NCBI RefSeq assembly: GCF_000023865.1
Contig: NC_013159.1
Location: 1,824,001-1,888,000 of the forward strand
Length of the DNA: 64,000 bases
Reading direction: 5' to 3'
DNA from: Saccharomonospora viridis DSM 43017
GTDB lineage: Bacteria > Actinomycetota > Actinomycetes > Mycobacteriales > Pseudonocardiaceae
The notes under the pieces were generated by a model. That model ran no database searches. It was given only the letters and a program-made list of their open reading frames with translations, and was not told the DNA's origin. Position 1 is the first letter of the stretch. Each line of letters begins with the position of its first letter. Made by a program: the position numbers and the translations under genes. Shown one piece after another: positions 1 through 64,000 of the stretch.

Positions 1-1956
1 GTGGAGCAGGAAGTCGTCGAACTCGTCGTCGTCCGGACGTTCCTCCAGACCGAGGTCCTGATGCAGCTGCGCGGCCTGGATGAGCGTCCAGATCTGGGCG
101 CGGATGGCCGGCAGCTTCGCCGGGTCCATCGCGGCGATGTTGGCGTGTTCGTCGAGCAGTTGCTCCAGTTTGGCGATGTCGCCGTAGCTCTCGGCGCGGA
201 CCATCGGCGGCACGAGGTGGTCGATGATCGTGGCGTGCGCGCGACGCTTGGCCTGCGCGCCCTCGCCGGGGTCGTTGACGAGGAACGGGTAGATCAGCGG
301 CAGGCTCCCGATCGCCGCGTCCGTGGCGCAGGCGGCCGACAACGCCGCGTTCTTGCCCGGCAGCCATTCCAGCGAACCGTGTTTGCCGAGGTGGACCACC
401 GCGTCGGCACCGAAACCGTGTTCGAGCCATCGGTACGCGGCCACGTAGTGGTGGGAGGGCGGCAGGTCCGGGTCGTGGTAGATCGCCACCGGGTTCTCCC
501 CGAAACCGCGCGGCGGCTGGATGAGGATGGCGACGTTGCCCGCTCGCAGGGCGGCCAGCACGAGGTTGCCGTCGTCGTCGACGAACAGCGACCCGGGCGC
601 CTCGCCCCACGCCTCGGTCATGGCGTCGCGCAGCTCGGCGGGCAGGTCGGCCGTCCAGCGCCGGTAGTCGTCCGGACTGATCCGTATGTGCGATTCGCTG
701 AGCTGGGCTTCGGTCAACCACTCCTCGTCCTGCCCGCCCGCCTCGATGAGCGCGTGGATCAAGGCGTTGCCGGCCGTGGTGTCGGGATCCTCGCCCTCCA
801 CAAGAGGTAGTGGGTCCAAACCGGGGATCTCGCCGGGGGCGCCGAGGTCGTAACCCGCATCCCGCATCCTGCGTAGCAGGCGGATCGCCGAGACCGGGGT
901 GTCGAGTCCCACGGCGTTGCCGATGCGGCTGTGCTTGGTCGGATACGCCGACAGCACGAGCGCCACCTTGCGTTGGGCCGGTGGGATATGGCGCAGCCGG
1001 GCGTGGTTGACCGCGATCCGCGCGACGCGGGCACACCGCTCCGGATCGGTCTCGTACCGGGGCAGTCCGTCGGCGTCGATCTCCTTGAAGGAGAACGGCA
1101 CGGTGATGAGCCTGCCGTCGAACTCGGGGATCGCGATCTGGGTGGCCGAGTCAAGCGGGGTGACGCCGTCGTCGGATCGTTCCCATTCCGCACGACTCGA
1201 CGTGAGCGCCAGCCCCTGGAGTATGGGGATGTCCAGAGCACGCAGTCGCTCGACGTCCCATGCCTCGTCATCACCGCCGGCACCGACGGTGGCGGGAGTG
1301 GAACCTCCCGCGGCGAGCACCGTGACCACGAGGGCGTCGAACGTGGCGAGCTCGTCGTACAACGCGTCGGGTGCCGAGCGCAGCGACGAGACGAAGATCG
1401 GTATCCCGACGGCCTGTCCGGTGGCGTCCACGGCGTCGGCCAGATCGTGCGCGAAACCGTTGTTACCGCTCACCTCGTGGGCCCGGTAGTACAGCACTCC
1501 GACGCGGGGAAGCCCCGACCACTCGGGATGCCGGGTGACGCCCCATTCGGGTAGCACGACAGGTGGGTCGAATCCTTCCCCCGTGAGCAGCACGGTGTCG
1601 GACAGGAACGCGTGCAACTGGCGGAGGTTCTCCGCCCCGCCCTCGGCGAGGTAGACGTGCGCCTGTGCGCAGACTCCGATGGGGACGGTCGACAGTTCCA
1701 TGAGGGCCGCGTTCGGCGTCCGCTCACCGCCGAGGACGACAAGCGGGCGACCCGTGGCCCGTACGACGTCGGCGAGATCCCGGACATCCTCGGGGGAGCC
1801 GAGGATACGTAGCACCACGAGGTCGGCTTCGGTGATCAGCGCATCGCGTGTGTCGTCGGTGAGGCGCACCGGATTGGCGTAGGCGTAGTCCGCGCCGCTG
1901 GCACGGGCCGACAGCAGATCGGTGTCGGAAGTGGACAGCAGGGCGATGCGCGTCAT
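1..1956 (-). CDS. cobN: Cobaltochelatase subunit CobN, C-terminal part cut off by window edge
   Basis: Large ATP-dependent subunit that inserts cobalt into hydrogenobyrinic acid a,c-diamide in aerobic cobalamin synthesis. The minus-strand frame is open from the ATG at 1956 to base 1 (652 residues seen). The family is usually about 1200 residues, so roughly the N-terminal half is present. The reading begins MTRIALLSTSDTDLLSA and contains CobN/BchH-type stretches such as GVLYYRAHEV and VVHLGKHGSLEWLPGKNAA, the latter typical of this chelatase family. The start overlaps the stop of the preceding gene as ATGA, and GAAGGAG lies just upstream, so it is translated as part of the riboswitch-led corrinoid operon. 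Paired with the ChlI/ChlD-type protein at 18.1-20.1 kb it would form the chelatase. Truncation here is due only to the window end. Confidence 0.95.
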   Translation of the reverse strand, partial: MTRIALLSTSDTDLLSARASGADYAYANPVRLTDDTRDALITEADLVVLRILGSPEDVRDLADVVRATGRPLVVLGGERTPNAALMELSTVPIGVCAQAHVYLAEGGAENLRQLHAFLSDTVLLTGEGFDPPVVLPEWGVTRHPEWSGLPRVGVLYYRAHEVSGNNGFAHDLADAVDATGQAVGIPIFVSSLRSAPDALYDELATFDALVVTVLAAGGSTPATVGAGGDDEAWDVERLRALDIPILQGLALTSSRAEWERSDDGVTPLDSATQIAIPEFDGRLITVPFSFKEIDADGLPRYETDPERCARVARIAVNHARLRHIPPAQRKVALVLSAYPTKHSRIGNAVGLDTPVSAIRLLRRMRDAGYDLGAPGEIPGLDPLPLVEGEDPDTTAGNALIHALIEAGGQDEEWLTEAQLSESHIRISPDDYRRWTADLPAELRDAMTEAWGEAPGSLFVDDDGNLVLAALRAGNVAILIQPPRGFGENPVAIYHDPDLPPSHHYVAAYRWLEHGFGADAVVHLGKHGSLEWLPGKNAALSAACATDAAIGSLPLIYPFLVNDPGEGAQAKRRAHATIIDHLVPPMVRAESYGDIAKLEQLLDEHANIAAMDPAKLPAIRAQIWTLIQAAQLHQDLGLEERPDDDEFDDFLLH

Positions 1957-2606
1957 GCTTCTCCTTCGGGGAAACGGTGCTCGGCGTCGAGCATCAGGTC
2001 GGTGAGCGGCTGCCCATCGGTGAGGTGTTCCCGTACGAGTCGCTCGGTGTCGGCGGGGTGCATCGGCCCGTACCAGACGCCCTCGGGATGGACGACGGCG
2101 ACGGGTCCGTGGTTACACGGGAACAGACAGCCGGTCTGAGCCACCAGGACGTCCTCGTCGGTGAGTCCGTGTCGCACGAGTGTCCGAACGAGCGTGCGGT
2201 AGGTCGCGTCGGCGCCGCGTGCGCTGCATCGCGGGCCACGGCACACGAGCAGGTGGTGGCGATAGGCCGGAGGACGGTCCCATGCCGGGGACGACAGCGG
2301 TGCCTCGCGTCCGGTGATCGTGCGCTCTCCGAAGTGGATGGTCGGTGGATCGACCTGTTGCCGGTACCAGTGACCGGCCACTCGACCCACCCAGGACCGC
2401 GCGTAGGCGAGGTTGTCGTTACTGACCGGATGCAGCCGTATCTCACGTACCCCGTCGGCGTGCAGCGTGTCGAGGACGTGGGTCAGGGTCGGTTCCCCTC
2501 CTTGGAGGAAGGCCAACTTCGCGCCGGACCGGTCGGCGGCGTGTCGCAGTGTCGAGAACCGGGCGGCGTCCGCCCACGCGGTGGCCACATGCACGAGGAC
2601 ACTCAT
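1953..2606 (-). CDS. CbiX-like/thioredoxin-fold [2Fe-2S] ferredoxin-type protein of the cob operon
   Basis: About 217 residues. The N-terminal half (MSVLVHVATAWAD onwards) resembles a small chelatase-like or CbiX-like fold. The C-terminal half carries four cysteines in a thioredoxin-like ferredoxin arrangement: LLVCRGPRC and, about 35 residues later, GCLFPC followed by HGPVAVVHPEGVWYGPM. Such proteins are common next to cobN in actinobacteria and may supply electrons or handle cobalt; the exact role is not established. I chose the ATG at 2606 because it overlaps the upstream ATPase stop as ATGA; a GTG three codons upstream is also possible. Its stop overlaps the cobN start. Confidence is high that it is a real gene and moderate for function. 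Confidence 0.8.
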   Translation of the reverse strand: MSVLVHVATAWADAARFSTLRHAADRSGAKLAFLQGGEPTLTHVLDTLHADGVREIRLHPVSNDNLAYARSWVGRVAGHWYRQQVDPPTIHFGERTITGREAPLSSPAWDRPPAYRHHLLVCRGPRCSARGADATYRTLVRTLVRHGLTDEDVLVAQTGCLFPCNHGPVAVVHPEGVWYGPMHPADTERLVREHLTDGQPLTDLMLDAEHRFPEGEA

Positions 2607-3358
2607 GGGTGCCACACCACCGTCAGTCGGTCGGCCGCCGGGTGTCTTTCCACGTCGGCGCGCACGCCGTAGACCCGGGCGACGAGATGACCGTCGAGCA
2701 CCTCGTCAACGGGACCGGCCGCGACGAGGTGACCCGTCTCGAGGACGGCGAGCCGGTCACAGTACGCCGCGGCCAGGTCGAGGTCGTGCAGCGCCGCGAC
2801 GACCGTCACCCCGAGTCGCCGGACGGTGCGCATCAACTCCAGCTGGTGCCCGAGGTCGAGATGGTTCGTGGGTTCGTCGAGCAGGAGTACCGACGGTTGC
2901 TGCGCGAGCGCGCGGGCGAGCTGAACACGCTGACGCTCCCCGCCCGAGAGCGTCTGCCAGCGTCGCCGGGCCAGGTGCTCCACGTTCGCGGCGGCCATCG
3001 CGTCGTCGACCACCGTGCCCGCGGAGTCGGGTGAACCGAGGCGGCGGTGGGGGATCCGGCCGAGTTCGACCACCTGGCGCACGGTGAGGTCCAGTGCCGT
3101 CGTGGCGTGTTGTTCGAGCAACGCGACGAGGCGGGCACGTTCGCGAACGGGGATCGTCGCGACGTCCCGCGTTCCCAGGAGTACGCGCCCCCGGGTCGGC
3201 CGATGCAGGCCTGCCAACAACAGCAACAGGCTCGTCTTTCCAGAGCCGTTGGGACCGACGAGACCGGTGATCGATCCCTCGGGCGCTTCGACGGTCACCT
3301 CGTCGAGTACGACGTGTCCGTTGCGGACCCAGGTGACGTCGTGCGCGGCGACTCTCAT
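2603..3358 (-). CDS. Corrinoid/iron-siderophore-type ABC transporter ATP-binding protein
   Basis: ATPase of a FecCD/BtuCD-type importer, 251 residues. Walker A (GLVGPNGSGKTSLLLLL) lies near residues 33-49, the signature LSGGERQRVQLARAL near 140, and Walker B (SVLLLDEPTNHLD) near 160. It energises the membrane protein encoded just upstream. It starts at the ATG at 3358, overlapping the permease stop (ATGA), so the two are translationally coupled. Position downstream of a cobalamin riboswitch and upstream of cobN suggests cobalamin or cobinamide uptake (BtuD role) rather than iron; that assignment is from context. Confidence 0.9.
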   Translation of the reverse strand: MRVAAHDVTWVRNGHVVLDEVTVEAPEGSITGLVGPNGSGKTSLLLLLAGLHRPTRGRVLLGTRDVATIPVRERARLVALLEQHATTALDLTVRQVVELGRIPHRRLGSPDSAGTVVDDAMAAANVEHLARRRWQTLSGGERQRVQLARALAQQPSVLLLDEPTNHLDLGHQLELMRTVRRLGVTVVAALHDLDLAAAYCDRLAVLETGHLVAAGPVDEVLDGHLVARVYGVRADVERHPAADRLTVVWHP

Positions 3359-4419
3359 GCCGACCTCCCTTCACGGCGCAGCAGGAAGGCGAACACCGGG
3401 GCGCCGACGACCGCGGTGATGACGCCGATCGGGATCTCCTGACCCTCGACGAGGGAACGGGCGAGCAGATCGGCGAGGACGAGCAGCACCGCTCCGGCCA
3501 GTGCGCTGAGCGGAAGCAACCGACCGTGCAGCGGGCCGCACACCAGGCGCACCAAGTGTGGGACGACGAGACCGACGAACCCGATGGCGCCTGTGAACGA
3601 CACTAGCCCGGCCGTGACCAACGCCGTGGCGGTCATGAGGGTCCACCGAGTCGCCTGTACGCGCACACCGAGGGAACCTGCGGCGGTCTCCCCGAAGGCG
3701 AACGCGTCCAGGGCCGGGGCGTAGGCCACGACGAGTACGAAAGCCGCGACCATGAGCACCACGAGGGTGAGCGCACCGGTCCACCGCACCCCGGCGAGGG
3801 AGCCGAGGGTCCAGTTGAGTACGCGACGCGCGGCGTCGTGATCGCCACCCACGACCACCAGAAGCGAGGTGTACGCCGAACAGATCTGTCCGATCGCGAC
3901 TCCGGCCAGAACGACACGCGTAGGCGGTAGTGCGCCCGAGCGTCCGGCCGCGAGGCCCAACACCAGGATCAGTGCCCCCAACGCGCCCGTGAACGCGCCG
4001 ATCCCGACGAGGGCCGCGCCACCCAGACTTCCGACCGAGATCCCCAGCACGAGCACACTCACCGCGCCAACCGCCGCGCCACCGGAGATACCCAACAAGT
4101 ACGGCTCGGCGAGGTCGTTGCGGGTCAGGGACTGCAACACCGCGCCGCAGAGTGCCAGCCCAGCCCCGGTCGCGGCCGCGCCCAGCACTCTCGGCAGGCG
4201 TAGCTGCCACACGATCCGGTCGTCGAACACCGACACGTCCAGTTCGGCGCCGAGGCGGCGTGCGATCACCCCCACGACGGTGGCGGGATCGACCGGCACC
4301 GATCCCACGCCGAGCGCGAGCACCATCGCCACGGCGAGTGCGAGACCGAGTACCAGGTGCGGCACCCAGCCCGAACGCAACCACGAGGGGGTGGGCCCAT
4401 CGTCGAGCGTGGTGGTCAT
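3355..4419 (-). CDS. FecCD/BtuC-family ABC transporter permease
   Basis: Integral membrane subunit of about 354 residues, the normal length for the FecCD family, with roughly nine or ten hydrophobic segments. It contains family-typical stretches such as LRLPRVLGAAATGAGLALCGAVLQ and GFVGLVVPHLVRLVCGP, the latter next to the loop that contacts the ATPase. The frame stays open far upstream, but the ATG at 4419 (MTTTLDDGP) overlaps the stop of the binding-protein gene by one base (TGATG) and gives the usual N terminus. By context it probably moves corrinoids across the membrane. Confidence 0.9.
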   Translation of the reverse strand: MTTTLDDGPTPSWLRSGWVPHLVLGLALAVAMVLALGVGSVPVDPATVVGVIARRLGAELDVSVFDDRIVWQLRLPRVLGAAATGAGLALCGAVLQSLTRNDLAEPYLLGISGGAAVGAVSVLVLGISVGSLGGAALVGIGAFTGALGALILVLGLAAGRSGALPPTRVVLAGVAIGQICSAYTSLLVVVGGDHDAARRVLNWTLGSLAGVRWTGALTLVVLMVAAFVLVVAYAPALDAFAFGETAAGSLGVRVQATRWTLMTATALVTAGLVSFTGAIGFVGLVVPHLVRLVCGPLHGRLLPLSALAGAVLLVLADLLARSLVEGQEIPIGVITAVVGAPVFAFLLRREGRSA

Positions 4420-5417
4420 CAGCGCAGGTCGAGTGCGCGGATCTGCTCGGCCACCGACGTCGCGCCGTCGACGAGGCGGACCCCGGGGGTGGACTCCGAG
4501 AACGGGATGGTGACGAACCGTTCGTGGCGCACCGCGTCGAGCTGCGACAGCACCTCGTCCTGCCGCAACATCGCGATCTTGTCCTCGGCCGTGGACCACG
4601 CGGCGTCGGCCAACACGATGACCTCGGGATCGGCGGCGACGACGTCCTCCCAACTCACGTCCGCCCAGCCGCCCTCGACGTCGGCGAAGACGTTCGTGGC
4701 GCCGATCGCGTCGAGGATGAGCTGTGGTCCGCCGCCACCGGCGCCCGCCAACGCGGTCTTGTCGCCGGAGTCGAACCAGAACACCTCGATGCCCTCGCCG
4801 ACCGATTCGCGTTCGAGCGCGGCGAGCTGGTCGGCCTGTTCCTCGCGGATACGTTCGGCCCGTTCGGGAACCCCGAAAACGGCGGCGACGTCGGCGATCT
4901 CCTGCCAGACCGAGTCGAAGGTGACGTCCGGTTCGGGCGCCTCCGCGCCGCAGCCGAACGGGGAGACGTAGGTGGCGACACCGAGTTCGTGCAGTGTCGC
5001 GCGGTCCCCGGCGGCCTCCGCGTCGAACGCCGAGATGTAGGAGGCGTAGACGAAGTCCGGTTCGGCGGCCAGGATCGTCTCGTGGTCGGGGTACTGATCG
5101 GCCAGCACGGGCACCGTCTCGTACGCCGATCGCCACTTCTCGGGCACGGCGTCGTCGAGGTAGGCGGTGCCGGCCAGTCGCTCCTCGACCCCGAGCGCCA
5201 ACGCCACCTCGGTGGCGCCCTGGTTCATGGTGATCGCCGACGAGGGTGGGGAGTCCACTGTGGAGGTAATACCGCAGCTGCTGACCTCGACGGGATACGC
5301 CGCCGCGGAGCCGATGTCGGCGTCGGCGTCAGCGTCCTCGGGAGCGCCGACGCAGGCGGAGGGTAGGAGGACAGCGAACGACAGGGCGAGGGCGAACAGC
5401 AGACGACGAAAGGTCAC
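4419..5417 (-). CDS. Corrinoid-type ABC transporter substrate-binding lipoprotein (BtuF-like)
   Basis: Extracytoplasmic binding protein of about 332 residues. A GTG start at 5417 is preceded by GGAGGAAAGAG and gives a signal peptide (TFRRLLFALALSFAVLL) ending in a lipobox LPSAC. An acidic Asp/Ala-rich linker follows, then a TroA/BtuF-type fold with LADQYPDHETILAAEPDFVYASY and ADPEVIVLADAAW. The longer open frame upstream runs into the riboswitch and is unlikely to be translated. It is the first gene after the cobalamin riboswitch, so expression should fall when cobalamin is plentiful. Ligand assignment (corrinoid) is inferred from this control. Confidence 0.9.
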   Translation of the reverse strand: MTFRRLLFALALSFAVLLPSACVGAPEDADADADIGSAAAYPVEVSSCGITSTVDSPPSSAITMNQGATEVALALGVEERLAGTAYLDDAVPEKWRSAYETVPVLADQYPDHETILAAEPDFVYASYISAFDAEAAGDRATLHELGVATYVSPFGCGAEAPEPDVTFDSVWQEIADVAAVFGVPERAERIREEQADQLAALERESVGEGIEVFWFDSGDKTALAGAGGGGPQLILDAIGATNVFADVEGGWADVSWEDVVAADPEVIVLADAAWSTAEDKIAMLRQDEVLSQLDAVRHERFVTIPFSESTPGVRLVDGATSVAEQIRALDLR

Positions 5418-5477
5418 GGGCTCTTTCCTCCGAGGCTCGTACGCGGAGCCTGTAGCGGACAGGTGACGCGGACACGA

Positions 5478-5630
5478 GGTCCACGGCCAGCAGGTCTTCG
5501 GACTCGGGATCACCCGGACGGAGCGCCTTCCCAGGTTCGCACCCAGTGGCTTCGTGCTCCGCCCGTCACCCTCACCGCTGCGCGTCAGTCCCGGATTCTC
5601 ACCGGGTTCCCTGACTCAGCTCGCGCTGAG
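5478..5630 (-). promoter_or_regulatory. Cobalamin riboswitch upstream of the corrinoid importer operon
   Basis: Read on the minus strand, this segment shows the cobalamin riboswitch hallmarks: CCGGTGAGAATCCGGGACTG, then GAAGCCACTGGG (B12 box), CCTGGGAAGG, and a closing GAGTCCGAAGACCTGC. Its 3' end lies about 60 bases before the GTG of the lipoprotein gene. Between them an inverted repeat AGGCTC-N7-GAGCCT sits directly before the ribosome binding site GGAGG, consistent with translational control by sequestering. Boundaries are approximate. Confidence 0.9.
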
Positions 5631-5702
5631 TTCGACTGGCGAGGTGACAATAACACCCCGCCGCGGGAAGGGCCATAGGTTTGCGACTGGCACGATGACA
5701 TC

Positions 5703-6581
5703 GTGACCGGAAGAACTCGCCGCGATGCGTGTCCCGGTGTGCTCCGCCCCTGGGTCGCGGACGACGGCGCCCTCGTGCGGCTGCGACTGCCGAGGGGGGC
5801 GGTGACCTTCGAGGCACTCGCGGAACTGTTGCGTGTGGCCGAACGTCACGGCGACGGAACGGTGTATCTGACCAGCCGCGCCAATGTTCAGGTGCGCGGT
5901 CTGTCGCATCTCGACGGTCAGCTGGAGGACGAGGTGGTGTATGCCGTTCTCGCCACGGGGTTGGTGCCTTCGACCACCCACGAGCGGGTGCGCAACATCA
6001 TGGCCTCCCCGCTGACCGGACGGGCGGGGGGACGTGCCGACCTGCGCCCGGTGGTCGACGACCTCGACGCCCGCCTGTGCGCCGAACCTCGGCTCGCGGG
6101 GTTGGCGGGCCGTTTCCTGTTCGTGCTCGACGACGGGCGCGGTGATCTCGTAGGACGTGACCTGGACCTCGGCCTCGTGGCGGTGGACGCGGAGTCCGCC
6201 CAGGTACGGGCGGGACGGCACGGCTGGGGACCGGTGATACCGCTGGACCAGGCCGCGGCGGCGCTCACCGCGCTTGCGGTGTCCTTCGTCGAACGCGCCG
6301 GTACCGCGCCGAATGCGCCGTGGCACGTCGACGAACTCGACGGAGGCGGTACGGCTCTGTTGGGTGCGCCACGGAAGCGGCGTGTCGAGACCCGGATCAG
6401 CAGTGGGCCCCCACCGCTTGGCAAGATCGCCCAGCAGGACGGCCGCGTCGCCGAGCATGTGCCGGTGCCCGACGGTCGTGTGGATGCTCGCCTCTTGGCC
6501 GAGTTGGCCGCCCTGTCGCCGCGTGAGCTGATCGTGACCCCGTGGCGCACCGTTGTCGTCCCGGATCTGGAGAACACATGA
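5703..6581 (+). CDS. cobG: CobG-like precorrin-3B synthase-type protein, short form
   Basis: Predicted nitrite/sulfite reductase ferredoxin-like protein of the cobalamin pathway (CobG makes precorrin-3B from precorrin-3A). It has 292 residues, shorter than typical CobG of about 400 or more. The N terminus has DACPG, then a half-domain with GDGTVYLTSRANVQVRGLSHL and HERVRNIMASPLTG, as in actinobacterial CobG. Only two cysteines are visible (DACPG, RLCAEP), so the usual four-cysteine [4Fe-4S]/siroheme motif is absent. The GTG start lies 70 bases beyond the divergent riboswitch. The stop overlaps cobH as ATGA, giving an operon cobG-cobH-cobIJ. Name follows homology and context; activity is uncertain. 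Confidence 0.75.
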   Translation: MTGRTRRDACPGVLRPWVADDGALVRLRLPRGAVTFEALAELLRVAERHGDGTVYLTSRANVQVRGLSHLDGQLEDEVVYAVLATGLVPSTTHERVRNIMASPLTGRAGGRADLRPVVDDLDARLCAEPRLAGLAGRFLFVLDDGRGDLVGRDLDLGLVAVDAESAQVRAGRHGWGPVIPLDQAAAALTALAVSFVERAGTAPNAPWHVDELDGGGTALLGAPRKRRVETRISSGPPPLGKIAQQDGRVAEHVPVPDGRVDARLLAELAALSPRELIVTPWRTVVVPDLENT

Positions 6582-7243
6582 GTCTTGTCCCACCGACCCG
6601 TCGTTACGCCTATGCCACCGACGGCGCCGCGATCTACGCCGAGTCGTTCGCGACGATCCGCGCCGAGGCGGATCTGTCCGCCGTGCCCGCGGACGCCGAG
6701 AAGGTGGCCGTCCGGATGATCCACGCCTGCGGACAGACCGACCTCGCCACCGACCTGGTCATCCATCCGGATCTGGTCCGGGCCGCGAGGACGGCCCTCG
6801 AGGCGGGGGCTCCGATCCTGACCGATGCGCGCATGGTGGCCGAGGGGGTCACCCGGGCGCGGCTCCCACGGGACAACGAGGTCCGCTGCTATCTGCGTGA
6901 CGAACGGGTCCCCGACCTCGCCCGCGCCTGGGGCACGACCCGTTCCGCCGCGGCCGTCTCGCTGTGGGCCGAACGGCTGGAAGGCGCGGTCGTGGCGATC
7001 GGCAACGCCCCCACCGCCCTGTTCCACCTGTTGGAGATGCTCCGCGACGGTGCCCCGCGTCCGGCCGCGATCATCGGCACACCCGTCGGATTCGTCGGCG
7101 CCGCCGAGTCCAAACAGGCGCTCGTCGATCTCGCGACGGACGAACCCGGGCTCGAAGTCCCTTACCTCGTCGTTCGGGGTCGCCGCGGCGGATCGGCGAT
7201 GGCCGCTTCGGCACTCAACGCCCTGGCTCAGGAGGAGGAATGA
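6578..7243 (+). CDS. cobH: Precorrin-8X methylmutase
   Basis: Moves a methyl group from C11 to C12 to make hydrogenobyrinic acid. About 221 residues, normal for CobH/CbiC. The motif RMIHACGQTDL holds the conserved active-site histidine, and GNAPTALFHLLEM and GTPVGFVGAAESK are family-typical. The start is the ATG at 6578, overlapping the cobG stop (ATGA); a longer open frame upstream lacks family similarity. The stop overlaps the cobIJ start (GGAGGAGGAATGA), so ribosomes probably re-initiate. Confidence 0.95.
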   Translation: MSLVPPTRRYAYATDGAAIYAESFATIRAEADLSAVPADAEKVAVRMIHACGQTDLATDLVIHPDLVRAARTALEAGAPILTDARMVAEGVTRARLPRDNEVRCYLRDERVPDLARAWGTTRSAAAVSLWAERLEGAVVAIGNAPTALFHLLEMLRDGAPRPAAIIGTPVGFVGAAESKQALVDLATDEPGLEVPYLVVRGRRGGSAMAASALNALAQEEE

Positions 7244-8772
7244 TCGGCACGCTCTACGGTGTGGGAGTCGGCCCCGGCGACCCCGAACTGATCACGCTGA
7301 AGGCGGCCCGACTCATCGGCGCGGCCGACGTCGTCGCCTATCACGCGGGGGTCGGCAAACAGTCGAACGCGCGGCGCATCGCCGCCGATCTGCTCCCACC
7401 GGGGGTCGTCGAGGAGGAGCTGGTCTACCCGGTCACGACACAGACCACCGATCACCCCGGGGGTTACGCCGGGGCGATGGCCGACTTCTACGCCGAATGT
7501 GCCGCGCGTCTGCGCGCGCATTTGGCGGCGGGCCGTGACGTCGTCGTCCTCACCGAGGGCGATCCGATGTTCTACGGCTCGTTCATGTACCTGCACGATC
7601 GGCTGGCCGCGGAGTTCCCCACCGAGGTGGTGGCCGGGGTACCCGCGTTCGCGGCGGCCACCGCCTCCGCCTCGTTGCCGCTCGTGCGCCAGACGGACGT
7701 GTTGACCGTCCTGCCCGGCACCCTGCCCGAACCCGAACTCGCCCGCAGGCTCGCCGACACCGACGGTGCGGTGATCATGAAGCTCGGTCGCACGTTCGGC
7801 AAGGTCCGCTCCGCGCTGGAACAGGCCGGACGTCTGGAGGGCGCCTGGTACGTGGAACGGGCCTCGATGGACGTCGAACGGGTGCTGCCCGTCGCCGACG
7901 TCGACCCGGAGGAGGTGCCGTACTTCTCGGTGATCCTGGTGCCCGGCGATACCAGGCCGGGCGTGGCCCGCTACGACCGGACGACCACGACCACCGTGCC
8001 GACCACGGCCGCTGAGGCGAGCGAGGTGGCCGCCGACCCGTCGGCGGAGGTCGTCGTCGTGGGACTCGGTCCGGGCCCGGACGAATGGCTGTCCCCCGAG
8101 GCGTCGCAGGTGCTCGCCGAGGTGGACCACGTCGTCGGCTACGGGCCGTACGTCGCCCGGGTCCCCCAACGTGCGGGGCTCGTGCGGCACGCCTCGGGCA
8201 ACACCGTCGAGGTGGATCGGGCGCGGAAGGCTCTCGAACTGGCGTTGGCGGGGGAGCGGGTCGCGGTCGTCTCCGGCGGCGACGCCGGCATCTTCGGCAT
8301 GGCCTCGGCCGTGTTCGAGGCCGCCGAGGACCCGCGCTACGCCGATGTGGCGGTACGAGTGGTGCCCGGGATCTCGGCGGTGCAGGCCGTGGCCGCCCGT
8401 GCCGGTGCGCCGATCGGCGCCGACTTCGCGGTGCTGAGCTTGTCCGACCGGCTCAAACCGTGGACGGTCGTGGAGCAACGACTGCGCGCCGCCGCGCAGG
8501 CCGACCTCGTGCTCGCCCTCTACAACCCACGTTCGCGCTCGCGCAGCGAACAACTCGCCAAGGCGCAGGCGGTGCTGCTGGAACACCGCGGCCCGGACAC
8601 GGTCGTCGTGGTCGGACGCGACGTCGGCAGGGAACAGGAAAGCCTCACGGTGACCACGCTGGGCGCGCTCGATCCCGAGACGATCGACATGAAATGCCTG
8701 CTCATCGTCGGCGCGTCGGCGACCCGGGTGACCCGGTCAGGACGGGTCTGGAGTCCCCGTTTCGTCAAGTGA
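7240..8772 (+). CDS. cobIJ: Fused precorrin-2 C20-methyltransferase / precorrin-3B C17-methyltransferase
   Basis: Two SAM-dependent tetrapyrrole methyltransferases in one 510-residue chain. The CobI half (residues 1 to about 245) begins TLYGVGVGPGDPELITLKA and has LTEGDPMFYGSF. A Thr-rich linker follows (TTTTTVPTTA), then the CobJ half from about 265 with VVVVGLGPGPDEWLSPEA, VSGGDAGIFGMAS and LALYNPRSRSR. The fusion is well known in actinobacteria such as mycobacteria. Start ATG 7240 has GGAGGAGG just upstream inside cobH. The 3' end overlaps that of convergent cobM by 36 bases. Confidence 0.96.
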   Translation: MIGTLYGVGVGPGDPELITLKAARLIGAADVVAYHAGVGKQSNARRIAADLLPPGVVEEELVYPVTTQTTDHPGGYAGAMADFYAECAARLRAHLAAGRDVVVLTEGDPMFYGSFMYLHDRLAAEFPTEVVAGVPAFAAATASASLPLVRQTDVLTVLPGTLPEPELARRLADTDGAVIMKLGRTFGKVRSALEQAGRLEGAWYVERASMDVERVLPVADVDPEEVPYFSVILVPGDTRPGVARYDRTTTTTVPTTAAEASEVAADPSAEVVVVGLGPGPDEWLSPEASQVLAEVDHVVGYGPYVARVPQRAGLVRHASGNTVEVDRARKALELALAGERVAVVSGGDAGIFGMASAVFEAAEDPRYADVAVRVVPGISAVQAVAARAGAPIGADFAVLSLSDRLKPWTVVEQRLRAAAQADLVLALYNPRSRSRSEQLAKAQAVLLEHRGPDTVVVVGRDVGREQESLTVTTLGALDPETIDMKCLLIVGASATRVTRSGRVWSPRFVK

Positions 8773-9525
8773 TCGCCGACCGGGGCGTTCCCGGTCGGCG
8801 GCGTAGAGGTACGACTCGCCCCCACGCACGTCCGGGGCCAGCACGGGGCCGACGAGGATGACGGCGGCGCGGCGCAGCTCGGCCGCTTCCACCTGGTCGG
8901 CGATGTCGGCGAGCGTGCCCCGAAGTACGAGTTCCCGCGGTTGCGTGGCACTGGCGACCACGACGACCGGACAGTCCGCGCCGTAATAGGTGGCGAGTTC
9001 GGCCGCGAGTTCGCGGGTGCGGGTGATCGCCAGGTGCAGCACGAGTGTGGCCCCGGTCGCGGCGAACGACGACAGTTTCTCGCCCGGCGGCATCGCCGTC
9101 GAGCGGGCCTGGGTGCGGGTGAGCACGACCGACTGCGCGACGTGGGGCACGGTGAGTTCGGCGCCGATGAGCGCGGCCGCCGCGGCGTAGGCCGGAACAC
9201 CCGGGGTCACGTCCCACGGCACACCGGCCGCGTCCAGCCGCCGGGCCTGTTCGTGCACGGCGGAGTACAGCGACGGGTCACCCGAGCACAGCCGCACGAC
9301 CTCCAGACCGTCGGCGTGCGCGCGCACGAGATGGTCGGTGATCTCGTCGAGGGTGAGGTGTTGCGTGTCGATGAACCGGGTGCCCGGGCGGCAATGGCCC
9401 AGCACCTCGTCGTCCAGGTACGTGCCCGCGTACAGGCAGACGTCGGCGGACTTGAGGAGGGTGATGGCTCGTAGAGTCAGCAGATCGGCGGCGCCGGGGC
9501 CTGCCCCGACGAAATGGACGGTCAT
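8737..9525 (-). CDS. cobM: Precorrin-4 C11-methyltransferase
   Basis: SAM-dependent methyltransferase adding the C11 methyl group to precorrin-4. About 262 residues, starting MTVHFVGAGPGAADLLTLRA, with LCSGDPSLYSAVHEQ and the substrate loop DVTPGVPAYAAAAALIG typical of CobM/CbiF. The ATG at 9525 overlaps the cobL stop as ATGA, so cobL and cobM form a minus-strand pair. The 3' end overlaps cobIJ on the other strand; the last residues (roughly SLDETGTPDPS) are outside the conserved fold. Confidence 0.95.
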   Translation of the reverse strand: MTVHFVGAGPGAADLLTLRAITLLKSADVCLYAGTYLDDEVLGHCRPGTRFIDTQHLTLDEITDHLVRAHADGLEVVRLCSGDPSLYSAVHEQARRLDAAGVPWDVTPGVPAYAAAAALIGAELTVPHVAQSVVLTRTQARSTAMPPGEKLSSFAATGATLVLHLAITRTRELAAELATYYGADCPVVVVASATQPRELVLRGTLADIADQVEAAELRRAAVILVGPVLAPDVRGGESYLYAADRERPGRRSLDETGTPDPS

Positions 9526-10730
9526 GACTCTCCCTTGGTGACGGACCACTGGCTGACGGCGCGCGCGGGGGTCCAGCCGGTGAACGAGCCCAGAGGCCCG
9601 GCGCGCTCGATGTGCAGGCGGACGAGTTCGCCGCCGCGACGACGGTACTGCTCCAGTAACAGAGCCTCGGTCTCGGCCGTCACACCGTGGACGACCAGTC
9701 GGCCGCCGGGACGCAATGCTTCCCAGCAGGCCTCCATCACGCCCGGCACCGTCGCACCGCCGCCCACGAACACGGCGTGCGGCCGTTCGAGGTTGCCGAG
9801 GGCTTCGGGTGCCGCGCCTTCTACTACGACGAGGTCGGGCACGCCCAGCGTGTCGGCGTTGCGGCGCACGAGCGCGGCGCGGTCGGGTCGCGATTCGACG
9901 GCGATGCACCGCGCGGTGGGATGAGCACGCATCCACTCCACGCCGATCGAGCCACTGCCCGCCCCCACGTCCCACAACAGTTGGCCAGGGGCGGGAGCGA
10001 GCCGTGCGAGCGCGCTCGCACGCATGTCTCGTTTGGTGATCTGTCCGGTGTGTTCGAACGCCTCGTCGGGCAGGATTCCGCCCGCCGCCCAACCGGGCCC
10101 TGCACCACGGACTTCGATCGCGACGACGTTGAGTCTCGGAACCTGGGTGACATCCCAGGAGGCGGCCGTGCCGTCGTGGCGCGACTCGGTACGGGCACCG
10201 AGGTCGCCGAGGACGGTGAGTGACGAGGCGCCGTAGCCGAGATCGGTCAGCAGCGCCGCGACCAACCCCGGAGTCGTCTCGTCGCTGGAGAGCACCACAA
10301 GCCGCCGCCCGGCTGCGAGTGCGGGCACGATGCGCCGGACGTCACGGCCGACGACGCGCACGGTGGTCACCGTCTCGGCCGCCCAACCCATCCGGGCCCG
10401 CGCGAGCGCCACCGACGAGACCGCCGGCACGACCCGTACTCGGTCGCGGCCGAGGATGTCGATCAGTGTGGTGCCGATGCCGGACACGAGTGGATCCCCC
10501 GAGGCCAGGGCCACCACCGGAGGTTCGGCCTCCGCCACGAGCGCGGCGAGGCCGTCCCGCAACGGTGAGGGCCACGTCCTGCGCGACTGGCCGGGAACGT
10601 TCGGCAGCAGCGCGAGGTGACGGGCTCCACCGAGGACGGTCTGGGCGGCCAGCACCGTGTCCTTGCCGGCGGTGTCGAGGCTGTCCCAGCCGTCCGCGCC
10701 GAGCCCTACGACCGTCACGTCTTTCGCCAT
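9522..10730 (-). CDS. cobL: Precorrin-6Y C5,15-methyltransferase (decarboxylating), CbiE-CbiT fusion
   Basis: Methylates C5 and C15 and decarboxylates the C12 acetate side chain. About 402 residues. The N-terminal CbiE-like half has VTVVGLGADGWDSL and ALASGDPLVSGIGTTL. The C-terminal CbiT half has the class I SAM motif LLWDVGAGSGSIGVEWMR and HAVFVGGGATVPGVMEACW. I start it at the ATG at 10730 (MAKDVTVVG); the open frame continues about 30 codons further without homology and would run into the cobQ promoter region. It is divergent from cobQ with about 85 bases between starts. Confidence 0.95.
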   Translation of the reverse strand: MAKDVTVVGLGADGWDSLDTAGKDTVLAAQTVLGGARHLALLPNVPGQSRRTWPSPLRDGLAALVAEAEPPVVALASGDPLVSGIGTTLIDILGRDRVRVVPAVSSVALARARMGWAAETVTTVRVVGRDVRRIVPALAAGRRLVVLSSDETTPGLVAALLTDLGYGASSLTVLGDLGARTESRHDGTAASWDVTQVPRLNVVAIEVRGAGPGWAAGGILPDEAFEHTGQITKRDMRASALARLAPAPGQLLWDVGAGSGSIGVEWMRAHPTARCIAVESRPDRAALVRRNADTLGVPDLVVVEGAAPEALGNLERPHAVFVGGGATVPGVMEACWEALRPGGRLVVHGVTAETEALLLEQYRRRGGELVRLHIERAGPLGSFTGWTPARAVSQWSVTKGES

Positions 10731-10816
10731 GATGACCGAATCTACCGGCACGGAGATGCTGTCGAACTCGCCGTGGTGGGCGTTGTCACTGTGAGGCGTC
10801 GGCGATACTCCACTGC

Positions 10817-12313
10817 GTGGAAGCACACAGAGGACGGACGGCGCGGCTCCTCGTCGCCGGGACGACGTCCGACGCGGGCAAGACCCTCGTGGCCACGGGG
10901 CTGTGCCGGGCGTTCGCGCGGCGCGGGCTGAAGGTCGCCCCGTTCAAGGCACAGAACATGTCGAACAATTCGATGGTCTGCGCCGACGGCGCCGAGATCG
11001 GCCGGGCCCAATGGGTCCAGGCGCTCGCCGCCGGGGTCGAACCGGAGGCCGCGATGAACCCCGTGCTGCTCAAACCGGGCGGCGACCGACGCAGTCATGT
11101 CGTCGTGCTGGGCCGACCGGCGGGAGAGCTCGGTTCGGCGGAATTCCCCGAGGGGCGCGCGCACCTCGCCGACGCCGCGTACGCCGCGTACCGCGATCTG
11201 TCCTCACGCTTCGATCTCGTCGTCTGCGAAGGCGCGGGAAGCCCCGCCGAGATCAACCTGCGGGCGGGGGACTACGTGAATATGGGGTTGGCCCGGCACG
11301 ACGACATCCCGACCGTGCTCGTCGGCGACATCGACCGCGGGGGTGTGTTCGCCGCGTTCTACGGCACCGTGGCGTTGCTGGAGCCCGCCGACCAAGCGCT
11401 CATCGCCGGTTTCGTCGTGAACAAGTTCCGTGGCGACGACACGCTTCTCGCGCCTGGCCTGCGGCGATTGGAGGAGCTCACCGGTCGTCGCGTCTACGGA
11501 ACGGTGCCGTGGAGCCCCGATGTGTGGCTCGACTCCGAGGACACCCTCGGCCTCGCGGGCCGTTCGCCGGCGGAGGAAGGCGCGTTGCGGGTCGTCGTCA
11601 TCCGGCTGCCCCGCATCAGCAACGTCACCGACCTCGACGCCCTCGGACTGGAGCCGGGCGTCGAGGTGGTCTTCACCGCCGATCCGTACGACCTCGCCGA
11701 CGCCGATCTGGTGGTCCTGCCCGGTACCCGCGCCACCGTCGCCGATCTGGCGTGGCTGCGGTCCCGGGGGTTGGACCGGGCCGTGGTGCGTCACGCCGAG
11801 GCCGGACGGGCCGTATTGGGCATTTGCGGTGGTTTCCAGATGCTCGGCCGTCACGTGCACGATCCGGAAGGCGTCGAAGCCTCCGGACCGGTGAGTGTGC
11901 CCGGTCTGGGCCTGTTGCCGGTGGAGACCACGTTCTCACCGGACAAGACGCTGCGGCGTTCGCGTGGCACGGCGTTCGGCGTCGAGGCGTTCGGCTACGA
12001 GATCCACCACGGTCGCATCACACGTGATGTGGGCGTCGAGGAGTTCCTGGGCGGGGCTCGGGTCGGTAGGGTGCTGGGCACGATGTGGCACGGGAGCCTG
12101 GAGTCGGATGCGCTGCGCACGGCCGTGCTGAACTTCGCCGCCGAGGCGCGTGGCCGTTCGTTCGCCGCGTCGGGGGTCGATTTCGCGCGCAGTCGTGAGG
12201 CCCGGCTCGACCTCCTCGGTGATCTGGTCGAACGGCACCTCGACGTTGACGCCCTGCTGGCTCTCGCCCAGCACGGACCCGGACACGTCCCGACGATCGG
12301 ACCGCACGCATGA
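10817..12313 (+). CDS. cobQ: Cobyric acid synthase (glutamine-hydrolysing)
   Basis: Amidates four carboxylates of adenosylcobyrinic a,c-diamide using glutamine and ATP. It has 498 residues. The N-terminal dethiobiotin-synthetase-like ATPase domain starts [19 protein letters not shown] and has [13 protein letters not shown] and [12 protein letters not shown]. The C-terminal glutamine amidotransferase domain has the nucleophile in [12 protein letters not shown] (Cys about 337) and a catalytic His in YEIHHGRIT. The GTG at 10817 gives the family N terminus. It lacks a cobalamin riboswitch of its own. Confidence 0.96.
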
Positions 12314-12413
12314 GCGCCGACGACCGGAGGAGGACGCTCCCGTCGTCGCTGCGCTGCGCTTGTGGCCTCACGGCGTTGGCGTGTGCCGAGGAACGAGAGG
12401 AGCGGCAACGTCC

Positions 12414-13166
12414 ATGAGCGTCCTGATCCTCGGGGGCACCGCCGAGGCGCGAGATCTCGCGGCACGACTTGTGGACACCGGTGTCCCCGTCGTGACCTCG
12501 CTGGCCGGTCGAGTCGCGCGCCCTCGACTGCCGGTCGGTGACGTGCGCGTGGGTGGCTTCGGCGGAATCAACGGTCTCGTCGCCTACCTGCGCGAGCACC
12601 GCGTGCGGGCGGTTGTGGACGCGACTCATCCGTTCGCCGTGGGTATCAGCCGCAACGCCGCCGAGGCGTGCCCACGCGCGGGTGTGCCGTTGTTGCGGCT
12701 CGAACGTCCGAGTTGGGCGCAGACCGAGGGGTCCGATGCCTGGCATTGGGTGGACGACCACGATGCCGCCGCCAGGACGGCCGCACGTCTGGGCCGCAGG
12801 CCGTTCCTCACCGTCGGACGGCAGTCCCTCGACCGGTTCGTCGAGCCGCTGCGGGACCACGAGGCCCTCGTCCGCGTCGTCGACCCGCCCGAGATCGCGC
12901 TGCCGACGACGTGGCGGCTGTTGTACAGCCGGGGACCCTACGGCCTCGACGACGAGCGAGCGGTCATGGCCGAGGTCGACGTGCTGGTGACCAAGGATTC
13001 CGGCGGCACCCACACGGAGGCGAAGCTCCTCGTCGCCGCCGAACGGGACATCCCGGTCGTCGTCGTGCGGCGCACCCCGCCACCGGCGGGAGTGGAGGTC
13101 GTCACCGACGTCGCCGTCGCCGCGGCGTGGGCACGAACGCGAGCGCGACACCGACCGCGACACTGA
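12414..13166 (+). CDS. cobK: Precorrin-6A reductase
   Basis: NADPH-dependent reduction of the macrocycle of precorrin-6A. About 250 residues, beginning [19 protein letters not shown], with [17 protein letters not shown] and [15 protein letters not shown], typical of CobK/CbiJ. The frame is open further upstream, but the ATG at 12414 gives the conserved start. It follows cobQ by 100 bases and is probably co-transcribed. Its last 65 bases overlap the 3' end of the opposite gene cobD. Confidence 0.93.
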
Positions 13167-14100
13167 CACCGCCGGCCGCCCACGCGACCAGCGTGGCGAG
13201 CCGTGCCGCGCGCGGCAGGTCGGCGACCGTCGGGGCGGGGCCGTCACCCAACTCCGCGCGGTGTTCGACACGCCCGGCGTAGTGGTTGACCCCGCCGAGC
13301 GTGACGCCGAGCGCTCCCGCGAAGGCCGCTTCGACGGGACCGGCGTTGGGACTCGGGTGACGGAAGGCGTCGCGCCGCCAGGCGCGCAGAGCGTCCCTGC
13401 GGCGGCCGCCGACCGTCGGGGCCAGTGCCACCGCCAGTGCGGCGGCGACGCGGGACGGCACCAGGTTGGCGAGGTCGTCGACGCGGGCGCCGGCCCAGCC
13501 GAAGCGGTGGTAGCGCGGACTGCGGTGGCCGATCATCGCGTCGAGGGTGTTGACGGCCCGGTAGCCGACCAGCCCGGGGACACCGAGCGCCGCGCCCCAG
13601 AGCAGGGGAGCGACGACGGCGTCGGAGGTGTTCTCCGCCAACGATTCCACCACCGCACGGCTCACCCCACCGGGGTCGAGGTGGCGTGGGTCGCGACCGA
13701 CCAGGTGCGTCACCTGTTCGCGCGCCGCCGCGAGGTCGCCACGCTCCAGCTGGGCAGCGATGGTCTCGCCCTCGCGCACGAGTGACCGGCCACCGACCAC
13801 GGTCCACGTCGCCGCGGCGGTGAGCAACACCCTCGGTATCGGGGATCGGGCCGTCCGCTGGGCCAGCGCGGTGACGGCGACCAGGGGGACGACCACGGCT
13901 CCGTGGTGGACCACTCCGGACACTCGGCTGTCCCGGTACAGAACGGCCTCCAGCGCTCGTGCGTACCGACCGAGTCCGGCCACGGGGTGGTAGCGGGCGG
14001 GGTCGCCGAGGATGCGGTCCAGGACGAAGCCCAGCCCGAGGCCGACGGCCGTGGCGACCCGGGCGGTGATACGGGCCCGACCGTTCCCGCGCGTGCTCAC
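13102..14100 (-). CDS. cobD: Cobalamin biosynthesis membrane protein CobD/CbiB
   Basis: Adenosylcobinamide-phosphate synthase: joins aminopropanol (phosphate) to adenosylcobyric acid; an inner-membrane protein of about 332 residues. Family features include [48 protein letters not shown] and [26 protein letters not shown], with several hydrophobic helices. The start is GTG 14100, overlapping the cobA stop (GTGA). The protein ends in an Arg-rich tail (PTPRRRRRR) whose codons overlap the cobK end on the other strand. Confidence 0.93.
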
Positions 14101-15086
14101 GGTTCCAGCCCAGCCACGGCGCCGATGACCGTCACGGCGGGAGCGCCGATGTCCGCGGCCTTCGTGTCGTCGACGACGTCGGCCAGGGTGCTGCGGACCA
14201 CCCGTTGCGAGGCCAGCGTGGCGTCGGCCACCACAGCACACGGCGTCGCGGGGTCGAGCCCGTTCGCGATGAGCGCCGTGACGATCTCCGGAAGTGTGCG
14301 GACTCCCATGAGTACGACGAGTGTCGTACCGGAGCGGGCCAGAGCCGCATAGTCCAGTGTGGACTCCGGATGGTCCGGCGGGACGTGGCCCGAGATGACT
14401 GTGAACCCCTGCACGAGTCCACGGTGGGTCACCGGGATGCCCGCCACCGCGGGACCGGCGACGCTCGACGTCACACCCGGCACCACACGCGTCGGAACAC
14501 CGGCCTTCGCGCAGGCGAGGACCTCTTCGAAACCGCGTCCGAAGACGAACGGGTCGCCGCCTTTGACGCGCACGACCCGGCGGCCGGCCCGAGCGTGCTC
14601 GACGAGCAGCCGGTTGATCTCGTCCTGGCCGGTGGAACGGCCGTGGGGGATCTTGGAGACGTCGATGACCTGCGCATCCGGACGTGCCCAGGCCACGGCC
14701 TCCCACGGGGCCAACCGGTCGGCGACGATGACGTCGGCCTCCTCGATCGCCGCTCGCCCGGTGACGGTGACCAAGCCGGGGTCGCCCGGCCCCGCCCCGA
14801 CGAGCGTGACCTGGCCCACGCCGGCAGTGTTGTTCTCCGCAGCGGGGGCGGGTTCCGGTCGTCGCAGCGCGGCGGCGCGCACCACGACGTCGTACGACGA
14901 CTCGTCAGGAGGGGTCGACGTCCAGGTCAGCAGACCACGGTTCGCGAGATCCTCCACCGCTGCGCACACCACCGGCGCGGCGATCGTGACGTCGGCGCCC
15001 TCGCGCAGCAGCGCGCTCACCGTGGCGACGGCGGCCTCGCTGCCGTCCTCGACGAGCACCGACCGGCCCGTGACATTCAGCTCCAC
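14097..15086 (-). CDS. cobA: Uroporphyrinogen-III C-methyltransferase with short siroheme-synthase-like N terminus
   Basis: SAM-dependent double methylation of uroporphyrinogen III to precorrin-2, the entry step to corrinoids and siroheme. About 329 residues. Residues 1-85 look like a reduced NAD-binding/siroheme-synthase-like part (VELNVTGRSVLVEDGSEAA). The SUMT domain follows with VTLVGAGPGDPGLVTVTG, VIVADRL, VRVKGGDPFVFGRGFEE and IPVTHRGLVQGFTVISGH. The GTG at 15086 starts inside the end of the CobBC gene (10-base overlap); the much longer open frame upstream is a shadow. The N-terminal domain is too short to be a full CysG dehydrogenase. Confidence 0.93.
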   Translation of the reverse strand: MELNVTGRSVLVEDGSEAAVATVSALLREGADVTIAAPVVCAAVEDLANRGLLTWTSTPPDESSYDVVVRAAALRRPEPAPAAENNTAGVGQVTLVGAGPGDPGLVTVTGRAAIEEADVIVADRLAPWEAVAWARPDAQVIDVSKIPHGRSTGQDEINRLLVEHARAGRRVVRVKGGDPFVFGRGFEEVLACAKAGVPTRVVPGVTSSVAGPAVAGIPVTHRGLVQGFTVISGHVPPDHPESTLDYAALARSGTTLVVLMGVRTLPEIVTALIANGLDPATPCAVVADATLASQRVVRSTLADVVDDTKAADIGAPAVTVIGAVAGLEP

Positions 15087-17497
15087 GTGTCCTTGCTCCT
15101 CAACGTGGTCAACAGCTGCTGGGTGGCGTCGGGCTCGCGCACGGCGAGGCGAGCCCAGGTGTCGTCCAGGCCGGGGAACGTGTCGGCTCTGCGGACGGCG
15201 ATACCCGCACCACGCAGCCACGCGTGTGTTCCCCGGCCCAGCTTGGCGAGCACGAACGGGGCGGCGGAGTCGGTGACCTCGACGCCGAGTTCGGCCAGTC
15301 CGTCGACGAGAACCCGACGCTCTCGCACGGCACGCCGGGCCCGACGCTCCTGTTCGATGAGGGCGTCCGGCCCGCTGGTGGCGACGACCGCGGCGAGTGC
15401 CGGGCCGCTGACCGACCACGGTGGCTGTTGCTCGCCCAACTCGGCCACGACGGCGGGGTCCCCGACGATGTATCCGGCGCGGATACCCGGCATCGACCAC
15501 AGCTTCGTCAGACTGCGGATGACCACGAGGCCGGGCAAGCGCTGGGAGGTCAACGTCTCCGGCTCACCGGGGACGAAATCCATGAACGCCTCGTCAACGA
15601 CCACGACGCGCCCCGGGCGCACCAGCGATCGCAACACGTCCGCCGGGTGCAGACGACCCGTCGGATTCGTCGGATTGCCGACGACGACGAGATCGGCGTC
15701 GGCCGGCACGAGTGCCGGATCGAGCGCGAACCCGTCCTCGGGGCGACACAGGACGTGGCCGACCTTGTGCCCGGCCGCGCGCAGAGCGACGTCCGGCTCG
15801 GTGAACTGCGGATGCACCACCACGGGGCGTCGCCACGACCGTGCCCGCGCCATCAGGAAGAACGCCTCCGCCGCACCCGCGGTGATCAGGACCTCGGCGC
15901 GGTCTCGGCCGTGGCGGCGCGCAACTGCCTCGTGTGCCTCGCGTGCGTCGGGATAGCGGGTGGACGCCGCGACACCTTCGCGCAGCGCGTCCTCCAACCA
16001 GTCCGGTCGAGGCAGGTGACTGACGTTGACGGCGAAGTCGAGCAGCCCGTCCCCGACTTCGACATCGCCGTGGTGGCGAAGCGGATCGGTGAGCGCCACG
16101 TTGGACGTGGGGGCATCCGACGGGCTCGGCGGTGGGGCAGGAGCGCTCCGGTGGACGCTCGCGGCGTGGACCGTGTCGGCGAACCGTTGGGCCTGGTGGG
16201 GATGGCCCGCCCAGTGCACGTGCAGGTAGGACGCGGACAACGTCGGTCCGGCGAAGCCCGCCGGAGTCCCCTCGATGCTCCACATCGGACTCTCTCCGTG
16301 TGCGGGTGTGACCGTGCTGCGGTGGAATTCGTGCGCGGTCGCGGACGTGCCCGCCTCACCGAGCAGGTGGTCCGAACCGAACACGGGACGGTGGTAGGCG
16401 AGCGTGAGGCGCGACGTCATGACCGCCTCGGCGTCGAGCGCCCCGACCATCGGCCTCCCGTCCAGACTGCGGCACAGGTACAGCAGCCCCGCGCATTCGG
16501 CGACGGTCGGGACCCCGTCGAGCACCGCCTGCCGCAGCTCGGCGCGCAGACTCGTGTTGGCGGCCAGCGCGGCGGCGTGTACTTCGGGAAACCCACCACC
16601 GAGGTACAGCCCCCGCGTGCCCGGCGGCAGGTGTGGGTCGCGGGCCGGGTCGAACATCGCGATGGTGCAGCCGGCCGCTTCGAGCAACTCGGTCGTCTCG
16701 GCGTACCGGAAGGTGAAGGCCCGTCCCGCCGCGACGGCCACGACGGGGGAGTCGTGTGTGACGGGACGGACGTGGTCGGCCGGGTCCCAGGGGTGCGCGT
16801 CGAGCTCGGGTGCCGCTCTGGCGAGTTCCAGGACGGCCTCGAGGTCGACGTGTTCGGCGACCCGTTCGGCCAGCGACTCCAGCGCCGCGGCGGCCTGGGC
16901 GCGTTCGGCGGCGGGGACGAGGCCGAGATGCCGCGACGGGGCACGGATGCCGTCGTCGCGGTGCAGAACTCCGAGCACCGGCACGCCCGTGGCCTCCACC
17001 GCCGCGGCGGCCTCGGCCGCGTGGCGCGGGGAACCGGCCTTGTTGAGTACGACACCCGCGACGGTGAGGTCGGGCTGGAACGTGCGCATGCCGTGTACGA
17101 CCGCGCCGATGCTGCGCGAGGCGTGCGAGATGTCGACGACGAGGACGACGGGAGTGCGGGTGAGAGCCGCGACGTGAGCCGTCGACGCGAAACCCGCCCC
17201 GCCGACCCGTCCGTCGAACAGGCCCATGACCCCCTCCACCACGGCGACGTCCGCGCCGCGCGCGCCGTGCAGAAGCAGCGGCACCACCAGGGACTCTCCG
17301 ACCAGATGCGGATCGAGATTGCGTCCGGGCCGGCCGGTGGCGAGTGCGTGGTAACCGGGATCGATGTAGTCGGGTCCCACCTTGTGGCCGGAGACCGCGA
17401 GTCCCCGCCGTGTCAGAGCGGCCATGAGGCCGGTGGCGAGAGTGGTCTTTCCGTGCCCTGAGGCGGGAGCCGCGACCAGAACGCGCGGAAGTCTCAC
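15077..17497 (-). CDS. Fused cobyrinate a,c-diamide synthase (CobB) and CobC-type PLP aminotransferase
   Basis: One continuous frame of about 806 residues. The CobB part (1 to about 450) has the ATPase motif VLVAAPASGHGKTTLATGL, GVMGLFDGRVG and the amidotransferase Cys in VAECAGLLYLC (about residue 333). A Pro/Ser-rich linker (APAPPPSPSDAP) leads to a CobC-type aminotransferase fold from about 475: DFAVNVSHLPRPDWLE, VVGNPTNPTGRL, and the PLP lysine region IRSLTKLWSMPGIRAGY (about 660). CobB amidates the a and c side chains; CobC relatives supply the aminopropanol precursor by decarboxylating threonine phosphate. The GTG at 17497 overlaps the cobO stop (GTGA); a GTG one codon upstream is an alternative. 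Confidence 0.9.
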   Translation of the reverse strand: MRLPRVLVAAPASGHGKTTLATGLMAALTRRGLAVSGHKVGPDYIDPGYHALATGRPGRNLDPHLVGESLVVPLLLHGARGADVAVVEGVMGLFDGRVGGAGFASTAHVAALTRTPVVLVVDISHASRSIGAVVHGMRTFQPDLTVAGVVLNKAGSPRHAAEAAAAVEATGVPVLGVLHRDDGIRAPSRHLGLVPAAERAQAAAALESLAERVAEHVDLEAVLELARAAPELDAHPWDPADHVRPVTHDSPVVAVAAGRAFTFRYAETTELLEAAGCTIAMFDPARDPHLPPGTRGLYLGGGFPEVHAAALAANTSLRAELRQAVLDGVPTVAECAGLLYLCRSLDGRPMVGALDAEAVMTSRLTLAYHRPVFGSDHLLGEAGTSATAHEFHRSTVTPAHGESPMWSIEGTPAGFAGPTLSASYLHVHWAGHPHQAQRFADTVHAASVHRSAPAPPPSPSDAPTSNVALTDPLRHHGDVEVGDGLLDFAVNVSHLPRPDWLEDALREGVAASTRYPDAREAHEAVARRHGRDRAEVLITAGAAEAFFLMARARSWRRPVVVHPQFTEPDVALRAAGHKVGHVLCRPEDGFALDPALVPADADLVVVGNPTNPTGRLHPADVLRSLVRPGRVVVVDEAFMDFVPGEPETLTSQRLPGLVVIRSLTKLWSMPGIRAGYIVGDPAVVAELGEQQPPWSVSGPALAAVVATSGPDALIEQERRARRAVRERRVLVDGLAELGVEVTDSAAPFVLAKLGRGTHAWLRGAGIAVRRADTFPGLDDTWARLAVREPDATQQLLTTLRSKDTWS

Positions 17498-18108
17498 CAC
17501 TCTATGCCTCGCTGGCCCTTCTGCCCGACGTCCATCGGATGTTTGACGTGCTGCATCTCGGTGACGAGGTCGGCGGCCTCGATCAAGCGCGGGTCCGCGT
17601 GCCGACCGGTCACGACCACGTGCTGACGTCCGGGCCGGTTCGTCAGGGTCTCCACCACGTCGTCGACATCGACCCAGCCCCACCGCATCGGATAGGTGAA
17701 CTCGTCGAGCACGTAGAGCTGGTGGCGTTCGGCGGCGAGTCGACGTTTGATCTCGGCCCAGCCCTCGGCCGCTGCGGCGGCATGGTCCTCCTCGGTGCCG
17801 GACTTGCGACTCCACGACCAGCCCGAGCCCATCTTGTGCCATTCGACGGGCCCCCCTTCGCCGGTCTCGGCGTGCAAAGCGGCGAGTCGTTCGAGGACGG
17901 TCTGCTCCCCGATACGCCATTTGGCCGACTTCACGAACTGGAACACGCCGATGTCCCAGCCCTGGTTCCAGGCGCGCAACGCCAGTCCGAACGCGGCGGT
18001 CGATTTCCCCTTGCCGTTGCCGGTGTGCACCATCAGCAGCGGGCGGTGGCGCCTCTGACGAGTGGTGAGACCGTCGTTCGGGACGAACAGGGGTTTGCCC
18101 TTGGGCAT
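17494..18108 (-). CDS. cobO: Cob(I)yrinic acid a,c-diamide adenosyltransferase
   Basis: Transfers the adenosyl group from ATP to the cobalt of the corrinoid. It has 204 residues, the usual size for CobO/CobA-type (BtuR family). The P-loop LLMVHTGNGKGKSTAAFGLAL is at residues 24-44; WHKMGSGWSWSRKSG, YVLDEFTYPMRWGWVD and VVVTGRHADPRLIEAADLVTEM are family-typical. The ATG at 18108 overlaps the stop of the chelatase gene (TGATG) and its stop overlaps the CobBC start. Confidence 0.96.
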   Translation of the reverse strand: MPKGKPLFVPNDGLTTRQRRHRPLLMVHTGNGKGKSTAAFGLALRAWNQGWDIGVFQFVKSAKWRIGEQTVLERLAALHAETGEGGPVEWHKMGSGWSWSRKSGTEEDHAAAAAEGWAEIKRRLAAERHQLYVLDEFTYPMRWGWVDVDDVVETLTNRPGRQHVVVTGRHADPRLIEAADLVTEMQHVKHPMDVGQKGQRGIEW

Positions 18109-20132
18109 CAGGCCACCTCCCGACGTGGGGCGGTGGCGCTGCGGACGACACCGGTGAGACCGTCGGCGGTGACCTCGCCCAAGGGGATGTGCTCAGCCCG
18201 CAGGTGGTCGGCGAGTCGGACGGCCAGTCCCATCCGGAAGCGACCGGTTTCGCAGTCGACCACGACACTGTCGACACCGGTCGCGGCGAGGTGTCGGGCC
18301 ATGGTGTGAGCACGGCCCAACGGGTCGGCTCCGGAGGTGGCCCGGCCATCGGTCACCACCACCAACAGCGGTCTGCGTGTCGGGTCGCGGAGCGCCTCCC
18401 GCCGCAGTAGTTCCGCCGAGCATTCCAAACCTTCGGCCAAGGGGGTGCGTCCCCCGGCGGGCAGGTCGGCGAGCCGACGCGAGGCGACGTCCACCGAGTT
18501 CGTGGGCGGCAGCGTCACCTCGGCGGAGTGTTGGCGGAAGGTCACCAACGCCACCTTGTCGCGACGGCGGTAGGCGTCCAACAACAGGGAGAGAACAGCC
18601 GTTTTGACCTGTTCCATGCGGCGGCGGGCGGCCATCGAGCCGGAGGCGTCGACGCACAGCAGCACGAGGTTGGACTCCCGGCCCAGGGTTTCGGCGCGGC
18701 GCAGGTCATCGGGGGTGACGATCAAGCCGCGTCCGTCGGTGAAGCCGCCGCGCAGTCGCTGATGTGGTGCGGCCGCGGCGATGGTGCCCGCCAGGTGCAG
18801 GCGTCCTCGTCCGCCGCCGTCGCGCCGCGGCCCGATCACCGCGCCCTGGGGGGTGCGGGCGCGTGAGCGACGTCCGGATTGGCCTTCTCCGGTGCCGCGC
18901 ACGACGAAGAGCGGAGCCCGGCCCGGACGACCGGCCGCCGCGACGGACGTGGTGGACGACGTGGCGGGCGACGGTGAGGATTCGTCCGGTTCGCTCTGCT
19001 CCTTCGACGCGGAGGGGCCGGACGGTGGTGTCGCGGATGAGGCGCCGTCGCCGGCATCGGCCGTGTCCTGGCCGTCGGCACCACCGCCGGGGCCATCGGG
19101 GCCCGGACCGTCGGGTTCGGGGTCCTCGGGGCCGAGCAGCTCGTCGAGTCGTTCCTCGTCGAGTCCCGGTTCGTCGAAGGGGTTGCGGCGACGGCGATGC
19201 GGCAGTGCGAGTCTGGCCGCGGTGCGAACGTCGTCGCGGGTGATGTGGGTGCGGCCTTGCCAAGCGGCGTGTGCGGCCGCGGCGCGGGCGGTCACGAGGT
19301 CAGCGCGCAGCCCGTCGACGTCGAACGCGGCGCAGATCTCGGTGATGGTCGTGAGCGTGGCGTCGTCCAGCACGACGGCGCCGACCAGATCACGGGCGGC
19401 GGCGAGGCGTTCGCGGAGGGCGTGTTGTTCGGACTCCCAGCGCGCGGCGAAACCGACCGGATCGGTGTCGAAGGCCAGGCGACGTCGGACCACTTCGGCG
19501 CGGATGCCGGGGTCCCGGGGCGCGGTGACCTCGACGGTCAGGCCGAACCGGTCGAGCAACTGGGGGCGGAGTTCGCCCTCCTCGGGGTTCATCGTGCCGA
19601 TGAGCACGAACCGTGCGGCGTGTTCGATCGAGAGGCCGTCACGTTCGACACTCACGCGGCCGGTGGCCGCGGCGTCCAACAGCAGGTCGACGAGGTGGTC
19701 CGGCAGCAGGTTGATCTCGTCGACGTAGAGCAGACCGCGGTGGGCTCGGGCCAGCAGGCCGGGCTCGAACTCCACGACGCCCTCACGGAGGGCCTTGTTC
19801 AACTGCAACGTGCCGGTGACCCGGTCGTCGCCGGCACCGGTGGGGAGTTCGACAAGCCGTACGGGACGGGTGACGATGTCGGTGTCCGGCCCGAACGGGC
19901 CGTCGGGGGAAACCTCGTCGGGATCGTGTGGGTCGATGGAGAAGCGGTCGCCCTCGTAGACGGCCACCGGTGGGAGGACTTCGGCGAGACCACGGACCGT
20001 CGTCGTTTTCGCCGTGCCCTTCTCGCCGCGTATCAGGACGCCGCCGATGAGGGGATCGATCGCGGTGAGTGCCAGGGCGAGTGTCATGTCGTCGGAGCCG
20101 ACGACGGCGGAAAAAGGGTACTGCACAGGCAT
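18108..20132 (-). CDS. ChlI-ChlD-type AAA+/VWA chelatase subunit (putative cobaltochelatase partner of CobN)
   Basis: About 674 residues. The N-terminal AAA+ part has Walker A IRGEKGTAKTTTVRGLAE (about 34-51), LLYVDEINLLPDHLVDLLL (Walker B) and IGTMNPEEGELRPQLLDRFG. The middle is an acidic, Pro/Gly-rich linker (GPEDPEPDGPGPDGPGGG). The C-terminal von Willebrand A domain has the metal-site motif CVDASGSMAARRRM near 490. This is the magnesium-chelatase I/D fusion form found in actinobacteria without CobST; with CobN it likely forms the cobaltochelatase. The ATG at 20132 (MPVQYPFSAVVG) gives the family start; the open frame upstream enters the riboswitch. First gene of its operon. Confidence 0.9.
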   Translation of the reverse strand: MPVQYPFSAVVGSDDMTLALALTAIDPLIGGVLIRGEKGTAKTTTVRGLAEVLPPVAVYEGDRFSIDPHDPDEVSPDGPFGPDTDIVTRPVRLVELPTGAGDDRVTGTLQLNKALREGVVEFEPGLLARAHRGLLYVDEINLLPDHLVDLLLDAAATGRVSVERDGLSIEHAARFVLIGTMNPEEGELRPQLLDRFGLTVEVTAPRDPGIRAEVVRRRLAFDTDPVGFAARWESEQHALRERLAAARDLVGAVVLDDATLTTITEICAAFDVDGLRADLVTARAAAAHAAWQGRTHITRDDVRTAARLALPHRRRRNPFDEPGLDEERLDELLGPEDPEPDGPGPDGPGGGADGQDTADAGDGASSATPPSGPSASKEQSEPDESSPSPATSSTTSVAAAGRPGRAPLFVVRGTGEGQSGRRSRARTPQGAVIGPRRDGGGRGRLHLAGTIAAAAPHQRLRGGFTDGRGLIVTPDDLRRAETLGRESNLVLLCVDASGSMAARRRMEQVKTAVLSLLLDAYRRRDKVALVTFRQHSAEVTLPPTNSVDVASRRLADLPAGGRTPLAEGLECSAELLRREALRDPTRRPLLVVVTDGRATSGADPLGRAHTMARHLAATGVDSVVVDCETGRFRMGLAVRLADHLRAEHIPLGEVTADGLTGVVRSATAPRREVA

Positions 20133-20184
20133 GTAGGGCTCCCGCTCGAACTGCCGTGTGTTCCCGGACACGGGTTTGTGTCCG

Positions 20185-20320
20185 GGGCGGATCGAGGCCG
20201 GTCTTCGGACTTCCCAGGTCAGTGCCTGAGTCACCGCAGCGGGCCCTGTGCCGGACTTTCACCGGACTTCCCAGATTCTCCCCGTGGCGTGAGCCGTGGG
20301 GCACCTCGAACCGTGACGAT
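20185..20320 (-). promoter_or_regulatory. Cobalamin riboswitch upstream of the chelatase-cobO-cobBC-cobA-cobD operon
   Basis: Minus-strand reading shows GGTGCCCCACGG, GGGAGAATCTGGGAAGTCCG, GGTGAAAGTCCGGCACAGGG, CCGCTGCGGTGACTCAGGCA followed by CTGACC (B12-box region), and a closing GGGAAGTCCGAAGACCGGCC. The element ends about 50 bases before the ATG of the chelatase gene. It should repress this operon when adenosylcobalamin is abundant. Its B12 box (GGCACTG) is less standard than in the riboswitch at 5.5 kb. Confidence 0.85.
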
Positions 20321-20329
20321 CACCCTAGC

Positions 20330-21060
20330 CGCATCGGTGGTGCTGTGGGAGCCGTGTTCGTGTGAATGCACGCACACTACGGTCACCCGCTCCGGTCCCA
20401 CTACGCGAAGGCGAACAAAGGGGTCGTGCGCTGTCGGGGTTCCGGGACCAGGTGTTCGACTCAACGTTTTCCTCGTGCGAGCGCCGTGTCTTCCACCGGC
20501 ACCCTGCTGGTTTTCCGGCGTTCGGGTGGTTGTGCGGTCCGGAGGAGGTAGGTGAGGTCCTGGTTCGGAGATTTCGACCGGGGTTTCGCGGGGAATCGGC
20601 TCAATCGATGATGTGTCCGAACTCCCGGCGATGGTCATGGAGTCATCGGTGATCGATTGTGGTCTCCCGGCGGCGAGTGCTGATCGGGGTGTCGGATAGC
20701 TTTCCGAGTTGGTTGTCCATCGGATGCGGGAAAATTCCTGATCGCCAATTTTAGCACACAGTATACATTAGACTTTAATCTACAAGAGGCAGCTTGATTT
20801 ACCTTCTCCCTGTGGTATCGGCTCGTGCTGGTCGAAGTTGGGATTTCGCCATTGTCGGTGATCGTGATGTTTTGGAGTGATTCCCGTGTGATGTCGGGGT
20901 TTTCTTGTACGAGCATCGGTCGGACCGATGACTCTTCGCCGGGGTTTCGTGTTCGGGCGAGTCGAATCCGTCTGTCGAGTGCCTGTGTTCCCTGTGTGCG
21001 TCCATCCGGACGGGTAGTCTGGAGTCATGCCGAGGTAGTCCGACTTCTCGGAAGGTGACA
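20330..21060. other. Intergenic region with an AT-rich patch; no supported gene
   Basis: About 730 bases between the divergent riboswitch-led operon and the acetyltransferase gene. Short open frames here show no recognisable protein. A clear drop in GC lies near 20735-20810 (AATTTTAGCACACAGTATAC, then ATTAGACTTTAATC), unlike the flanks. It could hold promoters or be a remnant of inserted DNA. A ribosome binding site GGAAGGTG is at the right end, serving the next gene. Confidence 0.5.
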
Positions 21061-21534
21061 ATGGAGATCGATTCTCTGCGCCAACGCGATATTCCCGAGG
21101 TCATGGCGCTGATGGATCTCGGAGGCCCCTATCTCGTGCCGCGGACCGCCTCCGATTACTGGCTCTACGCCAAGCTGTTCTCCACCACCTGCCTCGTCGC
21201 CCGTATCGACGGGGAACTCGTGGGTGCCGTCATGGCCTTCCGTAGTCAGGACGAACCTGACGATGTCTACATTCAGGACGTCGTCACCCATCCCGCACAT
21301 CGCCGTGCCGGTATCGCCACCGCACTGTTGGCCGCTCTCCGTGAGCGTGCTGAACGCCTCGGTGCCCGCAGGCTCTACCTCACCTCCGAACCCGGCAATA
21401 CCGCCGCCCACGCCACGTGGACGCGACTGGGCTTCACCAACGTCTCCGGGGATCGGACGGTCGAGGGGGTGTCTGTCATCGATGACTACAAAGGCCTGGG
21501 AAGGCACCGGGCCGTCTACGAGCTGTCCCTGTGA
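21061..21534 (+). CDS. GNAT-family N-acetyltransferase
   Basis: Acetyl-CoA-dependent acetyltransferase of 157 residues and unknown substrate. Family features: QDVVTHPAHRRAGIATALLAALRERAERLG, the acetyl-CoA-binding motif A with the R/Q-x-x-G-x-G/A pattern, and LYLTSEPGNTAAHATWTRLGF near the C terminus. The start is the ATG at 21061 with GGAAGGTG just upstream; a GTG two codons earlier would swallow the binding site. The N-terminal shape (EIDSLRQRDIPEVMALMDLGGPY) and length near 160 resemble ectoine-synthesis or diaminobutyrate acetyltransferases, but no ectB/ectC is nearby, so I leave the substrate open. Confidence 0.88.
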   Translation: MEIDSLRQRDIPEVMALMDLGGPYLVPRTASDYWLYAKLFSTTCLVARIDGELVGAVMAFRSQDEPDDVYIQDVVTHPAHRRAGIATALLAALRERAERLGARRLYLTSEPGNTAAHATWTRLGFTNVSGDRTVEGVSVIDDYKGLGRHRAVYELSL

Positions 21535-21561
21535 TTCGGAAGAAGTCCGAGACGCTGTCCG

Positions 21562-21579
21562 CGGTCTCCAGGGAGACCG
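21562..21579 (+). terminator. Hairpin after the GNAT gene
   Basis: Inverted repeat CGGTCTCC-AG-GGAGACCG (7-8 bp stem), 27 bases after the GNAT stop. No strong T-run follows, as is common in high-GC actinobacteria. Confidence 0.4.
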
Positions 21580-21810
21580 TGGTGTCCTTGCCGAGAGTGG
21601 CGTGGAGGTCGATGCCCGCTCTCCCGCCTGTCCGCACGTACGCGTAAAGCGGCGTTACTGAAAGCCTTATGTTTAGCGCGACCGGGACGGAGCGGCAAAT
21701 GGTGAGAAGTTGACAAGGAAGTTCGTGGCAAGGGTGGGTCCTCCGGTTTACTCCCCATCCGCTCGCCGGTCGGATAGGATCCGGTCCCACCGCGGATGAG
21801 ACCTTGACCA

Positions 21811-21825
21811 CTGAGTTGAGTTCAG
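21811..21825 (+). promoter_or_regulatory. Operator-like motif A upstream of the SRPBCC gene
   Basis: CTGAGTTGAGTTCAG, an inverted repeat ACTGA-N7-TCAGT when one flanking base is added on each side. On the minus strand it reads CTGAACT-N4-TCAG, the same pattern as at 23339, 28880 and 40048. It lies about 50 bases before the SRPBCC reading frame. Probably a binding site for a local regulator, perhaps the TetR protein at 40.1 kb. Confidence 0.6.
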
Positions 21826-21875
21826 TTTGAATATCGGTGAGCTCTAAGCCACGCGACTGAAAGATGGAGAGTGCG

Positions 21876-22307
21876 ATGGCGACCCTGTACTACAGCCAGA
21901 AGGTCAACGTCCCGACGGAGCGCGGATGGCGAGTCCTCGAAGACTACGCGAGCGCGAAGAACCACATCTTCTCGGCGGCGTCGGCCGAGCGGATGGAGTG
22001 AGTTGAGGAGTCGACTCCGGGACGTCCCGCCGGTGACTACCGCGTGGTTACCGTCGCCGCGGACGGCAGTGAGATTTGAGAGCTCATCGTCAGCACGGAC
22101 GCTGAGAACATGCGTGCGTGTTACACGGTCCCGGGACTTTTCGGCGCGGATCATCACAACGCCTATATGCAGATCATCCCGATCGACGAGAACACCTCAC
22201 AGTTGATCTGGGTGACCGACGTGCTGCCCGATTCCTTCGCCGAGGAGTTCCGCTCGTTCTGCGACGGGAACTTCGCCGATATCGTGAAGGCCGTTGAACA
22301 GGCGTGA
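21876..22307 (+). pseudogene. SRPBCC-family (polyketide cyclase/START-like) gene with two in-frame TGA codons
   Basis: One uninterrupted frame register of 144 codons. It starts MATLYYSQKVNVPTERGWRV and continues HIFSAASAERME, then TGA (21999-22001), then VEESTPGRPAGDYRVVTVAA to SEI, then TGA (22077-22079), then ELIVSTDAENMRACYTVPG and QIIPIDENTSQLIWVTDVLP to the natural stop. The shape matches SRPBCC ligand-binding proteins (final helix FCDGNFADIVKAVEQA). Both TGAs could come from CGA by single C-to-T changes. No frameshift is present, so this is a nonsense-mutated gene, or less likely a read-through gene. Operator-like motif A lies upstream. Confidence 0.75.
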
Positions 22308-22498
22308 TCCTTCGAAGTGCCACGCGTGCTGGACCGGCATGATCGTTCCCAGTCGATTCGAAGGCGGGGGACGATCGTGGCCGTGGCCCGCTGGAACTTC
22401 TCCAGGAAGTGGCTGTTGCCGGACGATCCTCTTCCTTTGGAGGGATTCTGTCCATCTACTGAGGATGGTTCTTGTCGGACGATGATCCCTTTGTCCGG

Positions 22499-23365
22499 TC
22501 AGTTGGACTGGTGTCGCGAGTAGCGTGCGGTCCAGCCTCCGTCCGCGTAGATTTCCGAACCCGTCATATACGACGAATCGTCGCTCAGCAAGAAGGCGAC
22601 GACGGCGGCGATCTCGGCTGGATCAGCGAGTCGTCCCATCGGAGTGTGAGAGAGCATGGCCTCGTGGCGCGGTGAACCCGCGTAGAGGTCCAGCACCTGC
22701 TCCGTGCCGATGAAACCGGGGTGGAGCGAGTTCACGCGAATGCCTTGTGTGGCCCAATGCAGGGCCGCGTTCTTGGTCATCGCTCGTACGGCCCCTTTGG
22801 CGGCATGGTAGGCGATGCTGTCGCCGAAGCCGCCGACGGTGCCGAGGATTGAGCAGATGTTGACGATCGAGCCACCCCCGCAACGTTCGAGTAGGCCGCC
22901 GGCGTATTTCATACCGAGCCATACGCCGGTCTGGCCGATGGCGATGATGCGATCCCAGCGATCGCGTCGTTCGTCCGCAACTGATGCGAGGCCGCCGATT
23001 GCGGCGTTGTTGACGCAGCCGTGTAGCACGCCGTATCGGTTTTGGATGTGTTCGATCGCGGCTTGCCAATCCTCGTCGCTGCGAACGTCCAACGGGAGTG
23101 ATGTATGAGCTCCACCTCTATCTGCGAGCTCGGCGATGACAGACGCACACGTGTTTGCGTCGATGTCGGAGGCTACTACCCGAGCTCCTTCGGCCGCCAA
23201 TCGGGACACGATCGAAGTGCCGAGCCCTCCCGCCGCGCCCGTGACCAGGATGACGCGTCCGGACAGGCGCTCTTGGCCACTCCTTGCGGACGTGCTGAAC
23301 CGGACATCGTGTCCATAGTGAACTCCTTGGTTGAAGAACTGAACTCGCCTCAGGTAGAGCGGCAT
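22499..23365 (-). CDS. SDR-family NAD(P)-dependent oxidoreductase, start uncertain (possible N-terminal frameshift)
   Basis: Short-chain dehydrogenase with a complete core: RVILVTGAAGGLGTSIVSRL (cofactor site), CVNNAAIGG, SIVNICSILG (catalytic Ser), YHAAK (catalytic Tyr/Lys) and C-terminal SSYMTGSEIYADGGWTAR. The best ribosome site (AAGGAG, 6 bases, ATG at 23316) is out of frame with the core; it would read MDTMSGSARPQ. The in-frame ATG at 23365 and TTG at 23389 lie on the far side of operator-like motif B and have poorer ribosome sites. Either translation starts at 23365 or a one-base indel between 23316 and about 23265 has broken the gene. Probable role: oxidising an alcohol intermediate of the P450 pathway. 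Confidence 0.75.
   Translation of the reverse strand: MPLYLRRVQFFNQGVHYGHDVRFSTSARSGQERLSGRVILVTGAAGGLGTSIVSRLAAEGARVVASDIDANTCASVIAELADRGGAHTSLPLDVRSDEDWQAAIEHIQNRYGVLHGCVNNAAIGGLASVADERRDRWDRIIAIGQTGVWLGMKYAGGLLERCGGGSIVNICSILGTVGGFGDSIAYHAAKGAVRAMTKNAALHWATQGIRVNSLHPGFIGTEQVLDLYAGSPRHEAMLSHTPMGRLADPAEIAAVVAFLLSDDSSYMTGSEIYADGGWTARYSRHQSN
23339..23353 (+). promoter_or_regulatory. Operator-like motif B upstream of the minus-strand SDR gene
   Basis: CTGAACTCGCCTCAG, an inverted repeat CTGA-N7-TCAG with the CTGAACT-N4-TCA pattern of the island. It lies about 25 bases before the AAGGAG/ATG (23316) of the SDR gene, a sensible place for an operator only if that ATG is the true start. Confidence 0.6.
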
Positions 23366-23689
23366 GGAGGTCCGACCGTGCTTGGTCAAGTCCTCTTTGG
23401 AGGTTGTTCCTCCTGGGTGGGTCGGACGACACTCGCCGATGGGTGGAGGATCGCCTCTTGGCTCGGTGACGTGGATTACGTAACTTCTTGAACAGAAGTC
23501 GGTTCAGTAAATCCTCTGACGTCACTGAGCTCAGGCATGGGCGTAGGTCGACGCTCGGTTGTCGTGGTGAGTGGCGCGGGAGGTATGCCCGACCGACAAA
23601 ACCCGGACGTTGCTGAGTCGAACATCGAGCAGCGACACCGGGGTTCCCTTCACCCCACGGCCGTCTTCAACGAAGAGGAGTAGGCGCAG
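23366..23689. other. Divergent promoter region between the SDR and the P450 operon
   Basis: No gene seen. Symmetric elements stand out: TTACGTAA (23476-23483), CAGAAGTCGGTTCAG (23493-23507, a weaker match to the island motif, CAGA-N7-TCAG) and TGACGTCA (23517-23524). They probably belong to control of the P450 operon that starts at 23690. A ribosome site GAGGAG lies 10 bases before that gene. Confidence 0.5.
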
Positions 23690-24052
23690 ATGGAAATCCG
23701 TGCGATCGCGGAAATGAGAATCAAGCCAGGGGTGGAGATCGCCACCGTTGTGGAATGCGCTCGCCAGATCAGCTCCCGCGCCGAGGAGCAGGATAGCGCC
23801 ACCATCGCTCACAACTACTACGTGGACGCCAACCGTCGATTGCTCGTCGCGCATGAGCACTACGAAGACTCGGAAGCCATGATCGCGCATTTGAACAACA
23901 TGGACCCGGACGTCACGCAGACACTCATGAGCTCGGTGGAAGTGCTGTCGATGCGTATTTTCGGGAAGGTCTCCGATGAGCTACGCGAAATGCTGACCGA
24001 TTTTGGCTCCCCGAGTTCTTCGATTTCGTCAGTGGGTTTCACCCGTCGATAA
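23690..24052 (+). CDS. Antibiotic biosynthesis monooxygenase (ABM) domain protein
   Basis: Small protein of 120 residues with the ferredoxin-like ABM fold seen in YgiN/quinol monooxygenases and related dimeric enzymes: AEMRIKPGVEIATVVECARQI, ATIAHNYYVDANRRLLVAHEHYEDSEAMIAHLNN. Family members act on quinols, polyketides or other aromatics without cofactors, but many are of unknown function. It is the first gene of the P450 operon (17 bases before the P450 start), suggesting a linked oxidative step or a protective role. The last 20 residues are Ser-rich and unconserved. Confidence 0.75.
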   Translation: MEIRAIAEMRIKPGVEIATVVECARQISSRAEEQDSATIAHNYYVDANRRLLVAHEHYEDSEAMIAHLNNMDPDVTQTLMSSVEVLSMRIFGKVSDELREMLTDFGSPSSSISSVGFTRR

Positions 24053-24068
24053 TCCGAGGAGTAGTGCG

Positions 24069-25340
24069 ATGACGACGATGGAATATGAGAGAGTCTTCTC
24101 CCTTGACGATGAAGCGTTGAAATGTCCCTATGAGCATTTCAAGAGGGCCCGCTCCGAATGTCCGGTCAGCCGCAGTGAGGTGGCACAGGTCTGGGTCATC
24201 AGCGACCACGAGCACGTGACCGCGGTGCTGAAGGACGCCGTCACTTTCTCGACCAAGCAGATGTTGGGGCCGCAGGTCGCCGAGGAATGGCAACGCATGA
24301 TCGACCTGGCCGCTGCTACCCCGGAAGGGAAGGAGAAGCTCGGCCCGGAGTACGGCACAAGCCCACGTAAGGTGCTGCTGTTCGCCGACCCGCCGGAGCA
24401 CACCCGGCACCGTAAGCTCATCATGAGTGCCTTGAGCTCTGCCGCGATCCGTTCCTGGGAGGGCAGGATCCGGGAGACCGCGCAGTTGTTCGTCGACCGG
24501 CTGGCCGAACAGCCCCGGGTCAACTTCGTCGAGGACTTCGCGAACGCCTACACCATGACGGTGATCGCCGACATCCTCGGGCTCCCGCGCGAGCAGGTTC
24601 CGCAAATGCTGAAGTGGGCCGCGGGCTTCAACTCCATGGTGGGCAACCCCAACCTCACCCAGGAAGAGGTCGACGCGCTCGTCGACGTCCGGCTCGGTTT
24701 CGACCTCTACTTCGACGAGCAGGTCCAGCAGCGGCGCAAAGAACCCACCGGTGACCTGATCAGCCGGGTCATCGAACTCAACGACGCCGCCGAGGAAAAG
24801 CTCGCCCGTGACGATCTGCTCCAGCTTTTCCAGCTCGTCATGGTCGGTGGCAGTGACACGTCGTCGACCGCGCTGGCCAAGATGATCGAATACCTCGCCG
24901 AGAACCCGGAGCAGTGGACCGAACTCCGCAACGACGCCTCGCGTATCCCGCTGTTCATGGAGGAGATGCTGCGGACGGAGTCCCCGGTCCAGGGCATGTT
25001 CCGCTACGTCACCAAGGACGTGGAACTGGGCGGCCAGAGCCTCAAGCAGGGTGACTACGTGTGGGTCAGCCTCGGTGCGGCCAACCGCGACCCCAAGGTG
25101 TTCGACGACCCCGACACCAAGAACCTCGACCGCAAGGGCACGCCCGCCAAGTATGTGAGCTTCGGTGGCGGTCCGCACACCTGTCCGGGCACCGCGCTCA
25201 TCAGACTCGGACTCCGGATCGTCCTGGAGATGCTGACCGCCCGATTCACCGGTGTGCGCTTCACCGGTGAGAAACCCGCTTCGAAGAAGAGTTTCCTCTT
25301 CTTCGGGCCGGCTGAGTTGCACGTCGAATTCCTGAACTAA
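24069..25340 (+). CDS. Cytochrome P450
   Basis: Soluble bacterial class I P450 of 423 residues. The heme-binding loop FGGGPHTCPGTALIRLGLRI holds the cysteine ligand (about residue 373). The I-helix oxygen site is VMVGGSDTSSTALAKMIEYL, and the K-helix ExxR is EEMLRTESPVQGMFRYV. The ATG at 24069 follows CGAGGAG; the longer open frame overlaps the ABM gene and lacks P450 similarity. The next two genes supply a [2Fe-2S] ferredoxin and its FAD reductase, so the three form a complete hydroxylase as in camphor, terpineol or linalool systems. The substrate cannot be read from the sequence. Confidence 0.95.
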   Translation: MTTMEYERVFSLDDEALKCPYEHFKRARSECPVSRSEVAQVWVISDHEHVTAVLKDAVTFSTKQMLGPQVAEEWQRMIDLAAATPEGKEKLGPEYGTSPRKVLLFADPPEHTRHRKLIMSALSSAAIRSWEGRIRETAQLFVDRLAEQPRVNFVEDFANAYTMTVIADILGLPREQVPQMLKWAAGFNSMVGNPNLTQEEVDALVDVRLGFDLYFDEQVQQRRKEPTGDLISRVIELNDAAEEKLARDDLLQLFQLVMVGGSDTSSTALAKMIEYLAENPEQWTELRNDASRIPLFMEEMLRTESPVQGMFRYVTKDVELGGQSLKQGDYVWVSLGAANRDPKVFDDPDTKNLDRKGTPAKYVSFGGGPHTCPGTALIRLGLRIVLEMLTARFTGVRFTGEKPASKKSFLFFGPAELHVEFLN

Positions 25341-25355
25341 ACCAGAGGAAGCGTT

Positions 25356-25673
25356 ATGCCGCGGGTCACCTACATCGTTGATGGCGTCAAGCAGACCGTG
25401 GAGGGAGCGACAGGCGACTCGGTCATGATCACAGCGGTCCAGAACGGTCTGGACGGCATCGTTGCGGAGTGCGGTGGATCGTGTTCGTGCGCGACCTGCC
25501 ATGTCTACGTCGACGAAGCGTGGATCGAACGGACGGGCCGTGCTACGGAGGAGGAGTCGGAGCTGCTGGAGGGGGCGATGTCGTCACCGCGTCCGACCAG
25601 CCGGCTCTCCTGCCAGATCGAACTCAGCGATGAGCTGGACGGGCTCGTCGTCGAGGTGGCCCCGGAGCAGTGA
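25356..25673 (+). CDS. [2Fe-2S] ferredoxin, putidaredoxin type
   Basis: Electron carrier of 105 residues feeding the P450. The cluster motif is C-x5-C-x2-C in ECGGSCSCATCHVYVDEAW, with the fourth ligand in RLSCQIELSDELDGL near residue 92. The tail VVEVAPEQ matches the usual putidaredoxin end. It lies 15 bases after the P450 stop with AGAGGAAG before the ATG. Its stop overlaps the reductase start. Confidence 0.95.
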   Translation: MPRVTYIVDGVKQTVEGATGDSVMITAVQNGLDGIVAECGGSCSCATCHVYVDEAWIERTGRATEEESELLEGAMSSPRPTSRLSCQIELSDELDGLVVEVAPEQ

Positions 25674-26920
25674 TGATGGCCCACGGTGCGCTCATCGTCG
25701 GCGCGGGACAGGCAGGTCTGCAACTCGCGGTGAGTCTTCGCGATCACGGATACGACGGTCCGGTCACCCTCGTGGGAGACGAGGGCAGTTATCCGTATCA
25801 GCGACCGCCTTTGTCGAAGGACTTCCTCCGCGGGGAGAGGGGGCTGGACTCGCTTCTGCTCCGCAAGCCCGAATTGCTCCGCGCCAAGGACATCGAAGTA
25901 CGCACGGGTACACGGGTCACGGAGCTCGTGGCGGGGGAGTCCGGTGGTTACGCGAACACGTCCGAGGGCGTCGAACTGCCGTTTCGGCATCTTGCGTTGA
26001 CCACCGGTGTCCGACCCCGGCGACTTCCCGTCGCGGGTTCCGACGCGTCGAACGTGCTCTGCCTCCGGACGGTCGAGGACGCTCGGCGGCTGCAGGACGT
26101 CCTGGGCACGGCCCACCGCATCGTCGTGGTCGGTGGTGGCTTCATCGGACTCGAGGCGGCGGCGGTGATGTCCTCACAGGGCAAGCAGGTCACCGTGGTG
26201 GAGGCGCAGGATCGGCTGCTCGCGAGGGTGGCCGGTCCTGTGCTGGGCGAATTCTACCGTCGCATGCATGAAAAGCGCGGTGTCGACGTGCTCCTACGAA
26301 CCATCGTCACCGGGCTCGGTGTGGGTTCCGACGGCCGGGTCACCGAGGTAGTGCTGTCCGATGGAAAGTCCCTGTCATGCGACGCGGTGCTCGTCGGTAT
26401 CGGCGTCGAGCGGGATCGGACGTTCGCGGACCAGCTCGGTCTGACCTGGGACGGCGGCATCCTCGTGGATCAACATGCGCGGACCAGTCGAGCCGGAGTC
26501 GTCGCGGCCGGAGACTGTACCGCAGCGCCGAACCCCTTCGCCGACGGTGCCGTGGTGCGGCTCGAATCCGTGCAGAACGCCGTGGACCAGGCCAAGGCGG
26601 CGGCCTCACTGTGCGGGGCGATGCCACCGAAGCCGGGTGTTCCGTGGTTCTGGTCGGACCAGGGGGCGGTCAAACTGCAGATGGCGGGTCTGACGCAGGG
26701 ATACGACGACTATCTCGTGCGCGGTGAGGTCGATTCCGAGACGTTCTCGGTCATCTACTTCCGCCAGGACAGGTTCATCGGGATCGAAGCCGTCAACCGG
26801 CCGACCGACTTCATGTTCGCCCGGAAGGTGTTGGCGAGCACGGGGGAGATCCGCCGGGGATCGGACACCGTGCTCGCGGATCCGTCCGTTCCGTTGAAGG
26901 ACATCCTCGTCCCGTCATAA
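25673..26920 (+). CDS. NAD(P)H:ferredoxin reductase, putidaredoxin reductase type
   Basis: FAD flavoprotein of about 415 residues that passes electrons from NAD(P)H to the preceding ferredoxin. FAD site ALIVGAGQAGLQLAVSL near the N terminus, YQRPPLSKDFLRG, the NAD(P)H site HRIVVVGGGFIGLEAAAVM near 150, and the second FAD motif GVVAAGDCTAAPNPF near 280. Starts at 25670 (GTG), 25673 (ATG) and 25676 (ATG) are possible; I chose the ATG that overlaps the ferredoxin stop (TGATG). Family identity is clear. Confidence 0.95.
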   Translation: MMAHGALIVGAGQAGLQLAVSLRDHGYDGPVTLVGDEGSYPYQRPPLSKDFLRGERGLDSLLLRKPELLRAKDIEVRTGTRVTELVAGESGGYANTSEGVELPFRHLALTTGVRPRRLPVAGSDASNVLCLRTVEDARRLQDVLGTAHRIVVVGGGFIGLEAAAVMSSQGKQVTVVEAQDRLLARVAGPVLGEFYRRMHEKRGVDVLLRTIVTGLGVGSDGRVTEVVLSDGKSLSCDAVLVGIGVERDRTFADQLGLTWDGGILVDQHARTSRAGVVAAGDCTAAPNPFADGAVVRLESVQNAVDQAKAAASLCGAMPPKPGVPWFWSDQGAVKLQMAGLTQGYDDYLVRGEVDSETFSVIYFRQDRFIGIEAVNRPTDFMFARKVLASTGEIRRGSDTVLADPSVPLKDILVPS

Positions 26921-26992
26921 CCCACTCTTCGGCGACGGCTTCGACGCCGGAACACCACCACCGACCATCATCTCGGTCAAGGGAGTCTTGTG

Positions 26993-28543
26993 ATGTTTTC
27001 CAGGGAATACACCGGTTTCTTCATCGACGGTGCTTGGCGTCAACCATCCGGTTCGGATGTCTTCACCGTCGTGTCACCGTCGACCGGAAAACGGATCGGA
27101 TCCGTGCCGGCGGCGTCCACGGCGGATATCGACGCGGCCGTGGAGGCGGCCCGGCGGGCTTTCTACGAAACCGACTGGCCACATCGTCCGCCCGCCGAGC
27201 GAGCGGCCCTCTGTGAGGCGTTGGCCGCGAAGATCCACGAACGCAAGGGCGACTTCGCCGATCTGCTGGTTGACGAGCTCGGGTGCACGCGTGCGCTCGC
27301 CGACGTGTACCAGGCGGTAGCGCCGACGCTGCATTGGAATTACAACGCCGCGGTAGCCCGGAACTACAACTACACGGAAGTGCGTACCGCCGATCTCGGG
27401 CCTTTGGCCGGGGGATCGGCAGGCGGCATGATCATGCCGTACGAGACACAGAGTCTGGTGGTGAAGGAGCCGGTCGGTGTCGTCGCGACTCTGGTCGCCT
27501 ACAACTTCTCGCTGCCTGGCACCGCGCAGAAGGTGGCGCCCGCCGTGGCGGCCGGGTGCACCGTGGTCATCAAGGTGCCGGAGCCGAACCCGTTGGCGAT
27601 CTTCGCGATGGCCGAGTTGGTGGCCGAGGTGGGTTTCCCGCCCGGAGTGATCAACATCGTGGCCGCAGGTCCGGAGGCGTCGGAGCACCTGGTCAGCCAT
27701 CCGGACGTGGACATGGTGAGTTTCACCGGATCCACCACCATCGGTTCGCGGATCGGTGAGGTGTGTGGCGCGCAGATCAAGCCGACCGTGCTGGAGCTCG
27801 GTGGGAAGTCCGCCGCCATCGTGTTGGAGGACGCCGACCTGGACACCACGATCCCGACGTTGCTGGGTATCAGTGTCATTCCCAGCAGTGGGCAAAGCTG
27901 TGTCTGTCAGAGCCGGTTCCTGGTCCCGCGGAGTCGCCACGACGAGATCGTCGAGCGTTTGGTCGCCGCGTTGGCCGAGGTGAAGGTCGGGGATCCGCAT
28001 GATCCCGAGGTGCAGATGGGGCCGCTCATCACCGAGGCGCACCGAGAGCGGGTCCTGGGGTTCATCGAACGTGCGGTCGACCAAGGCGCGAAGGTCGCCT
28101 TCGGGGGCGGTATTCCGGAAGGACTCACCGAAGGCTGGTACGTCGAGCCCACCCTGCTCACCAACGTCACCAGCGATATGGAGATCGCGCAGGAGGAGGT
28201 GTTCGGTCCCGTCGTGGCCGTGATCGCCTACGAGGACGAGGATGATGCCGTCCGTATCGCCAACGACAGCAAGTACGGGTTGGCGGGGTCGGTGTTCACC
28301 TCCGACATCGCGCATGGTTTCGAGATCGCGCGACGGATTCGGGTGGGGACGTTCTCGGTGAACTCCTACTCGGCCGACTTCAACTCGCCGTTCGGTGGTT
28401 TCAAGAAGTCCGGCATCGGGCGGGAGCACGGTGTCGCCGGATTCGAAAGTTATCTGATTCCGAAGACGATCTCGGTCGATCCCAGTGTCACACTGCCCGA
28501 GGAGATCGTGCGAAGCGCTGACACCGTCACCAGAGGCGTGTAG
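26993..28543 (+). CDS. Aldehyde dehydrogenase, NAD(P)-dependent
   Basis: Oxidises an aldehyde to the acid; 516 residues. Key parts: VGVVATLVAYNFSLPGTAQK, FTGSTTIGSRIGEV, catalytic base glutamate in LELGGKSAAIVLEDADL and catalytic cysteine in SSGQSCVCQSRFLVPRSR; the C-terminal EEVFGPVVAVIAYEDEDDAV and NSPFGGFKKSGIGREHGV are typical. The ATG at 26993 has GGGAG upstream. It is the last gene before the terminator hairpin of the P450 operon. Likely converts the aldehyde made after P450 hydroxylation. Confidence 0.93.
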   Translation: MFSREYTGFFIDGAWRQPSGSDVFTVVSPSTGKRIGSVPAASTADIDAAVEAARRAFYETDWPHRPPAERAALCEALAAKIHERKGDFADLLVDELGCTRALADVYQAVAPTLHWNYNAAVARNYNYTEVRTADLGPLAGGSAGGMIMPYETQSLVVKEPVGVVATLVAYNFSLPGTAQKVAPAVAAGCTVVIKVPEPNPLAIFAMAELVAEVGFPPGVINIVAAGPEASEHLVSHPDVDMVSFTGSTTIGSRIGEVCGAQIKPTVLELGGKSAAIVLEDADLDTTIPTLLGISVIPSSGQSCVCQSRFLVPRSRHDEIVERLVAALAEVKVGDPHDPEVQMGPLITEAHRERVLGFIERAVDQGAKVAFGGGIPEGLTEGWYVEPTLLTNVTSDMEIAQEEVFGPVVAVIAYEDEDDAVRIANDSKYGLAGSVFTSDIAHGFEIARRIRVGTFSVNSYSADFNSPFGGFKKSGIGREHGVAGFESYLIPKTISVDPSVTLPEEIVRSADTVTRGV

Positions 28544-28563
28544 GAGCGCGTGTTCCAGGGTGT

Positions 28564-28594
28564 GCGGGCCTCGGTCTTCAGGATCGGGGCCCGC
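28564..28594 (+). terminator. Hairpin terminator of the P450 operon
   Basis: GCGGGCC at 28564-28570 pairs with GGCCCGC at 28588-28594 over a 17-base loop, 20 bases after the aldehyde dehydrogenase stop. The rest of the 28544-28911 gap holds no supported gene. Confidence 0.5.
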
Positions 28595-28879
28595 GTTGTC
28601 GAACAAGGCGTTCCACAGGGGATCGAAGGCGTGCGGTCCTGGTGAGGTCCGCTGTCGCCGCGGGGATGTTGCGACAAGGTGGTGGCGACCGTGTCCCTCT
28701 CGTGCCCACCGTGGACGTATTCGAAAATCCGTCCTTTGTGGTCTTACTCGAGGCGGTGTGTCGTTGCCGAGCCGGTCGGGTGCCGGGATCTCGGCGATGA
28801 GGTGCTCGCACGGGCCTTCTCGGGTGGATTCCCTTCGTGGCCGCCGTGCCCCTTGTGGCGTGCCGGACCCATAGTTAAA

Positions 28880-28894
28880 CTGAATTCACCTCAA
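28880..28894 (+). promoter_or_regulatory. Operator-like motif C before the acyl-CoA dehydrogenase operon
   Basis: CTGAATTCACCTCAA, matching CTGAAYT-N4-TCA. It lies just before the ribosome site GGAGGAGGAG and 17 bases before the GTG at 28912, so a bound protein would block early transcription. It belongs with motifs A, B and D. Confidence 0.6.
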
Positions 28895-28911
28895 ATTCTG
28901 GAGGAGGAGCC

Positions 28912-30027
28912 GTGACGAAGCCGTGGCCGGTCGGCGACCCGGCGCTGTTGGCGCCCGTCGAGGAACACGAGGACCTGCGTGCGGTCATCCGAAAGGTCCT
29001 GGAGCGTCACGCACCGCACCCCCGGGTCCGTGAGGTCGCCGATTCCCCGTTGGGATACGCCCCCGAGCTGTGGGCGCTGCTCAACTCCGAATTGGGTGTC
29101 AGCGCTCTGGCGGCGCCGGAATCCCGTGGGGGATTAGGGTTCGGCACGCGAGAGCTCGGCGTGGTGCTCGAGGAGTGCGGCCGCGCGTTGATCAGTGAAC
29201 CCGTGCTGTCCTCGGCGGTGCTGGGGGTTCAAGCGCTTCTGGCCGCCGACGACGACGTGGTGGACGACGTGCTCGGGTCGGCGTTGAGCGGAGAGCACAT
29301 CCTCACCCTGGCACCGGATGACGAGGGCGCCGTGCGGGCCGAACCGGCAGGTGAGGGGTGGAAGCTCCACGGGAACATCGCCCGGCTGGTGCACGGCGAG
29401 ATCGCGGATTCGTACGTCGTGTGCGCCTCCACCGCAGAGGGGACGGGGCTGTTCCTGGTCGGTCGGGAGGCGGCGGGTGTGGAGGTGCGGCGACTCACCA
29501 CACTCGACCCCACACGACGTCAGGCGGCCGTGACGTTCGACGCGGCCCCGGCCCGACTGCTGCTCGAACCATCCCGGACGCCGGACGTCCTGCGGCGGTT
29601 GGAGGACCTCGCGCGGGCCTCACTCGCCTGCGAACACGTCGGGATGATCGACCGGATGTTGTCGAGCACCGTCGAGCACGTGACGTCCCGACATCAGTTC
29701 GGCCGTCCTCTCGGCTCGTTCCAGGTGATCAAACACAGATTGGCCGACATGCTCGTCGACCTGGAGCGCGCCCGATCCGCGGCCCGCTATGCGATGGCCG
29801 TGTGGCCGGAGGCCTCGGACAGCGCCTCGCTGGCGGCCGCCGTGGCCGCGGCCGTGTGCACCGACGCGGTCATGCGGGCGACGGCGGACGCCGTTCAGCT
29901 GCACGGCGGGATCGGATTCACCTGGGAACACGAGGCCCACTACTACGTTCGTCGCGCCTTGGGTGACGAGCCGCTGTTCGGTGACGCCCGATCGGCGCGG
30001 GCACGTATCGCGGAACTGGTCCTGTGA
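28912..30027 (+). CDS. Acyl-CoA dehydrogenase family protein, probable beta-type subunit
   Basis: It has 371 residues with the helical N-domain and C-domain of acyl-CoA dehydrogenases: RHQFGRPLGSFQVIKHRLADMLVDLERAR (the FAD-contacting Arg/Phe-Gly segment) and DAVQLHGGIGFTWEHEAHYYVRRA. The middle domain lacks the usual TEP/SETEAGSD flavin motif (here ILTLAPDDEGA), and the catalytic glutamate segment is not obvious. This matches one chain of the heteromeric acyl-CoA dehydrogenases known from steroid degradation; the gene at 32452 has the opposite set of motifs. The GTG start follows GGAGGAGGAGCC. First gene of the second catabolic operon. Confidence 0.88.
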   Translation: MTKPWPVGDPALLAPVEEHEDLRAVIRKVLERHAPHPRVREVADSPLGYAPELWALLNSELGVSALAAPESRGGLGFGTRELGVVLEECGRALISEPVLSSAVLGVQALLAADDDVVDDVLGSALSGEHILTLAPDDEGAVRAEPAGEGWKLHGNIARLVHGEIADSYVVCASTAEGTGLFLVGREAAGVEVRRLTTLDPTRRQAAVTFDAAPARLLLEPSRTPDVLRRLEDLARASLACEHVGMIDRMLSSTVEHVTSRHQFGRPLGSFQVIKHRLADMLVDLERARSAARYAMAVWPEASDSASLAAAVAAAVCTDAVMRATADAVQLHGGIGFTWEHEAHYYVRRALGDEPLFGDARSARARIAELVL

Positions 30028-30093
30028 GGCGAAGTACCCGCGTCCGCTTCTTCTGCTCCGAAGTGGACCCACTACGAAAGAAAGGTCATCACC

Positions 30094-30882
30094 ATGGTTG
30101 AGACGGACCACGTCATCCTCGAAAAGGACGGCGACGTCGCGCGGGTGTGGCTGAACCGGCCGCACAAGAAGAACGCCGTCACCGTGGAGCTGCTGCACCG
30201 ACTGGATGAGATCATCACGGAGGTCGACGAGGACCCCGAGCTGAAGGTCCTCGTCCTGCGCGGTCGGGGCGGCACCTTCTGTTCCGGCTTCGACCTCGAC
30301 GAACTGCTCGCGAACTACGTCGGCAGCACCATGGCCATGGAGGTCGCGGTCCTGTCCGCCAAGGTGTGCGACCGGCTCTACTCGATGAACACCCCTTCCG
30401 TGGCGGTCCTCGAAGGCCATGTCACGGCGGGCGGCTTCGAGCTCATGATCTCCTGCGACTTCGCTGTCGCGGCCGACGACGCCAAGATCGGCGACTTCCA
30501 CATCCGGCGTGCCCTGTTCGGCGGTGCCGGTCCGATCTACCGTCTGCCCCGCATGATCGGACTCCGCAAGACCAAGGAGCTGATGCTCACCGGCAAGCTG
30601 CTCAGCGGTAAGGAGGCCGTCGACTTCGACCTGATCAACGCCTCCGCGCCGGCCGAGGAGCTCGACCAGCTCGTGGCCGACTTCATCGCCCCGATCGTCG
30701 ACAAGAGCCCGTTCACGATGCGGCTGACCAAGATGACGATCAACCAGGGTCTCGACGCCGATGTGCGGTCGCTGATGGTGATGGAGCACCTGGCGGTCGG
30801 CAACGCACTGCAGTCCGAGGACGCCCGCGAGGGTGTTCAGGCCTTCCTGGAGAAGCGTGAACCCAAGTGGGTCGGCCGCTGA
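30094..30882 (+). CDS. Enoyl-CoA hydratase/isomerase family protein
   Basis: Crotonase-fold enzyme of 262 residues: VARVWLNRPHKKNAV, oxyanion-hole segments RGRGGTFCSGFDLDEL and GHVTAGGFELMISCDFAVAA. The first catalytic glutamate (in FELMISCD) is kept. By alignment to classical hydratase the second one falls at His in KIGDFHIRRALFGGAG, so plain hydration is not certain. Probably acts on an unsaturated acyl-CoA made by the neighbouring dehydrogenases. It lies 66 bases after the dehydrogenase gene with GAAAGG before the ATG. Confidence 0.9.
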   Translation: MVETDHVILEKDGDVARVWLNRPHKKNAVTVELLHRLDEIITEVDEDPELKVLVLRGRGGTFCSGFDLDELLANYVGSTMAMEVAVLSAKVCDRLYSMNTPSVAVLEGHVTAGGFELMISCDFAVAADDAKIGDFHIRRALFGGAGPIYRLPRMIGLRKTKELMLTGKLLSGKEAVDFDLINASAPAEELDQLVADFIAPIVDKSPFTMRLTKMTINQGLDADVRSLMVMEHLAVGNALQSEDAREGVQAFLEKREPKWVGR

Positions 30883-30917
30883 GGCGATCCCACGGAAGCG
30901 GTGACGAGGAGGATCAG

Positions 30918-31292
30918 GTGACGGGTGGGCGAGGACGAACGCGGTTGGAGGGGAGTGTCTGCCGTGGCTGCGCGACGGTGGCGTTCCCCCCGGCACAGAC
31001 GTGCCGTCGCTGCGGCGGTCGGGAGACGACGGTGACCGAGCTCGGCACACAGGGCACCCTCTGGGCGCACACGGTGCAGCGTTTCCCACCCAAGTCACCC
31101 CCTTACGTCCCGCCTGCCGACGGTTTCCGGCCGTTCGCCGTCGGCTACGTCGAACTCCCGGAAGGCATCAAGATCGAGGCGATCCTGGACTGCGACGACG
31201 TCGACGAGCTCGTCGCCGGGGCACCGATGTCGTTGGTGGCGACGGAACCGGTGCCCCGGTTCGCGCCGGTGCGGACGGAGGAGGAGCGCTGA
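30918..31292 (+). CDS. DUF35 OB-fold/zinc-ribbon protein, partner of the thiolase-like enzyme
   Basis: 124 residues. The N-terminal zinc ribbon has SVCRGCATVAFPPAQTCRRCGG (CxxC...CxxC). An OB-fold follows (GTLWAHTVQRFPPKSPPYVP, FRPFAVGYVELPEGIKIEAI). Such DUF35 proteins bind acyl-CoA and act as obligate partners of SCP2-thiolase-like proteins, for example the steroid side-chain retro-aldolase Ltp2. GTG 30918 follows GAGGAGGATCAG. Its stop overlaps the next start (TGATG), a strong sign of a stoichiometric pair. Confidence 0.88.
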   Translation: MTGGRGRTRLEGSVCRGCATVAFPPAQTCRRCGGRETTVTELGTQGTLWAHTVQRFPPKSPPYVPPADGFRPFAVGYVELPEGIKIEAILDCDDVDELVAGAPMSLVATEPVPRFAPVRTEEER

Positions 31293-32440
31293 TGTCCACA
31301 GTGGTCATCGCTGGCGTGGGGTTGTCGAAATTCGGCCGACAGCCGGGACGTTCCGGGCGCGACATGGCCGTGGAAGCGATCCACCGGGCTTTGGCGGACG
31401 CCGAGCTGTCGTGGAACGACGTCCAGGTGGCCTTCGGCGGCAGCGACGCCTCGGGACTTGCCGACACCCTCGTCTCGGAACTCGGGCTCACCGGGATCCC
31501 CTTCACCAACGTCAAGAACGGATGTGCCACGGGTGGCAGCGCGCTCGTCTCCGCCGTGAACGCGATCCGAGCCGGAGCGGCCGACATCGCACTCGCGGTG
31601 GGGTTCGACAAACACCCGCGGGGTGCCTTCGACCCCATGCCCGAGGACTGGGGTCTGCCGAGCGGTTACGGCGAGGCGGGGCTCATGGTGACCACCCAGT
31701 TCTTCGGTATCAAGATCTCCCGGTACATGGCCGAACACGGGATCAGCTCCACCACGCTGGCCAAGGTCGCGGAGAAGGCGTACTACAACGGTTCGCTCAA
31801 CCCCAACGCCTGGCGACGGAAACCCCTCAGCGCGGAGGAGATCGCGAACTCGGGCATGGTCAACGACCCCCTCACCCGCTACATGTTCTGCTCCCCCGGT
31901 GAGGGGGCTGCGGCCGTCATCCTCGTCGGTGACGCGGCGGCTCGTCGACTCGGCGGCCGACCGGTTCGGCTGCGCGCGGTGGCCACCCGCACGCGGCGGT
32001 TCGGTTCCTTCGAGGTGTTCAGCCCCTCGATCCAGGGCACGGGAACCCCCTCGAGCGTCAGCGCCGACGCGGCGCGGGCGGTGTTCGAGGCCGCCGGAGT
32101 GGGACCCGAGGACATCGACGTGGCCCAACTGCAGGACACCGAAAGCGGGGCCGAGGTCATGCACATGGCCGAATGCGGCTTCTGCGAGCACGGCGAGCAG
32201 GAGAAGCTGATCGCCGAGGGGCAGACCACCATCGGCGGCCGGTTCCCGGTGAACACCGACGGCGGCTGTATCGCCAACGGCGAACCGATCGGCGCGTCCG
32301 GTCTGCGGCAGGTGCACGAGATCGTGGCACAGCTGCGGGGCACCGCCGGGGCCCGTCAGGTCCCCGGGCGGCCACGTCTCGGTTTCACCCATGTCTACGG
32401 AGCACCCGGGATCAGCGCCTGCACGGTGCTGGAGGCGTGA
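31292..32440 (+). CDS. SCP-x/Ltp-type thiolase-like protein (possible retro-aldolase)
   Basis: 382 residues with the non-decarboxylating thiolase fold: VVIAGVGLSKFGRQPGRS, NVKNGCATGGSALVSAVNAI (position of the thiolase Cys), FCSPGEGAAAVIL, VNTDGGCIANGEPIGASGLRQ. The canonical GHPxGA histidine is Glu here (GEPIGAS), and the C-terminal segment is FTHVYGAPGISACTV with a tyrosine, as in Ltp2-type aldolases rather than true thiolases. With the DUF35 partner encoded immediately before, carbon-carbon cleavage of a beta-hydroxyacyl-CoA is a reasonable guess. Start overlaps the DUF35 stop. Confidence 0.9.
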   Translation: MSTVVIAGVGLSKFGRQPGRSGRDMAVEAIHRALADAELSWNDVQVAFGGSDASGLADTLVSELGLTGIPFTNVKNGCATGGSALVSAVNAIRAGAADIALAVGFDKHPRGAFDPMPEDWGLPSGYGEAGLMVTTQFFGIKISRYMAEHGISSTTLAKVAEKAYYNGSLNPNAWRRKPLSAEEIANSGMVNDPLTRYMFCSPGEGAAAVILVGDAAARRLGGRPVRLRAVATRTRRFGSFEVFSPSIQGTGTPSSVSADAARAVFEAAGVGPEDIDVAQLQDTESGAEVMHMAECGFCEHGEQEKLIAEGQTTIGGRFPVNTDGGCIANGEPIGASGLRQVHEIVAQLRGTAGARQVPGRPRLGFTHVYGAPGISACTVLEA

Positions 32441-32451
32441 GGAGAACACCC

Positions 32452-33660
32452 ATGGCCGACACATCACCTCCCGACATGGACACGTTCGTACGCCAGGCGC
32501 GCGAATGGCTCGCCACGGTCGCACGGCCACGCACGGAACGGACCTGGGGTGAGGGATCCGACTCCGTGGCCGTCTTCGAGAACTGGACGGCCGAACAGGA
32601 ACGAGTGGAGACCGACCGCATCCGTGCCTACGAACAAGCCAAGTTCGACGCCGGATGGGGCGCGCTGAACTGGCCCGCGGAGTACGGCGGGCGAGGCCTG
32701 CCCATGGCCTACGTACTGGCCTTCAGGCGGGAGGAGGCCACGTTCGACGTGCCCCGGCGCACGGAGATGTTCTCGGTGACCCAGCAACTCGTCGCGCCCA
32801 CGATCGCCCAGTGGGGAACGCCAAAGCAGCGCGAACGTTACGTGCGTGCCCTGCTGCGCACCGACCTCATCGCGTGCCAGTTGTTCTCCGAGACCGAGGC
32901 GGGGTCCGATCTGGCGGCCGTCCGTACCCGCGCCGTCCAGGGCGAGGACGGGCGTTGGACCATCGACGGGCACAAGATCTGGACGTCGGGCGCTCGGGTC
33001 GCCGACCTCGGGGTCGCGGTGTGCCGGACCGACCCGGACGTCGCGAAACACGCCGGGTTGACGGTCTTCCTCGTGCCGATGGACGCCCCCGGTGTCACCG
33101 TCCGACCGATCCGGCAGATGACCGGTGGTTCCTCCTTCAACGAGGTGTATCTCGACGGGGTGGTACTCGGTGACGAATACCGACTGGGGCCCGTCGGACA
33201 GGGTTGGAAAGTGGCGCTCACCGTGCTCGCCGCGGAACGACTCGACGCCGGGAACCTCGGCCTCGCCAACGCCGACCAGGCCGTGGAACTGGCCCGGAAC
33301 CTCGGTCGTCCCCTGGACGCGGTGGAGCGGGACCGGGTCGCCGACCTGATCACCCGCAGCTATGTGCAGCGCATCACCGGAATGCGGGTCGCCGAGGCCA
33401 TAGTCGCCGGTCAGGAGCCCGGACCGGAGGCGTCGGTCGGCAAGCTGCTCGCCACCGACACGATGTCGACGACGTCCGAGGTGGTGCGGCTGTTGCTCGG
33501 GCCCGAACTCACCGTCGACTCCGGACGGTGGGGGACCTGGGCGTGGACGGAGCACGTCCTGGGGGCGCCCGGTTATCGCATCGCCGGGGGCACCGACGAG
33601 ATCCAACACAACATCCTGGCCGAACGGGTCCTCGGCCTGCCGAAGGAGCGGTCGGCGTGA
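32452..33660 (+). CDS. Acyl-CoA dehydrogenase family protein, probable alpha-type subunit
   Basis: 402 residues. The middle domain has the flavin motif CQLFSETEAGSDLAAVRTRA and WTIDGHKIWTSGARVADLGV; the C-terminal end has YRIAGGTDEIQHNILAERVLGL. The usual Arg-x-x-Phe-Gly stretch in the C-domain is missing (AVERDRVADLITRSYVQRI instead). This is complementary to the gene at 28912, as in alpha2beta2 acyl-CoA dehydrogenases of steroid and cyclic-substrate breakdown. The ATG at 32452 is 11 bases after the thiolase stop with GGAG before it; the long open frame upstream is a shadow. Confidence 0.92.
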   Translation: MADTSPPDMDTFVRQAREWLATVARPRTERTWGEGSDSVAVFENWTAEQERVETDRIRAYEQAKFDAGWGALNWPAEYGGRGLPMAYVLAFRREEATFDVPRRTEMFSVTQQLVAPTIAQWGTPKQRERYVRALLRTDLIACQLFSETEAGSDLAAVRTRAVQGEDGRWTIDGHKIWTSGARVADLGVAVCRTDPDVAKHAGLTVFLVPMDAPGVTVRPIRQMTGGSSFNEVYLDGVVLGDEYRLGPVGQGWKVALTVLAAERLDAGNLGLANADQAVELARNLGRPLDAVERDRVADLITRSYVQRITGMRVAEAIVAGQEPGPEASVGKLLATDTMSTTSEVVRLLLGPELTVDSGRWGTWAWTEHVLGAPGYRIAGGTDEIQHNILAERVLGLPKERSA

Positions 33661-34628
33661 AAGCGGAGGAGTACGGTTCGGTGCTGTCAAAGCGGGTCGC
33701 TTCGGTGCTCGCGCGGACGCGCCCCGGCAGTACCGTCGAGCCGTTGCGGGTCCTTCCCGGAGGGCATTCGGGGCTGACGTATCGGGCCGAGACCTCGGAC
33801 GGTGCGGTGGTGGTGAAGGCCGTGCCACCCGGGCGGCGTCCCATCGGTCGCCACGACATGATCCGACAGGCCCGGATCATGCGGGCTCTGGCACCGACAC
33901 CGGTGCCGGTGCCGCGTATCGTCGCGGTGGACGAAACCGAGCCCGCGTGGTTCGCGATGGAGTTCTGCGAGGGCGAATCCCTCGAACCGGTGCTCGACGA
34001 TCCGCCACTGGACCCCACCGTGGCCGCGGCGCGGATGCGGCGGGCCGCGGAGATACTCCCGTCGCTGCACAGTGTGCCGGTCGACACGCTGCCGGTCGAC
34101 GGGCCCGCCCTCGACCCCGGCGACGAACTGGCCCGCTGGGCCCGCACCATGGACGCTGTTCCGCCCGAACTGGTCGAAGGCGCCGACATCCTGCACGACG
34201 CCCTCGCCCGGCGGGTCCCGACCGGCCAGGCGCCCACACTGGTGCACGGCGACTACCGACTCGGCAACCTGATCAGTCGGGGGACCGAACCCGTCGCCCT
34301 GATCGACTGGGAGATCTGGAGTATCGGGGACCCTCGGGTGGAACTGGGCTGGTTCCTCGTCTTCGCCGATGGGAGCAATTTCCCCGGAGTAGGCCGTGTC
34401 GTGCCGGAGCTCCCCACCGCCGAAGAACTCGTGGAGACGTACGCCGGAACCGGTTCCGCACCACAGGCGCTGGACTGGTTCCACGCCCTGGGCCGGTTCA
34501 AGATGGCCGCGATCATGGGCCACAACCTTCGCCGCCATCGGGAGGGACGCCACCACGACCCCGATCAGGAACGGCTGCCCGCCACCATCGCGCGTTTGAT
34601 CAGCACCGGACGTGACCTGGTCGCCTGA
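33657..34628 (+). CDS. APH-family phosphotransferase (ACAD10/11 kinase-like)
   Basis: Aminoglycoside-phosphotransferase-fold kinase of 323 residues: [20 protein letters not shown] (nucleotide loop), [14 protein letters not shown] (catalytic HxDxxxxN) and [20 protein letters not shown] (DxE/D metal site). In catabolic operons these proteins sit next to acyl-CoA dehydrogenases and resemble the kinase domain fused to acyl-CoA dehydrogenase in mammalian ACAD10/ACAD11, which handles 4-hydroxyacyl-CoAs. The GTG start overlaps the preceding stop (GTGA) and the next gene is an acyl-CoA dehydrogenase, giving a split version of that fusion. Antibiotic resistance is unlikely. Confidence 0.88.
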
Positions 34629-34654
34629 GCCGGCCGAGAGAGGCGAGAAGAACC

Positions 34655-35873
34655 ATGGATTTCTCATATTCAGCTCGGACTAAAGAACTGCTGGAGCGGC
34701 TTGAGTCCTTCATGGAGGAATACGTCTACCCCGCCGAACGGGTGTACGACGAGCAGATCGCGGCCAGTGACAACCCCCACCGACAGCCCCCGATCATGCG
34801 GGAACTCCAGGCCCGCGCCCGAGAACTCGGATTGTGGAACCTCTTCATGACCCACGGGGACTGGGGTGCTGGACTCACCAACCTGGAATACGCGCCTCTG
34901 GCGGAAGTGCTCGGTCGGTCGATCATCGGCAACGAGGCGGTCAACTGCTCCGCGCCCGACACCGGCAACATGGAGATCCTGGCGATGTACGGGACGCCGG
35001 AGCAGCAGCAGCGGTGGCTGCGGCCGCTGCTGGACTGCCGGATCCGTTCGGCGTTCGCCATGACCGAACCCGAGGTCGCAAGTTCCGATGCCCGCAACAT
35101 CTCCTCGACGATCCATCGGGACGGCGACGAGTACGTGCTGAACGGGCGGAAGTGGTACACCTCCGGGGTCCTGGACCCGGACTGCGAACTCATCATCTTC
35201 ATGGGCAAGTCGAATCCCGACGCCCCGACGTACCGGCAGCAGAGCATGATCCTCGTCCCGCGGGACACCCCGGGCATCACCGTGCTGCGTGATCTGCCGA
35301 TGTTCGGGTACACCGACCGTCTCGGCCACGGCGAGGTGCAGTTCACCGACGTCCGCGTTCCCGTGGAGAACATGCTCGGCAAGGAAGGGGACGGATTCGC
35401 GATCGCCCAGGGTCGCCTGGGACCCGGGCGGATGCACTACGCCATGCGGGCGATCGGCATGGCCGAACGCGCCCTCGACCTCATGTGTGAGCGCGCCCTG
35501 ACCCGCGAGGCCTTCGGCGGTCCGTTGGCGGAACGTGGGGTGGTGCGCGAGTGGATCGCCCGCAGTCGGATGGAGATCGACCAGATTCGGCTGCTGGTGC
35601 TCAAAATCGGTGTGGCTCATGGACACCCGTGGTAACGCCGCCGCCCGCTCGGAGGTGGCCATGATCAAGGTCGCGGCGATGGAGATCGCACATCGCGTCG
35701 TGGACCGTGCGATCCAGGCCTTCGGCGCCGCCGGGGTCAGCGACGACACCGTGCTGGCCCGCCTTTACGCGATCACCCGTGCCCTGCGGATCGCCGACGG
35801 GCCCAACGAGGTGCACCTGCGCACCATCGCCCGACTCGAGTTGAAGCGCCATTCCGAAGGAGCCGTGCGATGA
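34655..35873 (+). pseudogene. Acyl-CoA dehydrogenase (ACAD11-like) with a single-base frameshift
   Basis: Start ATG 34655; frame 1 reads [20 protein letters not shown] to [20 protein letters not shown] and then runs to a stop at 35635. The family sequence continues in another frame: [20 protein letters not shown] to ARLELKRHSEGAVR (stop 35873). The break is at the run AAAA (35603-35606). Removing one A gives [14 protein letters not shown], a normal acyl-CoA dehydrogenase helix. Other motifs are intact ([52 protein letters not shown]). Restored length would be about 405 residues. Either a recent mutation or a homopolymer sequencing error. Confidence 0.85.
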
Positions 35874-36625
35874 CCGACGAGTTCACGGGCAAGGTGGTCC
35901 TGGTCACCGGTGCGACACGCGGCCTCGGCTACGCGATCGCCCGTGGTTTCGCGGCGGCCGGAGCGACCGTGGTCGTCTCCAGTCGTAAGCAGGACGCGTG
36001 TGAGCGGGCCGCCGAGGCCATCACCTCGGAGACCGGGGTACGTGCGGACGCCCTCGCCTTCCACGTCGGCCGTTGGGACACGATCACACCCGCCGTCGAC
36101 GAGGTCTACAGTAGACACGGAAGGCTCGACGTCGTCGTCAACAACGCCGGTATCGCGCCCTTGGCGCCGTCATTGGTCGAGGTGTCCGAGGCGTTGTTCG
36201 ACAAGACGATCGAGGTCAACCTCAAGGGGCCCTTCCGGCTCACGGCCGTCGCCGGTGCGCGTATGGCTAAGGCGGGGGGCGGGGCGGTCGTCAACATCTC
36301 GAGCATCGGAGCGCATCGGCCCAGCCCACCGGAGGCGGTGTACGCGGCGGCGAAGAACGGGCTGAACGCCCTCACCATGGCCTTCGCCCAGGAATACGCG
36401 CCGCGTGTCCGGGTCAACTGTGTCATGCCGGGCGCCTTCGCCACGGAGATGGCCGCCCACTGGGACGAGGAATTCGTGCACAAGGTGGTCGACCGGCTCC
36501 CGGCGGGACGGCTCGGTGAACCCGACGAGATCGTCGGGATGGTGCTTCACCTCGCCTCCGACCGCGCCGGTTACACCACGGGTGCGGTGATCCCCGTGGA
36601 CGGAGGCCGAACCGCCGTCTACTGA
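35870..36625 (+). CDS. SDR-family oxidoreductase (probable 3-hydroxyacyl-CoA dehydrogenase type)
   Basis: 251 residues with a classical SDR core: KVVLVTGATRGLGYAIARGF, VVVNNAGIAPLAPSL, AVVNISSIGAHRPSPPEAVYAAAKNGL (Ser, Tyr, Lys triad) and VRVNCVMPGAFATEM; ends GAVIPVDGGRTAVY. The ATG overlaps the acyl-CoA dehydrogenase stop (ATGA). NAD(P)-dependent oxidation of a hydroxyacyl intermediate fits the operon, but the exact substrate is unknown. Confidence 0.92.
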   Translation: MTDEFTGKVVLVTGATRGLGYAIARGFAAAGATVVVSSRKQDACERAAEAITSETGVRADALAFHVGRWDTITPAVDEVYSRHGRLDVVVNNAGIAPLAPSLVEVSEALFDKTIEVNLKGPFRLTAVAGARMAKAGGGAVVNISSIGAHRPSPPEAVYAAAKNGLNALTMAFAQEYAPRVRVNCVMPGAFATEMAAHWDEEFVHKVVDRLPAGRLGEPDEIVGMVLHLASDRAGYTTGAVIPVDGGRTAVY

Positions 36626-36662
36626 CGGCCACAGCCACGCACGAGCCGTACAGGAGAACACG

Positions 36663-37469
36663 ATGGACCACGACAGCACCACGGCCCCGGGGCATGCGTC
36701 GCAGCCGGACCCGGTGACGCGACTGTTCGACGTCCGCGGCAAGGTCGTCGTCGTCACCGGGGCGTCGTCGGGACTGGGTGAGGGTTTCGCGCGCACGTTG
36801 GCGCAGGCCGGGGTCACCGTCTTCGCCGCCGCCCGGAGGGTCGAACGGCTCGAGGTCCTGGCCGAGGAACACGAGTCGGTGATCCCCGTCGCGTGCGATG
36901 TCACGATCGACGCGGATCGGCGGGCCTTGGTCGAGCGGGCGATCGCCGGACGAGGCCGGATCGACATCCTGGTCAACACCGCGGGCATCCCGGGACCGCC
37001 GTATGCCGAGCAGGAGACCGAGGACGGTTTCCGACGCATCCTCGAGGTCAATCTCGCCTCCCAGTTCCACCTCGCCACGGCGGTCGCGGCGACGGTGCCC
37101 GAGGGCCGGGAAGCGAGCATCATCAACGTCTCGTCGGTCATCGGCATGGTCAGCACCGCCCCGATCGGTGGCGCCGGCTACGCCGCCTCCAAAGCGGGGG
37201 TCCTCGGGCTCACGCGTGAACTGGCCGGTCAGTGGGGACGGCGGGGCATCAGGGTGAACGCGATCGTGCCGGGCTGGTTCGACACGGAGATGACCGAGGG
37301 ACTGTTCACCAACGAACGCTCGGCCACGTGGGTTCGGCGGAACACGATGTTGAACCGTGGTGGCCGGGCCGGTGAGGTGGACGGGGCGCTCCTTTTCCTC
37401 GCCTCGCCCGCGTCGTCCTATGTGACAGGTCAGGCGATCGTCGTCGACGGCGGTTGGACGGCCCGGTAG
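36663..37469 (+). CDS. SDR-family oxidoreductase
   Basis: 268 residues: a polar N-terminal extension (MDHDSTTAPGHASQPDPVTR) then VVVVTGASSGLGEGFARTLA, DILVNTAGIPGPPYAEQET, IINVSSVIGMVSTAPIGGAGYAASKAGV (triad) and SYVTGQAIVVDGGWTAR. ATG 36663 follows AGGAGA. Together with the preceding SDR it offers two separate hydroxyl oxidations in the pathway, for example of different chain positions or stereoisomers. Confidence 0.92.
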   Translation: MDHDSTTAPGHASQPDPVTRLFDVRGKVVVVTGASSGLGEGFARTLAQAGVTVFAAARRVERLEVLAEEHESVIPVACDVTIDADRRALVERAIAGRGRIDILVNTAGIPGPPYAEQETEDGFRRILEVNLASQFHLATAVAATVPEGREASIINVSSVIGMVSTAPIGGAGYAASKAGVLGLTRELAGQWGRRGIRVNAIVPGWFDTEMTEGLFTNERSATWVRRNTMLNRGGRAGEVDGALLFLASPASSYVTGQAIVVDGGWTAR

Positions 37470-37484
37470 GACGGCGGTGAGTGG

Positions 37485-38555
37485 ATGGGCGAGACGATGC
37501 GGGCACTGCGGTTGACCGGATGGCAAGCCCCGGTGGCCTGGCAGGATGTCCCCGTCCCCGAACCGGGGCCGGGTCAGGTGCTCGTCGAGGTGCTGGCGAC
37601 AGGGCTGTGCCACTCCGACCTCAACGTCATGGACGCACGGGCCGGGTGGCTGCACTATCCCTTGCCGTTCACGTTGGGACACGAGGTCGCAGGCCGCGTG
37701 GTCGCCACCGGCAGCGGTGTCGACTCGCATTGGGACGGTCGACGGGTCGTGGTCCACGGGGTGTGGTCGTGTCGCACCTGCCGCAACTGCCTGCGTGGTC
37801 GGGAGAATCACTGCCCCACCTTGGGGCGCACCGAACGTGGGCTCCCGCGGATCGGTTGCGGTCTCGGGTGGGACGGTGGGCTCGCGCCGTATCTGCTCGT
37901 TCCCTCCCCCGACTTCCTGGTGCGGGCGGACGGGGTGGACCCCACCGTGCTGGCACCGTTGGCGGACGCCGGGCTGACCGCCTACCACGCCGTGCGGCAA
38001 CACGCTGACCTCCTCGACGGGAACTCGGTGTGCGTGGTGGTCGGCGTCGGTGGTCTCGGCCACCTGGCGTTGCAGGTCCTTCGTGAGCTGGGCTGCGGCA
38101 CGGTGCTCGCCGCCGACACCCGTGCCGCAGCCCGTGATCTGGCGGCCCGGCTCGGCGCCGATCACGTCGTCGACGACGTGGACCGTCTGCGCGGGACCAC
38201 GTGCGCTCTCGGCGGTGCGGACGTCGTGTTGGACTTCGTCGTGTCCCCGGACACCGTGGCGACCGCTGCAGAGCTGCTCGCCTCCGGCGGCCGGTTGGTG
38301 ATGGTCGGAGCCGGGGGCGGTCGGCTGGTCACCGGGAAGGACGGTCGATTGCCGACCGGGTGGCAGGTGTCGGCTCCGTTCTGGGGGACGCGGGCGGGGC
38401 TGGTGGAGGTGGTCCGGCTCGCCGCGGCGGGTCGGCTGTGGCCCGAGACGGAGGTGCACCGGCTGGAGGACGCACTCGACGTGTACGCCCGGTTGCGCCG
38501 TGGGGACGTCCGTGGTCGCGCGGTGGTGGTGCCGCGGTCGGAAGCGGTTCGGTGA
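37485..38555 (+). CDS. Zinc-dependent alcohol dehydrogenase (MDR family)
   Basis: 356 residues. Catalytic zinc site: Cys in ATGLCHSDLNVMDA and His-Glu in LGHEVAGRVV. Structural zinc cysteines are in CRTCRNCLRGRENHC. Cofactor site VCVVVGVGGLGHLALQVLREL. ATG 37485 is 16 bases after the SDR stop; an ATG four codons later (MRALRLTG) is also possible. Likely oxidises a primary or secondary alcohol formed by the P450, feeding the aldehyde dehydrogenase at 27-28.5 kb. Confidence 0.93.
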   Translation: MGETMRALRLTGWQAPVAWQDVPVPEPGPGQVLVEVLATGLCHSDLNVMDARAGWLHYPLPFTLGHEVAGRVVATGSGVDSHWDGRRVVVHGVWSCRTCRNCLRGRENHCPTLGRTERGLPRIGCGLGWDGGLAPYLLVPSPDFLVRADGVDPTVLAPLADAGLTAYHAVRQHADLLDGNSVCVVVGVGGLGHLALQVLRELGCGTVLAADTRAAARDLAARLGADHVVDDVDRLRGTTCALGGADVVLDFVVSPDTVATAAELLASGGRLVMVGAGGGRLVTGKDGRLPTGWQVSAPFWGTRAGLVEVVRLAAAGRLWPETEVHRLEDALDVYARLRRGDVRGRAVVVPRSEAVR

Positions 38556-38565
38556 GGAGGACGTG

Positions 38566-40076
38566 GTGAAGCAACTGGCAACGGAGCTGACCAGTCGAGC
38601 GGCGACCGACCCCGACACGGTCGCGGTGATCGATGCGGATGGCCAGCACACTCTGGGCGAGGTCGTCACAGAGGCCTCGCGGTTGGCCGCTTGGCTGGAG
38701 GAGGCCGTGGGTGGTTCCCCGACCGTTCTCGTGCAGGCGGACAACTCGTGGCGCACGCTGGCGGCGGCGGTCGCGGTCGGTTTGCGGGGTGGTCTGATCG
38801 CCGTCACCAGTAGGCAAGCCACCGCCTCCGAAGTGGCGTTGGCGCTGGAGGATCTACGGCCTGATGTCGTCGTGGCAGCCGACGACGTCCTCGCCGGATG
38901 GCGGCTGCCCCGGGAGTTCGCCGTCTCCGGCACGGCGCTGGCCGGCTGGCGGACGAGGGCGAAACAGCCACCTGCCAGCGACGTGACACGCTGGGGCGGT
39001 GGCTCGGTGGTGGCGATGACCTCGGGGTCCACCGGGCGGCCCAAATGCGTCGTGCAGTCCGAGGACGCACTCCGCTACGCGGGCTCCTGCACCGTCGAGG
39101 CGGTGGGACTCCGTGCCGGTGATCCGGTGGCCGCGTTGGTGCCGCTGTCCTCCGTCGCGGCGTTCTGTTTCGGCATGTACCTGCCGGCATCGCTCGGCGC
39201 GCCCATGGTCTGTTTGGACAAATGGAGCCCGCAAAAGGCTCTCGAGCTGATGGAACAACACCGGGTGAGCTGGACGATGCTGGTACCCACCATGGCGCTG
39301 CAACTGGCGGTGCAGCCCGGCGCCGAAGGGGCTTTGACGTCCTTGAAGGCCATGACCGTCGGGGGTGGCCCCATGGACGCCGGGGCGCTGCAACGGGCCG
39401 AGACCGTCCTGGCACCCGGATCCTGCGCGTGTTCGGCATGTCGGAGTGCCTGGGGCACACGACACCGCGTCCGGACGAGCCGTGGGAGATCCGTCTGGGC
39501 CGGGACGGTCGCCCGTTCCCCGGCACCGTGGTGCGGGCCGTCGACGCCGACGGGAACGAACTGCCGCCGGGCACGGTCGGCGAGGCGCAAGTCCGAGGGC
39601 CGTCGTTGTTCGTCGGCTACGCCCGGGACGGCCGAGTGGAACGTCCGCGGTTCACCGCCGACGGGTTCCTGCCCACCGGGGACCTGGTCGAGGTGGGACA
39701 CGACGGCACCATCAAGGTCTCCGGACGCAAAAAACAGATCATCATCCGAGGTGGACGGAACATCGACATCAACGAGGTGGAGGCCGCGGTCGGTCGGATG
39801 CCCGGCATCAACCAGGTGTGTGTCGTTCCGGTGCCCGACGACGTCCTCGGGGAGCGTGTGGCGGCCCTGGTCGTCGCCGAGGGCGGGACCCTGGGGTTGT
39901 CGGAGGTCACCCGATGGCTTGAGGAGTCCGGATTCCCGAAGCAGAAGTGGCCTGAATACGTCTTCACCGTGCCGGAATTACCGCGCAACCGGGTCGGCAA
40001 GCTGTCGCGTCCTGATGCCACTGCACTGGCCGTGCGTTTGAGGGATAGTGACCCTAGTTCAGGTCAAACCTCCTAG
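38566..40076 (+). pseudogene. AMP-forming acyl-CoA synthetase/ligase with a single-base frameshift
   Basis: The N-terminal frame reads VKQLATELTSRAATDPDTVA to the AMP-binding motif VAMTSGSTGRPKCVVQSEDA and LKAMTVGGGPMDAGALQRAE, then leaves the family sequence at TVLAPGSC. The other frame continues at TRILRVFGMSECLGHTTPRP, LPTGDLVEVGHDGTIKVSGR, KKQIIIRGGRNIDINEVEAA and ELPRNRVGKLSRPD, ending at 40076. Adding one G at GG (39411-39412) restores the sequence as ETVLGTRILRVFGMSECLG, giving about 503 residues. The enzyme would activate the pathway acid as a CoA ester. Recent damage or a sequencing error cannot be told apart here. Confidence 0.85.
40048..40062 (-). promoter_or_regulatory. Operator-like motif D upstream of the TetR gene
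   Basis: Minus-strand CTGAACTAGGGTCAC, matching CTGAACT-N4-TCA. It overlaps the last codons of the ligase gene and lies about 65 bases before the tetR start, a good place for autoregulation. Confidence 0.55.
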
Positions 40077-40125
40077 CATGGCTGCTGTTCATTGACCACA
40101 GGACGACAGGGGACGGTGGTACACG

Positions 40126-40752
40126 ATGCCGACACAGACTCTTTCCACGGGGGAAAGCCCTCGTTCGAAGCGGAAGGTGATCCTCGACGCCGCGATCGAC
40201 CATTTCGGCGAGGTCGGCTTCGAGCACACCAAATGGGCCACGATCGCCAGTCAGGTCGGCATCGGTCAGACGGCTCTGTACCACTACTTCGAGTCGAAGT
40301 CCCATTGCCTGCTCACCATCATGCGCATGGAGCTCGATCAGAGCCTTGCGCGTGTCCGTGAGGCCACCGACGGCATCAAGGACCCCGAGAAGGCTCTCGC
40401 GGCGGCCATCACATCGGCGTACGAGGGTGCTTCACCGCGCGACGCCCTGCAGCGACGCATCCTGCAGAACCACATGGATCTGTTGTCCACGCCGAGGCAG
40501 TCGGAGCGGGAGGAAGCGGAACGGCAGCGTTCTCGTGAACTGGTCCGGGAGATCGAGGCCGAATGGGCCGCGTTGATCCGACGCGGCATCAAGGCGGGTG
40601 TCTTCGCCAAGCAGGACGCACACCTCGCCACGCGGCTGGTGCTGGGCCTGGTCGTGAGCATCTGGCGTTGGTACCGGCCGGGTGGCCCGCTGTCACTGGA
40701 CCAGATCACCGAAATGGTCAAGAACGCCTCGTTGAAAATGCTGCGCCCTTGA
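40126..40752 (+). CDS. TetR-family transcriptional regulator
   Basis: 208 residues. N-terminal helix-turn-helix: RKVILDAAIDHFGEVGFEHTKWATIASQVGIGQTALYHYFESKSHC. The C-terminal part is helical and fits the ligand-sensing TetR_C domain. As the only local regulator of the catabolic island, it is the best candidate to bind the CTGAAYT-N4-TCA motifs, with a CoA ester or substrate as inducer. That link is inference. Confidence 0.92.
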   Translation: MPTQTLSTGESPRSKRKVILDAAIDHFGEVGFEHTKWATIASQVGIGQTALYHYFESKSHCLLTIMRMELDQSLARVREATDGIKDPEKALAAAITSAYEGASPRDALQRRILQNHMDLLSTPRQSEREEAERQRSRELVREIEAEWAALIRRGIKAGVFAKQDAHLATRLVLGLVVSIWRWYRPGGPLSLDQITEMVKNASLKMLRP

Positions 40753-40807
40753 CGGATGACGACGGTCACGGCGCCGCAGGGACTCACCACGCACGGAGGA
40801 GGAAGCG

Positions 40808-41140
40808 ATGTACAACCTCATCGTTCTCGCGGCCAAGCCCAGCGACTGGACCCATGAGCAGTTCATCGAGTGGTGGCGTGGTGAGCGCGCTGAGGTGACC
40901 TACCCTTTGCCGGGGCTTCGGCGTTGGCTCCACACCGAGATCCTCGACACGATGGACGAGAGGTCGAAGGGTTGGGACGGTATCTCGATCCTGAGCTTCG
41001 ACTCCCGGGAGGACCTCGACGCGGCGCTGGCCAGTGAGGAGTGGAAGGCCGCCGTGGCGCACGTGGGTTCCATGCGCGGTCGTCGCATGATCTTCCTGGG
41101 TGACGAGAAGGTGATGGTTCCGGAACAACCGGTGAGTTGA
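40808..41140 (+). CDS. EthD-family small protein
   Basis: 110 residues with an EthD/dimeric alpha-beta barrel pattern: MYNLIVLAAKPSDWTHEQFIEWWRGERAE, YPLPGLRRWLHTEI, GWDGISILSFDSREDLDAAL, AAVAHVGSMRGRRMIFLGDEKVMV. EthD is required with the P450 EthABCD system for ether degradation in rhodococci; many homologues lie in catabolic clusters with unknown jobs. It follows tetR by 55 bases with GGAGGAGG before the ATG. A short hairpin CGCCGG-ATC-CCGGCG follows the stop. Confidence 0.82.
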   Translation: MYNLIVLAAKPSDWTHEQFIEWWRGERAEVTYPLPGLRRWLHTEILDTMDERSKGWDGISILSFDSREDLDAALASEEWKAAVAHVGSMRGRRMIFLGDEKVMVPEQPVS

Positions 41141-42666
41141 GTCGCCGGATCCCGGCGTCGCGCTTCGGGGGTGCGTCTCGGCTGCGTCGACACGGTGCCG
41201 GTCGCAAGTTTTTGGGGAGAGAGTCAAGGTCTCCCGGCACGAGCTCGATGGGATCACGGTGAAGCCGTGTTGCAACGACAGGTGATGCTCGGGTCGGGGT
41301 GCCGAAGCGCACCCCGACCCGGTGTATCCAGTCGGCCGGCTTTGTGGGTCGGGGCTGCCAGCGATGTGATCGGCCATGAAGATGGGCGTGCGTTGACCAA
41401 ACGGGACTGCACATGTCTGCTGTGCTTCCCTTGCGATGCTCTTCCGTGTATCGCGATGGCCCCGACCAGTGTCCGGAACGTCGTCGAAAAGCTTCGCCGA
41501 GCTACCGATATCCGTCCTGGGCGATGCTCCGGTGACCGCGTGGGGTCGGTTCCGGCGGAGGAACCGCCACGTGCGAACGCGATTGCCGTGTGCACCGACG
41601 AATGAGTTTGGGGCCCGCAGCCTAGAGACAGGTCTTCGGAGGTCGTCACGCCACTCTCGGTGGTTCAGCGCGGACGAGGCCAGGGCTTTCGGTGAGCAGG
41701 ATCAAGGGTCGGGCTCACATCTCCACGGCGGTGCTCCGGATTGGAGAGTAGGCAACAGCCGCGGCGGTCACATCTCTGTGGGCCTATGGGCCCACCTGCC
41801 ACAATGCTGCTCGGCTGAGGTGGTGTCGACTTCGGGCGGTGCCACGGAGGACGCCGACGAACATGCCGGTTCGACTCCGGTGCCGCGAACTGGGACAAAT
41901 CCGGGAAAGAGTGGCTGAACTCCGCTTCCGTTTGTCTTCGTGGGGAAGCCCTACTATCCCAGAATTCGAGAACCGATGCGTCGGTTCAAGGCTACGTCGT
42001 TTGTCGCGCCCGGGATGCGACGACCCTCCGGTGAAATTGAGTCATAAGATCGTTTTTGAGTGGCCTCCGGCGGAATTACGATGCAGTCTAATGTCGCACC
42101 GACTCAATGAGGAGTGCCGAGTGAGCGTCATTCACCTGGTTGCCGTATCTGCGCGCGAGCGTCCTTGTCTCGGTTTTGGAAAAGAGCGCTCCGGGTCAAT
42201 GGCGGAATCGCCGGTCAGTGTGTCCGGAATGGTCTGTTCCGTGCTCGACTGAGCATCGAGGTCGAGCACGGCGGATATCTTTTCACGATTGGCTCGATGT
42301 GTAGGAATCGGGGTAGTCGTTCCCGGGATGCCTGATGACGGGTTGCGGGGCGGGATGTCGGCTGCGTGGGGATGTGCTGGTTTCACTAGCCGGTGTGGTC
42401 CCCGTGCTTGGTGCGGTTGAGGTGTGAACGGATCCTCGGTGGTCCGCCTGTTGTGTGAAATGCTCGCCGAAATGAGATTACCGGTTCTTCTCCCGGCGGG
42501 CGGACTGGAGTGGGTGTGGAATGGCGTGGTGGAGGTGGATCCGTTAAAAATCGGACCACCCCCATGGCGCTGTGAACTTCCACCCTGAACTTCCGCCCCC
42601 GGATCTTGTTCCGTGGTGCCGGTTCTGTAGTGCGTAGTGCACGACCCACTATTCGGAGAAAGGACA
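41141..42666. other. Long non-coding or decayed region
   Basis: About 1.5 kb with several open frames of 60-160 codons on both strands, none resembling a known protein or with a convincing ribosome site. A tRNA T-arm-like piece (GCCGGTTCGACTCCGGT, 41870-41886) is present without a matching acceptor stem. The region may be decayed coding sequence or an old insertion point. The right end holds the promoter and ribosome site (AGAAAGGA) for the next gene. Confidence 0.5.
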
Positions 42667-43743
42667 ATGGGGAAAAATCATCGTGGATTGACCCGACGCG
42701 GTTTTCTGGGAGCAACCGCTGGAGTGGCGACTTTGTCGGCCTTGGGAATGTCGACCGTCAAGGCCGAGGCCGCAGAAAACCGGAACCCGGTGCCCGACAC
42801 CGGTACACACGTGGTCACGCTCGGCACGGCCGCGGGCCCGGTGGTGCGCGGACCGCGGAACGGTATCGCGACCGCTGTCGTGGTCAACGGCTCCCTCTAC
42901 CTGGTGGATCTCGGCCTAGGCGTGACCCGCCAGCTGTTCGAGACGGGGATGCCGGTGGATCGACTGCGTGCCATCCTGATCACCCACATGCACTCCGACC
43001 ACATCGTTGAGCTGCCCGGGGTGCTGCTCTACAACTGGGGACCGAACGTGGGTGGGTTCACCGAGCCTTTCGCGATCGTGGGTCCGGGGCGTGCCGGTGC
43101 GTTGCCGCGCGGGGCACGGCCGGTGGTGACGCCGCCCACGCCCGGTACCGAGGACTTGGTGAGCAACATCCTGTCGGCGTACGCCTACGACATCAACATC
43201 CGGGTCCACGACGAGGCGCGTGCCCCGCTGGACGATCTCGTCCAACCACGCGACATCCGGTTGCCGGGCGGATTGGGTGCCGGGCCGCGAGGCGAACTCG
43301 CCCCCGAGATGGACCCGGTGGAGGTGTATCGGGACGAGCAGGTGCGTGTCCTCGCGGCGTTGGTGGACCATCCACCGGTGTTCCCCGCCTACGGGTTCCG
43401 CATCGAAACCCCGCACGGAGTGGTGGCGATCTCGGGTGACACCAGGGAACATCCGAACGTCGCCCGGCTGGCTCGCGACGCGGACGTGCTCGTGCACGAG
43501 GTGGTGAACATGGACTATTACCGCGAACGCGGCTTCACCCCCGAGTACCTGGAGCATCTGGAAAAGAGCCACACCGAACGCGCCGGGGCCGCTCGGATCG
43601 CCGCTGAGGCGGGGGCGCGGCACTTGGTGTTCAGTCACCTGGGCGGGATCGCCACGGACGAGGAATGGATCGCCCCGACCCGCGAGTTCTACGATGGGCC
43701 GGTGACGGTCGCCAACGACGGCCAGGTCTTCTCGCTGGGCTGA
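42667..43743 (+). CDS. Tat-exported metallo-beta-lactamase-fold hydrolase
   Basis: 358 residues with a twin-arginine signal (TRRGFLGATAGVATLSALGM, cleavage near Ala-Glu-Ala-Ala). Metal site ITHMHSDHIVELPGV (HxHxDH) near 110, a later AISGDTREHPN aspartate and FSHLGGIATDE histidine. The fold resembles tRNase Z/arylsulfatase-type MBL hydrolases. Export suggests it acts outside the membrane on an ester or a similar compound, perhaps preparing a substrate for the nearby pathway. ATG 42667 is chosen over an ATG 30 bases upstream because the Tat motif then sits near the N terminus and AGAAAGGA is at the right distance. Confidence 0.88.
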   Translation: MGKNHRGLTRRGFLGATAGVATLSALGMSTVKAEAAENRNPVPDTGTHVVTLGTAAGPVVRGPRNGIATAVVVNGSLYLVDLGLGVTRQLFETGMPVDRLRAILITHMHSDHIVELPGVLLYNWGPNVGGFTEPFAIVGPGRAGALPRGARPVVTPPTPGTEDLVSNILSAYAYDINIRVHDEARAPLDDLVQPRDIRLPGGLGAGPRGELAPEMDPVEVYRDEQVRVLAALVDHPPVFPAYGFRIETPHGVVAISGDTREHPNVARLARDADVLVHEVVNMDYYRERGFTPEYLEHLEKSHTERAGAARIAAEAGARHLVFSHLGGIATDEEWIAPTREFYDGPVTVANDGQVFSLG

Positions 43744-43857
43744 ACCCCATGACCAGTGATCAGCCGCTTCCGTCCTCATGGGAATGCGGCTGCGGAAACG
43801 GTTCTCTGTTGCTCCGCTGTTGACGGTCCAGGGTCTGCCGGCCTCTGGATGTGATGG

Positions 43858-43892
43858 ACGGGTCCCCGGTGGCCCTGCTGCCGGGGACCCGT
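43858..43892 (+). terminator. Strong hairpin after the MBL gene
   Basis: ACGGGTCCCCGG (43858-43869) pairs perfectly with CCGGGGACCCGT (43881-43892), an 11-base loop between, followed by GTGTTTGT. About 115 bases after the stop at 43743. Confidence 0.65.
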
Positions 43893-44040
43893 GTGTTTGT
43901 CGACCGCGTCGCCGTCGTTGCCTCGCCGGTGTCCGCCGTGCGGCTTGCGGTGCCGACGCTGGCGAGGAGCGGAAGGCCGCTGGAGCGCTCCGTCCGCGGT
44001 GAGGCCTTCCGGTGTGATCTATCCCGTGCTCTTCCAATGC

Positions 44041-44052
44041 TAGGACGTCCTA
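44041..44052. promoter_or_regulatory. Perfect palindrome TAGGACGTCCTA upstream of the thiolase gene
   Basis: A 12-base perfect palindrome about 80 bases before the thiolase start, close to an AT-rich TACTATTTTG. Size and symmetry fit a TetR-type operator. No second copy was noticed in the window. The rest of the 43744-44131 gap holds only the terminator and this promoter region. Confidence 0.5.
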
Positions 44053-44131
44053 CTATTTTGTTGAGCCATGAGATCGGCTCGGTCGAGGTGACGTTGGCTT
44101 TCGGTGAGCCCGCGGGATAGGTGTGACAGAC

Positions 44132-45313
44132 ATGGCTGATGCAGAGAAGATCCTGGTCGTCGACGGTGCGCGGACGCCGGTCGGTAGCTTCGGGGGAGTG
44201 TTCAAGGACGTCCCGGCACACGAACTCGGCGGGATCGCCGGACGGGCGGCGCTGCAGCGGGCGGGCGTCGCACCGGAGGACGTCGACGAGGTCGTGATGG
44301 GCTGCATCGGCCAGGTCGGTCCCGATGCCTACAACGCCCGGCGGGTGGCGCTCGAGGCCGGTCTGCCGAAGCGCACCCCGGCGTACACGGTCAACCGGCT
44401 CTGTGGGTCGGGACTGCAGGCGGTGTGGTCGGCGGCGATGCAGATGCGGTGGGGCGGTGTCGACATCGCGTTGGCTGGTGGGGACGAGAACATGAGCCGG
44501 ATGCCGTTCTACGACTTCGGTGCCCGCTCCGGCTACAAGCTCGGCGACCGCGCGCTGGTCGATGGCACGGTGATGATGCTGACCGATCCGTTCCACAGCA
44601 TCCACATGGGTGTGACGGCGGAGAACGTCGCCCGGAAATACGAGGTGTCGCGCCAGGCTCAGGACGAGTTCGCCTGCGAGTCGCAGCGGCGTGCCGCGAC
44701 GGAGGCCGCGAAAGCGGTGTTCGCCGAGGAGATCACGCCGGTCGAGGTCGGCGGACGCAAGCCGTTCACGGTGACCGAGGACGAGCATCCGAGGCCGGGG
44801 ACGACGCTGGAGGCGTTGGCGAAGCTGCGTCCGGCGTTCGAAAAAGGCGGTTCGGTGACAGTCGGTAACACTTCGGGCATCAACGACGGTGCCGCCGCGG
44901 TCGTGCTGGCCCGGGAGTCCGTGGCCGCGCAGCGGGGGCTGACCGGACTGGTGAGACTGGAGGCGGTGGCGACCGCGGCGATGGAGCCCGAACTGATGGG
45001 GTACGCCCCCGTGCTGGCGTTGAACAAACTCTTCGAGATGACCGGCACCGCCCCGTCGGACATCGACGTCATCGAACTGAACGAGGCGTTCGCGGCTCAG
45101 GCGGTCGCCGTGATCCGGGACGCCAAACTGGACCCGGAGAAGGTCAACCCGTACGGGGGTGCGATCGCGCTGGGCCACCCGGTGGGAGCGACGGGCGCGA
45201 TCCTGACGTTGCGAGTCGCCAAGGATCTCGTCCGCCGGGATCTGGAACTGGGGATCGTCACGATGTGCATCGGTGGCGGACAGGCCCTGGCCGCGTTGTT
45301 CCGGCGGGTGTGA
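44132..45313 (+). CDS. Acetyl-CoA C-acyltransferase (thiolase)
   Basis: 393 residues with all catalytic parts of a degradative/biosynthetic thiolase: VNRLCGSGLQAVWSAAMQM (acylated Cys about 89), DVIELNEAFAAQAVAV, ALGHPVGATGAIL (His) and TMCIGGGQALAALF (Cys). Releases acetyl-CoA from a 3-ketoacyl-CoA, or condenses two acyl-CoAs. ATG 44132 follows AGGTGTGA; a GTG three codons earlier is possible. It forms a pair with the next gene, whose ATG begins one base after the stop. Confidence 0.94.
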   Translation: MADAEKILVVDGARTPVGSFGGVFKDVPAHELGGIAGRAALQRAGVAPEDVDEVVMGCIGQVGPDAYNARRVALEAGLPKRTPAYTVNRLCGSGLQAVWSAAMQMRWGGVDIALAGGDENMSRMPFYDFGARSGYKLGDRALVDGTVMMLTDPFHSIHMGVTAENVARKYEVSRQAQDEFACESQRRAATEAAKAVFAEEITPVEVGGRKPFTVTEDEHPRPGTTLEALAKLRPAFEKGGSVTVGNTSGINDGAAAVVLARESVAAQRGLTGLVRLEAVATAAMEPELMGYAPVLALNKLFEMTGTAPSDIDVIELNEAFAAQAVAVIRDAKLDPEKVNPYGGAIALGHPVGATGAILTLRVAKDLVRRDLELGIVTMCIGGGQALAALFRRV

Positions 45314-45314
45314 C

Positions 45315-46070
45315 ATGAGCGAGTCGGTGAACTACGCCGTCACCGACGGCGTCGCGCACATCCGACTGAACCGTCCCGACGCGGCCAACGCCCTGAACCT
45401 GCCCGCGGCACAGCAGTTGCGCGCTGCGGCTGTGCGGGCGGGTGAGGACGACGACGTCCGGGCCGTGTTGGTCACGGGGGCGGGTTCCCGGTTCTGTGCG
45501 GGTGGGGACGTGGGGTCGTTCGTGGAGGCGGACGACCAGGCGGCGTATCTGCACGAGCTGGCGACCGACGCCGCGACGACAGCGATCGCCGCGCTGGAGA
45601 AACCCGTCGTCGCGGCCGTGCACGGCGCGGTGGCGGGAGCCGGTCTGGCCCTGATGCTCAGCTGTGACGTGGTGGTCGCGGCGTCCGGGACCAAGTTCGT
45701 GTTCGCCTACCCTTCCATCGGCCTCACGCCCGATTGCGGACTGTCCTATCTGCTGCCGCGCGCGATCGGGCAGCAGCGGGCGCTGACGTTCGCGTTGTCG
45801 GGCAAGCCCGTCGACGCGGCACGGGCACTGGAGTGGGGCTTGGTGTCGGAGGTGGCCGAGAACGCCGAGGCGGCCATCACCCGGGGCCGTGAAGTGGTCG
45901 CGGGGTTCGCGACCGGTCCGCATCGGGCGCTTGGTCAGGTCCGTCGGCTGCTGCGCGCGGGGTGGGAGATGGACCGCGCCGCCACCGGTGCCGAGGAGGC
46001 TCGCACCATCAGCGACATGGTGACCGGTGCCGAGGCACAGGTGCTGATCAGCGAGTTCATCAACCGCTGA
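45315..46070 (+). CDS. Enoyl-CoA hydratase/isomerase family protein, PaaG-like
   Basis: 251 residues, crotonase fold: VAHIRLNRPDAANALNL, TGAGSRFCAGGDVGSFVEA, GAVAGAGLALMLSCDVV and FAYPSIGLTPDCGLSYLLPRAIG. Both classical hydratase glutamates are replaced, while the PD-x-G aspartate typical of PaaG-type isomerases is present, so isomerisation of a double bond or oxepin-type reaction is more likely than hydration. Start at ATG 45315; the longer open frame overlaps the thiolase. Coupled to the thiolase. Confidence 0.88.
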   Translation: MSESVNYAVTDGVAHIRLNRPDAANALNLPAAQQLRAAAVRAGEDDDVRAVLVTGAGSRFCAGGDVGSFVEADDQAAYLHELATDAATTAIAALEKPVVAAVHGAVAGAGLALMLSCDVVVAASGTKFVFAYPSIGLTPDCGLSYLLPRAIGQQRALTFALSGKPVDAARALEWGLVSEVAENAEAAITRGREVVAGFATGPHRALGQVRRLLRAGWEMDRAATGAEEARTISDMVTGAEAQVLISEFINR

Positions 46071-46173
46071 CAGGCGGTTTCGCCCACCGTACCCGCCCGT
46101 TGGGCTGGAAAGTCGTCCTGGCCAGCTCAGTCCGATGAGGACTGATTGTGGGAGTGGGATCACCGGGTAGTCC

Positions 46174-46205
46174 TCGGCGACGGCCGGTTTTCCGGCCGTC
46201 GCCGA
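46174..46205. terminator. Bidirectional terminator hairpin between convergent genes
   Basis: Perfect 14-base stem built on GGCGACGGCCGG-TTTT-CCGGCCGTCGCC, between the PaaG-like gene (+) and the PfkB gene (-). A short tandem repeat CGATCCCAAC follows at about 46203. Confidence 0.75.
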
Positions 46206-46234
46206 TCCCAACCGATCCCAACCGGACCGGAGGA

Positions 46235-47155
46235 CTAGTGCCCGGCCAAGAACGCGTCGATCTCGGGGGTGTGCGGGGCGGTGGCCGGTCCGTGGTGGAG
46301 CACGGAGAGCGCCGCCGCCGCGTTCGCGCGCCTGGCGGCGGCGGCGAGGTCGGCTCCGCCGAGTAGGGCCGCCGCGAGCACACCGCAATGGGTGTCGCCC
46401 GCGCCGTTGGTATCGACCGGGGTGACCGGGAATCCGGGGATGTGCCGGGTCGTGCCTTGCTGGGCGAGCACGCAACCGGCCGGTCCGTCCCGCACGATCA
46501 CCGCGGCGTGGGAGCCGAGTCGATCCGTCAGCGCGGACGCCGCTTCCCCGACGTCGGCGAGGCCGGTCAGAACGCGGGACTCTCGCGCGTTGCAACTCAG
46601 GACGTCCACCTTGGACAAAACCGTGTCCAGGACGTCCCGGGGGATCTGACCGACCAACGGCCCCGGGTCGAGCAGCACCGCGGCCACGGACACGTCGGGA
46701 AGCCAGCCGAGCAGTGCGGCGCGGTTCGACTCGTGCAAGAGGCTGTAGCCGCTGAGGTAGAGCACGTCCTCCGGGGTGACCTCGACGGTGCGCAGCAGCT
46801 CGGGTGGGAGCCCGGCCTCCGCTCCGGTTCCGGTGACGAACGTGCGTTCGCCGTCGTCGTCGACCAGGACCACGCACACCCCCGTGTCCCTGTCCTCGGC
46901 CGGAGGTTGGGCGATCGTGATGCCCTCCCCGCGAAGCGCCGCACGTGCCTGGTCGCCGAACCTGCCGGTGCCGTGGGCTCCGGCGTAGAGCACGGGGGCA
47001 CCGTCCCTGGCGGCGGCGGCCATCACGTTGAAGCCGCCGCCGGGCAGGAGCGTGGTGGTCGAGGCGAGTACGTCCCCGCCGGTCTCGGGCACGGAGTCCA
47101 CGCGCATGACCAGGTCCATGACGACCTGGCCGGTGTGCACGAGTCTTCCGGTCAT
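46235..47155 (-). CDS. PfkB/ribokinase-family sugar or nucleoside kinase
   Basis: 306 residues: GGDVLASTTTLLPGGGFNVMAAAARDG (N-terminal GG motif) and the catalytic anion-hole segment VTPVDTNGAGDTHCGVLAAALLGG near 245-270. Phosphorylates a sugar, nucleoside or similar compound with ATP. Last gene of the GntR-linked operon; ATG 47155 overlaps the permease stop (ATGA). Its neighbours (ADP-ribosylglycohydrolase family enzyme, NCS1 permease) suggest it phosphorylates the sugar or base released from an imported nucleoside. Confidence 0.92.
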   Translation of the reverse strand: MTGRLVHTGQVVMDLVMRVDSVPETGGDVLASTTTLLPGGGFNVMAAAARDGAPVLYAGAHGTGRFGDQARAALRGEGITIAQPPAEDRDTGVCVVLVDDDGERTFVTGTGAEAGLPPELLRTVEVTPEDVLYLSGYSLLHESNRAALLGWLPDVSVAAVLLDPGPLVGQIPRDVLDTVLSKVDVLSCNARESRVLTGLADVGEAASALTDRLGSHAAVIVRDGPAGCVLAQQGTTRHIPGFPVTPVDTNGAGDTHCGVLAAALLGGADLAAAARRANAAAALSVLHHGPATAPHTPEIDAFLAGH

Positions 47156-48618
47156 CGTGTGTCACCTTCCACCACACGGGCACCGCCGAACAGCGCGTAC
47201 ACACCGGCGGCCACGACGAAGGTGATCACCCAGCCCAAGCCGTTCTGTCCGAGCCAGCTGTCCGCGAACACCCCGGTGAACCAGACGTCGTCATCGGAGC
47301 CCGCGGTCATGAATTGGTAACCCGCGACGATCGCGAGGGCCCACGCGGTGAGCGCCCGTGGCTCCACACCGCCGCGATACCAGTAGCGGCTGGAGCGGGT
47401 CATGTCCATCAGCCCGTCGGCGTCGTAGCGCGTGCGGCGGATCATGTCGACCAGGAACACGCCGACCCACGCCGTGATCGGGATCGCCAGCAGACTGATG
47501 AACGTGATGAACGGGGTGTAGAAGCTGTCGGCGATCAGCATGAAGTAGATCGCGCCGACGAACGTCACCGCCACGTCGATGATCACGGCGTACACGCGTT
47601 TGGTGCGGATGCCCAACGTCAACGTGGTGAGCCCGGCCGAGTAGACCGAAAGATGGTTCGACAACAGCAGTCCACCGAAGGCCGCGATGAGGTAGGGGAC
47701 GGCCATCCACGCGGGCAGCATGTCCCGGATGGCGGCGACCGGGTCACCGGCTTCGGCCAGGGTCGGGTCGCCCGCGGAGAGCAGACTGCCCAACGAGATC
47801 AGCAGGACGAGCGGGATCCCGGCGCCCGCGGCCGCCGAGGCGATCAACGCACTCGAGCGCACGCTGGGGGACTGGTAGCGGGACATGTCGGCCGAGGCGT
47901 TCGCCCACCCGATACCGGTCCCGGCGGCGATCGTGCCGACACCGGCGATCATGGCACCGAGCGACGCGGGGGTGGCCGCACCGACCGCCTGCCAGTCCAC
48001 CGTCGTCACCAGGCTCACCGCGACCACGATGTTGAGCGCGCCGAACACCCAGGTGGCCCACCGTTGGACGGCCACCAGCACCCGGTGCCCCAGTCCGGAC
48101 ACGATCACGGTCAACAGGACGAACACCGCGATGCAGACGATGGTCAGCACAGGTGCGCTCTTCGCGTTCGCCTCGGTGCCGAACACGATGGCGAACAACG
48201 ACAGCAGCGCGAAGGCCGCGGTCGTGGTGTTGACCGTCTCCCACCCGAGCCGCGAGATCAGCGACACCAGGGTGGGTCCCGCGTTGCCGCGGACACCGAA
48301 CACCGCGCGGGACAGCGTCAGACCCGGTGCGCCGCCACGGCGTCCCGCGATGGACACCACGCCGACGATCGCGAACGAGCCCACCGCGCCGAGGACGGCC
48401 ACGATGACCGCTTGCCAGAACGTCAGTCCTTGGATGGCGACGAGTGTCGCGCCGAGCGGCAGGCCGAGAATCGAGATGTTCGCGGCGAACCAGACCCAGA
48501 ACAGCTGCATCGGATGGCCATGGCGCTCGGACTCGGGTACCGGTTCGATCCCCCGAGTCTCCAGCGCACCTTCGGTGGACGCGGCCGCTTTGCCGCCGCC
48601 TACCGCCGTGTCGGTCAT
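47152..48618 (-). CDS. NCS1-family purine/cytosine permease
   Basis: Membrane transporter of 488 residues with about 12 hydrophobic segments. N-terminal RGIEPVPESERHGHPMQLFWVWFAANI and PLGATLVAIQGLTFWQAVIV are typical for the codB/cytosine-purine branch; GIGWANASADMSRYQ is a substrate-site region. ATG 48618 has AAGGAG 6 bases upstream. It should import a nucleobase, nucleoside or related heterocycle by cation symport. Overlaps both flanking genes as ATGA. Confidence 0.93.
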   Translation of the reverse strand: MTDTAVGGGKAAASTEGALETRGIEPVPESERHGHPMQLFWVWFAANISILGLPLGATLVAIQGLTFWQAVIVAVLGAVGSFAIVGVVSIAGRRGGAPGLTLSRAVFGVRGNAGPTLVSLISRLGWETVNTTTAAFALLSLFAIVFGTEANAKSAPVLTIVCIAVFVLLTVIVSGLGHRVLVAVQRWATWVFGALNIVVAVSLVTTVDWQAVGAATPASLGAMIAGVGTIAAGTGIGWANASADMSRYQSPSVRSSALIASAAAGAGIPLVLLISLGSLLSAGDPTLAEAGDPVAAIRDMLPAWMAVPYLIAAFGGLLLSNHLSVYSAGLTTLTLGIRTKRVYAVIIDVAVTFVGAIYFMLIADSFYTPFITFISLLAIPITAWVGVFLVDMIRRTRYDADGLMDMTRSSRYWYRGGVEPRALTAWALAIVAGYQFMTAGSDDDVWFTGVFADSWLGQNGLGWVITFVVAAGVYALFGGARVVEGDTR

Positions 48619-49643
48619 GGACGTCTCCTTCGTTGGACCGTGCCTGGCCGAGAGCGAAGCCGAAGCAGCCCGTCGGCGACAGGCTCGAGTTCGAGCCCGT
48701 TGACCTCCACCACCGTGGTGGTGAGGTCGCGGGGAAGACCGGAAGCCCCGTGTCGGGCGCCGAGGATGGCGCCGCAGATGGCGGCGACCGTGTCCGTGTC
48801 GCCACCGAGCTCGGCGGCCAGCGTGAGCGCCTCCACGGGTTCGTCGCCGAGTGCCTCGGCGAGGGCGAACGCCGCGACGACCGATTCCTGCGAGGCCACC
48901 GACGTGCCGATCACGTCGCACACGGCGTCGGCGAGGGTGTCGGTGTCCATACCGCGAACCCAGCGGCGGGCCCAGCGGATGCGCGCGGCGATGTCACCGC
49001 CGGCGCTCCAATGGCCACGTCGGGCCCCGGCGGCCGCCGCGTGTTCGGCGTGGTCGAGCGCGGTCGGCAGGTCGGCGCCGTCGATGCCGGCGGACACCGC
49101 GGCGGCGACGGCCGCGGCCGCGGCGATACCGAGATTGGTGTTGTGGGTCAGTTCACTCGCGGCGACCACGGCGTCGAGCAGCCGGTCGAGTTCCGGTGGG
49201 GTGGCGATGGCGACGGGCGTGATCCGCATGGCGGCACCGTTGGTGGTGCCCGTCTTCCCGGCTTGCTCGGGAGCCACCCCGGCTTCGAGGAGCTCGAGGG
49301 CTCGTTTCGTGGAGGGCCCGAGCAGGTCGGCCAGGCCGCGGCGGATCATGTCGGATTCCCAGTCGAGTAACGACTTGGCGAAGGTCTTCGGGTCGATCCG
49401 CCCTTCGCCGTCGATGAGGAGCCGGGCGACGAGGACGGCTTGTTCGGTGTCGTCGGTGACCGTTCCCGCGGGGAGTCCGGGGGAGATCGGCTGGGCCGCC
49501 ACGGCGTCGCGTAGCGACCGGATGGGACCGTAGTGGGTCCTGATCGCTTCCCGTGACATCGATTGTGTGGGCATGCCCAACGCGTCGCCGAGAGCGAGGC
49601 CGGTGAGCGCGCCGAGCGCGCGGTCGTAGACGTCCTGTGTCAC
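48615..49643 (-). CDS. ADP-ribosylglycohydrolase-family protein
   Basis: 342 residues. Family metal-binding parts: [53 protein letters not shown] and ELGGDTDTVAAICGAILGA. The family cleaves N- or O-glycosidic bonds to ADP-ribose or simpler ribosides using two Mg ions. With a nucleobase-type permease and a sugar kinase in the same operon it may act as a nucleoside hydrolase rather than on ADP-ribosylated proteins; that is inference. GTG 49643 follows AGGAAG. Confidence 0.9.
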   Translation of the reverse strand: MTQDVYDRALGALTGLALGDALGMPTQSMSREAIRTHYGPIRSLRDAVAAQPISPGLPAGTVTDDTEQAVLVARLLIDGEGRIDPKTFAKSLLDWESDMIRRGLADLLGPSTKRALELLEAGVAPEQAGKTGTTNGAAMRITPVAIATPPELDRLLDAVVAASELTHNTNLGIAAAAAVAAAVSAGIDGADLPTALDHAEHAAAAGARRGHWSAGGDIAARIRWARRWVRGMDTDTLADAVCDVIGTSVASQESVVAAFALAEALGDEPVEALTLAAELGGDTDTVAAICGAILGARHGASGLPRDLTTTVVEVNGLELEPVADGLLRLRSRPGTVQRRRRP

Positions 49644-49718
49644 CTGGAGAGCTTCCTTTTCCCGGTTGTCAGCGCCCTGAATCGTCCGGAAACGTTTCTT
49701 CGCCACGGGTCGTCAGCG

Positions 49719-50435
49719 CTAGGGGCGGCCGAACGTGAGGTGGAACTGGAACCTGGCCGGGTCGAGCAGGCTGACGACGTGCTCGACGAGGTTGCCGCGC
49801 GCGTCGGTGCTCGTGCGCACCGCCCGGAGGAACAGGTCCCCTTCCCGGCGTTCGAGGAGTTTCGCGGTGTGCGCGGTGAGTGTCTCGGTTCCGATCCACT
49901 GCTCGCCGCGTTCGGCGTGCAGTCCGGCCGCGGCGAGGGTCGCGGTCAGTGAGTCGTTGACGAGTCCTCGTTCCGGCAGGTCCGCCAGCTGCGGTGTGGC
50001 GGGGATGAGAGCCACCTCGTAGGACACGGGTCCCGCGGTGCGGTCGCGGCGCAGGCGGCGCACGGCGATGCACTCGTCGACGGCGTACCGCTGGGCGAGG
50101 TCGGTGTCCGTGGTGCGTTCGATGCCGAGCAGTTCGGTGCTGATGTCGAAACCGGATCTGGCCAGCGCGGTGGCCCAACCGACGGATTGGTCGAGCTGGA
50201 CGCCGTCGAACGTGACGAACGACCCGACCCCGCTTTGCGTGGTGATCAGTTCCTGGCGCTGGAGCTCGGACAACGCGCTGCGGACCGTCCCCCGGCTCAC
50301 CCGGTAGCGCTGCGCCAGCGTGTTCTCCCCCGGCAACTGGTCCCCGTAGGCGAGTACGCCCGAACGGATCTGTCCCGAGAGGTCGGCGACCAACCGGTCC
50401 CGCTTACTCAGCCGCACCTGGCCAGACCTGTTCAT
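49719..50435 (-). CDS. GntR/HutC-family transcriptional regulator
   Basis: 238 residues. N-terminal winged helix: LVADLSGQIRSGVLAYGDQLPGENTLAQRYRVSRGTVRSALSELQ. The C-terminal UTRA ligand domain includes GEQWIGTETLTAHTAKLLERREGDLFLRAVR. Located 75 bases before the operon it probably controls; its inducer is likely the transported compound or its phosphate. Confidence 0.93.
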   Translation of the reverse strand: MNRSGQVRLSKRDRLVADLSGQIRSGVLAYGDQLPGENTLAQRYRVSRGTVRSALSELQRQELITTQSGVGSFVTFDGVQLDQSVGWATALARSGFDISTELLGIERTTDTDLAQRYAVDECIAVRRLRRDRTAGPVSYEVALIPATPQLADLPERGLVNDSLTATLAAAGLHAERGEQWIGTETLTAHTAKLLERREGDLFLRAVRTSTDARGNLVEHVVSLLDPARFQFHLTFGRP

Positions 50436-50558
50436 ACCTGTACAGTAGCAAGCCGGGGGATGTCGGGATCAGCCCGGGTACGGGCGGATGCCGCGTGACG
50501 ACTTCCCCGGTCTGAGCGGCCGAGGAGGCGCAAGAGCCGGCCGGACCGGGGCTTCGCA

Positions 50559-51296
50559 TCAGGTGCGACGCGCCATCATCCAGGTCGCGAGAAGGATCCC
50601 GGCCACCGCCCAGCCGGTGAGAAGCAGGAACGGGGCCGCGGAGATTCCGTCCGGGGGAGCGACGACGCTTTCCCGGATGACTTGCGCCATCGAGGCGAAC
50701 GGTAGTACTTCGTGGACACCCGCCAGCCAGTTCGGAAGTCGGTCGGCGGGATAGTTGATCGGCGCGAACATCAGCGAACCGATCAGCACGATGTTGGTCA
50801 CGATGCCGACGAGGGTGGGTTTCACCGCGTAGGCGATGAAGTAGCCGACACCGATCGACGCCGCGGCCACCAGGAGCACGGCGGGAAGCAAGGTCGCCGT
50901 GATGTCGAGGGTGAGGGAGAACCGGAGGGCGGAGACGGCCAGCGCGGCGACCGTGCCCGGTAGCGCGATGGCGACCCAGATCGTGGTGTCGGCCGCGAGG
51001 ACGGCTGTGCGGGGGACGGGCATCGCGCGCTGGTAGTCGAGGACCCCCTGGCTTTTCTGATGCGCGACCGTCTGCGGCGCCGTACCGATGGCCACGGTGA
51101 TCAGCGAGATGGTCATGGACCCGGTGGTCAGATAGAGGGCGTGGGTGCTGTCCAGGTCCGGGATCAACAGTGAGAAGCCGAGGACCACCCCGACCGAGAT
51201 GACCAGTTGGACCGCGACCATGAACGGCAGGTCGGCTCGTCGTTGCAGCAGGGTCCACCGCATCAAGAGGGCATAACTACGCAACCAATTCCGCAT
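50559..51296 (-). CDS. ABC-2-type transporter permease
   Basis: 245 residues with about six membrane segments: LPFMVAVQLVISVGVVLGFS, AVLAADTTIWVAIALPGTVA, TLLPAVLLVAAASIGVGYF, IVTNIVLIGSLMFAPINYP and a C-terminal WAVAGILLATWMMARRT. The ATG at 51296 gives the normal start; the 84 codons upstream are the shadow of the ATPase gene, whose end it overlaps by 20 bases. Exports an unknown compound with the ATPase next door. Confidence 0.87.
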   Translation of the reverse strand: MRNWLRSYALLMRWTLLQRRADLPFMVAVQLVISVGVVLGFSLLIPDLDSTHALYLTTGSMTISLITVAIGTAPQTVAHQKSQGVLDYQRAMPVPRTAVLAADTTIWVAIALPGTVAALAVSALRFSLTLDITATLLPAVLLVAAASIGVGYFIAYAVKPTLVGIVTNIVLIGSLMFAPINYPADRLPNWLAGVHEVLPFASMAQVIRESVVAPPDGISAAPFLLLTGWAVAGILLATWMMARRT

Positions 51297-52278
51297 GTCC
51301 GGCGCCGCCTTCCTGTTCGGTCGTGGTCGTGTTGCTCGGATCGTCGCCACCCACCAGGCGGATGTAGACGTCTTCGAGGCTTGGTGGGGAGAGTGTGAAT
51401 TCCTCGATCGTCCCCGTGTCCTGGTGTCGTTGGGACCATGTGGCCGCGGCCTCGGCACCGGTGACGGGCGCGGACACGCGGCGGCCGACCCGGACGGGGG
51501 TCGCTGCGCAGAACATCTCACCGGCGAACCGCCGTGCGAGATCGACACCGGTGGGTTCGTCCGGAGCGACGAGTTCGAGTCGTAACCGGCCCGCCTGGTC
51601 GCCGCGGAGTTCGGCGGGTGTCCCCTGAGCCACCACGCGACCCTTGTCCAACACGACCAGGGTGTCGACGGCCCGTTCGGCCTCGATGACGTTGTGGGTG
51701 ACGAGCACGACGGCGCAACCCCGGTCGGCCAGGGCGCGCACCTGCTCCCAGAGCAGGCGTCGCCGTACCGGGTCGACGTCGTTGGTGGGCTCGTCCAGCA
51801 TCACGAGTCGTCCCGGCTCCGCCGCGGTCATGCCGAACGCGGTCAACCGCCGCACACCACCGGAGAGGGCGGAGCCGGGGCGGTCGGCCCAGTGGCCGAT
51901 GTCGAGCGCGTCGAGGAGTTCGTCGGCCCGTTCCCTGGCCTGGTGTCGGCCGGCGCCGCGAATGCGCGCCATCATTGTGATGGCCTGTCGTGGGGTGACA
52001 CCGTCCAGTGGTGCACGACCTTGAGGCTGTAGGGAACAGAGCGTGCGCGCCGTGGCGGGATGGGCGATCGCGTCCTGTCCGTCCAAAGTAATCTTTCCCG
52101 AGGAGGGGCGGACGAGGCCCACCACCTGGTTCAGCAGAGTGGTCTTGCCCGCCCCGTTGTGTCCGAGAAGACCCACCACTTGCCCTGCGGCCACCTCGAA
52201 GGAGATGTCGTCGTTGGCGCGCACACCTCGGCGGTACTCCTTGGTGAGGTGTTCCACTCTCAACAGCGGTTCAGGCAT
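51277..52278 (-). CDS. ABC-2-type transporter ATP-binding protein
   Basis: 333 residues: Walker A VGLLGHNGAGKTTLLNQVVGL near 34-54, signature ALSGGVRRLTAFGMTAAEP, Walker B GRLVMLDEPTNDVDPVRRRL. A C-terminal extension past residue 230 (EEFTLSPPSLEDVYIRLVGG) is typical of drug/lipid exporters. Overlaps the 3' end of the regulator gene by eight bases, so regulator, ATPase and permease form one operon. Confidence 0.92.
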   Translation of the reverse strand: MPEPLLRVEHLTKEYRRGVRANDDISFEVAAGQVVGLLGHNGAGKTTLLNQVVGLVRPSSGKITLDGQDAIAHPATARTLCSLQPQGRAPLDGVTPRQAITMMARIRGAGRHQARERADELLDALDIGHWADRPGSALSGGVRRLTAFGMTAAEPGRLVMLDEPTNDVDPVRRRLLWEQVRALADRGCAVVLVTHNVIEAERAVDTLVVLDKGRVVAQGTPAELRGDQAGRLRLELVAPDEPTGVDLARRFAGEMFCAATPVRVGRRVSAPVTGAEAAATWSQRHQDTGTIEEFTLSPPSLEDVYIRLVGGDDPSNTTTTEQEGGAGHAELVA

Positions 52279-52906
52279 CGCCGCCCTCCTGGGTATCGGT
52301 TCGGGAAGCGGTCGGTTCGGGCCCGGGGGCGGACCATGCGACGAACCGCACCGGGCGGCTGCCCTCCGGTCGGGCTTCCGGGTTGTCGTAGCGGTCGACG
52401 GTGAGCTTGAAGTAGCGTTCGACGAGTTCCTCCAAATCGCGCTTGAGCGCTGCCGCTTCGTCCGCGGTGAGCCAGAAGATCGACTGACTGGTGAATCCGA
52501 GGTCGCGCCAGTGCTCGGGCTCCAATCGGCGCCGGGCCTGCCAGTCCGCGCGGGCGGCGAGGTGACGGTTCAGGAGGGCGTCGTTGGCGGCGTCCGTGGC
52601 TCGGGCGAGTTCAAAGTCGGTGACTTCGTCGAGTTGGATCCGCCGGGGCACAAGACGCCACGGACGCTGCCTGCCGCGACCGCTGGGAGTGCCGCTGGCG
52701 ACGAAACCGTGTTTGCCCAGTTGGCGCAGGTGCCATGAGCAGTTGGACGGCGATTCGCCGACGCGTTCGGCCAGTTCGGTCGCCGTGGCCGGGCCGTGTT
52801 CGGCGAGGGTTTCCAGCAGTCGCAGGCGTAGCGGGTGTGCAAGTGCCCGAAGCGTGTCGGGATCGGTGAAGGTGCGGGGTGGCTTCCCATCCGTGTCGGA
52901 GGTCAT
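52271..52906 (-). CDS. ArsR-like winged-helix transcriptional regulator
   Basis: About 211 residues. N-terminal HTH: PDTLRALAHPLRLRLLETLAEHGPATATELAERVGESPSNCSWHLRQLGKHGFV. The C-terminal half is a helical domain (LEPEHWRDLGFTSQSIFWLTADEAAALKRDLEELVERY), as in padR/HTH_20-type regulators that accompany ABC-2 exporters. ATG 52906 (MTSDTDGK) is preferred because upstream codons run into a strong operator-like repeat. Confidence 0.88.
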   Translation of the reverse strand: MTSDTDGKPPRTFTDPDTLRALAHPLRLRLLETLAEHGPATATELAERVGESPSNCSWHLRQLGKHGFVASGTPSGRGRQRPWRLVPRRIQLDEVTDFELARATDAANDALLNRHLAARADWQARRRLEPEHWRDLGFTSQSIFWLTADEAAALKRDLEELVERYFKLTVDRYDNPEARPEGSRPVRFVAWSAPGPEPTASRTDTQEGGDA

Positions 52907-52932
52907 GTCGGCGAGTGTAGTGATGAAAGAAC

Positions 52933-52956
52933 TCTTTCGAAAGTGTTCTTTCGAAA
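52933..52956. promoter_or_regulatory. Tandem palindromic operator TCTTTCGAAA x2
   Basis: TCTTTCGAAA occurs at 52933-52942 and 52947-52956, the centres exactly 14 bases apart, each with an 8-10 base palindrome (CTTTCGAAAG, TTTCGAAA). A GAAAGAAC half precedes and a TCGAAAG half follows. It sits 27 bases before the winged-helix regulator gene, so autoregulation of the exporter operon is likely. Confidence 0.7.
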
Positions 52957-52965
52957 CTGGTCTCA

Positions 52966-53340
52966 TCGAAAGCCGGTTGGGAGGTAGCGGAACCGTGGGC
53001 CCCTGGGGCGGTTCTCGCGAGGGCGTCTGGCGGCGGACAACGGCGTGGCGCCCCGTGTGCGTGCCGTCTCAGCTGAGCCGGTCGCAACTTCCGTGCCCTG
53101 ACGCTTGCGCGGCGGTGGCCACCTGAGCGGCTGGCTCGGGGGTTCACACGGCTTTCGGTCCGCTGTGGATTGCGTTGCCACACCACCGTTCGGTGTGGGC
53201 GAACCGGTGATCGTGAGCGCTGCGCGAGCCACGGGGAGTCGACCTCGTCGGACATCACCCGGTCGGGATCATGCGCGAATCATCCGGCGAGTCGGATTCG
53301 GATCGCGTCCGGCGCCCGCGTGAGGAGCCGACCGGTCGGG
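52966..53340. other. Intergenic region without supported gene
   Basis: About 375 bases between the exporter operon promoter and the 3' end of the LysR gene. High GC; open frames here are shadows without homology. No clear terminator was found. Confidence 0.45.
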
Positions 53341-54300
53341 TCAGCGCGGAGGCGGGTTCTTACGGCGTTTCCGACTCGTCGCGCTCTCCGCTGTCCGCTG
53401 CGGGCCGGTCGGCGTCGGTGCCGACTCGCCGAACGCCTGTTCGCAGTGCTCGATCAGCGCGTGCAGGGCGGGATTGGTGGAGGGTTTCCACACCAGAGCG
53501 AGCAGGGCGGGGATGTCGACGTCGTCCAGCGGGAGTGCGGTGAGCCGGTCCCGATAGTGCGTGGCCATCGATTCGCTGAGGACGGCGACGGCGAGTTCGC
53601 GGAAGGTCAGTTCGGCGAGCGCGTCGGCGGCGCTGGCCTCCCACGTGATCGTGGGTTCGATGCCGCGCACGGTGCAGGCTTCGTCGAACACCGCGCGCAG
53701 CCCGGTCCCGGGTGGCATGCAGGCGAGAGGATGGTCGACAAGGTCGCCCAGGCTGACTTGCGGCTGCGTCGCCAACGGGTGTCCGGGAGGGACGACGGCG
53801 ACCAGTGGCTCGCTGATGATCGTCAGAGCGTTCAGGTCGTGCGGTGGGGCCCCGGCGGCTCCGACGAGCGCGAGGTCGAGGGTTCCTGCGCGGACGCCGT
53901 CGACGAGTCGGTCGGAGTTGTCCTCCCACAACGAGAGCTCGACACCGGGATGAGCGCGGTGGAACGCGGCTAAAGCGTCGAACAACGGTGTGAGGGTGCA
54001 GCCGATGACCATGCCGACGGTGAGGCGGCCGCGAAGCAGCCCGGTCACGTCGCTCACGGCCTGGTCGACGGCCGCGGCCGCGGCGAGGGCGGCGCGGGCG
54101 TGGTCGAGCGCGGCCCTTCCCGCAGGGGTCAGCGTGACCGTGCGCGTGGACCTGTCGAACAGGGTGGCCCCCAGCTCCCGCTCGAGTTGCCGGATCTGCG
54201 CACTGATCCCGGACTGGCTGACGTGCACTCGTTCGGCTGCCCGCGTGAAGTTCCGCTCCTCTGCGACCGCGACGAAGTATTCCAGCTGCCGCAGTTCCAT
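53341..54300 (-). CDS. LysR-family transcriptional regulator
   Basis: 319 residues. N-terminal HTH: MELRQLEYFVAVAEERNFTRAAERVHVSQSGISAQIRQLERELGATLFDR. The effector domain follows (LRGRLTVGMVIGCTLTPLFDALAAFH, PLVAVVPPGHPLATQP). The ATG at 54300 is the conserved start. It is divergent from the SnoaL-like gene at 54414, the usual arrangement for a LysR target; the short gap (113 bases) contains TCTAGCATTCAGCAGATTCA. The tail is basic and unconserved. Confidence 0.92.
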   Translation of the reverse strand: MELRQLEYFVAVAEERNFTRAAERVHVSQSGISAQIRQLERELGATLFDRSTRTVTLTPAGRAALDHARAALAAAAAVDQAVSDVTGLLRGRLTVGMVIGCTLTPLFDALAAFHRAHPGVELSLWEDNSDRLVDGVRAGTLDLALVGAAGAPPHDLNALTIISEPLVAVVPPGHPLATQPQVSLGDLVDHPLACMPPGTGLRAVFDEACTVRGIEPTITWEASAADALAELTFRELAVAVLSESMATHYRDRLTALPLDDVDIPALLALVWKPSTNPALHALIEHCEQAFGESAPTPTGPQRTAESATSRKRRKNPPPR

Positions 54301-54413
54301 AACTGTAGTTTCTAGCATTCAGCAGATTCATCTGTTGGACTTCTCATGGGTGTCGGGACCACGCTGGGAGGTACCGAAAGCGGAGCAGCAGGAAGAAACC
54401 CCCGGGAGGAACC

Positions 54414-54794
54414 ATGTCGGGGCATGACAAGGTGGAGCGCGAAAAAGCGATGCGTCCCGAGGACCTCACGCGCTTGTTCGTCGAACGGTCCAACGCGGGC
54501 GATGCGGCCGGGGTCGCGGCGCTGTACGAAGAGGACGCGGTGCTGGCCTATCCACCCGGCAAGCAGACGGTGGGCCGGGCGGCTATTCAGGCCTTGTGGG
54601 AGAAGGTGCTGGCCGACCGGCCACACTTCGAACAGGAAACGCCGTTGCCGACCCTGATCAGCGGTGACATCGCACTCACCTCGACCGAGCCGAAGGACGG
54701 GGTGGGGGCTCGGGCGCAGGTGGTCCGCCGTCAGCCGGACGGAAGTTGGCTGCGCGTGCTCGACCAGCCCGAATTCGTCTCCCGCGCCGAGTAA
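54414..54794 (+). CDS. SnoaL/NTF2-like small protein
   Basis: 126 residues of the cone-shaped SnoaL-like fold: LTRLFVERSNAGDAAGVAALYEEDAVLAYPPGKQTVGRAAIQAL and GARAQVVRRQPDGSWLRVLDQPEF. This is the YybH-type subgroup, often of unknown function; probable role as a binding protein or isomerase-like enzyme. Start ATG 54414 follows GGGAGGAAC. Probably controlled by the divergent LysR protein. Confidence 0.87.
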   Translation: MSGHDKVEREKAMRPEDLTRLFVERSNAGDAAGVAALYEEDAVLAYPPGKQTVGRAAIQALWEKVLADRPHFEQETPLPTLISGDIALTSTEPKDGVGARAQVVRRQPDGSWLRVLDQPEFVSRAE

Positions 54795-54847
54795 ACACAC
54801 CGGTTCGACCCCCGGCTTCGGGGCACGGTGAGGAGGTGGGACGTGAA

Positions 54848-54889
54848 CGCCCGTGGTGTCGACGAGAACTCGCGTCGGCACCACGGGCG
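54848..54889. terminator. Bidirectional terminator hairpin
   Basis: CGCCCGTGGTG (54848-54858) pairs with CACCACGGGCG (54879-54889); CGACG/CGTCG extends the stem inside after one mismatch. It lies between the SnoaL-like gene (+) and the flavoprotein gene (-), which converge here. Confidence 0.7.
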
Positions 54890-54924
54890 AGCCCGAAGAC
54901 CGTCTCCGGTTCCTCCCACCTCGA

Positions 54925-56049
54925 CTACCGAGACGGGTAGAGCCCGGACCGACGTGCTGTGAACGTCGCGCCCCGCACCACCGCCTCCTTGACCCGGGCG
55001 GCGAGGCGTCCGGTGAGGACTCGTTCCCGTGGTCGGTCGTGGGCGTCGACGAACTGGATCACACCGTCGTCGCGGCCGAGGCTGAGGCACTGGAAGAAGT
55101 AGCGGAACCGCAACGGCCGCGGTGAGCGCCCGTGCGCACGCGCGGCGATGACATCACCGGCATACCGGCCGAGTGGTAGTGCGGTGGCACACGCCATCCG
55201 CAACGGAGAACCGTCGGGATGGTGGGCGGCCGCGCTGTCACCGACGGCGTAGACGTCCGGATGCGACACCGAACGGAGGGTGTCGTCCACGACGATCCGC
55301 CCCGCGCTGTCCACGGTGATACCGCTGCGCGCGGCCAGATCCGGAACACCGAACCCGGTGGCCCACACGACGAGATCCGTCGTCATCGTGTTCCCGTCGG
55401 CCAGTTCGACGGCGTCGCTGTGCACCTCGACGACCTTCGCATCGGTACGGACCTCGACACCCAGTCTGTCGAACACGCGACGCAGATGCGCACGCCCTCG
55501 CTCGGACAACCCGGCCCCGGGTTCCGTGTCCGTCACCAGCCGAACCTCGAGACCCGGATACGTTTCGGCCACCTCCGCCGCGGTCTCGATCCCGGTCAGT
55601 CCGCCCCCGACCACCGTCAGGGTCCCTTCTTGTCGGGCCATGGTGGCGACCTTGTCCCGCAATGCTTGTGCTTCGGCGGGGCCGGCCACGGTTGCGGCGT
55701 GCTCCGCCACGCCCGGTGTGCTCGTGTCGGCCACACTCCCCAGCGCGTACACGAGAGTGTCGTACGGCACCGGCGTGTCCAGGGAGTCGACGGTCACCTC
55801 CCGGCGTTCCGTGTCGATCGTTCGTACGCTTCCCACCACCAGCTCGATGCCCGCTGTGCCGAGTATGTCGGTCAAGGGGTATCGGCGGAGTCGCTGGCCG
55901 GCCGCAAGCTGGTGCAGCCGCACCCGTTCGACGAAATACGCGCGGGGATTGATCAGGGTGATGCGTGCGTCGGGTAGCCGTCGAGCGGCCCGCAGCGCCG
56001 CCGCGAGTCCTGAATAGCCTGCACCTATCACCACGATGTGTTGAGTCAC
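54925..56049 (-). CDS. FAD/NAD(P)-dependent oxidoreductase, NDH-2-like
   Basis: About 374 residues: FAD site HIVVIGAGYSGLAAALRAARR at the N terminus, NAD(P)H site LTVVGGGLTGIETAAEVAETY near 150, and second FAD motif DVYAVGDSAAAHHPDG near 285. Similar to single-subunit NADH dehydrogenases and related flavoproteins. GTG 56049 is chosen since it sets the FAD motif at residue 5. Its proximity to the ECF41 sigma gene (upstream, same strand, 80 bases) matches the known pairing of ECF41 sigma factors with an oxidoreductase-type partner, so it is probably that sigma factor's target. Confidence 0.9.
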   Translation of the reverse strand: MTQHIVVIGAGYSGLAAALRAARRLPDARITLINPRAYFVERVRLHQLAAGQRLRRYPLTDILGTAGIELVVGSVRTIDTERREVTVDSLDTPVPYDTLVYALGSVADTSTPGVAEHAATVAGPAEAQALRDKVATMARQEGTLTVVGGGLTGIETAAEVAETYPGLEVRLVTDTEPGAGLSERGRAHLRRVFDRLGVEVRTDAKVVEVHSDAVELADGNTMTTDLVVWATGFGVPDLAARSGITVDSAGRIVVDDTLRSVSHPDVYAVGDSAAAHHPDGSPLRMACATALPLGRYAGDVIAARAHGRSPRPLRFRYFFQCLSLGRDDGVIQFVDAHDRPRERVLTGRLAARVKEAVVRGATFTARRSGLYPSR

Positions 56050-56128
56050 CGGTTCCCGTCCTTTCCTCAGGGGCACCGGTTGAGCCGCGCAGGCCCGTTT
56101 TTCCTGACAATAGCGAGTATGGCATCAA

Positions 56129-57028
56129 TCACAGGTTCGGCAATTGGGCCGCGAGGAAGGTGAGTTTGTCGGGGTTGGCGACGATCCGGATGTCGGAGAT
56201 CCTGCCCGCGTGGACCTCCAGCACCACGGCCAGCAGGGGGTGTCCCTCCGCGATCGCCACCATCCCGGGCCGACCGTTGATCTCCATGACCCGAACACTC
56301 AGTCCCGACACGGGACGGCTCATCCATCCCAAATACCGGGCCACGCGTTCGGCACCACGCACCGGACGCCGCGCCGCTGTGGTGTTGCCGCCGCCGTCGG
56401 CCCATGCGACGACGTCGTCCGCGAGCAGTTCCTGTAACGCGGTGAGGTCACCGTTTCGGGCTGCGACGAGGAAGCGCCGGGTGATGCGTTCACCGTCGGC
56501 GCGGGACGCCGAGAAGCGTGGGCGCTCGTCACCGATGCGCCGTTTCGCGCGGTGGTAGAGCTGTTGGCAGTTCGCCTCACTCAGGCCGAGGATCTGCGCG
56601 ATCTCTCGGTGTCGGTAGCCGAAGGCGGAACGCAGCACGAACACGGCACGTTCCGGGGGTGTCAATCGCTCCAGGAGCAGAAGGAAGGCCATCGACACGG
56701 ACTCGCGCTGCTCGACGGTGTCCAACGGTCCCAACGCGGGGTCGGCGGTCGCCACGGGTTCGGGTAGCCACGGCCCCACGTAGTCCTCCCGGCGGGCCCG
56801 CGCGGACGTCAGTCGGTTGAGGCAGAGATTGGTGACCACCTTGGTCAGCCAGGCCGCGGGGTTGTCGATCGTGGCGTGGTCCGCTTCATGGAAACGAAGG
56901 AAGGCGTCCTGGATGACGTCCTCGGCTTCGCCGGCCGAACCCAGAAGCCGGTAGGCCACCGCGAACAAGCGCGGGCGCTGCGCCTGGAACTGTCGCAGCG
57001 CTTCCGGTCGGACCACGCGTCCGAGCAT
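56129..57028 (-). CDS. ECF sigma factor, ECF41 (SigJ-like) type with SnoaL-like C-terminal domain
   Basis: About 299 residues. Sigma region 2 (RPRLFAVAYRLLGSAGEAEDVIQDAFLRFHEAD), region 4 (LTPPERAVFVLRSAFGYRHREIAQILGLSEANCQQLYHRAKRR), then a C-terminal extension with SnoaL-like fold. Hallmarks of ECF41 are visible: WLPEP between the sigma domains, a DGGG segment (WADGGGNTTAARRP) and a C-terminal NPDKL (IVANPDKLTFLAAQL). The extension regulates the sigma factor instead of an anti-sigma protein. Start at 57028 is tentative; ATG 57046 and internal GTGs are alternatives. Confidence 0.92.
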   Translation of the reverse strand: MLGRVVRPEALRQFQAQRPRLFAVAYRLLGSAGEAEDVIQDAFLRFHEADHATIDNPAAWLTKVVTNLCLNRLTSARARREDYVGPWLPEPVATADPALGPLDTVEQRESVSMAFLLLLERLTPPERAVFVLRSAFGYRHREIAQILGLSEANCQQLYHRAKRRIGDERPRFSASRADGERITRRFLVAARNGDLTALQELLADDVVAWADGGGNTTAARRPVRGAERVARYLGWMSRPVSGLSVRVMEINGRPGMVAIAEGHPLLAVVLEVHAGRISDIRIVANPDKLTFLAAQLPNL

Positions 57029-57058
57029 ACAGAGCCTGCCACGCATATCCGGCTGTTC

Positions 57059-57910
57059 TCACTGCCATCTCGTCAACCGCCGTTCGACACCGACGAGTAG
57101 TTGATTGAATCCGACACCGACAACCGCGATGGTCACGATGCCCGCGTACATGGACGGGACGGCGAAGTTGTACTGCGCATCGTTGATCAGAAACCCCAGT
57201 CCCGCCTTCGCACCGACCATCTCCGCGGCGATCACCACGACGATCGCGGCCGCCCCGGCCAACCGGAGGCCGGTGAAGATCGTGGGAATCGATGCGGGCA
57301 GGACCACCTTGCCGAACAGCGTCAACGGCGGCAGGTTCAACGATCTGCCCAACTTCAGCAGGATCGGGTCGACGTTGCGCACCGCGGTGATCGTGTTGAG
57401 CAGGATCGGCCAGGTGCAGGCGTAGACCACGATGGCGATCTTGGACGTCTCGCCGATGCCGAGGAGCAGCACGAACACCGGAAGCAGAGCCAGCGCGGCG
57501 GTGTTGAGGAACAACTGCACCAGTGGCGTGAGCACATCGGAGATCACCTTGTACCAACCGATCACGATGCCGAGCGGAACGGCGATCGCCACCGCGATCC
57601 CGAATCCGGACAGTGAGCGGGTCAGGCTCGCCTGAACGTGCTGGAGGAGTTGTCCGTTGCCGATCAGCTCACCGAGTTCGACCACCACCTCGGAGAACGG
57701 GGGGAGGAACGTGGAATCGACCAGACCCACCGCCGGAGCGAACTCCCACCCGGCGAGCAGTACGAGGATCGCGATCGATCGGACGAGGACACCGGACAGC
57801 GCCCATCCGACTCGACGGGCCACGCTCACGCGAGCGGGGACGCCCCCGGTGCTGCCGGGGCTTCGTCGACCGATTTCGATCTTCTTCTCGGGTACCGTGG
57901 GAGCGCTCAT
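57059..57910 (-). CDS. Sulfonate/nitrate-type ABC transporter permease (SsuC-like)
   Basis: 283 residues. A polar N-terminal tail is followed by about six membrane helices and the EAA-type loop AVRNVDPILLKLGRSLNLPPLTLFGKVVLPASIPTIFTGLRL that contacts the ATPase. Typical of the TauC/SsuC family importing sulfonates, taurine or related compounds. ATG 57910 overlaps the ATPase stop (ATGA). Third gene of the SsuA-B-C operon. Confidence 0.92.
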   Translation of the reverse strand: MSAPTVPEKKIEIGRRSPGSTGGVPARVSVARRVGWALSGVLVRSIAILVLLAGWEFAPAVGLVDSTFLPPFSEVVVELGELIGNGQLLQHVQASLTRSLSGFGIAVAIAVPLGIVIGWYKVISDVLTPLVQLFLNTAALALLPVFVLLLGIGETSKIAIVVYACTWPILLNTITAVRNVDPILLKLGRSLNLPPLTLFGKVVLPASIPTIFTGLRLAGAAAIVVVIAAEMVGAKAGLGFLINDAQYNFAVPSMYAGIVTIAVVGVGFNQLLVGVERRLTRWQ

Positions 57911-58710
57911 GCCGGCGACCCCTCCTTGAACGTCCGTGCGCGCACGACCTCGTCGTGCAGCAGTGTCCAGACCTTGTGTCGATAGTGGGCGAATTCCGGG
58001 GTCGAACGAACGTCGCCCGTCGACTCCCGGTCCAAATCTATGTCCACAACAGACTTGACTCGACCCGGGCGGGAGGTCAGCACCGCCACCCGTTGTCCGA
58101 GGTAGACGGCTTCGTCGATGCCGTGCGTGATGAACACGACGGTCTTTCCGGTACGTCGCCAGATGCGTCGCAGCTCGTCCTGCAAGGACTCCCGGGTCTG
58201 CGCGTCGAGCGCGGCGAACGGTTCGTCCATCAGGAGTACCTCGGGGTCGTGGGCGAGGCTGCGTGCGATCGCCACACGCTGCTTCATCCCGCCGGAGAGT
58301 TCATGCGGATACCGGTCGGCGAAAGCGGCGAGCCCCACCAGGTCGAGATATTCGCGAGCCAGCTCCGCTCGCTCCTTGCGCGGGACACCGGTGGCCTCCA
58401 AGCCGAATTCGACGTTGCCTTGCGCGGTGCGCCACGGCAGCAGGGCGTACTGCTGGAAGACGACGCCGCGGTCCGACCCCGGCCCGGTCACCTCTTCGCC
58501 GTCGAGCAGGACGCGTCCCGAGGTGGGGGTGAGCAGGCCGGCGAGAAGGTCCAACAGTGTGGATTTGCCGCAGCCGCTGGGCCCCACCACGGTCAAAAGT
58601 TCACCGTCGGCGACATCCAGGTCGATCGACGCGAGCGCCGTGAGACGCTCACGACCGTCGCGGACGGGAAACGTGCGTCCGACACCTTGAAAGCTGATCT
58701 TCGTGGTCAC
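57907..58710 (-). CDS. Sulfonate/nitrate-type ABC transporter ATP-binding protein (SsuB-like)
   Basis: 267 residues: Walker A VVGPSGCGKSTLLDLLAGL, Q-loop VFQQYALLPWRTAQGNVEFGL, signature HELSGGMKQRVAIARSL, Walker B EVLLMDEPFAALDAQTR, H-loop VFITHGIDEAVYLG. Energises sulfonate-type import. Start ATG 58710 overlaps the SsuA-like stop (ATGA). Confidence 0.93.
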   Translation of the reverse strand: MTTKISFQGVGRTFPVRDGRERLTALASIDLDVADGELLTVVGPSGCGKSTLLDLLAGLLTPTSGRVLLDGEEVTGPGSDRGVVFQQYALLPWRTAQGNVEFGLEATGVPRKERAELAREYLDLVGLAAFADRYPHELSGGMKQRVAIARSLAHDPEVLLMDEPFAALDAQTRESLQDELRRIWRRTGKTVVFITHGIDEAVYLGQRVAVLTSRPGRVKSVVDIDLDRESTGDVRSTPEFAHYRHKVWTLLHDEVVRARTFKEGSPA

Positions 58711-59726
58711 GACCGGGAATCCTTCGCGTAGGGATTGAACTCGTTGGTGTAGATGCCGCGGATGTCGACCGTGCTCTTGTCGATGTCGCCACGTTCACTC
58801 AGCCAGTCGGCCCAGAGCCGCAGCTCCTCGTCCTTGATCACGCCCCCGGTCCCCGCCACACCGTAGGATCGCCAGTACCGCAGTGGCTCGATGTCCTCGT
58901 TGCGCTTGCGGTCCGTGATGATCCTCGTGAATCGTTCGACGACTTCCTCGTGTGGTGTCTTCCTGCTCCATTCGATGGCCTTGGCCACCCCGGTGACGAA
59001 GGTGCGCACGGTCTCCGGGTTACGGGCGAGGAAGTCGTCACGGAACACGTACGTGCCCGCCGTGAAGTCGCCGAGCAGTTCGTGGTCGCTGAACAGTTTG
59101 CGGATCCCACCACGTTCCAACGCCTTCTCCCGGAGGACGCCGCTGAGGACGGCGACCTCGATCTGCCCCCGTCGAAGCGCCTGTTCGGTGCTGACCGGCG
59201 GTATCACGGTCGGCTCCACCCGCGCACGCTCGGCCTGTGACAGGCCGTGGCGTTCCAGGTAGATGTCCAGCATGGCCTCGCTGTGCGCGCCGAGGGTGTT
59301 CATGCCCACCTTCGCGCCCATCAGGTCCCGAGGTCCCGTGATCGGACTGTCCTCGAGCACGTAGTAGCCGCTGGCCTCGTCCTCGTCGACGCCGTAGTAG
59401 CCGATGACCGCGGTGATCGGTGCCCTGCGTGCGGCCAGTTTGACCACCGCGCCGTTGAACGCGCCGCCGAAGTCCACCTGGCCGGTCGCGGCGGATTGGA
59501 TGTCCTGTGGTCCGCTGATGGTGTTGCCTACCCATTCGAGCGTGACATCGCCGAGGTAGCCGAGGTCCGCCGCCAGTTCGGGCGGAGTGACTTGGCCTGC
59601 CCAGCCCTGATAACGGATCGTCCCGGTGTTCCCGCTTGCGGAACCGCAACCGGTGAGCGTTCCCGCTACGGCCGTGAGCCCGAACGTGGCAAGTCCGAGG
59701 AATCGTCGTCGGTCGATGGTCGTCAC
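58707..59726 (-). CDS. Sulfonate/nitrate-type ABC transporter substrate-binding lipoprotein (SsuA-like)
   Basis: 339 residues. N-terminal Tat-type signal with lipobox: DRRRFLGLATFGLTAVAGTL then TGC, so a lipid-anchored binding protein exported folded. The binding domain (IRYQGWAGQVTPPELAADLG, GAKVGMNTLGAHSEAML, EIEWS-type end) is of the SsuA/TauA/NMT1 fold. The divergent neighbour is a TauD-like dioxygenase, so the ligand is probably an alkylsulfonate or sulfate ester. First gene of the operon. Confidence 0.9.
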   Translation of the reverse strand: MTTIDRRRFLGLATFGLTAVAGTLTGCGSASGNTGTIRYQGWAGQVTPPELAADLGYLGDVTLEWVGNTISGPQDIQSAATGQVDFGGAFNGAVVKLAARRAPITAVIGYYGVDEDEASGYYVLEDSPITGPRDLMGAKVGMNTLGAHSEAMLDIYLERHGLSQAERARVEPTVIPPVSTEQALRRGQIEVAVLSGVLREKALERGGIRKLFSDHELLGDFTAGTYVFRDDFLARNPETVRTFVTGVAKAIEWSRKTPHEEVVERFTRIITDRKRNEDIEPLRYWRSYGVAGTGGVIKDEELRLWADWLSERGDIDKSTVDIRGIYTNEFNPYAKDSRS

Positions 59727-60074
59727 TGATGTCGTCCTTTGCGACGGGGGAACGAGAACCCGAATCGATGAGAACAGGTTTCGTGCAGGAAGAAACTATT
59801 CTTCGGAAATGGGATTTGAACGTGTTGATACGGTTCCCGATCGTCCTTCTTCCTCATCCCGGTGGCTGACGGGGATGAGTGGTCCGAAGCGGTTCATGCG
59901 GTCAGAGTGGCACGTCCGCGCTGGGGTGATCAACGGTTTCCCGGGGTTGTCGCAATGACGGAGAGATTTTCCCACCCCATGGGAGAAATTGTTTTCACGT
60001 CGTAAATATATTGCCCGATTCGGAGTGTCGACAACAGACTGAAAACGTCGGCACGCGAATGTAGGGAGCGCAGA
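59727..60074. other. Divergent promoter region with inverted repeat
   Basis: Control region between the sulfonate importer and the TauD-like gene. An imperfect inverted repeat ATTTTCCCA-CCCCA-TGGGAGAAAT is at 59966-59989, and AT-rich AAATATATTG at about 60004. No gene is supported in this stretch. Confidence 0.55.
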
Positions 60075-61007
60075 ATGAGCGTGGACACAGCAGCGGAACA
60101 CAGAACCGACATCTCGGTGACCAAGATCGGGGGCAACATCGGAGCCCGCATCGACGGTGTGTGGCTCGGCGGCGACCTCGACGAGGCGACGGTGGCCCGG
60201 ATCCGAGCGGCGCTTTTGGAACACAAAGTCGTCTTCTTCCGGCAGCAGCATCACCTCGATGACGCCGGACAGCAGGCGTTCGGGCGACTGCTCGGTGAAC
60301 TCACCCAGCCACATCCGACCGTGCGCAGCGTCGGACTGGGGAACATCCTGCCGATCGACGCCGAATACGGCCGGGCGAACAGCTGGCACTCCGATGTCAC
60401 CTTCGTCGACCGCATCCCGGCTTTCAGTGTGTTGCGTGCGGTCACGATCCCGCCTTACGGCGGTTCGACGGTGTGGGCCAACACCGCCACCGCCTACGCC
60501 AATCTGCCCGACTCGCTCAAGGCTTTGGCCGAGAAGCTGTGGGCCGTTCACACCAATCTCTACGACTATTCACGTCATGTCGACGAGCGTCGCATCGGCG
60601 GTATCGACGTGAAGGAGCGGGACTACCGTGATGAGTTCCGTTCCGAAGTGTACGAGACCGAGCATCCCGTCGTCCGGGTCCATCCCGAGACCGGTGAACG
60701 CGTACTGTTGCTCGGCCACTTCGTCAAGCACCTCGTCGGACTGTCCTCCGCCGAGTCCAATGTGATCTTCAACCTGTTACAGGCGCGGATCACCCGGCTG
60801 GAGAACACCGTCCGTTGGCAGTGGCGACCCGGTGACGTGGCGATCTGGGACAACCGCGCCACCCAGCACTACGGAGTGGCCGACTACGACGACCACGCGC
60901 GCCGACTGCACCGGATCACCGTCGCGGGCACTGTTCCGGAGAGTGTCGACGGCGTACGCAGCACCGCCCGGGTCGGGGACGCGTCACATTACTCGTCCGT
61001 GGGTTGA
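60075..61007 (+). CDS. TauD/TfdA-family Fe(II)/2-oxoglutarate-dependent dioxygenase
   Basis: 310 residues, usual for TauD. The facial triad is visible: [14 protein letters not shown] (His and Asp, near residues 98-100) and [14 protein letters not shown] (distal His, near 268), with the 2-oxoglutarate arginine in [10 protein letters not shown]. Releases sulfite from taurine, alkylsulfonates or alkyl sulfates under sulfur limitation. The divergent sulfonate-type importer supports this. ATG 60075 follows GGGAGCG. Confidence 0.93.
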
Positions 61008-61087
61008 TCGCGAGGCGACTGGACTTCCGTCGGAGGTTCCTTTCGGGGTGGGACGTCCCTGTCGCCGGTGTGGGACGTCCGGCCGGT

Positions 61088-61121
61088 GGGCCGCCCGTCG
61101 CTGTGCGGTGGCGGGCGGCCC
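61088..61121. terminator. Hairpin terminator between TauD-like and carbonic anhydrase-like genes
   Basis: GGGCCGCCCG (61088-61097) pairs with CGGGCGGCCC (61112-61121), loop 14 bases. Serves two convergent genes. Confidence 0.65.
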
Positions 61122-61150
61122 AGCCGCCGGACGTGGTCTCTGCGGACGGT

Positions 61151-61684
61151 TCAGGCGTGCCGTGCTTGGGCGTGGAGCCGGGCCATCGGCCGATAGTTCG
61201 TGGCGTTGGCGCGGATCGCGTCCTGTTCCTGCGGGGTCAGGGGGCGTCGGACCTTGGCCGGGACACCCGCGACGAGGGAACCCGGCGGGATCTCCGTCCC
61301 CTCGAGCACCACGGCCCCCGCGGCGACCAGCGTGCCCGCTCCGATCCTGGCCCCGTTGAGGACGGTGGCGCTCATCCCGATGAGGCAGTCGTCGCCGACG
61401 TGACATCCGTGCAGCACGGCGCGGTGCCCCACGCTGACACCCGCGCCGACGGTCACCGGGAATCCGGGATCGGCGTGGATGATCGTGCCGTCCTGGATGT
61501 TGCTGCCGCGTCCGATCGTGATCGTGTCCCGGTCGGCGCGCAGCACGGCGGTGTACCAGATGCTGGCCTCCTCCTCGACGGTCACCGCGCCGGCGAGCAC
61601 CGCGGTGGGAGCGATCCAGGCGGTGGGGGCCACCGAGGGCTGTTTGCCGTCGACGATGAGCGCGGTGTGTTCTGTGTCGGCCAT
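61151..61684 (-). CDS. Gamma carbonic anhydrase-like hexapeptide-repeat protein
   Basis: 177 residues forming a left-handed beta-helix: SIWYTAVLRADRDTITIGRGSNIQDG, GTIIHADPGFPVTVGAGVSVGHRAVLHGCHVGDDCLIGMSATVL. The three metal histidines of the gamma-CA/YrdA family are present (IIHAD, VGHRAV, LHGCH). Whether it hydrates CO2 is uncertain because many such proteins lack activity. ATG 61684 has GAAAGGAC before it. The tail from about residue 150 (TPQEQDAIRANATNYRPM) is typical for the family. Confidence 0.9.
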   Translation of the reverse strand: MADTEHTALIVDGKQPSVAPTAWIAPTAVLAGAVTVEEEASIWYTAVLRADRDTITIGRGSNIQDGTIIHADPGFPVTVGAGVSVGHRAVLHGCHVGDDCLIGMSATVLNGARIGAGTLVAAGAVVLEGTEIPPGSLVAGVPAKVRRPLTPQEQDAIRANATNYRPMARLHAQARHA

Positions 61685-61984
61685 GCGTGTCCTTTCCGAC
61701 GAGGGTCGCTGTCGCATCGGTGATGTGCTCGAGCCAACGGCGGCGCACCACCGACCACGAGCATGGTGTAGCCGAGCATGTGCCGTGAGAAGGCCCCCTT
61801 GCCGAGAGGCTGTGTTGGGCGAGTTCGCGACGCCGTTGGTGGCGGGGACTCACGTCGACGATGGCCGGGCAGCCGCTTTGTCCCGTAATCGTTCACGCGA
61901 TGGACCGCCGTCGGATACGTCGGCACGGTCTTCTTCGAAGACACCAGAAACTACGTCGGCGGGTCGGGTGGCGTGGCCCGCCCT
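61685..61984. other. Intergenic region without supported gene
   Basis: About 300 bases between two minus-strand genes. No homologous reading frame and no clear regulatory motif seen besides the ribosome site of the gamma-CA-like gene at its left end. Confidence 0.45.
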
Positions 61985-62353
61985 TCACGCGAAGTCGATC
62001 TCGGGCGTGCGGCAGATGAGTAGGCGGCGCACCAGCCCGTTGTCGGTCAACTGCGCGGTGGCGTTGAAGGACGCTTCGAAAACGCCGTCGCGGGTGGTCT
62101 GTCCGAGCACGAGTTCCGTATCGTCCACGGTGGCTCCCACCATGATGTGGTGGACGAGCGTGCTTTTCTCGCGCTGTTCCAGGTAGGCGATCAGGCCGGC
62201 CCGGTCACCGACGAACTCGGTGGATTGCCCGCTGCCTCTGGAAAACTGCACCGACATCGCGAAGTCGTCGGCGATCATGTCGAGTACGCGGTCCGGGTCC
62301 GTGGAGTCCATGGTATCGAACCAACGCTCGAGTGTCGGGGTAGGAGAGGTCAC
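61985..62353 (-). CDS. SnoaL/NTF2-like protein
   Basis: 122 residues of the SnoaL-like fold: LERWFDTMDSTDPDRVLDMIADDFAMSVQFSRGSG, LIAYLEQREKSTLVHHIMVGATV, GVFEASFNATAQLTDNGLVRRLLICRTPEI. Function unknown; related to small isomerase-like or binding proteins found in catabolic and secondary metabolism. Start ATG 62353 with GGAGGTGCC upstream. Confidence 0.85.
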   Translation of the reverse strand: MTSPTPTLERWFDTMDSTDPDRVLDMIADDFAMSVQFSRGSGQSTEFVGDRAGLIAYLEQREKSTLVHHIMVGATVDDTELVLGQTTRDGVFEASFNATAQLTDNGLVRRLLICRTPEIDFA

Positions 62354-62599
62354 CGGGCACCTCCGGGTAACACGAGCTTCGGGTCAGCGGCCATTCGACG
62401 AGGTGTGGCCGGGTCGTTCCGGTCGCTGCTCTGTTCACGGCGGCGAGTAGGGCAGAGGCGATCCGCCACCTTTTAGAATTGAAGTTATTTCGAGTCGTTC
62501 CCGGATGTCCACCGTCGGCCGGCTGACTCTGGGTTCGAATTGCTCCGAATGGAGTTGGCGATTCGGCTGTTTGCCCGGTAGTCTACTTGGCGGTTCGGG

Positions 62600-63098
62600 A
62601 AGTCCTTCGTGGGTGTGGTGACGTTGGAGAGTTCAACGCTTTCGACGCACTCGTCACCGACGGCGACGCCACGAATACCTATGGACCGCTGAACCGTCTG
62701 ATCACTACCAGCGGGCGTGCGCTGACCTATGCCGGGACGGGTGTCAAGGCCATCTCCGATGAGCAGGCCGACTATTCCTACACGCCCGACGGCGTTCCAC
62801 TGGGATGAGTTAGGTGGAGGGCCTCGCTGCCCTGGGCCGATCTGCATACCGGTCTGATGGGGTTGGCCCGGGCGTAGGTGGTCTGGCGGGGTCGCGGTCG
62901 TACGGCCCGTTCGGCCAACAGCTGGCGGACTCCGGCATCCAGCCGGGACTGGGGGTATCAGCATCGGTACACCGACCTGGGCAGCGGAAACGTGAATATG
63001 GGGCCCGCTGGTACCAGCCGGGAACGGGGACGTTCGCCAGCTGCGATACCGCCATGCTCGACCCTCGCGATCTCGGTAACGTCAACCGTTACGCGTAA
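62600..63098 (+). pseudogene. RHS/YD-repeat protein remnant, frameshifted
   Basis: Pieces of an RHS-repeat core domain spread over several frames: DATNTYGPLNRLITTSGRAL and LTYAGTGVKAISDEQADYSY (62.66-62.8 kb), then LAGSRSYGPFGQQLADSGIQ, then LGYQHRYTDLGSGNVNMG in another frame, then ARWYQPGTGTFASCDTAMLD and PRDLGNVNRYA. These match the end of RHS toxins/surface proteins just before the variable C-terminal tip. At least two frameshifts and no full reading frame, so it is a remnant. Confidence 0.75.
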
Positions 63099-63186
63099 TC
63101 GGTATAGCTACACGGTCAGCCTCGTCGATGAGGTGAGCTGGCCGCTGTAGAGGACTACACCTCGGGATCCGGTTTCAGGCTTAGGA

Positions 63187-63399
63187 AAGGCACAGCAGGT
63201 TCGATCTGGTGGCGGTGGTGTCGATGCCAACGAACCGAGTCCTATAGCCACACCCAAGGGATCAGCCAACCGGGGCCTCTGCCGCCAACGAACATCCATT
63301 GAAGGACTCGCCGATGACATCTGCTATCTGGCCTCACCGGGTGCTTCCAACGTCGTCGGCGCTGTACTCCTCAGCAACGGAGGGCGCTTCACCGTGTGA
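63187..63399 (+). pseudogene. SDR C-terminal fragment
   Basis: Open frame ending at TGA 63397-63399 reads VDANEPSPIATPKGSANRGL, then IEGLADDICYLASPGASNVV, then GAVLLSNGGRFTV. This resembles the last third of a short-chain dehydrogenase (V-N-A-x-x-P-S-P-I-x-T-P and YLASPGASxVxGAVL). The N-terminal cofactor part is missing. Likely a truncated and decaying gene. Confidence 0.55.
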
Positions 63400-63523
63400 T
63401 GCCTTGCGTCAGAGGGCTACTGAAGCTTCGTGGCCAACGGTGAGCGCGGATGACGATCCTCAGCATGCCGCCGATATCACTGTGCACACAGGACACCGAC
63501 GGTACGCCATGCGTTGCCCTGTG

Positions 63524-63558
63524 GCGGGAAGGGCGGGACTCGCCTTCGCCCTTCCCGC
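63524..63558 (-). terminator. Terminator after the protease gene
   Basis: GCGGGAAGGGCG (63524-63535) pairs with CGCCCTTCCCGC (63547-63558), loop 11 bases, 14 bases beyond the protease stop on the minus strand. Confidence 0.65.
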
Positions 63559-63571
63559 TCGGATGTCGTGA

Positions 63572-64000
63572 TTACTTGACGGCGGCCAGCGCGTTCACGA
63601 GCCCGTGGCCGTAGAACGAGTTGTACGCCGCAGGACCGGTGCACCGGTCGTCGTCGGGACAGGGCATGTTGTCGGCCTTGGCCCGCAGCAGTGCCGAGAT
63701 GGCCTGCGGCGGAAGCTGGGGACGTTTGCTGGCGATCAGCGCGGCCACTCCGGCGGCGTGTGGCGCGGCCATCGAGGTGCCGCACTTGGTGCCGTACTGG
63801 CCGTTGAACACCGTGGAGAGGATGCAGCCCGACGTCGCTCCCGGGGGCAACTGATCACGGTCGCCACCCGGTGCGGCCACGTCGACCTCGCGGAGGCCGT
63901 AGTTGCTGAACGAGGACTTGGTGGCTTCGTAGCCGACGGACGAAACGGTCACCACACCGTCGAGCCCCTTGGGCAGGATGGCGCACCCGGAGTTCACAGG
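63572..64000 (-). CDS. Subtilisin-family (S8) serine protease, C-terminal part; runs off the window
   Basis: The last 142 residues of a subtilase are visible in the minus-strand frame, from beyond base 64000 to TAA at 63572. The catalytic serine motif is CGTSMAAPHAAGVAALIASK; before it comes VDVAAPGGDRDQLPPGATSG, as in secreted S8 proteases. Cysteines (SGCAI, GCILS, KCGTS, MPCPDDDRCTG) suggest disulfides in an exported enzyme. The catalytic Asp and His and any signal peptide lie outside the window. The open frame has an internal GTG at 63997 but no reason to start there. Confidence 0.9.
   Translation of the reverse strand, partial: PVNSGCAILPKGLDGVVTVSSVGYEATKSSFSNYGLREVDVAAPGGDRDQLPPGATSGCILSTVFNGQYGTKCGTSMAAPHAAGVAALIASKRPQLPPQAISALLRAKADNMPCPDDDRCTGPAAYNSFYGHGLVNALAAVK

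Follow-up and report, generated by a model that had tools for sequence, protein, structure and literature searches.

A split acyl-CoA dehydrogenase in Saccharomonospora viridis: two neighbouring genes very probably encode the alpha and beta subunits of one enzyme

Introduction

The best-known acyl-CoA dehydrogenases (ACADs) of two-part design come from bacteria that degrade cholesterol and bile acids. A 64,000-nucleotide stretch of the genome of the heat-loving actinobacterium Saccharomonospora viridis DSM 43017 (NC_013159.1, positions 1,824,001 to 1,888,000; hereafter "the window", numbered from its first letter) carries two ACAD genes on the same strand, 2.4 kb apart. Do their products, proteins A and B, form two enzymes or two parts of one, and does such a pair point to steroid degradation? 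Annotators reading A or B alone as an ordinary ACAD would miss their likely mutual dependence. Heteromeric ACADs are treated as enzymes of steroid catabolism in the literature passages and titles that we consulted.

Results

Proteins A and B carry complementary half-sites

The genes for A and B belong to a single gene run with gaps of at most 66 bp, and three genes separate them:

28912..30027, + strand, protein A: predicted beta-type ACAD subunit, ADP side of FAD, non-catalytic (371 aa)
30094..30882, + strand, enoyl-CoA hydratase between A and B (best curated model EchA19, below cut-off)
30867..31292, + strand, DUF35/OB-fold protein with a CXXC...CXXC zinc ribbon, probable thiolase partner (start codon uncertain)
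31292..32440, + strand, lipid-transfer-type thiolase with an N-G-C motif
32452..33660, + strand, protein B: predicted alpha-type ACAD subunit, isoalloxazine side, catalytic Glu262 (402 aa)
33657..34628, + strand, APH-family kinase resembling the ACAD11 kinase domain
34655..35873, + strand, ACAD C, a third ACAD, of ACAD11/LvaC type (frameshift at about 35604)
35870..36625, + strand, short-chain dehydrogenase 1
36663..37469, + strand, short-chain dehydrogenase 2
37485..38555, + strand, zinc alcohol dehydrogenase
38563..40076, + strand, AMP-binding acyl-CoA ligase (frameshift at about 39363-39411; start 38563 or 38566)
40126..40752, + strand, TetR-type regulator, closing the run

Protein A starts with a GTG codon preceded by GGAGGAGGAG, and protein B with ATG. 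Pfam models Acyl-CoA_dh_N and _1, and more weakly _2, match protein A, which has no match to the middle-domain model Acyl-CoA_dh_M; in protein B, _N, _M and _1 are all matched. We aligned both proteins with solved ACADs and with others from the same genome. Protein A contains the C-domain segments R260-H-Q-F263-G264 and Q329-L-H-G332-G333 (QLHGG), and has other residues or gaps in the columns of the flavin motif S-E-x-x-x-G-S-D. Protein B contains the flavin motif S146-E-T-E-A-G-S-D153, W177-T-S and E262; its R260, Q262, F263, G264 and Q329 columns are occupied by different residues or by gaps. The catalytic Glu is absent from protein A, with Ala in the E262 column and Phe in the MCAD catalytic column. 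Pfam and alignment thus bear out the complementary loss of motifs described in the initial annotation, in which A had RHQFG without the flavin motif and B had SETEAGSD without the C-domain segment.

The predicted monomer structure of protein B is of moderate quality (pLDDT 79). Low pLDDT values fall on FAD loops, at residues 148-154 and 373-386 of protein B and at residues 335-337 of protein A, and were not used as evidence.

The half-sites are conserved across 80 loci

We located 80 B-type loci with patterns that include the SE..AGSD and KVW motifs, so that the search itself partly accounts for the conservation of these motifs among B-types. This does not apply to E262, which is kept in all 80. 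An Arg occupies the R260 column in 9 of the 80 B-types. Among the 55 nearest A-type partners of these loci, R260 is kept in 54 and F263 in 53, and none has a Glu in the E262 column. The MCAD catalytic column likewise holds a Glu in 0/55 A-types, a count that hangs on the alignment because seven of the 55 have a Glu in the column beside it.

A-type and B-type genes are associated

Of the 51 well-covered B loci, 36-40 have an A-type gene in the vicinity, compared with about 0.8 expected. Counting flavin-motif-free ORFs, the figure is 40/51 at a threshold of 130 bits, 37/51 at 180 and 36/51 at 200; the 130-bit threshold overlaps the full-length ordinary ACADs of S. viridis itself (107-177 bits), and a recount additionally requiring absence of the flavin motif lost no ORF at this threshold (40/51). 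Eleven of the 51 covered loci have no local A-type gene, and in ten of these 11 genomes one is found elsewhere, as it is in the genome of L112, a further, less covered locus. No A-type gene was found anywhere in the 2.1-Mb metagenome-assembled genome of L091. A further 13 B loci without an A-type gene all have short flanks. Across 150 family genomes, 104 have an A match and all 104 also have a B match, and since these genomes are related the 104 are not independent cases; 15 of the 150 have a B match and no A match at E 1e-40. In two relatives, G012 and G052, A is located 11-15 kb from B, and in Williamsia sp. 1138 the gene run is colinear with that of the window. Moreover, two loci (L127 and L151) encode natural A/B fusions, and S. 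viridis has a second, adjacent pair, A'B' (G000:C1:1727719-1730096), with A' 43% identical to A and B' 40% identical to B.

Could A and B instead be two separate homomeric enzymes, or B a homomer and A its non-enzymatic relic? The fast evolution of protein A would suit such an arrangement, as would the B loci without a local A and the family genomes with a B match only. Against it, a homodimer depends on the C-domain FAD segment, which is mostly lost in B-types and kept in A-types, and A-types have a Glu in neither catalytic column; the strict keeping of R260 and F263 argues against a relic, and the fusions speak against both versions. We rejected a homotetramer on the half-sites missing from both the A-type and the B-type families, and overall we consider independent enzymes or a relic very improbable.

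That A and B are subunits of heteromers with mixed partners (A with B', B with A', or exchangeable partners) is improbable to a somewhat lesser degree. Distance matrices of A and B are correlated over 56 pairs (r 0.75, reached in 0 of 2000 permutations; one short A-type row was dropped from 57 pairs), with shared species history still contained in this value. Nearest neighbours of A and B agree in just 23 of the 56 pairs, and protein A is much less conserved, at 48% identity to its Williamsia counterpart versus 77% for protein B, suggesting that partners may have been exchanged. The existence of A'B' in the same genome, together with an A tree that does not unite cluster members united in the B tree, points the same way. 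The genes for A and B nevertheless lie within one tight run that is colinear in Williamsia, and the candidate substitutes A' and B' are only distantly similar to A and B.

A and B resemble opposite chains of solved heteromers

In sequence searches, the two best solved relatives of protein A are Tcur3481 and ChsE5, and the best three of protein B are Tcur3483, a chain of the Fic32-33 complex, and ChsE4. Comparison of predicted folds gave a matching result, with A on the Tcur3481/ChsE5 side and B on the Tcur3483/ChsE4 side. The best solved relatives of A and B are therefore opposite chains of two alpha2beta2 steroid enzymes, Tcur3481-Tcur3483 (6WY8/6WY9) and ChsE4-ChsE5 (4X28, whose chains we assigned to ChsE4 or ChsE5 from motifs and length), in which the FAD site and the catalytic Glu are split between two chains as in A/B. 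Protein A is 32% identical to the beta chains Tcur3481 and ChsE5, and protein B 29-30% identical to the alpha chains Tcur3483 and ChsE4. Passages of PMC8399759 and PMC11153573 describe the shared FAD site of heteromeric ACADs. Chain A of the Fic32-33 complex (8HK0, Streptomyces ficellus) is related to B and branches with the alpha side; the best 60 matches for A and the best 60 for B together contain a single 8HK0 sequence, and our literature search found no paper on this complex.

Curated models give a similar division. The best for protein A is the IpdE2 model NF050027, matched by all 15 A-types of alignment A2, of the IpdE1-IpdE2 enzyme, which was compared through its IpdE2 subunit. The second best for A is the small subunit PimD of the non-steroid pimeloyl-CoA dehydrogenase PimC-PimD, and the best for protein B is the large subunit PimC of the same enzyme (PimC-PimD models TIGR03204/TIGR03203). 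All scores stay far below the NCBIfam equivalog cut-offs, both for IpdE2 (179 vs 450 bits) and for PimC-PimD (147 vs 624 and 142 vs 653 bits). In a tree of 17 of the 80 loci, from which FadE28/29, IpdE, Scd and Pim sequences were left out, A-types join two known betas at 100/99 and B-types join three known alphas at 100/98, with the window pair beside, not within, the branch of solved steroid pairs.

Overall, the motifs, solved relatives, curated profiles, predicted folds, gene neighbourhood across loci, fusions and second pair indicate that a single alpha2beta2 ACAD is very probably formed by A as its beta and B as its alpha subunit, in agreement with the single heteromeric enzyme first proposed for this locus.

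A proposed model for a shared active site

By homology with the solved pairs, A and B would assemble as an A2B2 tetramer and share FAD in an active enzyme. Protein B would hold the isoalloxazine ring through SETEAGSD and WTS, and would also bind the acyl-CoA; its Glu262 would take the alpha proton as the beta hydride passes to FAD. Arg260, Phe263 and the QLHGG loop of protein A would form the other wall of B's FAD site and hold the ADP half there. The mirror-image site is predicted to be dead, because A lacks the middle-domain motif and the Glu and B lacks the C-domain segments, leaving two FAD per tetramer. Most likely, the AB enzyme would open a round of beta-oxidation by dehydrogenating an acyl-CoA, and the hydratase, one of the short-chain dehydrogenases and the DUF35-thiolase would then act in turn.

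A steroid substrate is unlikely

The initial annotation took the complementarity as a signature of alpha2beta2 ACADs known from steroid degradation. The kinship stands, in that the nearest solved structures are steroid enzymes; a steroid function for A/B is weakened by the genome. Unlike Tcur3481-Tcur3483 and ChsE4-ChsE5, the window pair belongs to a sister group, and S. viridis has no good match to KshA or HsaC, the steroid ring genes that we looked for. The KshA_C match covers a third of the profile and scores 21-23 bits, just at the Pfam cut-off of 23.3 (305-321 bits in the relatives that have KshA), and the HsaC-type model TIGR03213 has no match in S. viridis, compared with 324-366 bits in nine relatives with KshA. 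KshA and HsaC are likewise missing from G012 and G052, two relatives with a B at 71% identity. A role in steroid side-chain degradation, as in the solved relatives, would still fit a P450, an aldehyde dehydrogenase, the EchA19-like hydratase and the DUF35-thiolase, which are reminiscent of sterol side-chain clusters, and strong KshA matches occur in 7 of the 15 relatives whose B is at least 49% identical; side-chain trimming is also possible without ring degradation. We regard this role as unlikely. The pair occurs in a genome where neither KshA nor HsaC has a good match, and related pairs are numerous elsewhere, so that architecture alone is no proof of a steroid pathway.

Neighbouring genes suggest a possible 4-hydroxyacyl-CoA module

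LvaA/LvaC and ACAD10/11 remove the 4-hydroxy group from acyl-CoA. A likeness to these systems concerns the APH kinase and ACAD C, not A/B: C', an intact paralogue of ACAD C, matches ACAD11 at 452 bits, and the APH protein matches the ACAD11 kinase part at 61-65 bits, behind 3dxp (76 bits) and 9o56 (69 bits). Unlike in ACAD10/ACAD11, kinase and ACAD are separate genes here, and ACAD C is frameshifted in the window. By homology, the two could remove a 4-hydroxy group in the manner of LvaA/LvaC and ACAD10/11, which would offer a concrete substrate class to try. Both APH and ACAD11-type neighbours are present at 4 of the 51 covered B loci; they are thus rare around B-types, and the link holds for the window pair's branch only. 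Since the ACAD C and ligase genes are both frameshifted, S. viridis DSM 43017 may be losing this pathway.

More tentatively, the window pair may represent a large sister family of the solved steroid pairs, made up of two-part ACADs that occur in actinobacteria, proteobacteria and further groups and mostly serve non-steroid acids. In one branch, the enzyme would act together with a split ACAD11/LvaA-LvaC module, which would phosphorylate a 4-hydroxy group and eliminate it, and betas would be exchangeable between alphas. This broader picture is possible, and we hold it with less than even confidence.

Two other assignments for the neighbours were considered and rejected. Passages of PMC8399759 state that Ltp2 and Sal2 are without the catalytic Cys; the window's thiolase keeps its N-G-C motif, which argues against an Ltp2-type aldolase for the DUF35-thiolase and makes a thiolase more likely. 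ACAD C was also considered as a partner of A or B, and rejected, as both half-sites are present in C', slightly altered, so that it shows no complementarity. In the tree, C' falls with ordinary enzymes, yet its branch is long and the support only 94/69.

Complementary motif loss in A and B

We examined two acyl-CoA dehydrogenase (ACAD) genes that the initial annotation had read as likely halves of one heteromeric enzyme:

28912-30027, + strand: A, 371 aa, proposed beta subunit
32452-33660, + strand: B, 402 aa, proposed alpha subunit

Pfam detects N, M and C domains in B, and no middle domain in A. Alignment columns show that 12-14 of 14 ordinary enzymes carry the S/T-E..G-S-D residues in the middle domain, and 12-14 of 14 the R..FG and Q..GG.G residues in the C-domain (Q262 varies). 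Of these motifs, A carries only the C-domain segments and B only the middle-domain motif, which confirms the complementary loss noted previously. At the catalytic position of isovaleryl-CoA dehydrogenase, B has Glu262 and A has Ala; at that of MCAD, B has Gly and A has Phe. The roles of the middle-domain motif, the C-domain segments and the catalytic Glu columns are textbook knowledge.

Passages of a review that covers these heterotetrameric ACADs describe a catalytic Glu in only one subunit and one FAD at the dimer interface, and present CasC as a fused version with Glu in its C-terminal half (PMC8399759). The motifs of our pair match this architecture, with B fitting the alpha and A the beta subunit.

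Relationship to solved heteromeric enzymes

Compared with the solved pairs Tcur3481-Tcur3483 (6WY8/6WY9) and ChsE4-ChsE5 (4X28; chains assigned from motifs and length), A resembles the beta chains and B the alpha chains by sequence, profile and predicted fold. Sequence searches with A scored 122 bits for Tcur3481 (6wy8_A) and 120 for ChsE5 (4x28_D), followed by an ordinary ACAD at 89. Those with B scored 129 and 128 for two sequence versions of Tcur3483, 100 for 8hk0_A of the Fic32-33 complex and 97 for ChsE4 (4x28_A), with the next at 87. Family profiles gave 240 and 202 bits for the top solved relatives of A versus 189 for the next protein, and 226, 225, 207 and 165 versus 159 for B. In fold comparisons of AlphaFold models (pLDDT 89.6 for A, 79.3 for B), the best four matches to A are Tcur3481 and ChsE5 chains, and the best five to B are Tcur3483, 8hk0 and ChsE4 chains.

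We built an unrooted maximum-likelihood tree of 77 proteins from 17 of 80 loci, alignments A1 and A2, five known subunit rows and eight ordinary rows. The two known betas are joined by 32 A-types (homologues of A; support 100/99), the three known alphas by 32 B-types (100/98). Within these groups the window pair falls outside the branches that hold the solved steroid enzymes, in a tree built without FadE28/29, IpdE and Scd; some loci in it may encode steroid enzymes like these. The Williamsia sp. 1138 row is closest to the window protein in both halves.

Genomic association of A-type and B-type genes

The window maps to G000:C1:1824001-1888000 of the S. viridis genome, a single contig of 4,308,349 bases. 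The run that begins with A and ends in a TetR gene at 40126 comprises twelve genes: A, enoyl-CoA hydratase, DUF35, thiolase, B, APH kinase, ACAD C, SDR, SDR, ADH, acyl-CoA ligase and TetR. Since gaps are at most 66 bp and several genes overlap, the run is likely a single transcript. The Williamsia sp. 1138 locus has the full run in the same order (identity 48% for A, 77% for B, 86% for the hydratase). Upstream of A, across 368 bp, lie three genes without a match within that 21-kb locus, which could form a substrate-specific entry module:

24072-28543: P450, ferredoxin reductase and aldehyde dehydrogenase

The genome also holds a second, adjacent pair (locus L001, 9701-12096; G000:C1:1727719-1730096), with an ACAD11-type gene and an APH kinase alongside:

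G000:C1:1727719-1728861, same strand as B': A', 43% identical to A
G000:C1:1728894-1730096, same strand as A': B', 40% identical to B

An A match is also present in five of six other genomes from this genus; these matches reach only E 1e-46 to 1e-63 and are probably of the A' type.

Across 150 genomes of the family, searched at E 1e-40, A matches occur in 104 and B matches in 119; every genome with an A match also has a B match. Within the best 80 of at least 592 confirmed B-type candidates, an A-type gene lies in the locus or is fused to B in 55. For the 51 of these 80 that are flanked by 5 kb or more on both sides, the count is 40 (36 at a strict threshold), against a chance expectation of 0.8 from A-type density (38 in 49 Mb, 12 genomes); in 29-30 of the 40, depending on how fused genes are placed, the two are adjacent on the same strand. 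Two loci, L127 (1295-3598) and L151 (8600-10990), carry A-B fusions in single open frames, A domain first, resembling CasC. Twelve genomes, those of the 11 covered A-less loci and of L112, were searched further: 11 have an A-type elsewhere, and the one exception, the 2.1-Mb metagenome-assembled genome of L091, has none in the locus or elsewhere.

Conservation and co-variation of the two subunits

E262 is kept in all 80 B-types of the best 80 loci, and the paired A-types keep R260 (54 of 55), F263 (53 of 55) and G332 (53 of 55). None of the 55 has Glu at the E262 or the MCAD column; the column beside the latter has Glu in 7 of 55 A-types and 17 of 80 B-types. In B-types the R260 column is mixed (Arg in 9 of 80), as is the F263 column. 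Because the search patterns for B-types included SE..AGSD and KVW, the conservation of these two motifs is not independent evidence. Glu241 of A recurs in 47 of the 55 A-types; ordinary rows vary there (Gln in 4 of 14).

Distance matrices of 56 A/B pairs correlate at 0.75, a value reached in 0 of 2000 permutations and to which common host-species descent contributes. Three observations fit less well: nearest neighbours agree in only 23 of 56 pairs, A is conserved far less than B, and in genomes G012 and G052 the A gene lies 11-15 kb from B. Partner exchange is possible.

Loci L066, L067, L068 and L069 are 65-79% identical to the window in B, hydratase and thiolase and only about 42-46% in A, whose position varies; the beta subunit may be evolving fast or have been exchanged.

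Steroid degradation and known non-steroid heteromers

KshA_C scores 21 bits in S. viridis (23.3 with neighbours, just at the Pfam cut-off, covering a third of the profile); in relatives having KshA it scores 305-321. Among the 15 relatives whose B is at least 49% identical, seven have strong KshA, seven no match, including G012 and G052 (B 71% identical), and one, G127, a weak match and only a partial B. For the extradiol dioxygenase model TIGR03213, S. viridis, G012 and G052 have no match, G042 and G127 weak ones, and all nine strong-KshA relatives searched score 324-366 bits, each under the model cut-off of 366.45. Given the low KshA_C score and the lack of a TIGR03213 match, S. viridis is unlikely to degrade steroid rings through the 9,10-seco route; the pair might still work in side-chain trimming alone.

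Among the open-licence papers searched, those found on heteromeric or heterotetrameric ACADs mostly concern steroids or bile salts, which does not show non-steroid pairs to be undescribed. Heteromers that do not act on steroids are already known: database entries describe PimC-PimD and Fic32-33.

A proposed pathway and its frameshifts

The ligase, AB, hydratase, SDR and DUF35-thiolase would together perform one beta-oxidation round; the thiolase keeps its N-G-C motif. The APH kinase and C resemble the two parts of ACAD11. LvaA/LvaC and ACAD10/11 are described, in passages of PMC11342911, as phosphorylating 4-hydroxyacyl-CoA and then eliminating phosphate, and by homology the APH kinase and C would act likewise. 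An APH kinase stands beside an ACAD11-type ACAD both at window 33657-35873 and, in the A'B' cluster, at L001 12060-14284; this arrangement resembles a bacterial 4-hydroxyacyl-CoA module of the ACAD11/LvaA-LvaC kind in split form.

Two genes of the run are frameshifted:

34655-35873: ACAD C, frameshift at about 35604, both pieces 82% identical to the intact Williamsia gene
38563-40076: acyl-CoA ligase, frameshift at about 39363-39411

Both are intact in Williamsia sp. 1138 (L080), and the ligase is unbroken in L080, L066, L068, L069 and L074, and in L073 over the matched part. Since the S. viridis genome was finished, according to the passages of its report on sequencing, by Sanger reads at 12.9x with fewer than 1 error in 100,000 (PMC3035233), the frameshifts in C and the ligase may be genuine, leaving the pathway impaired.
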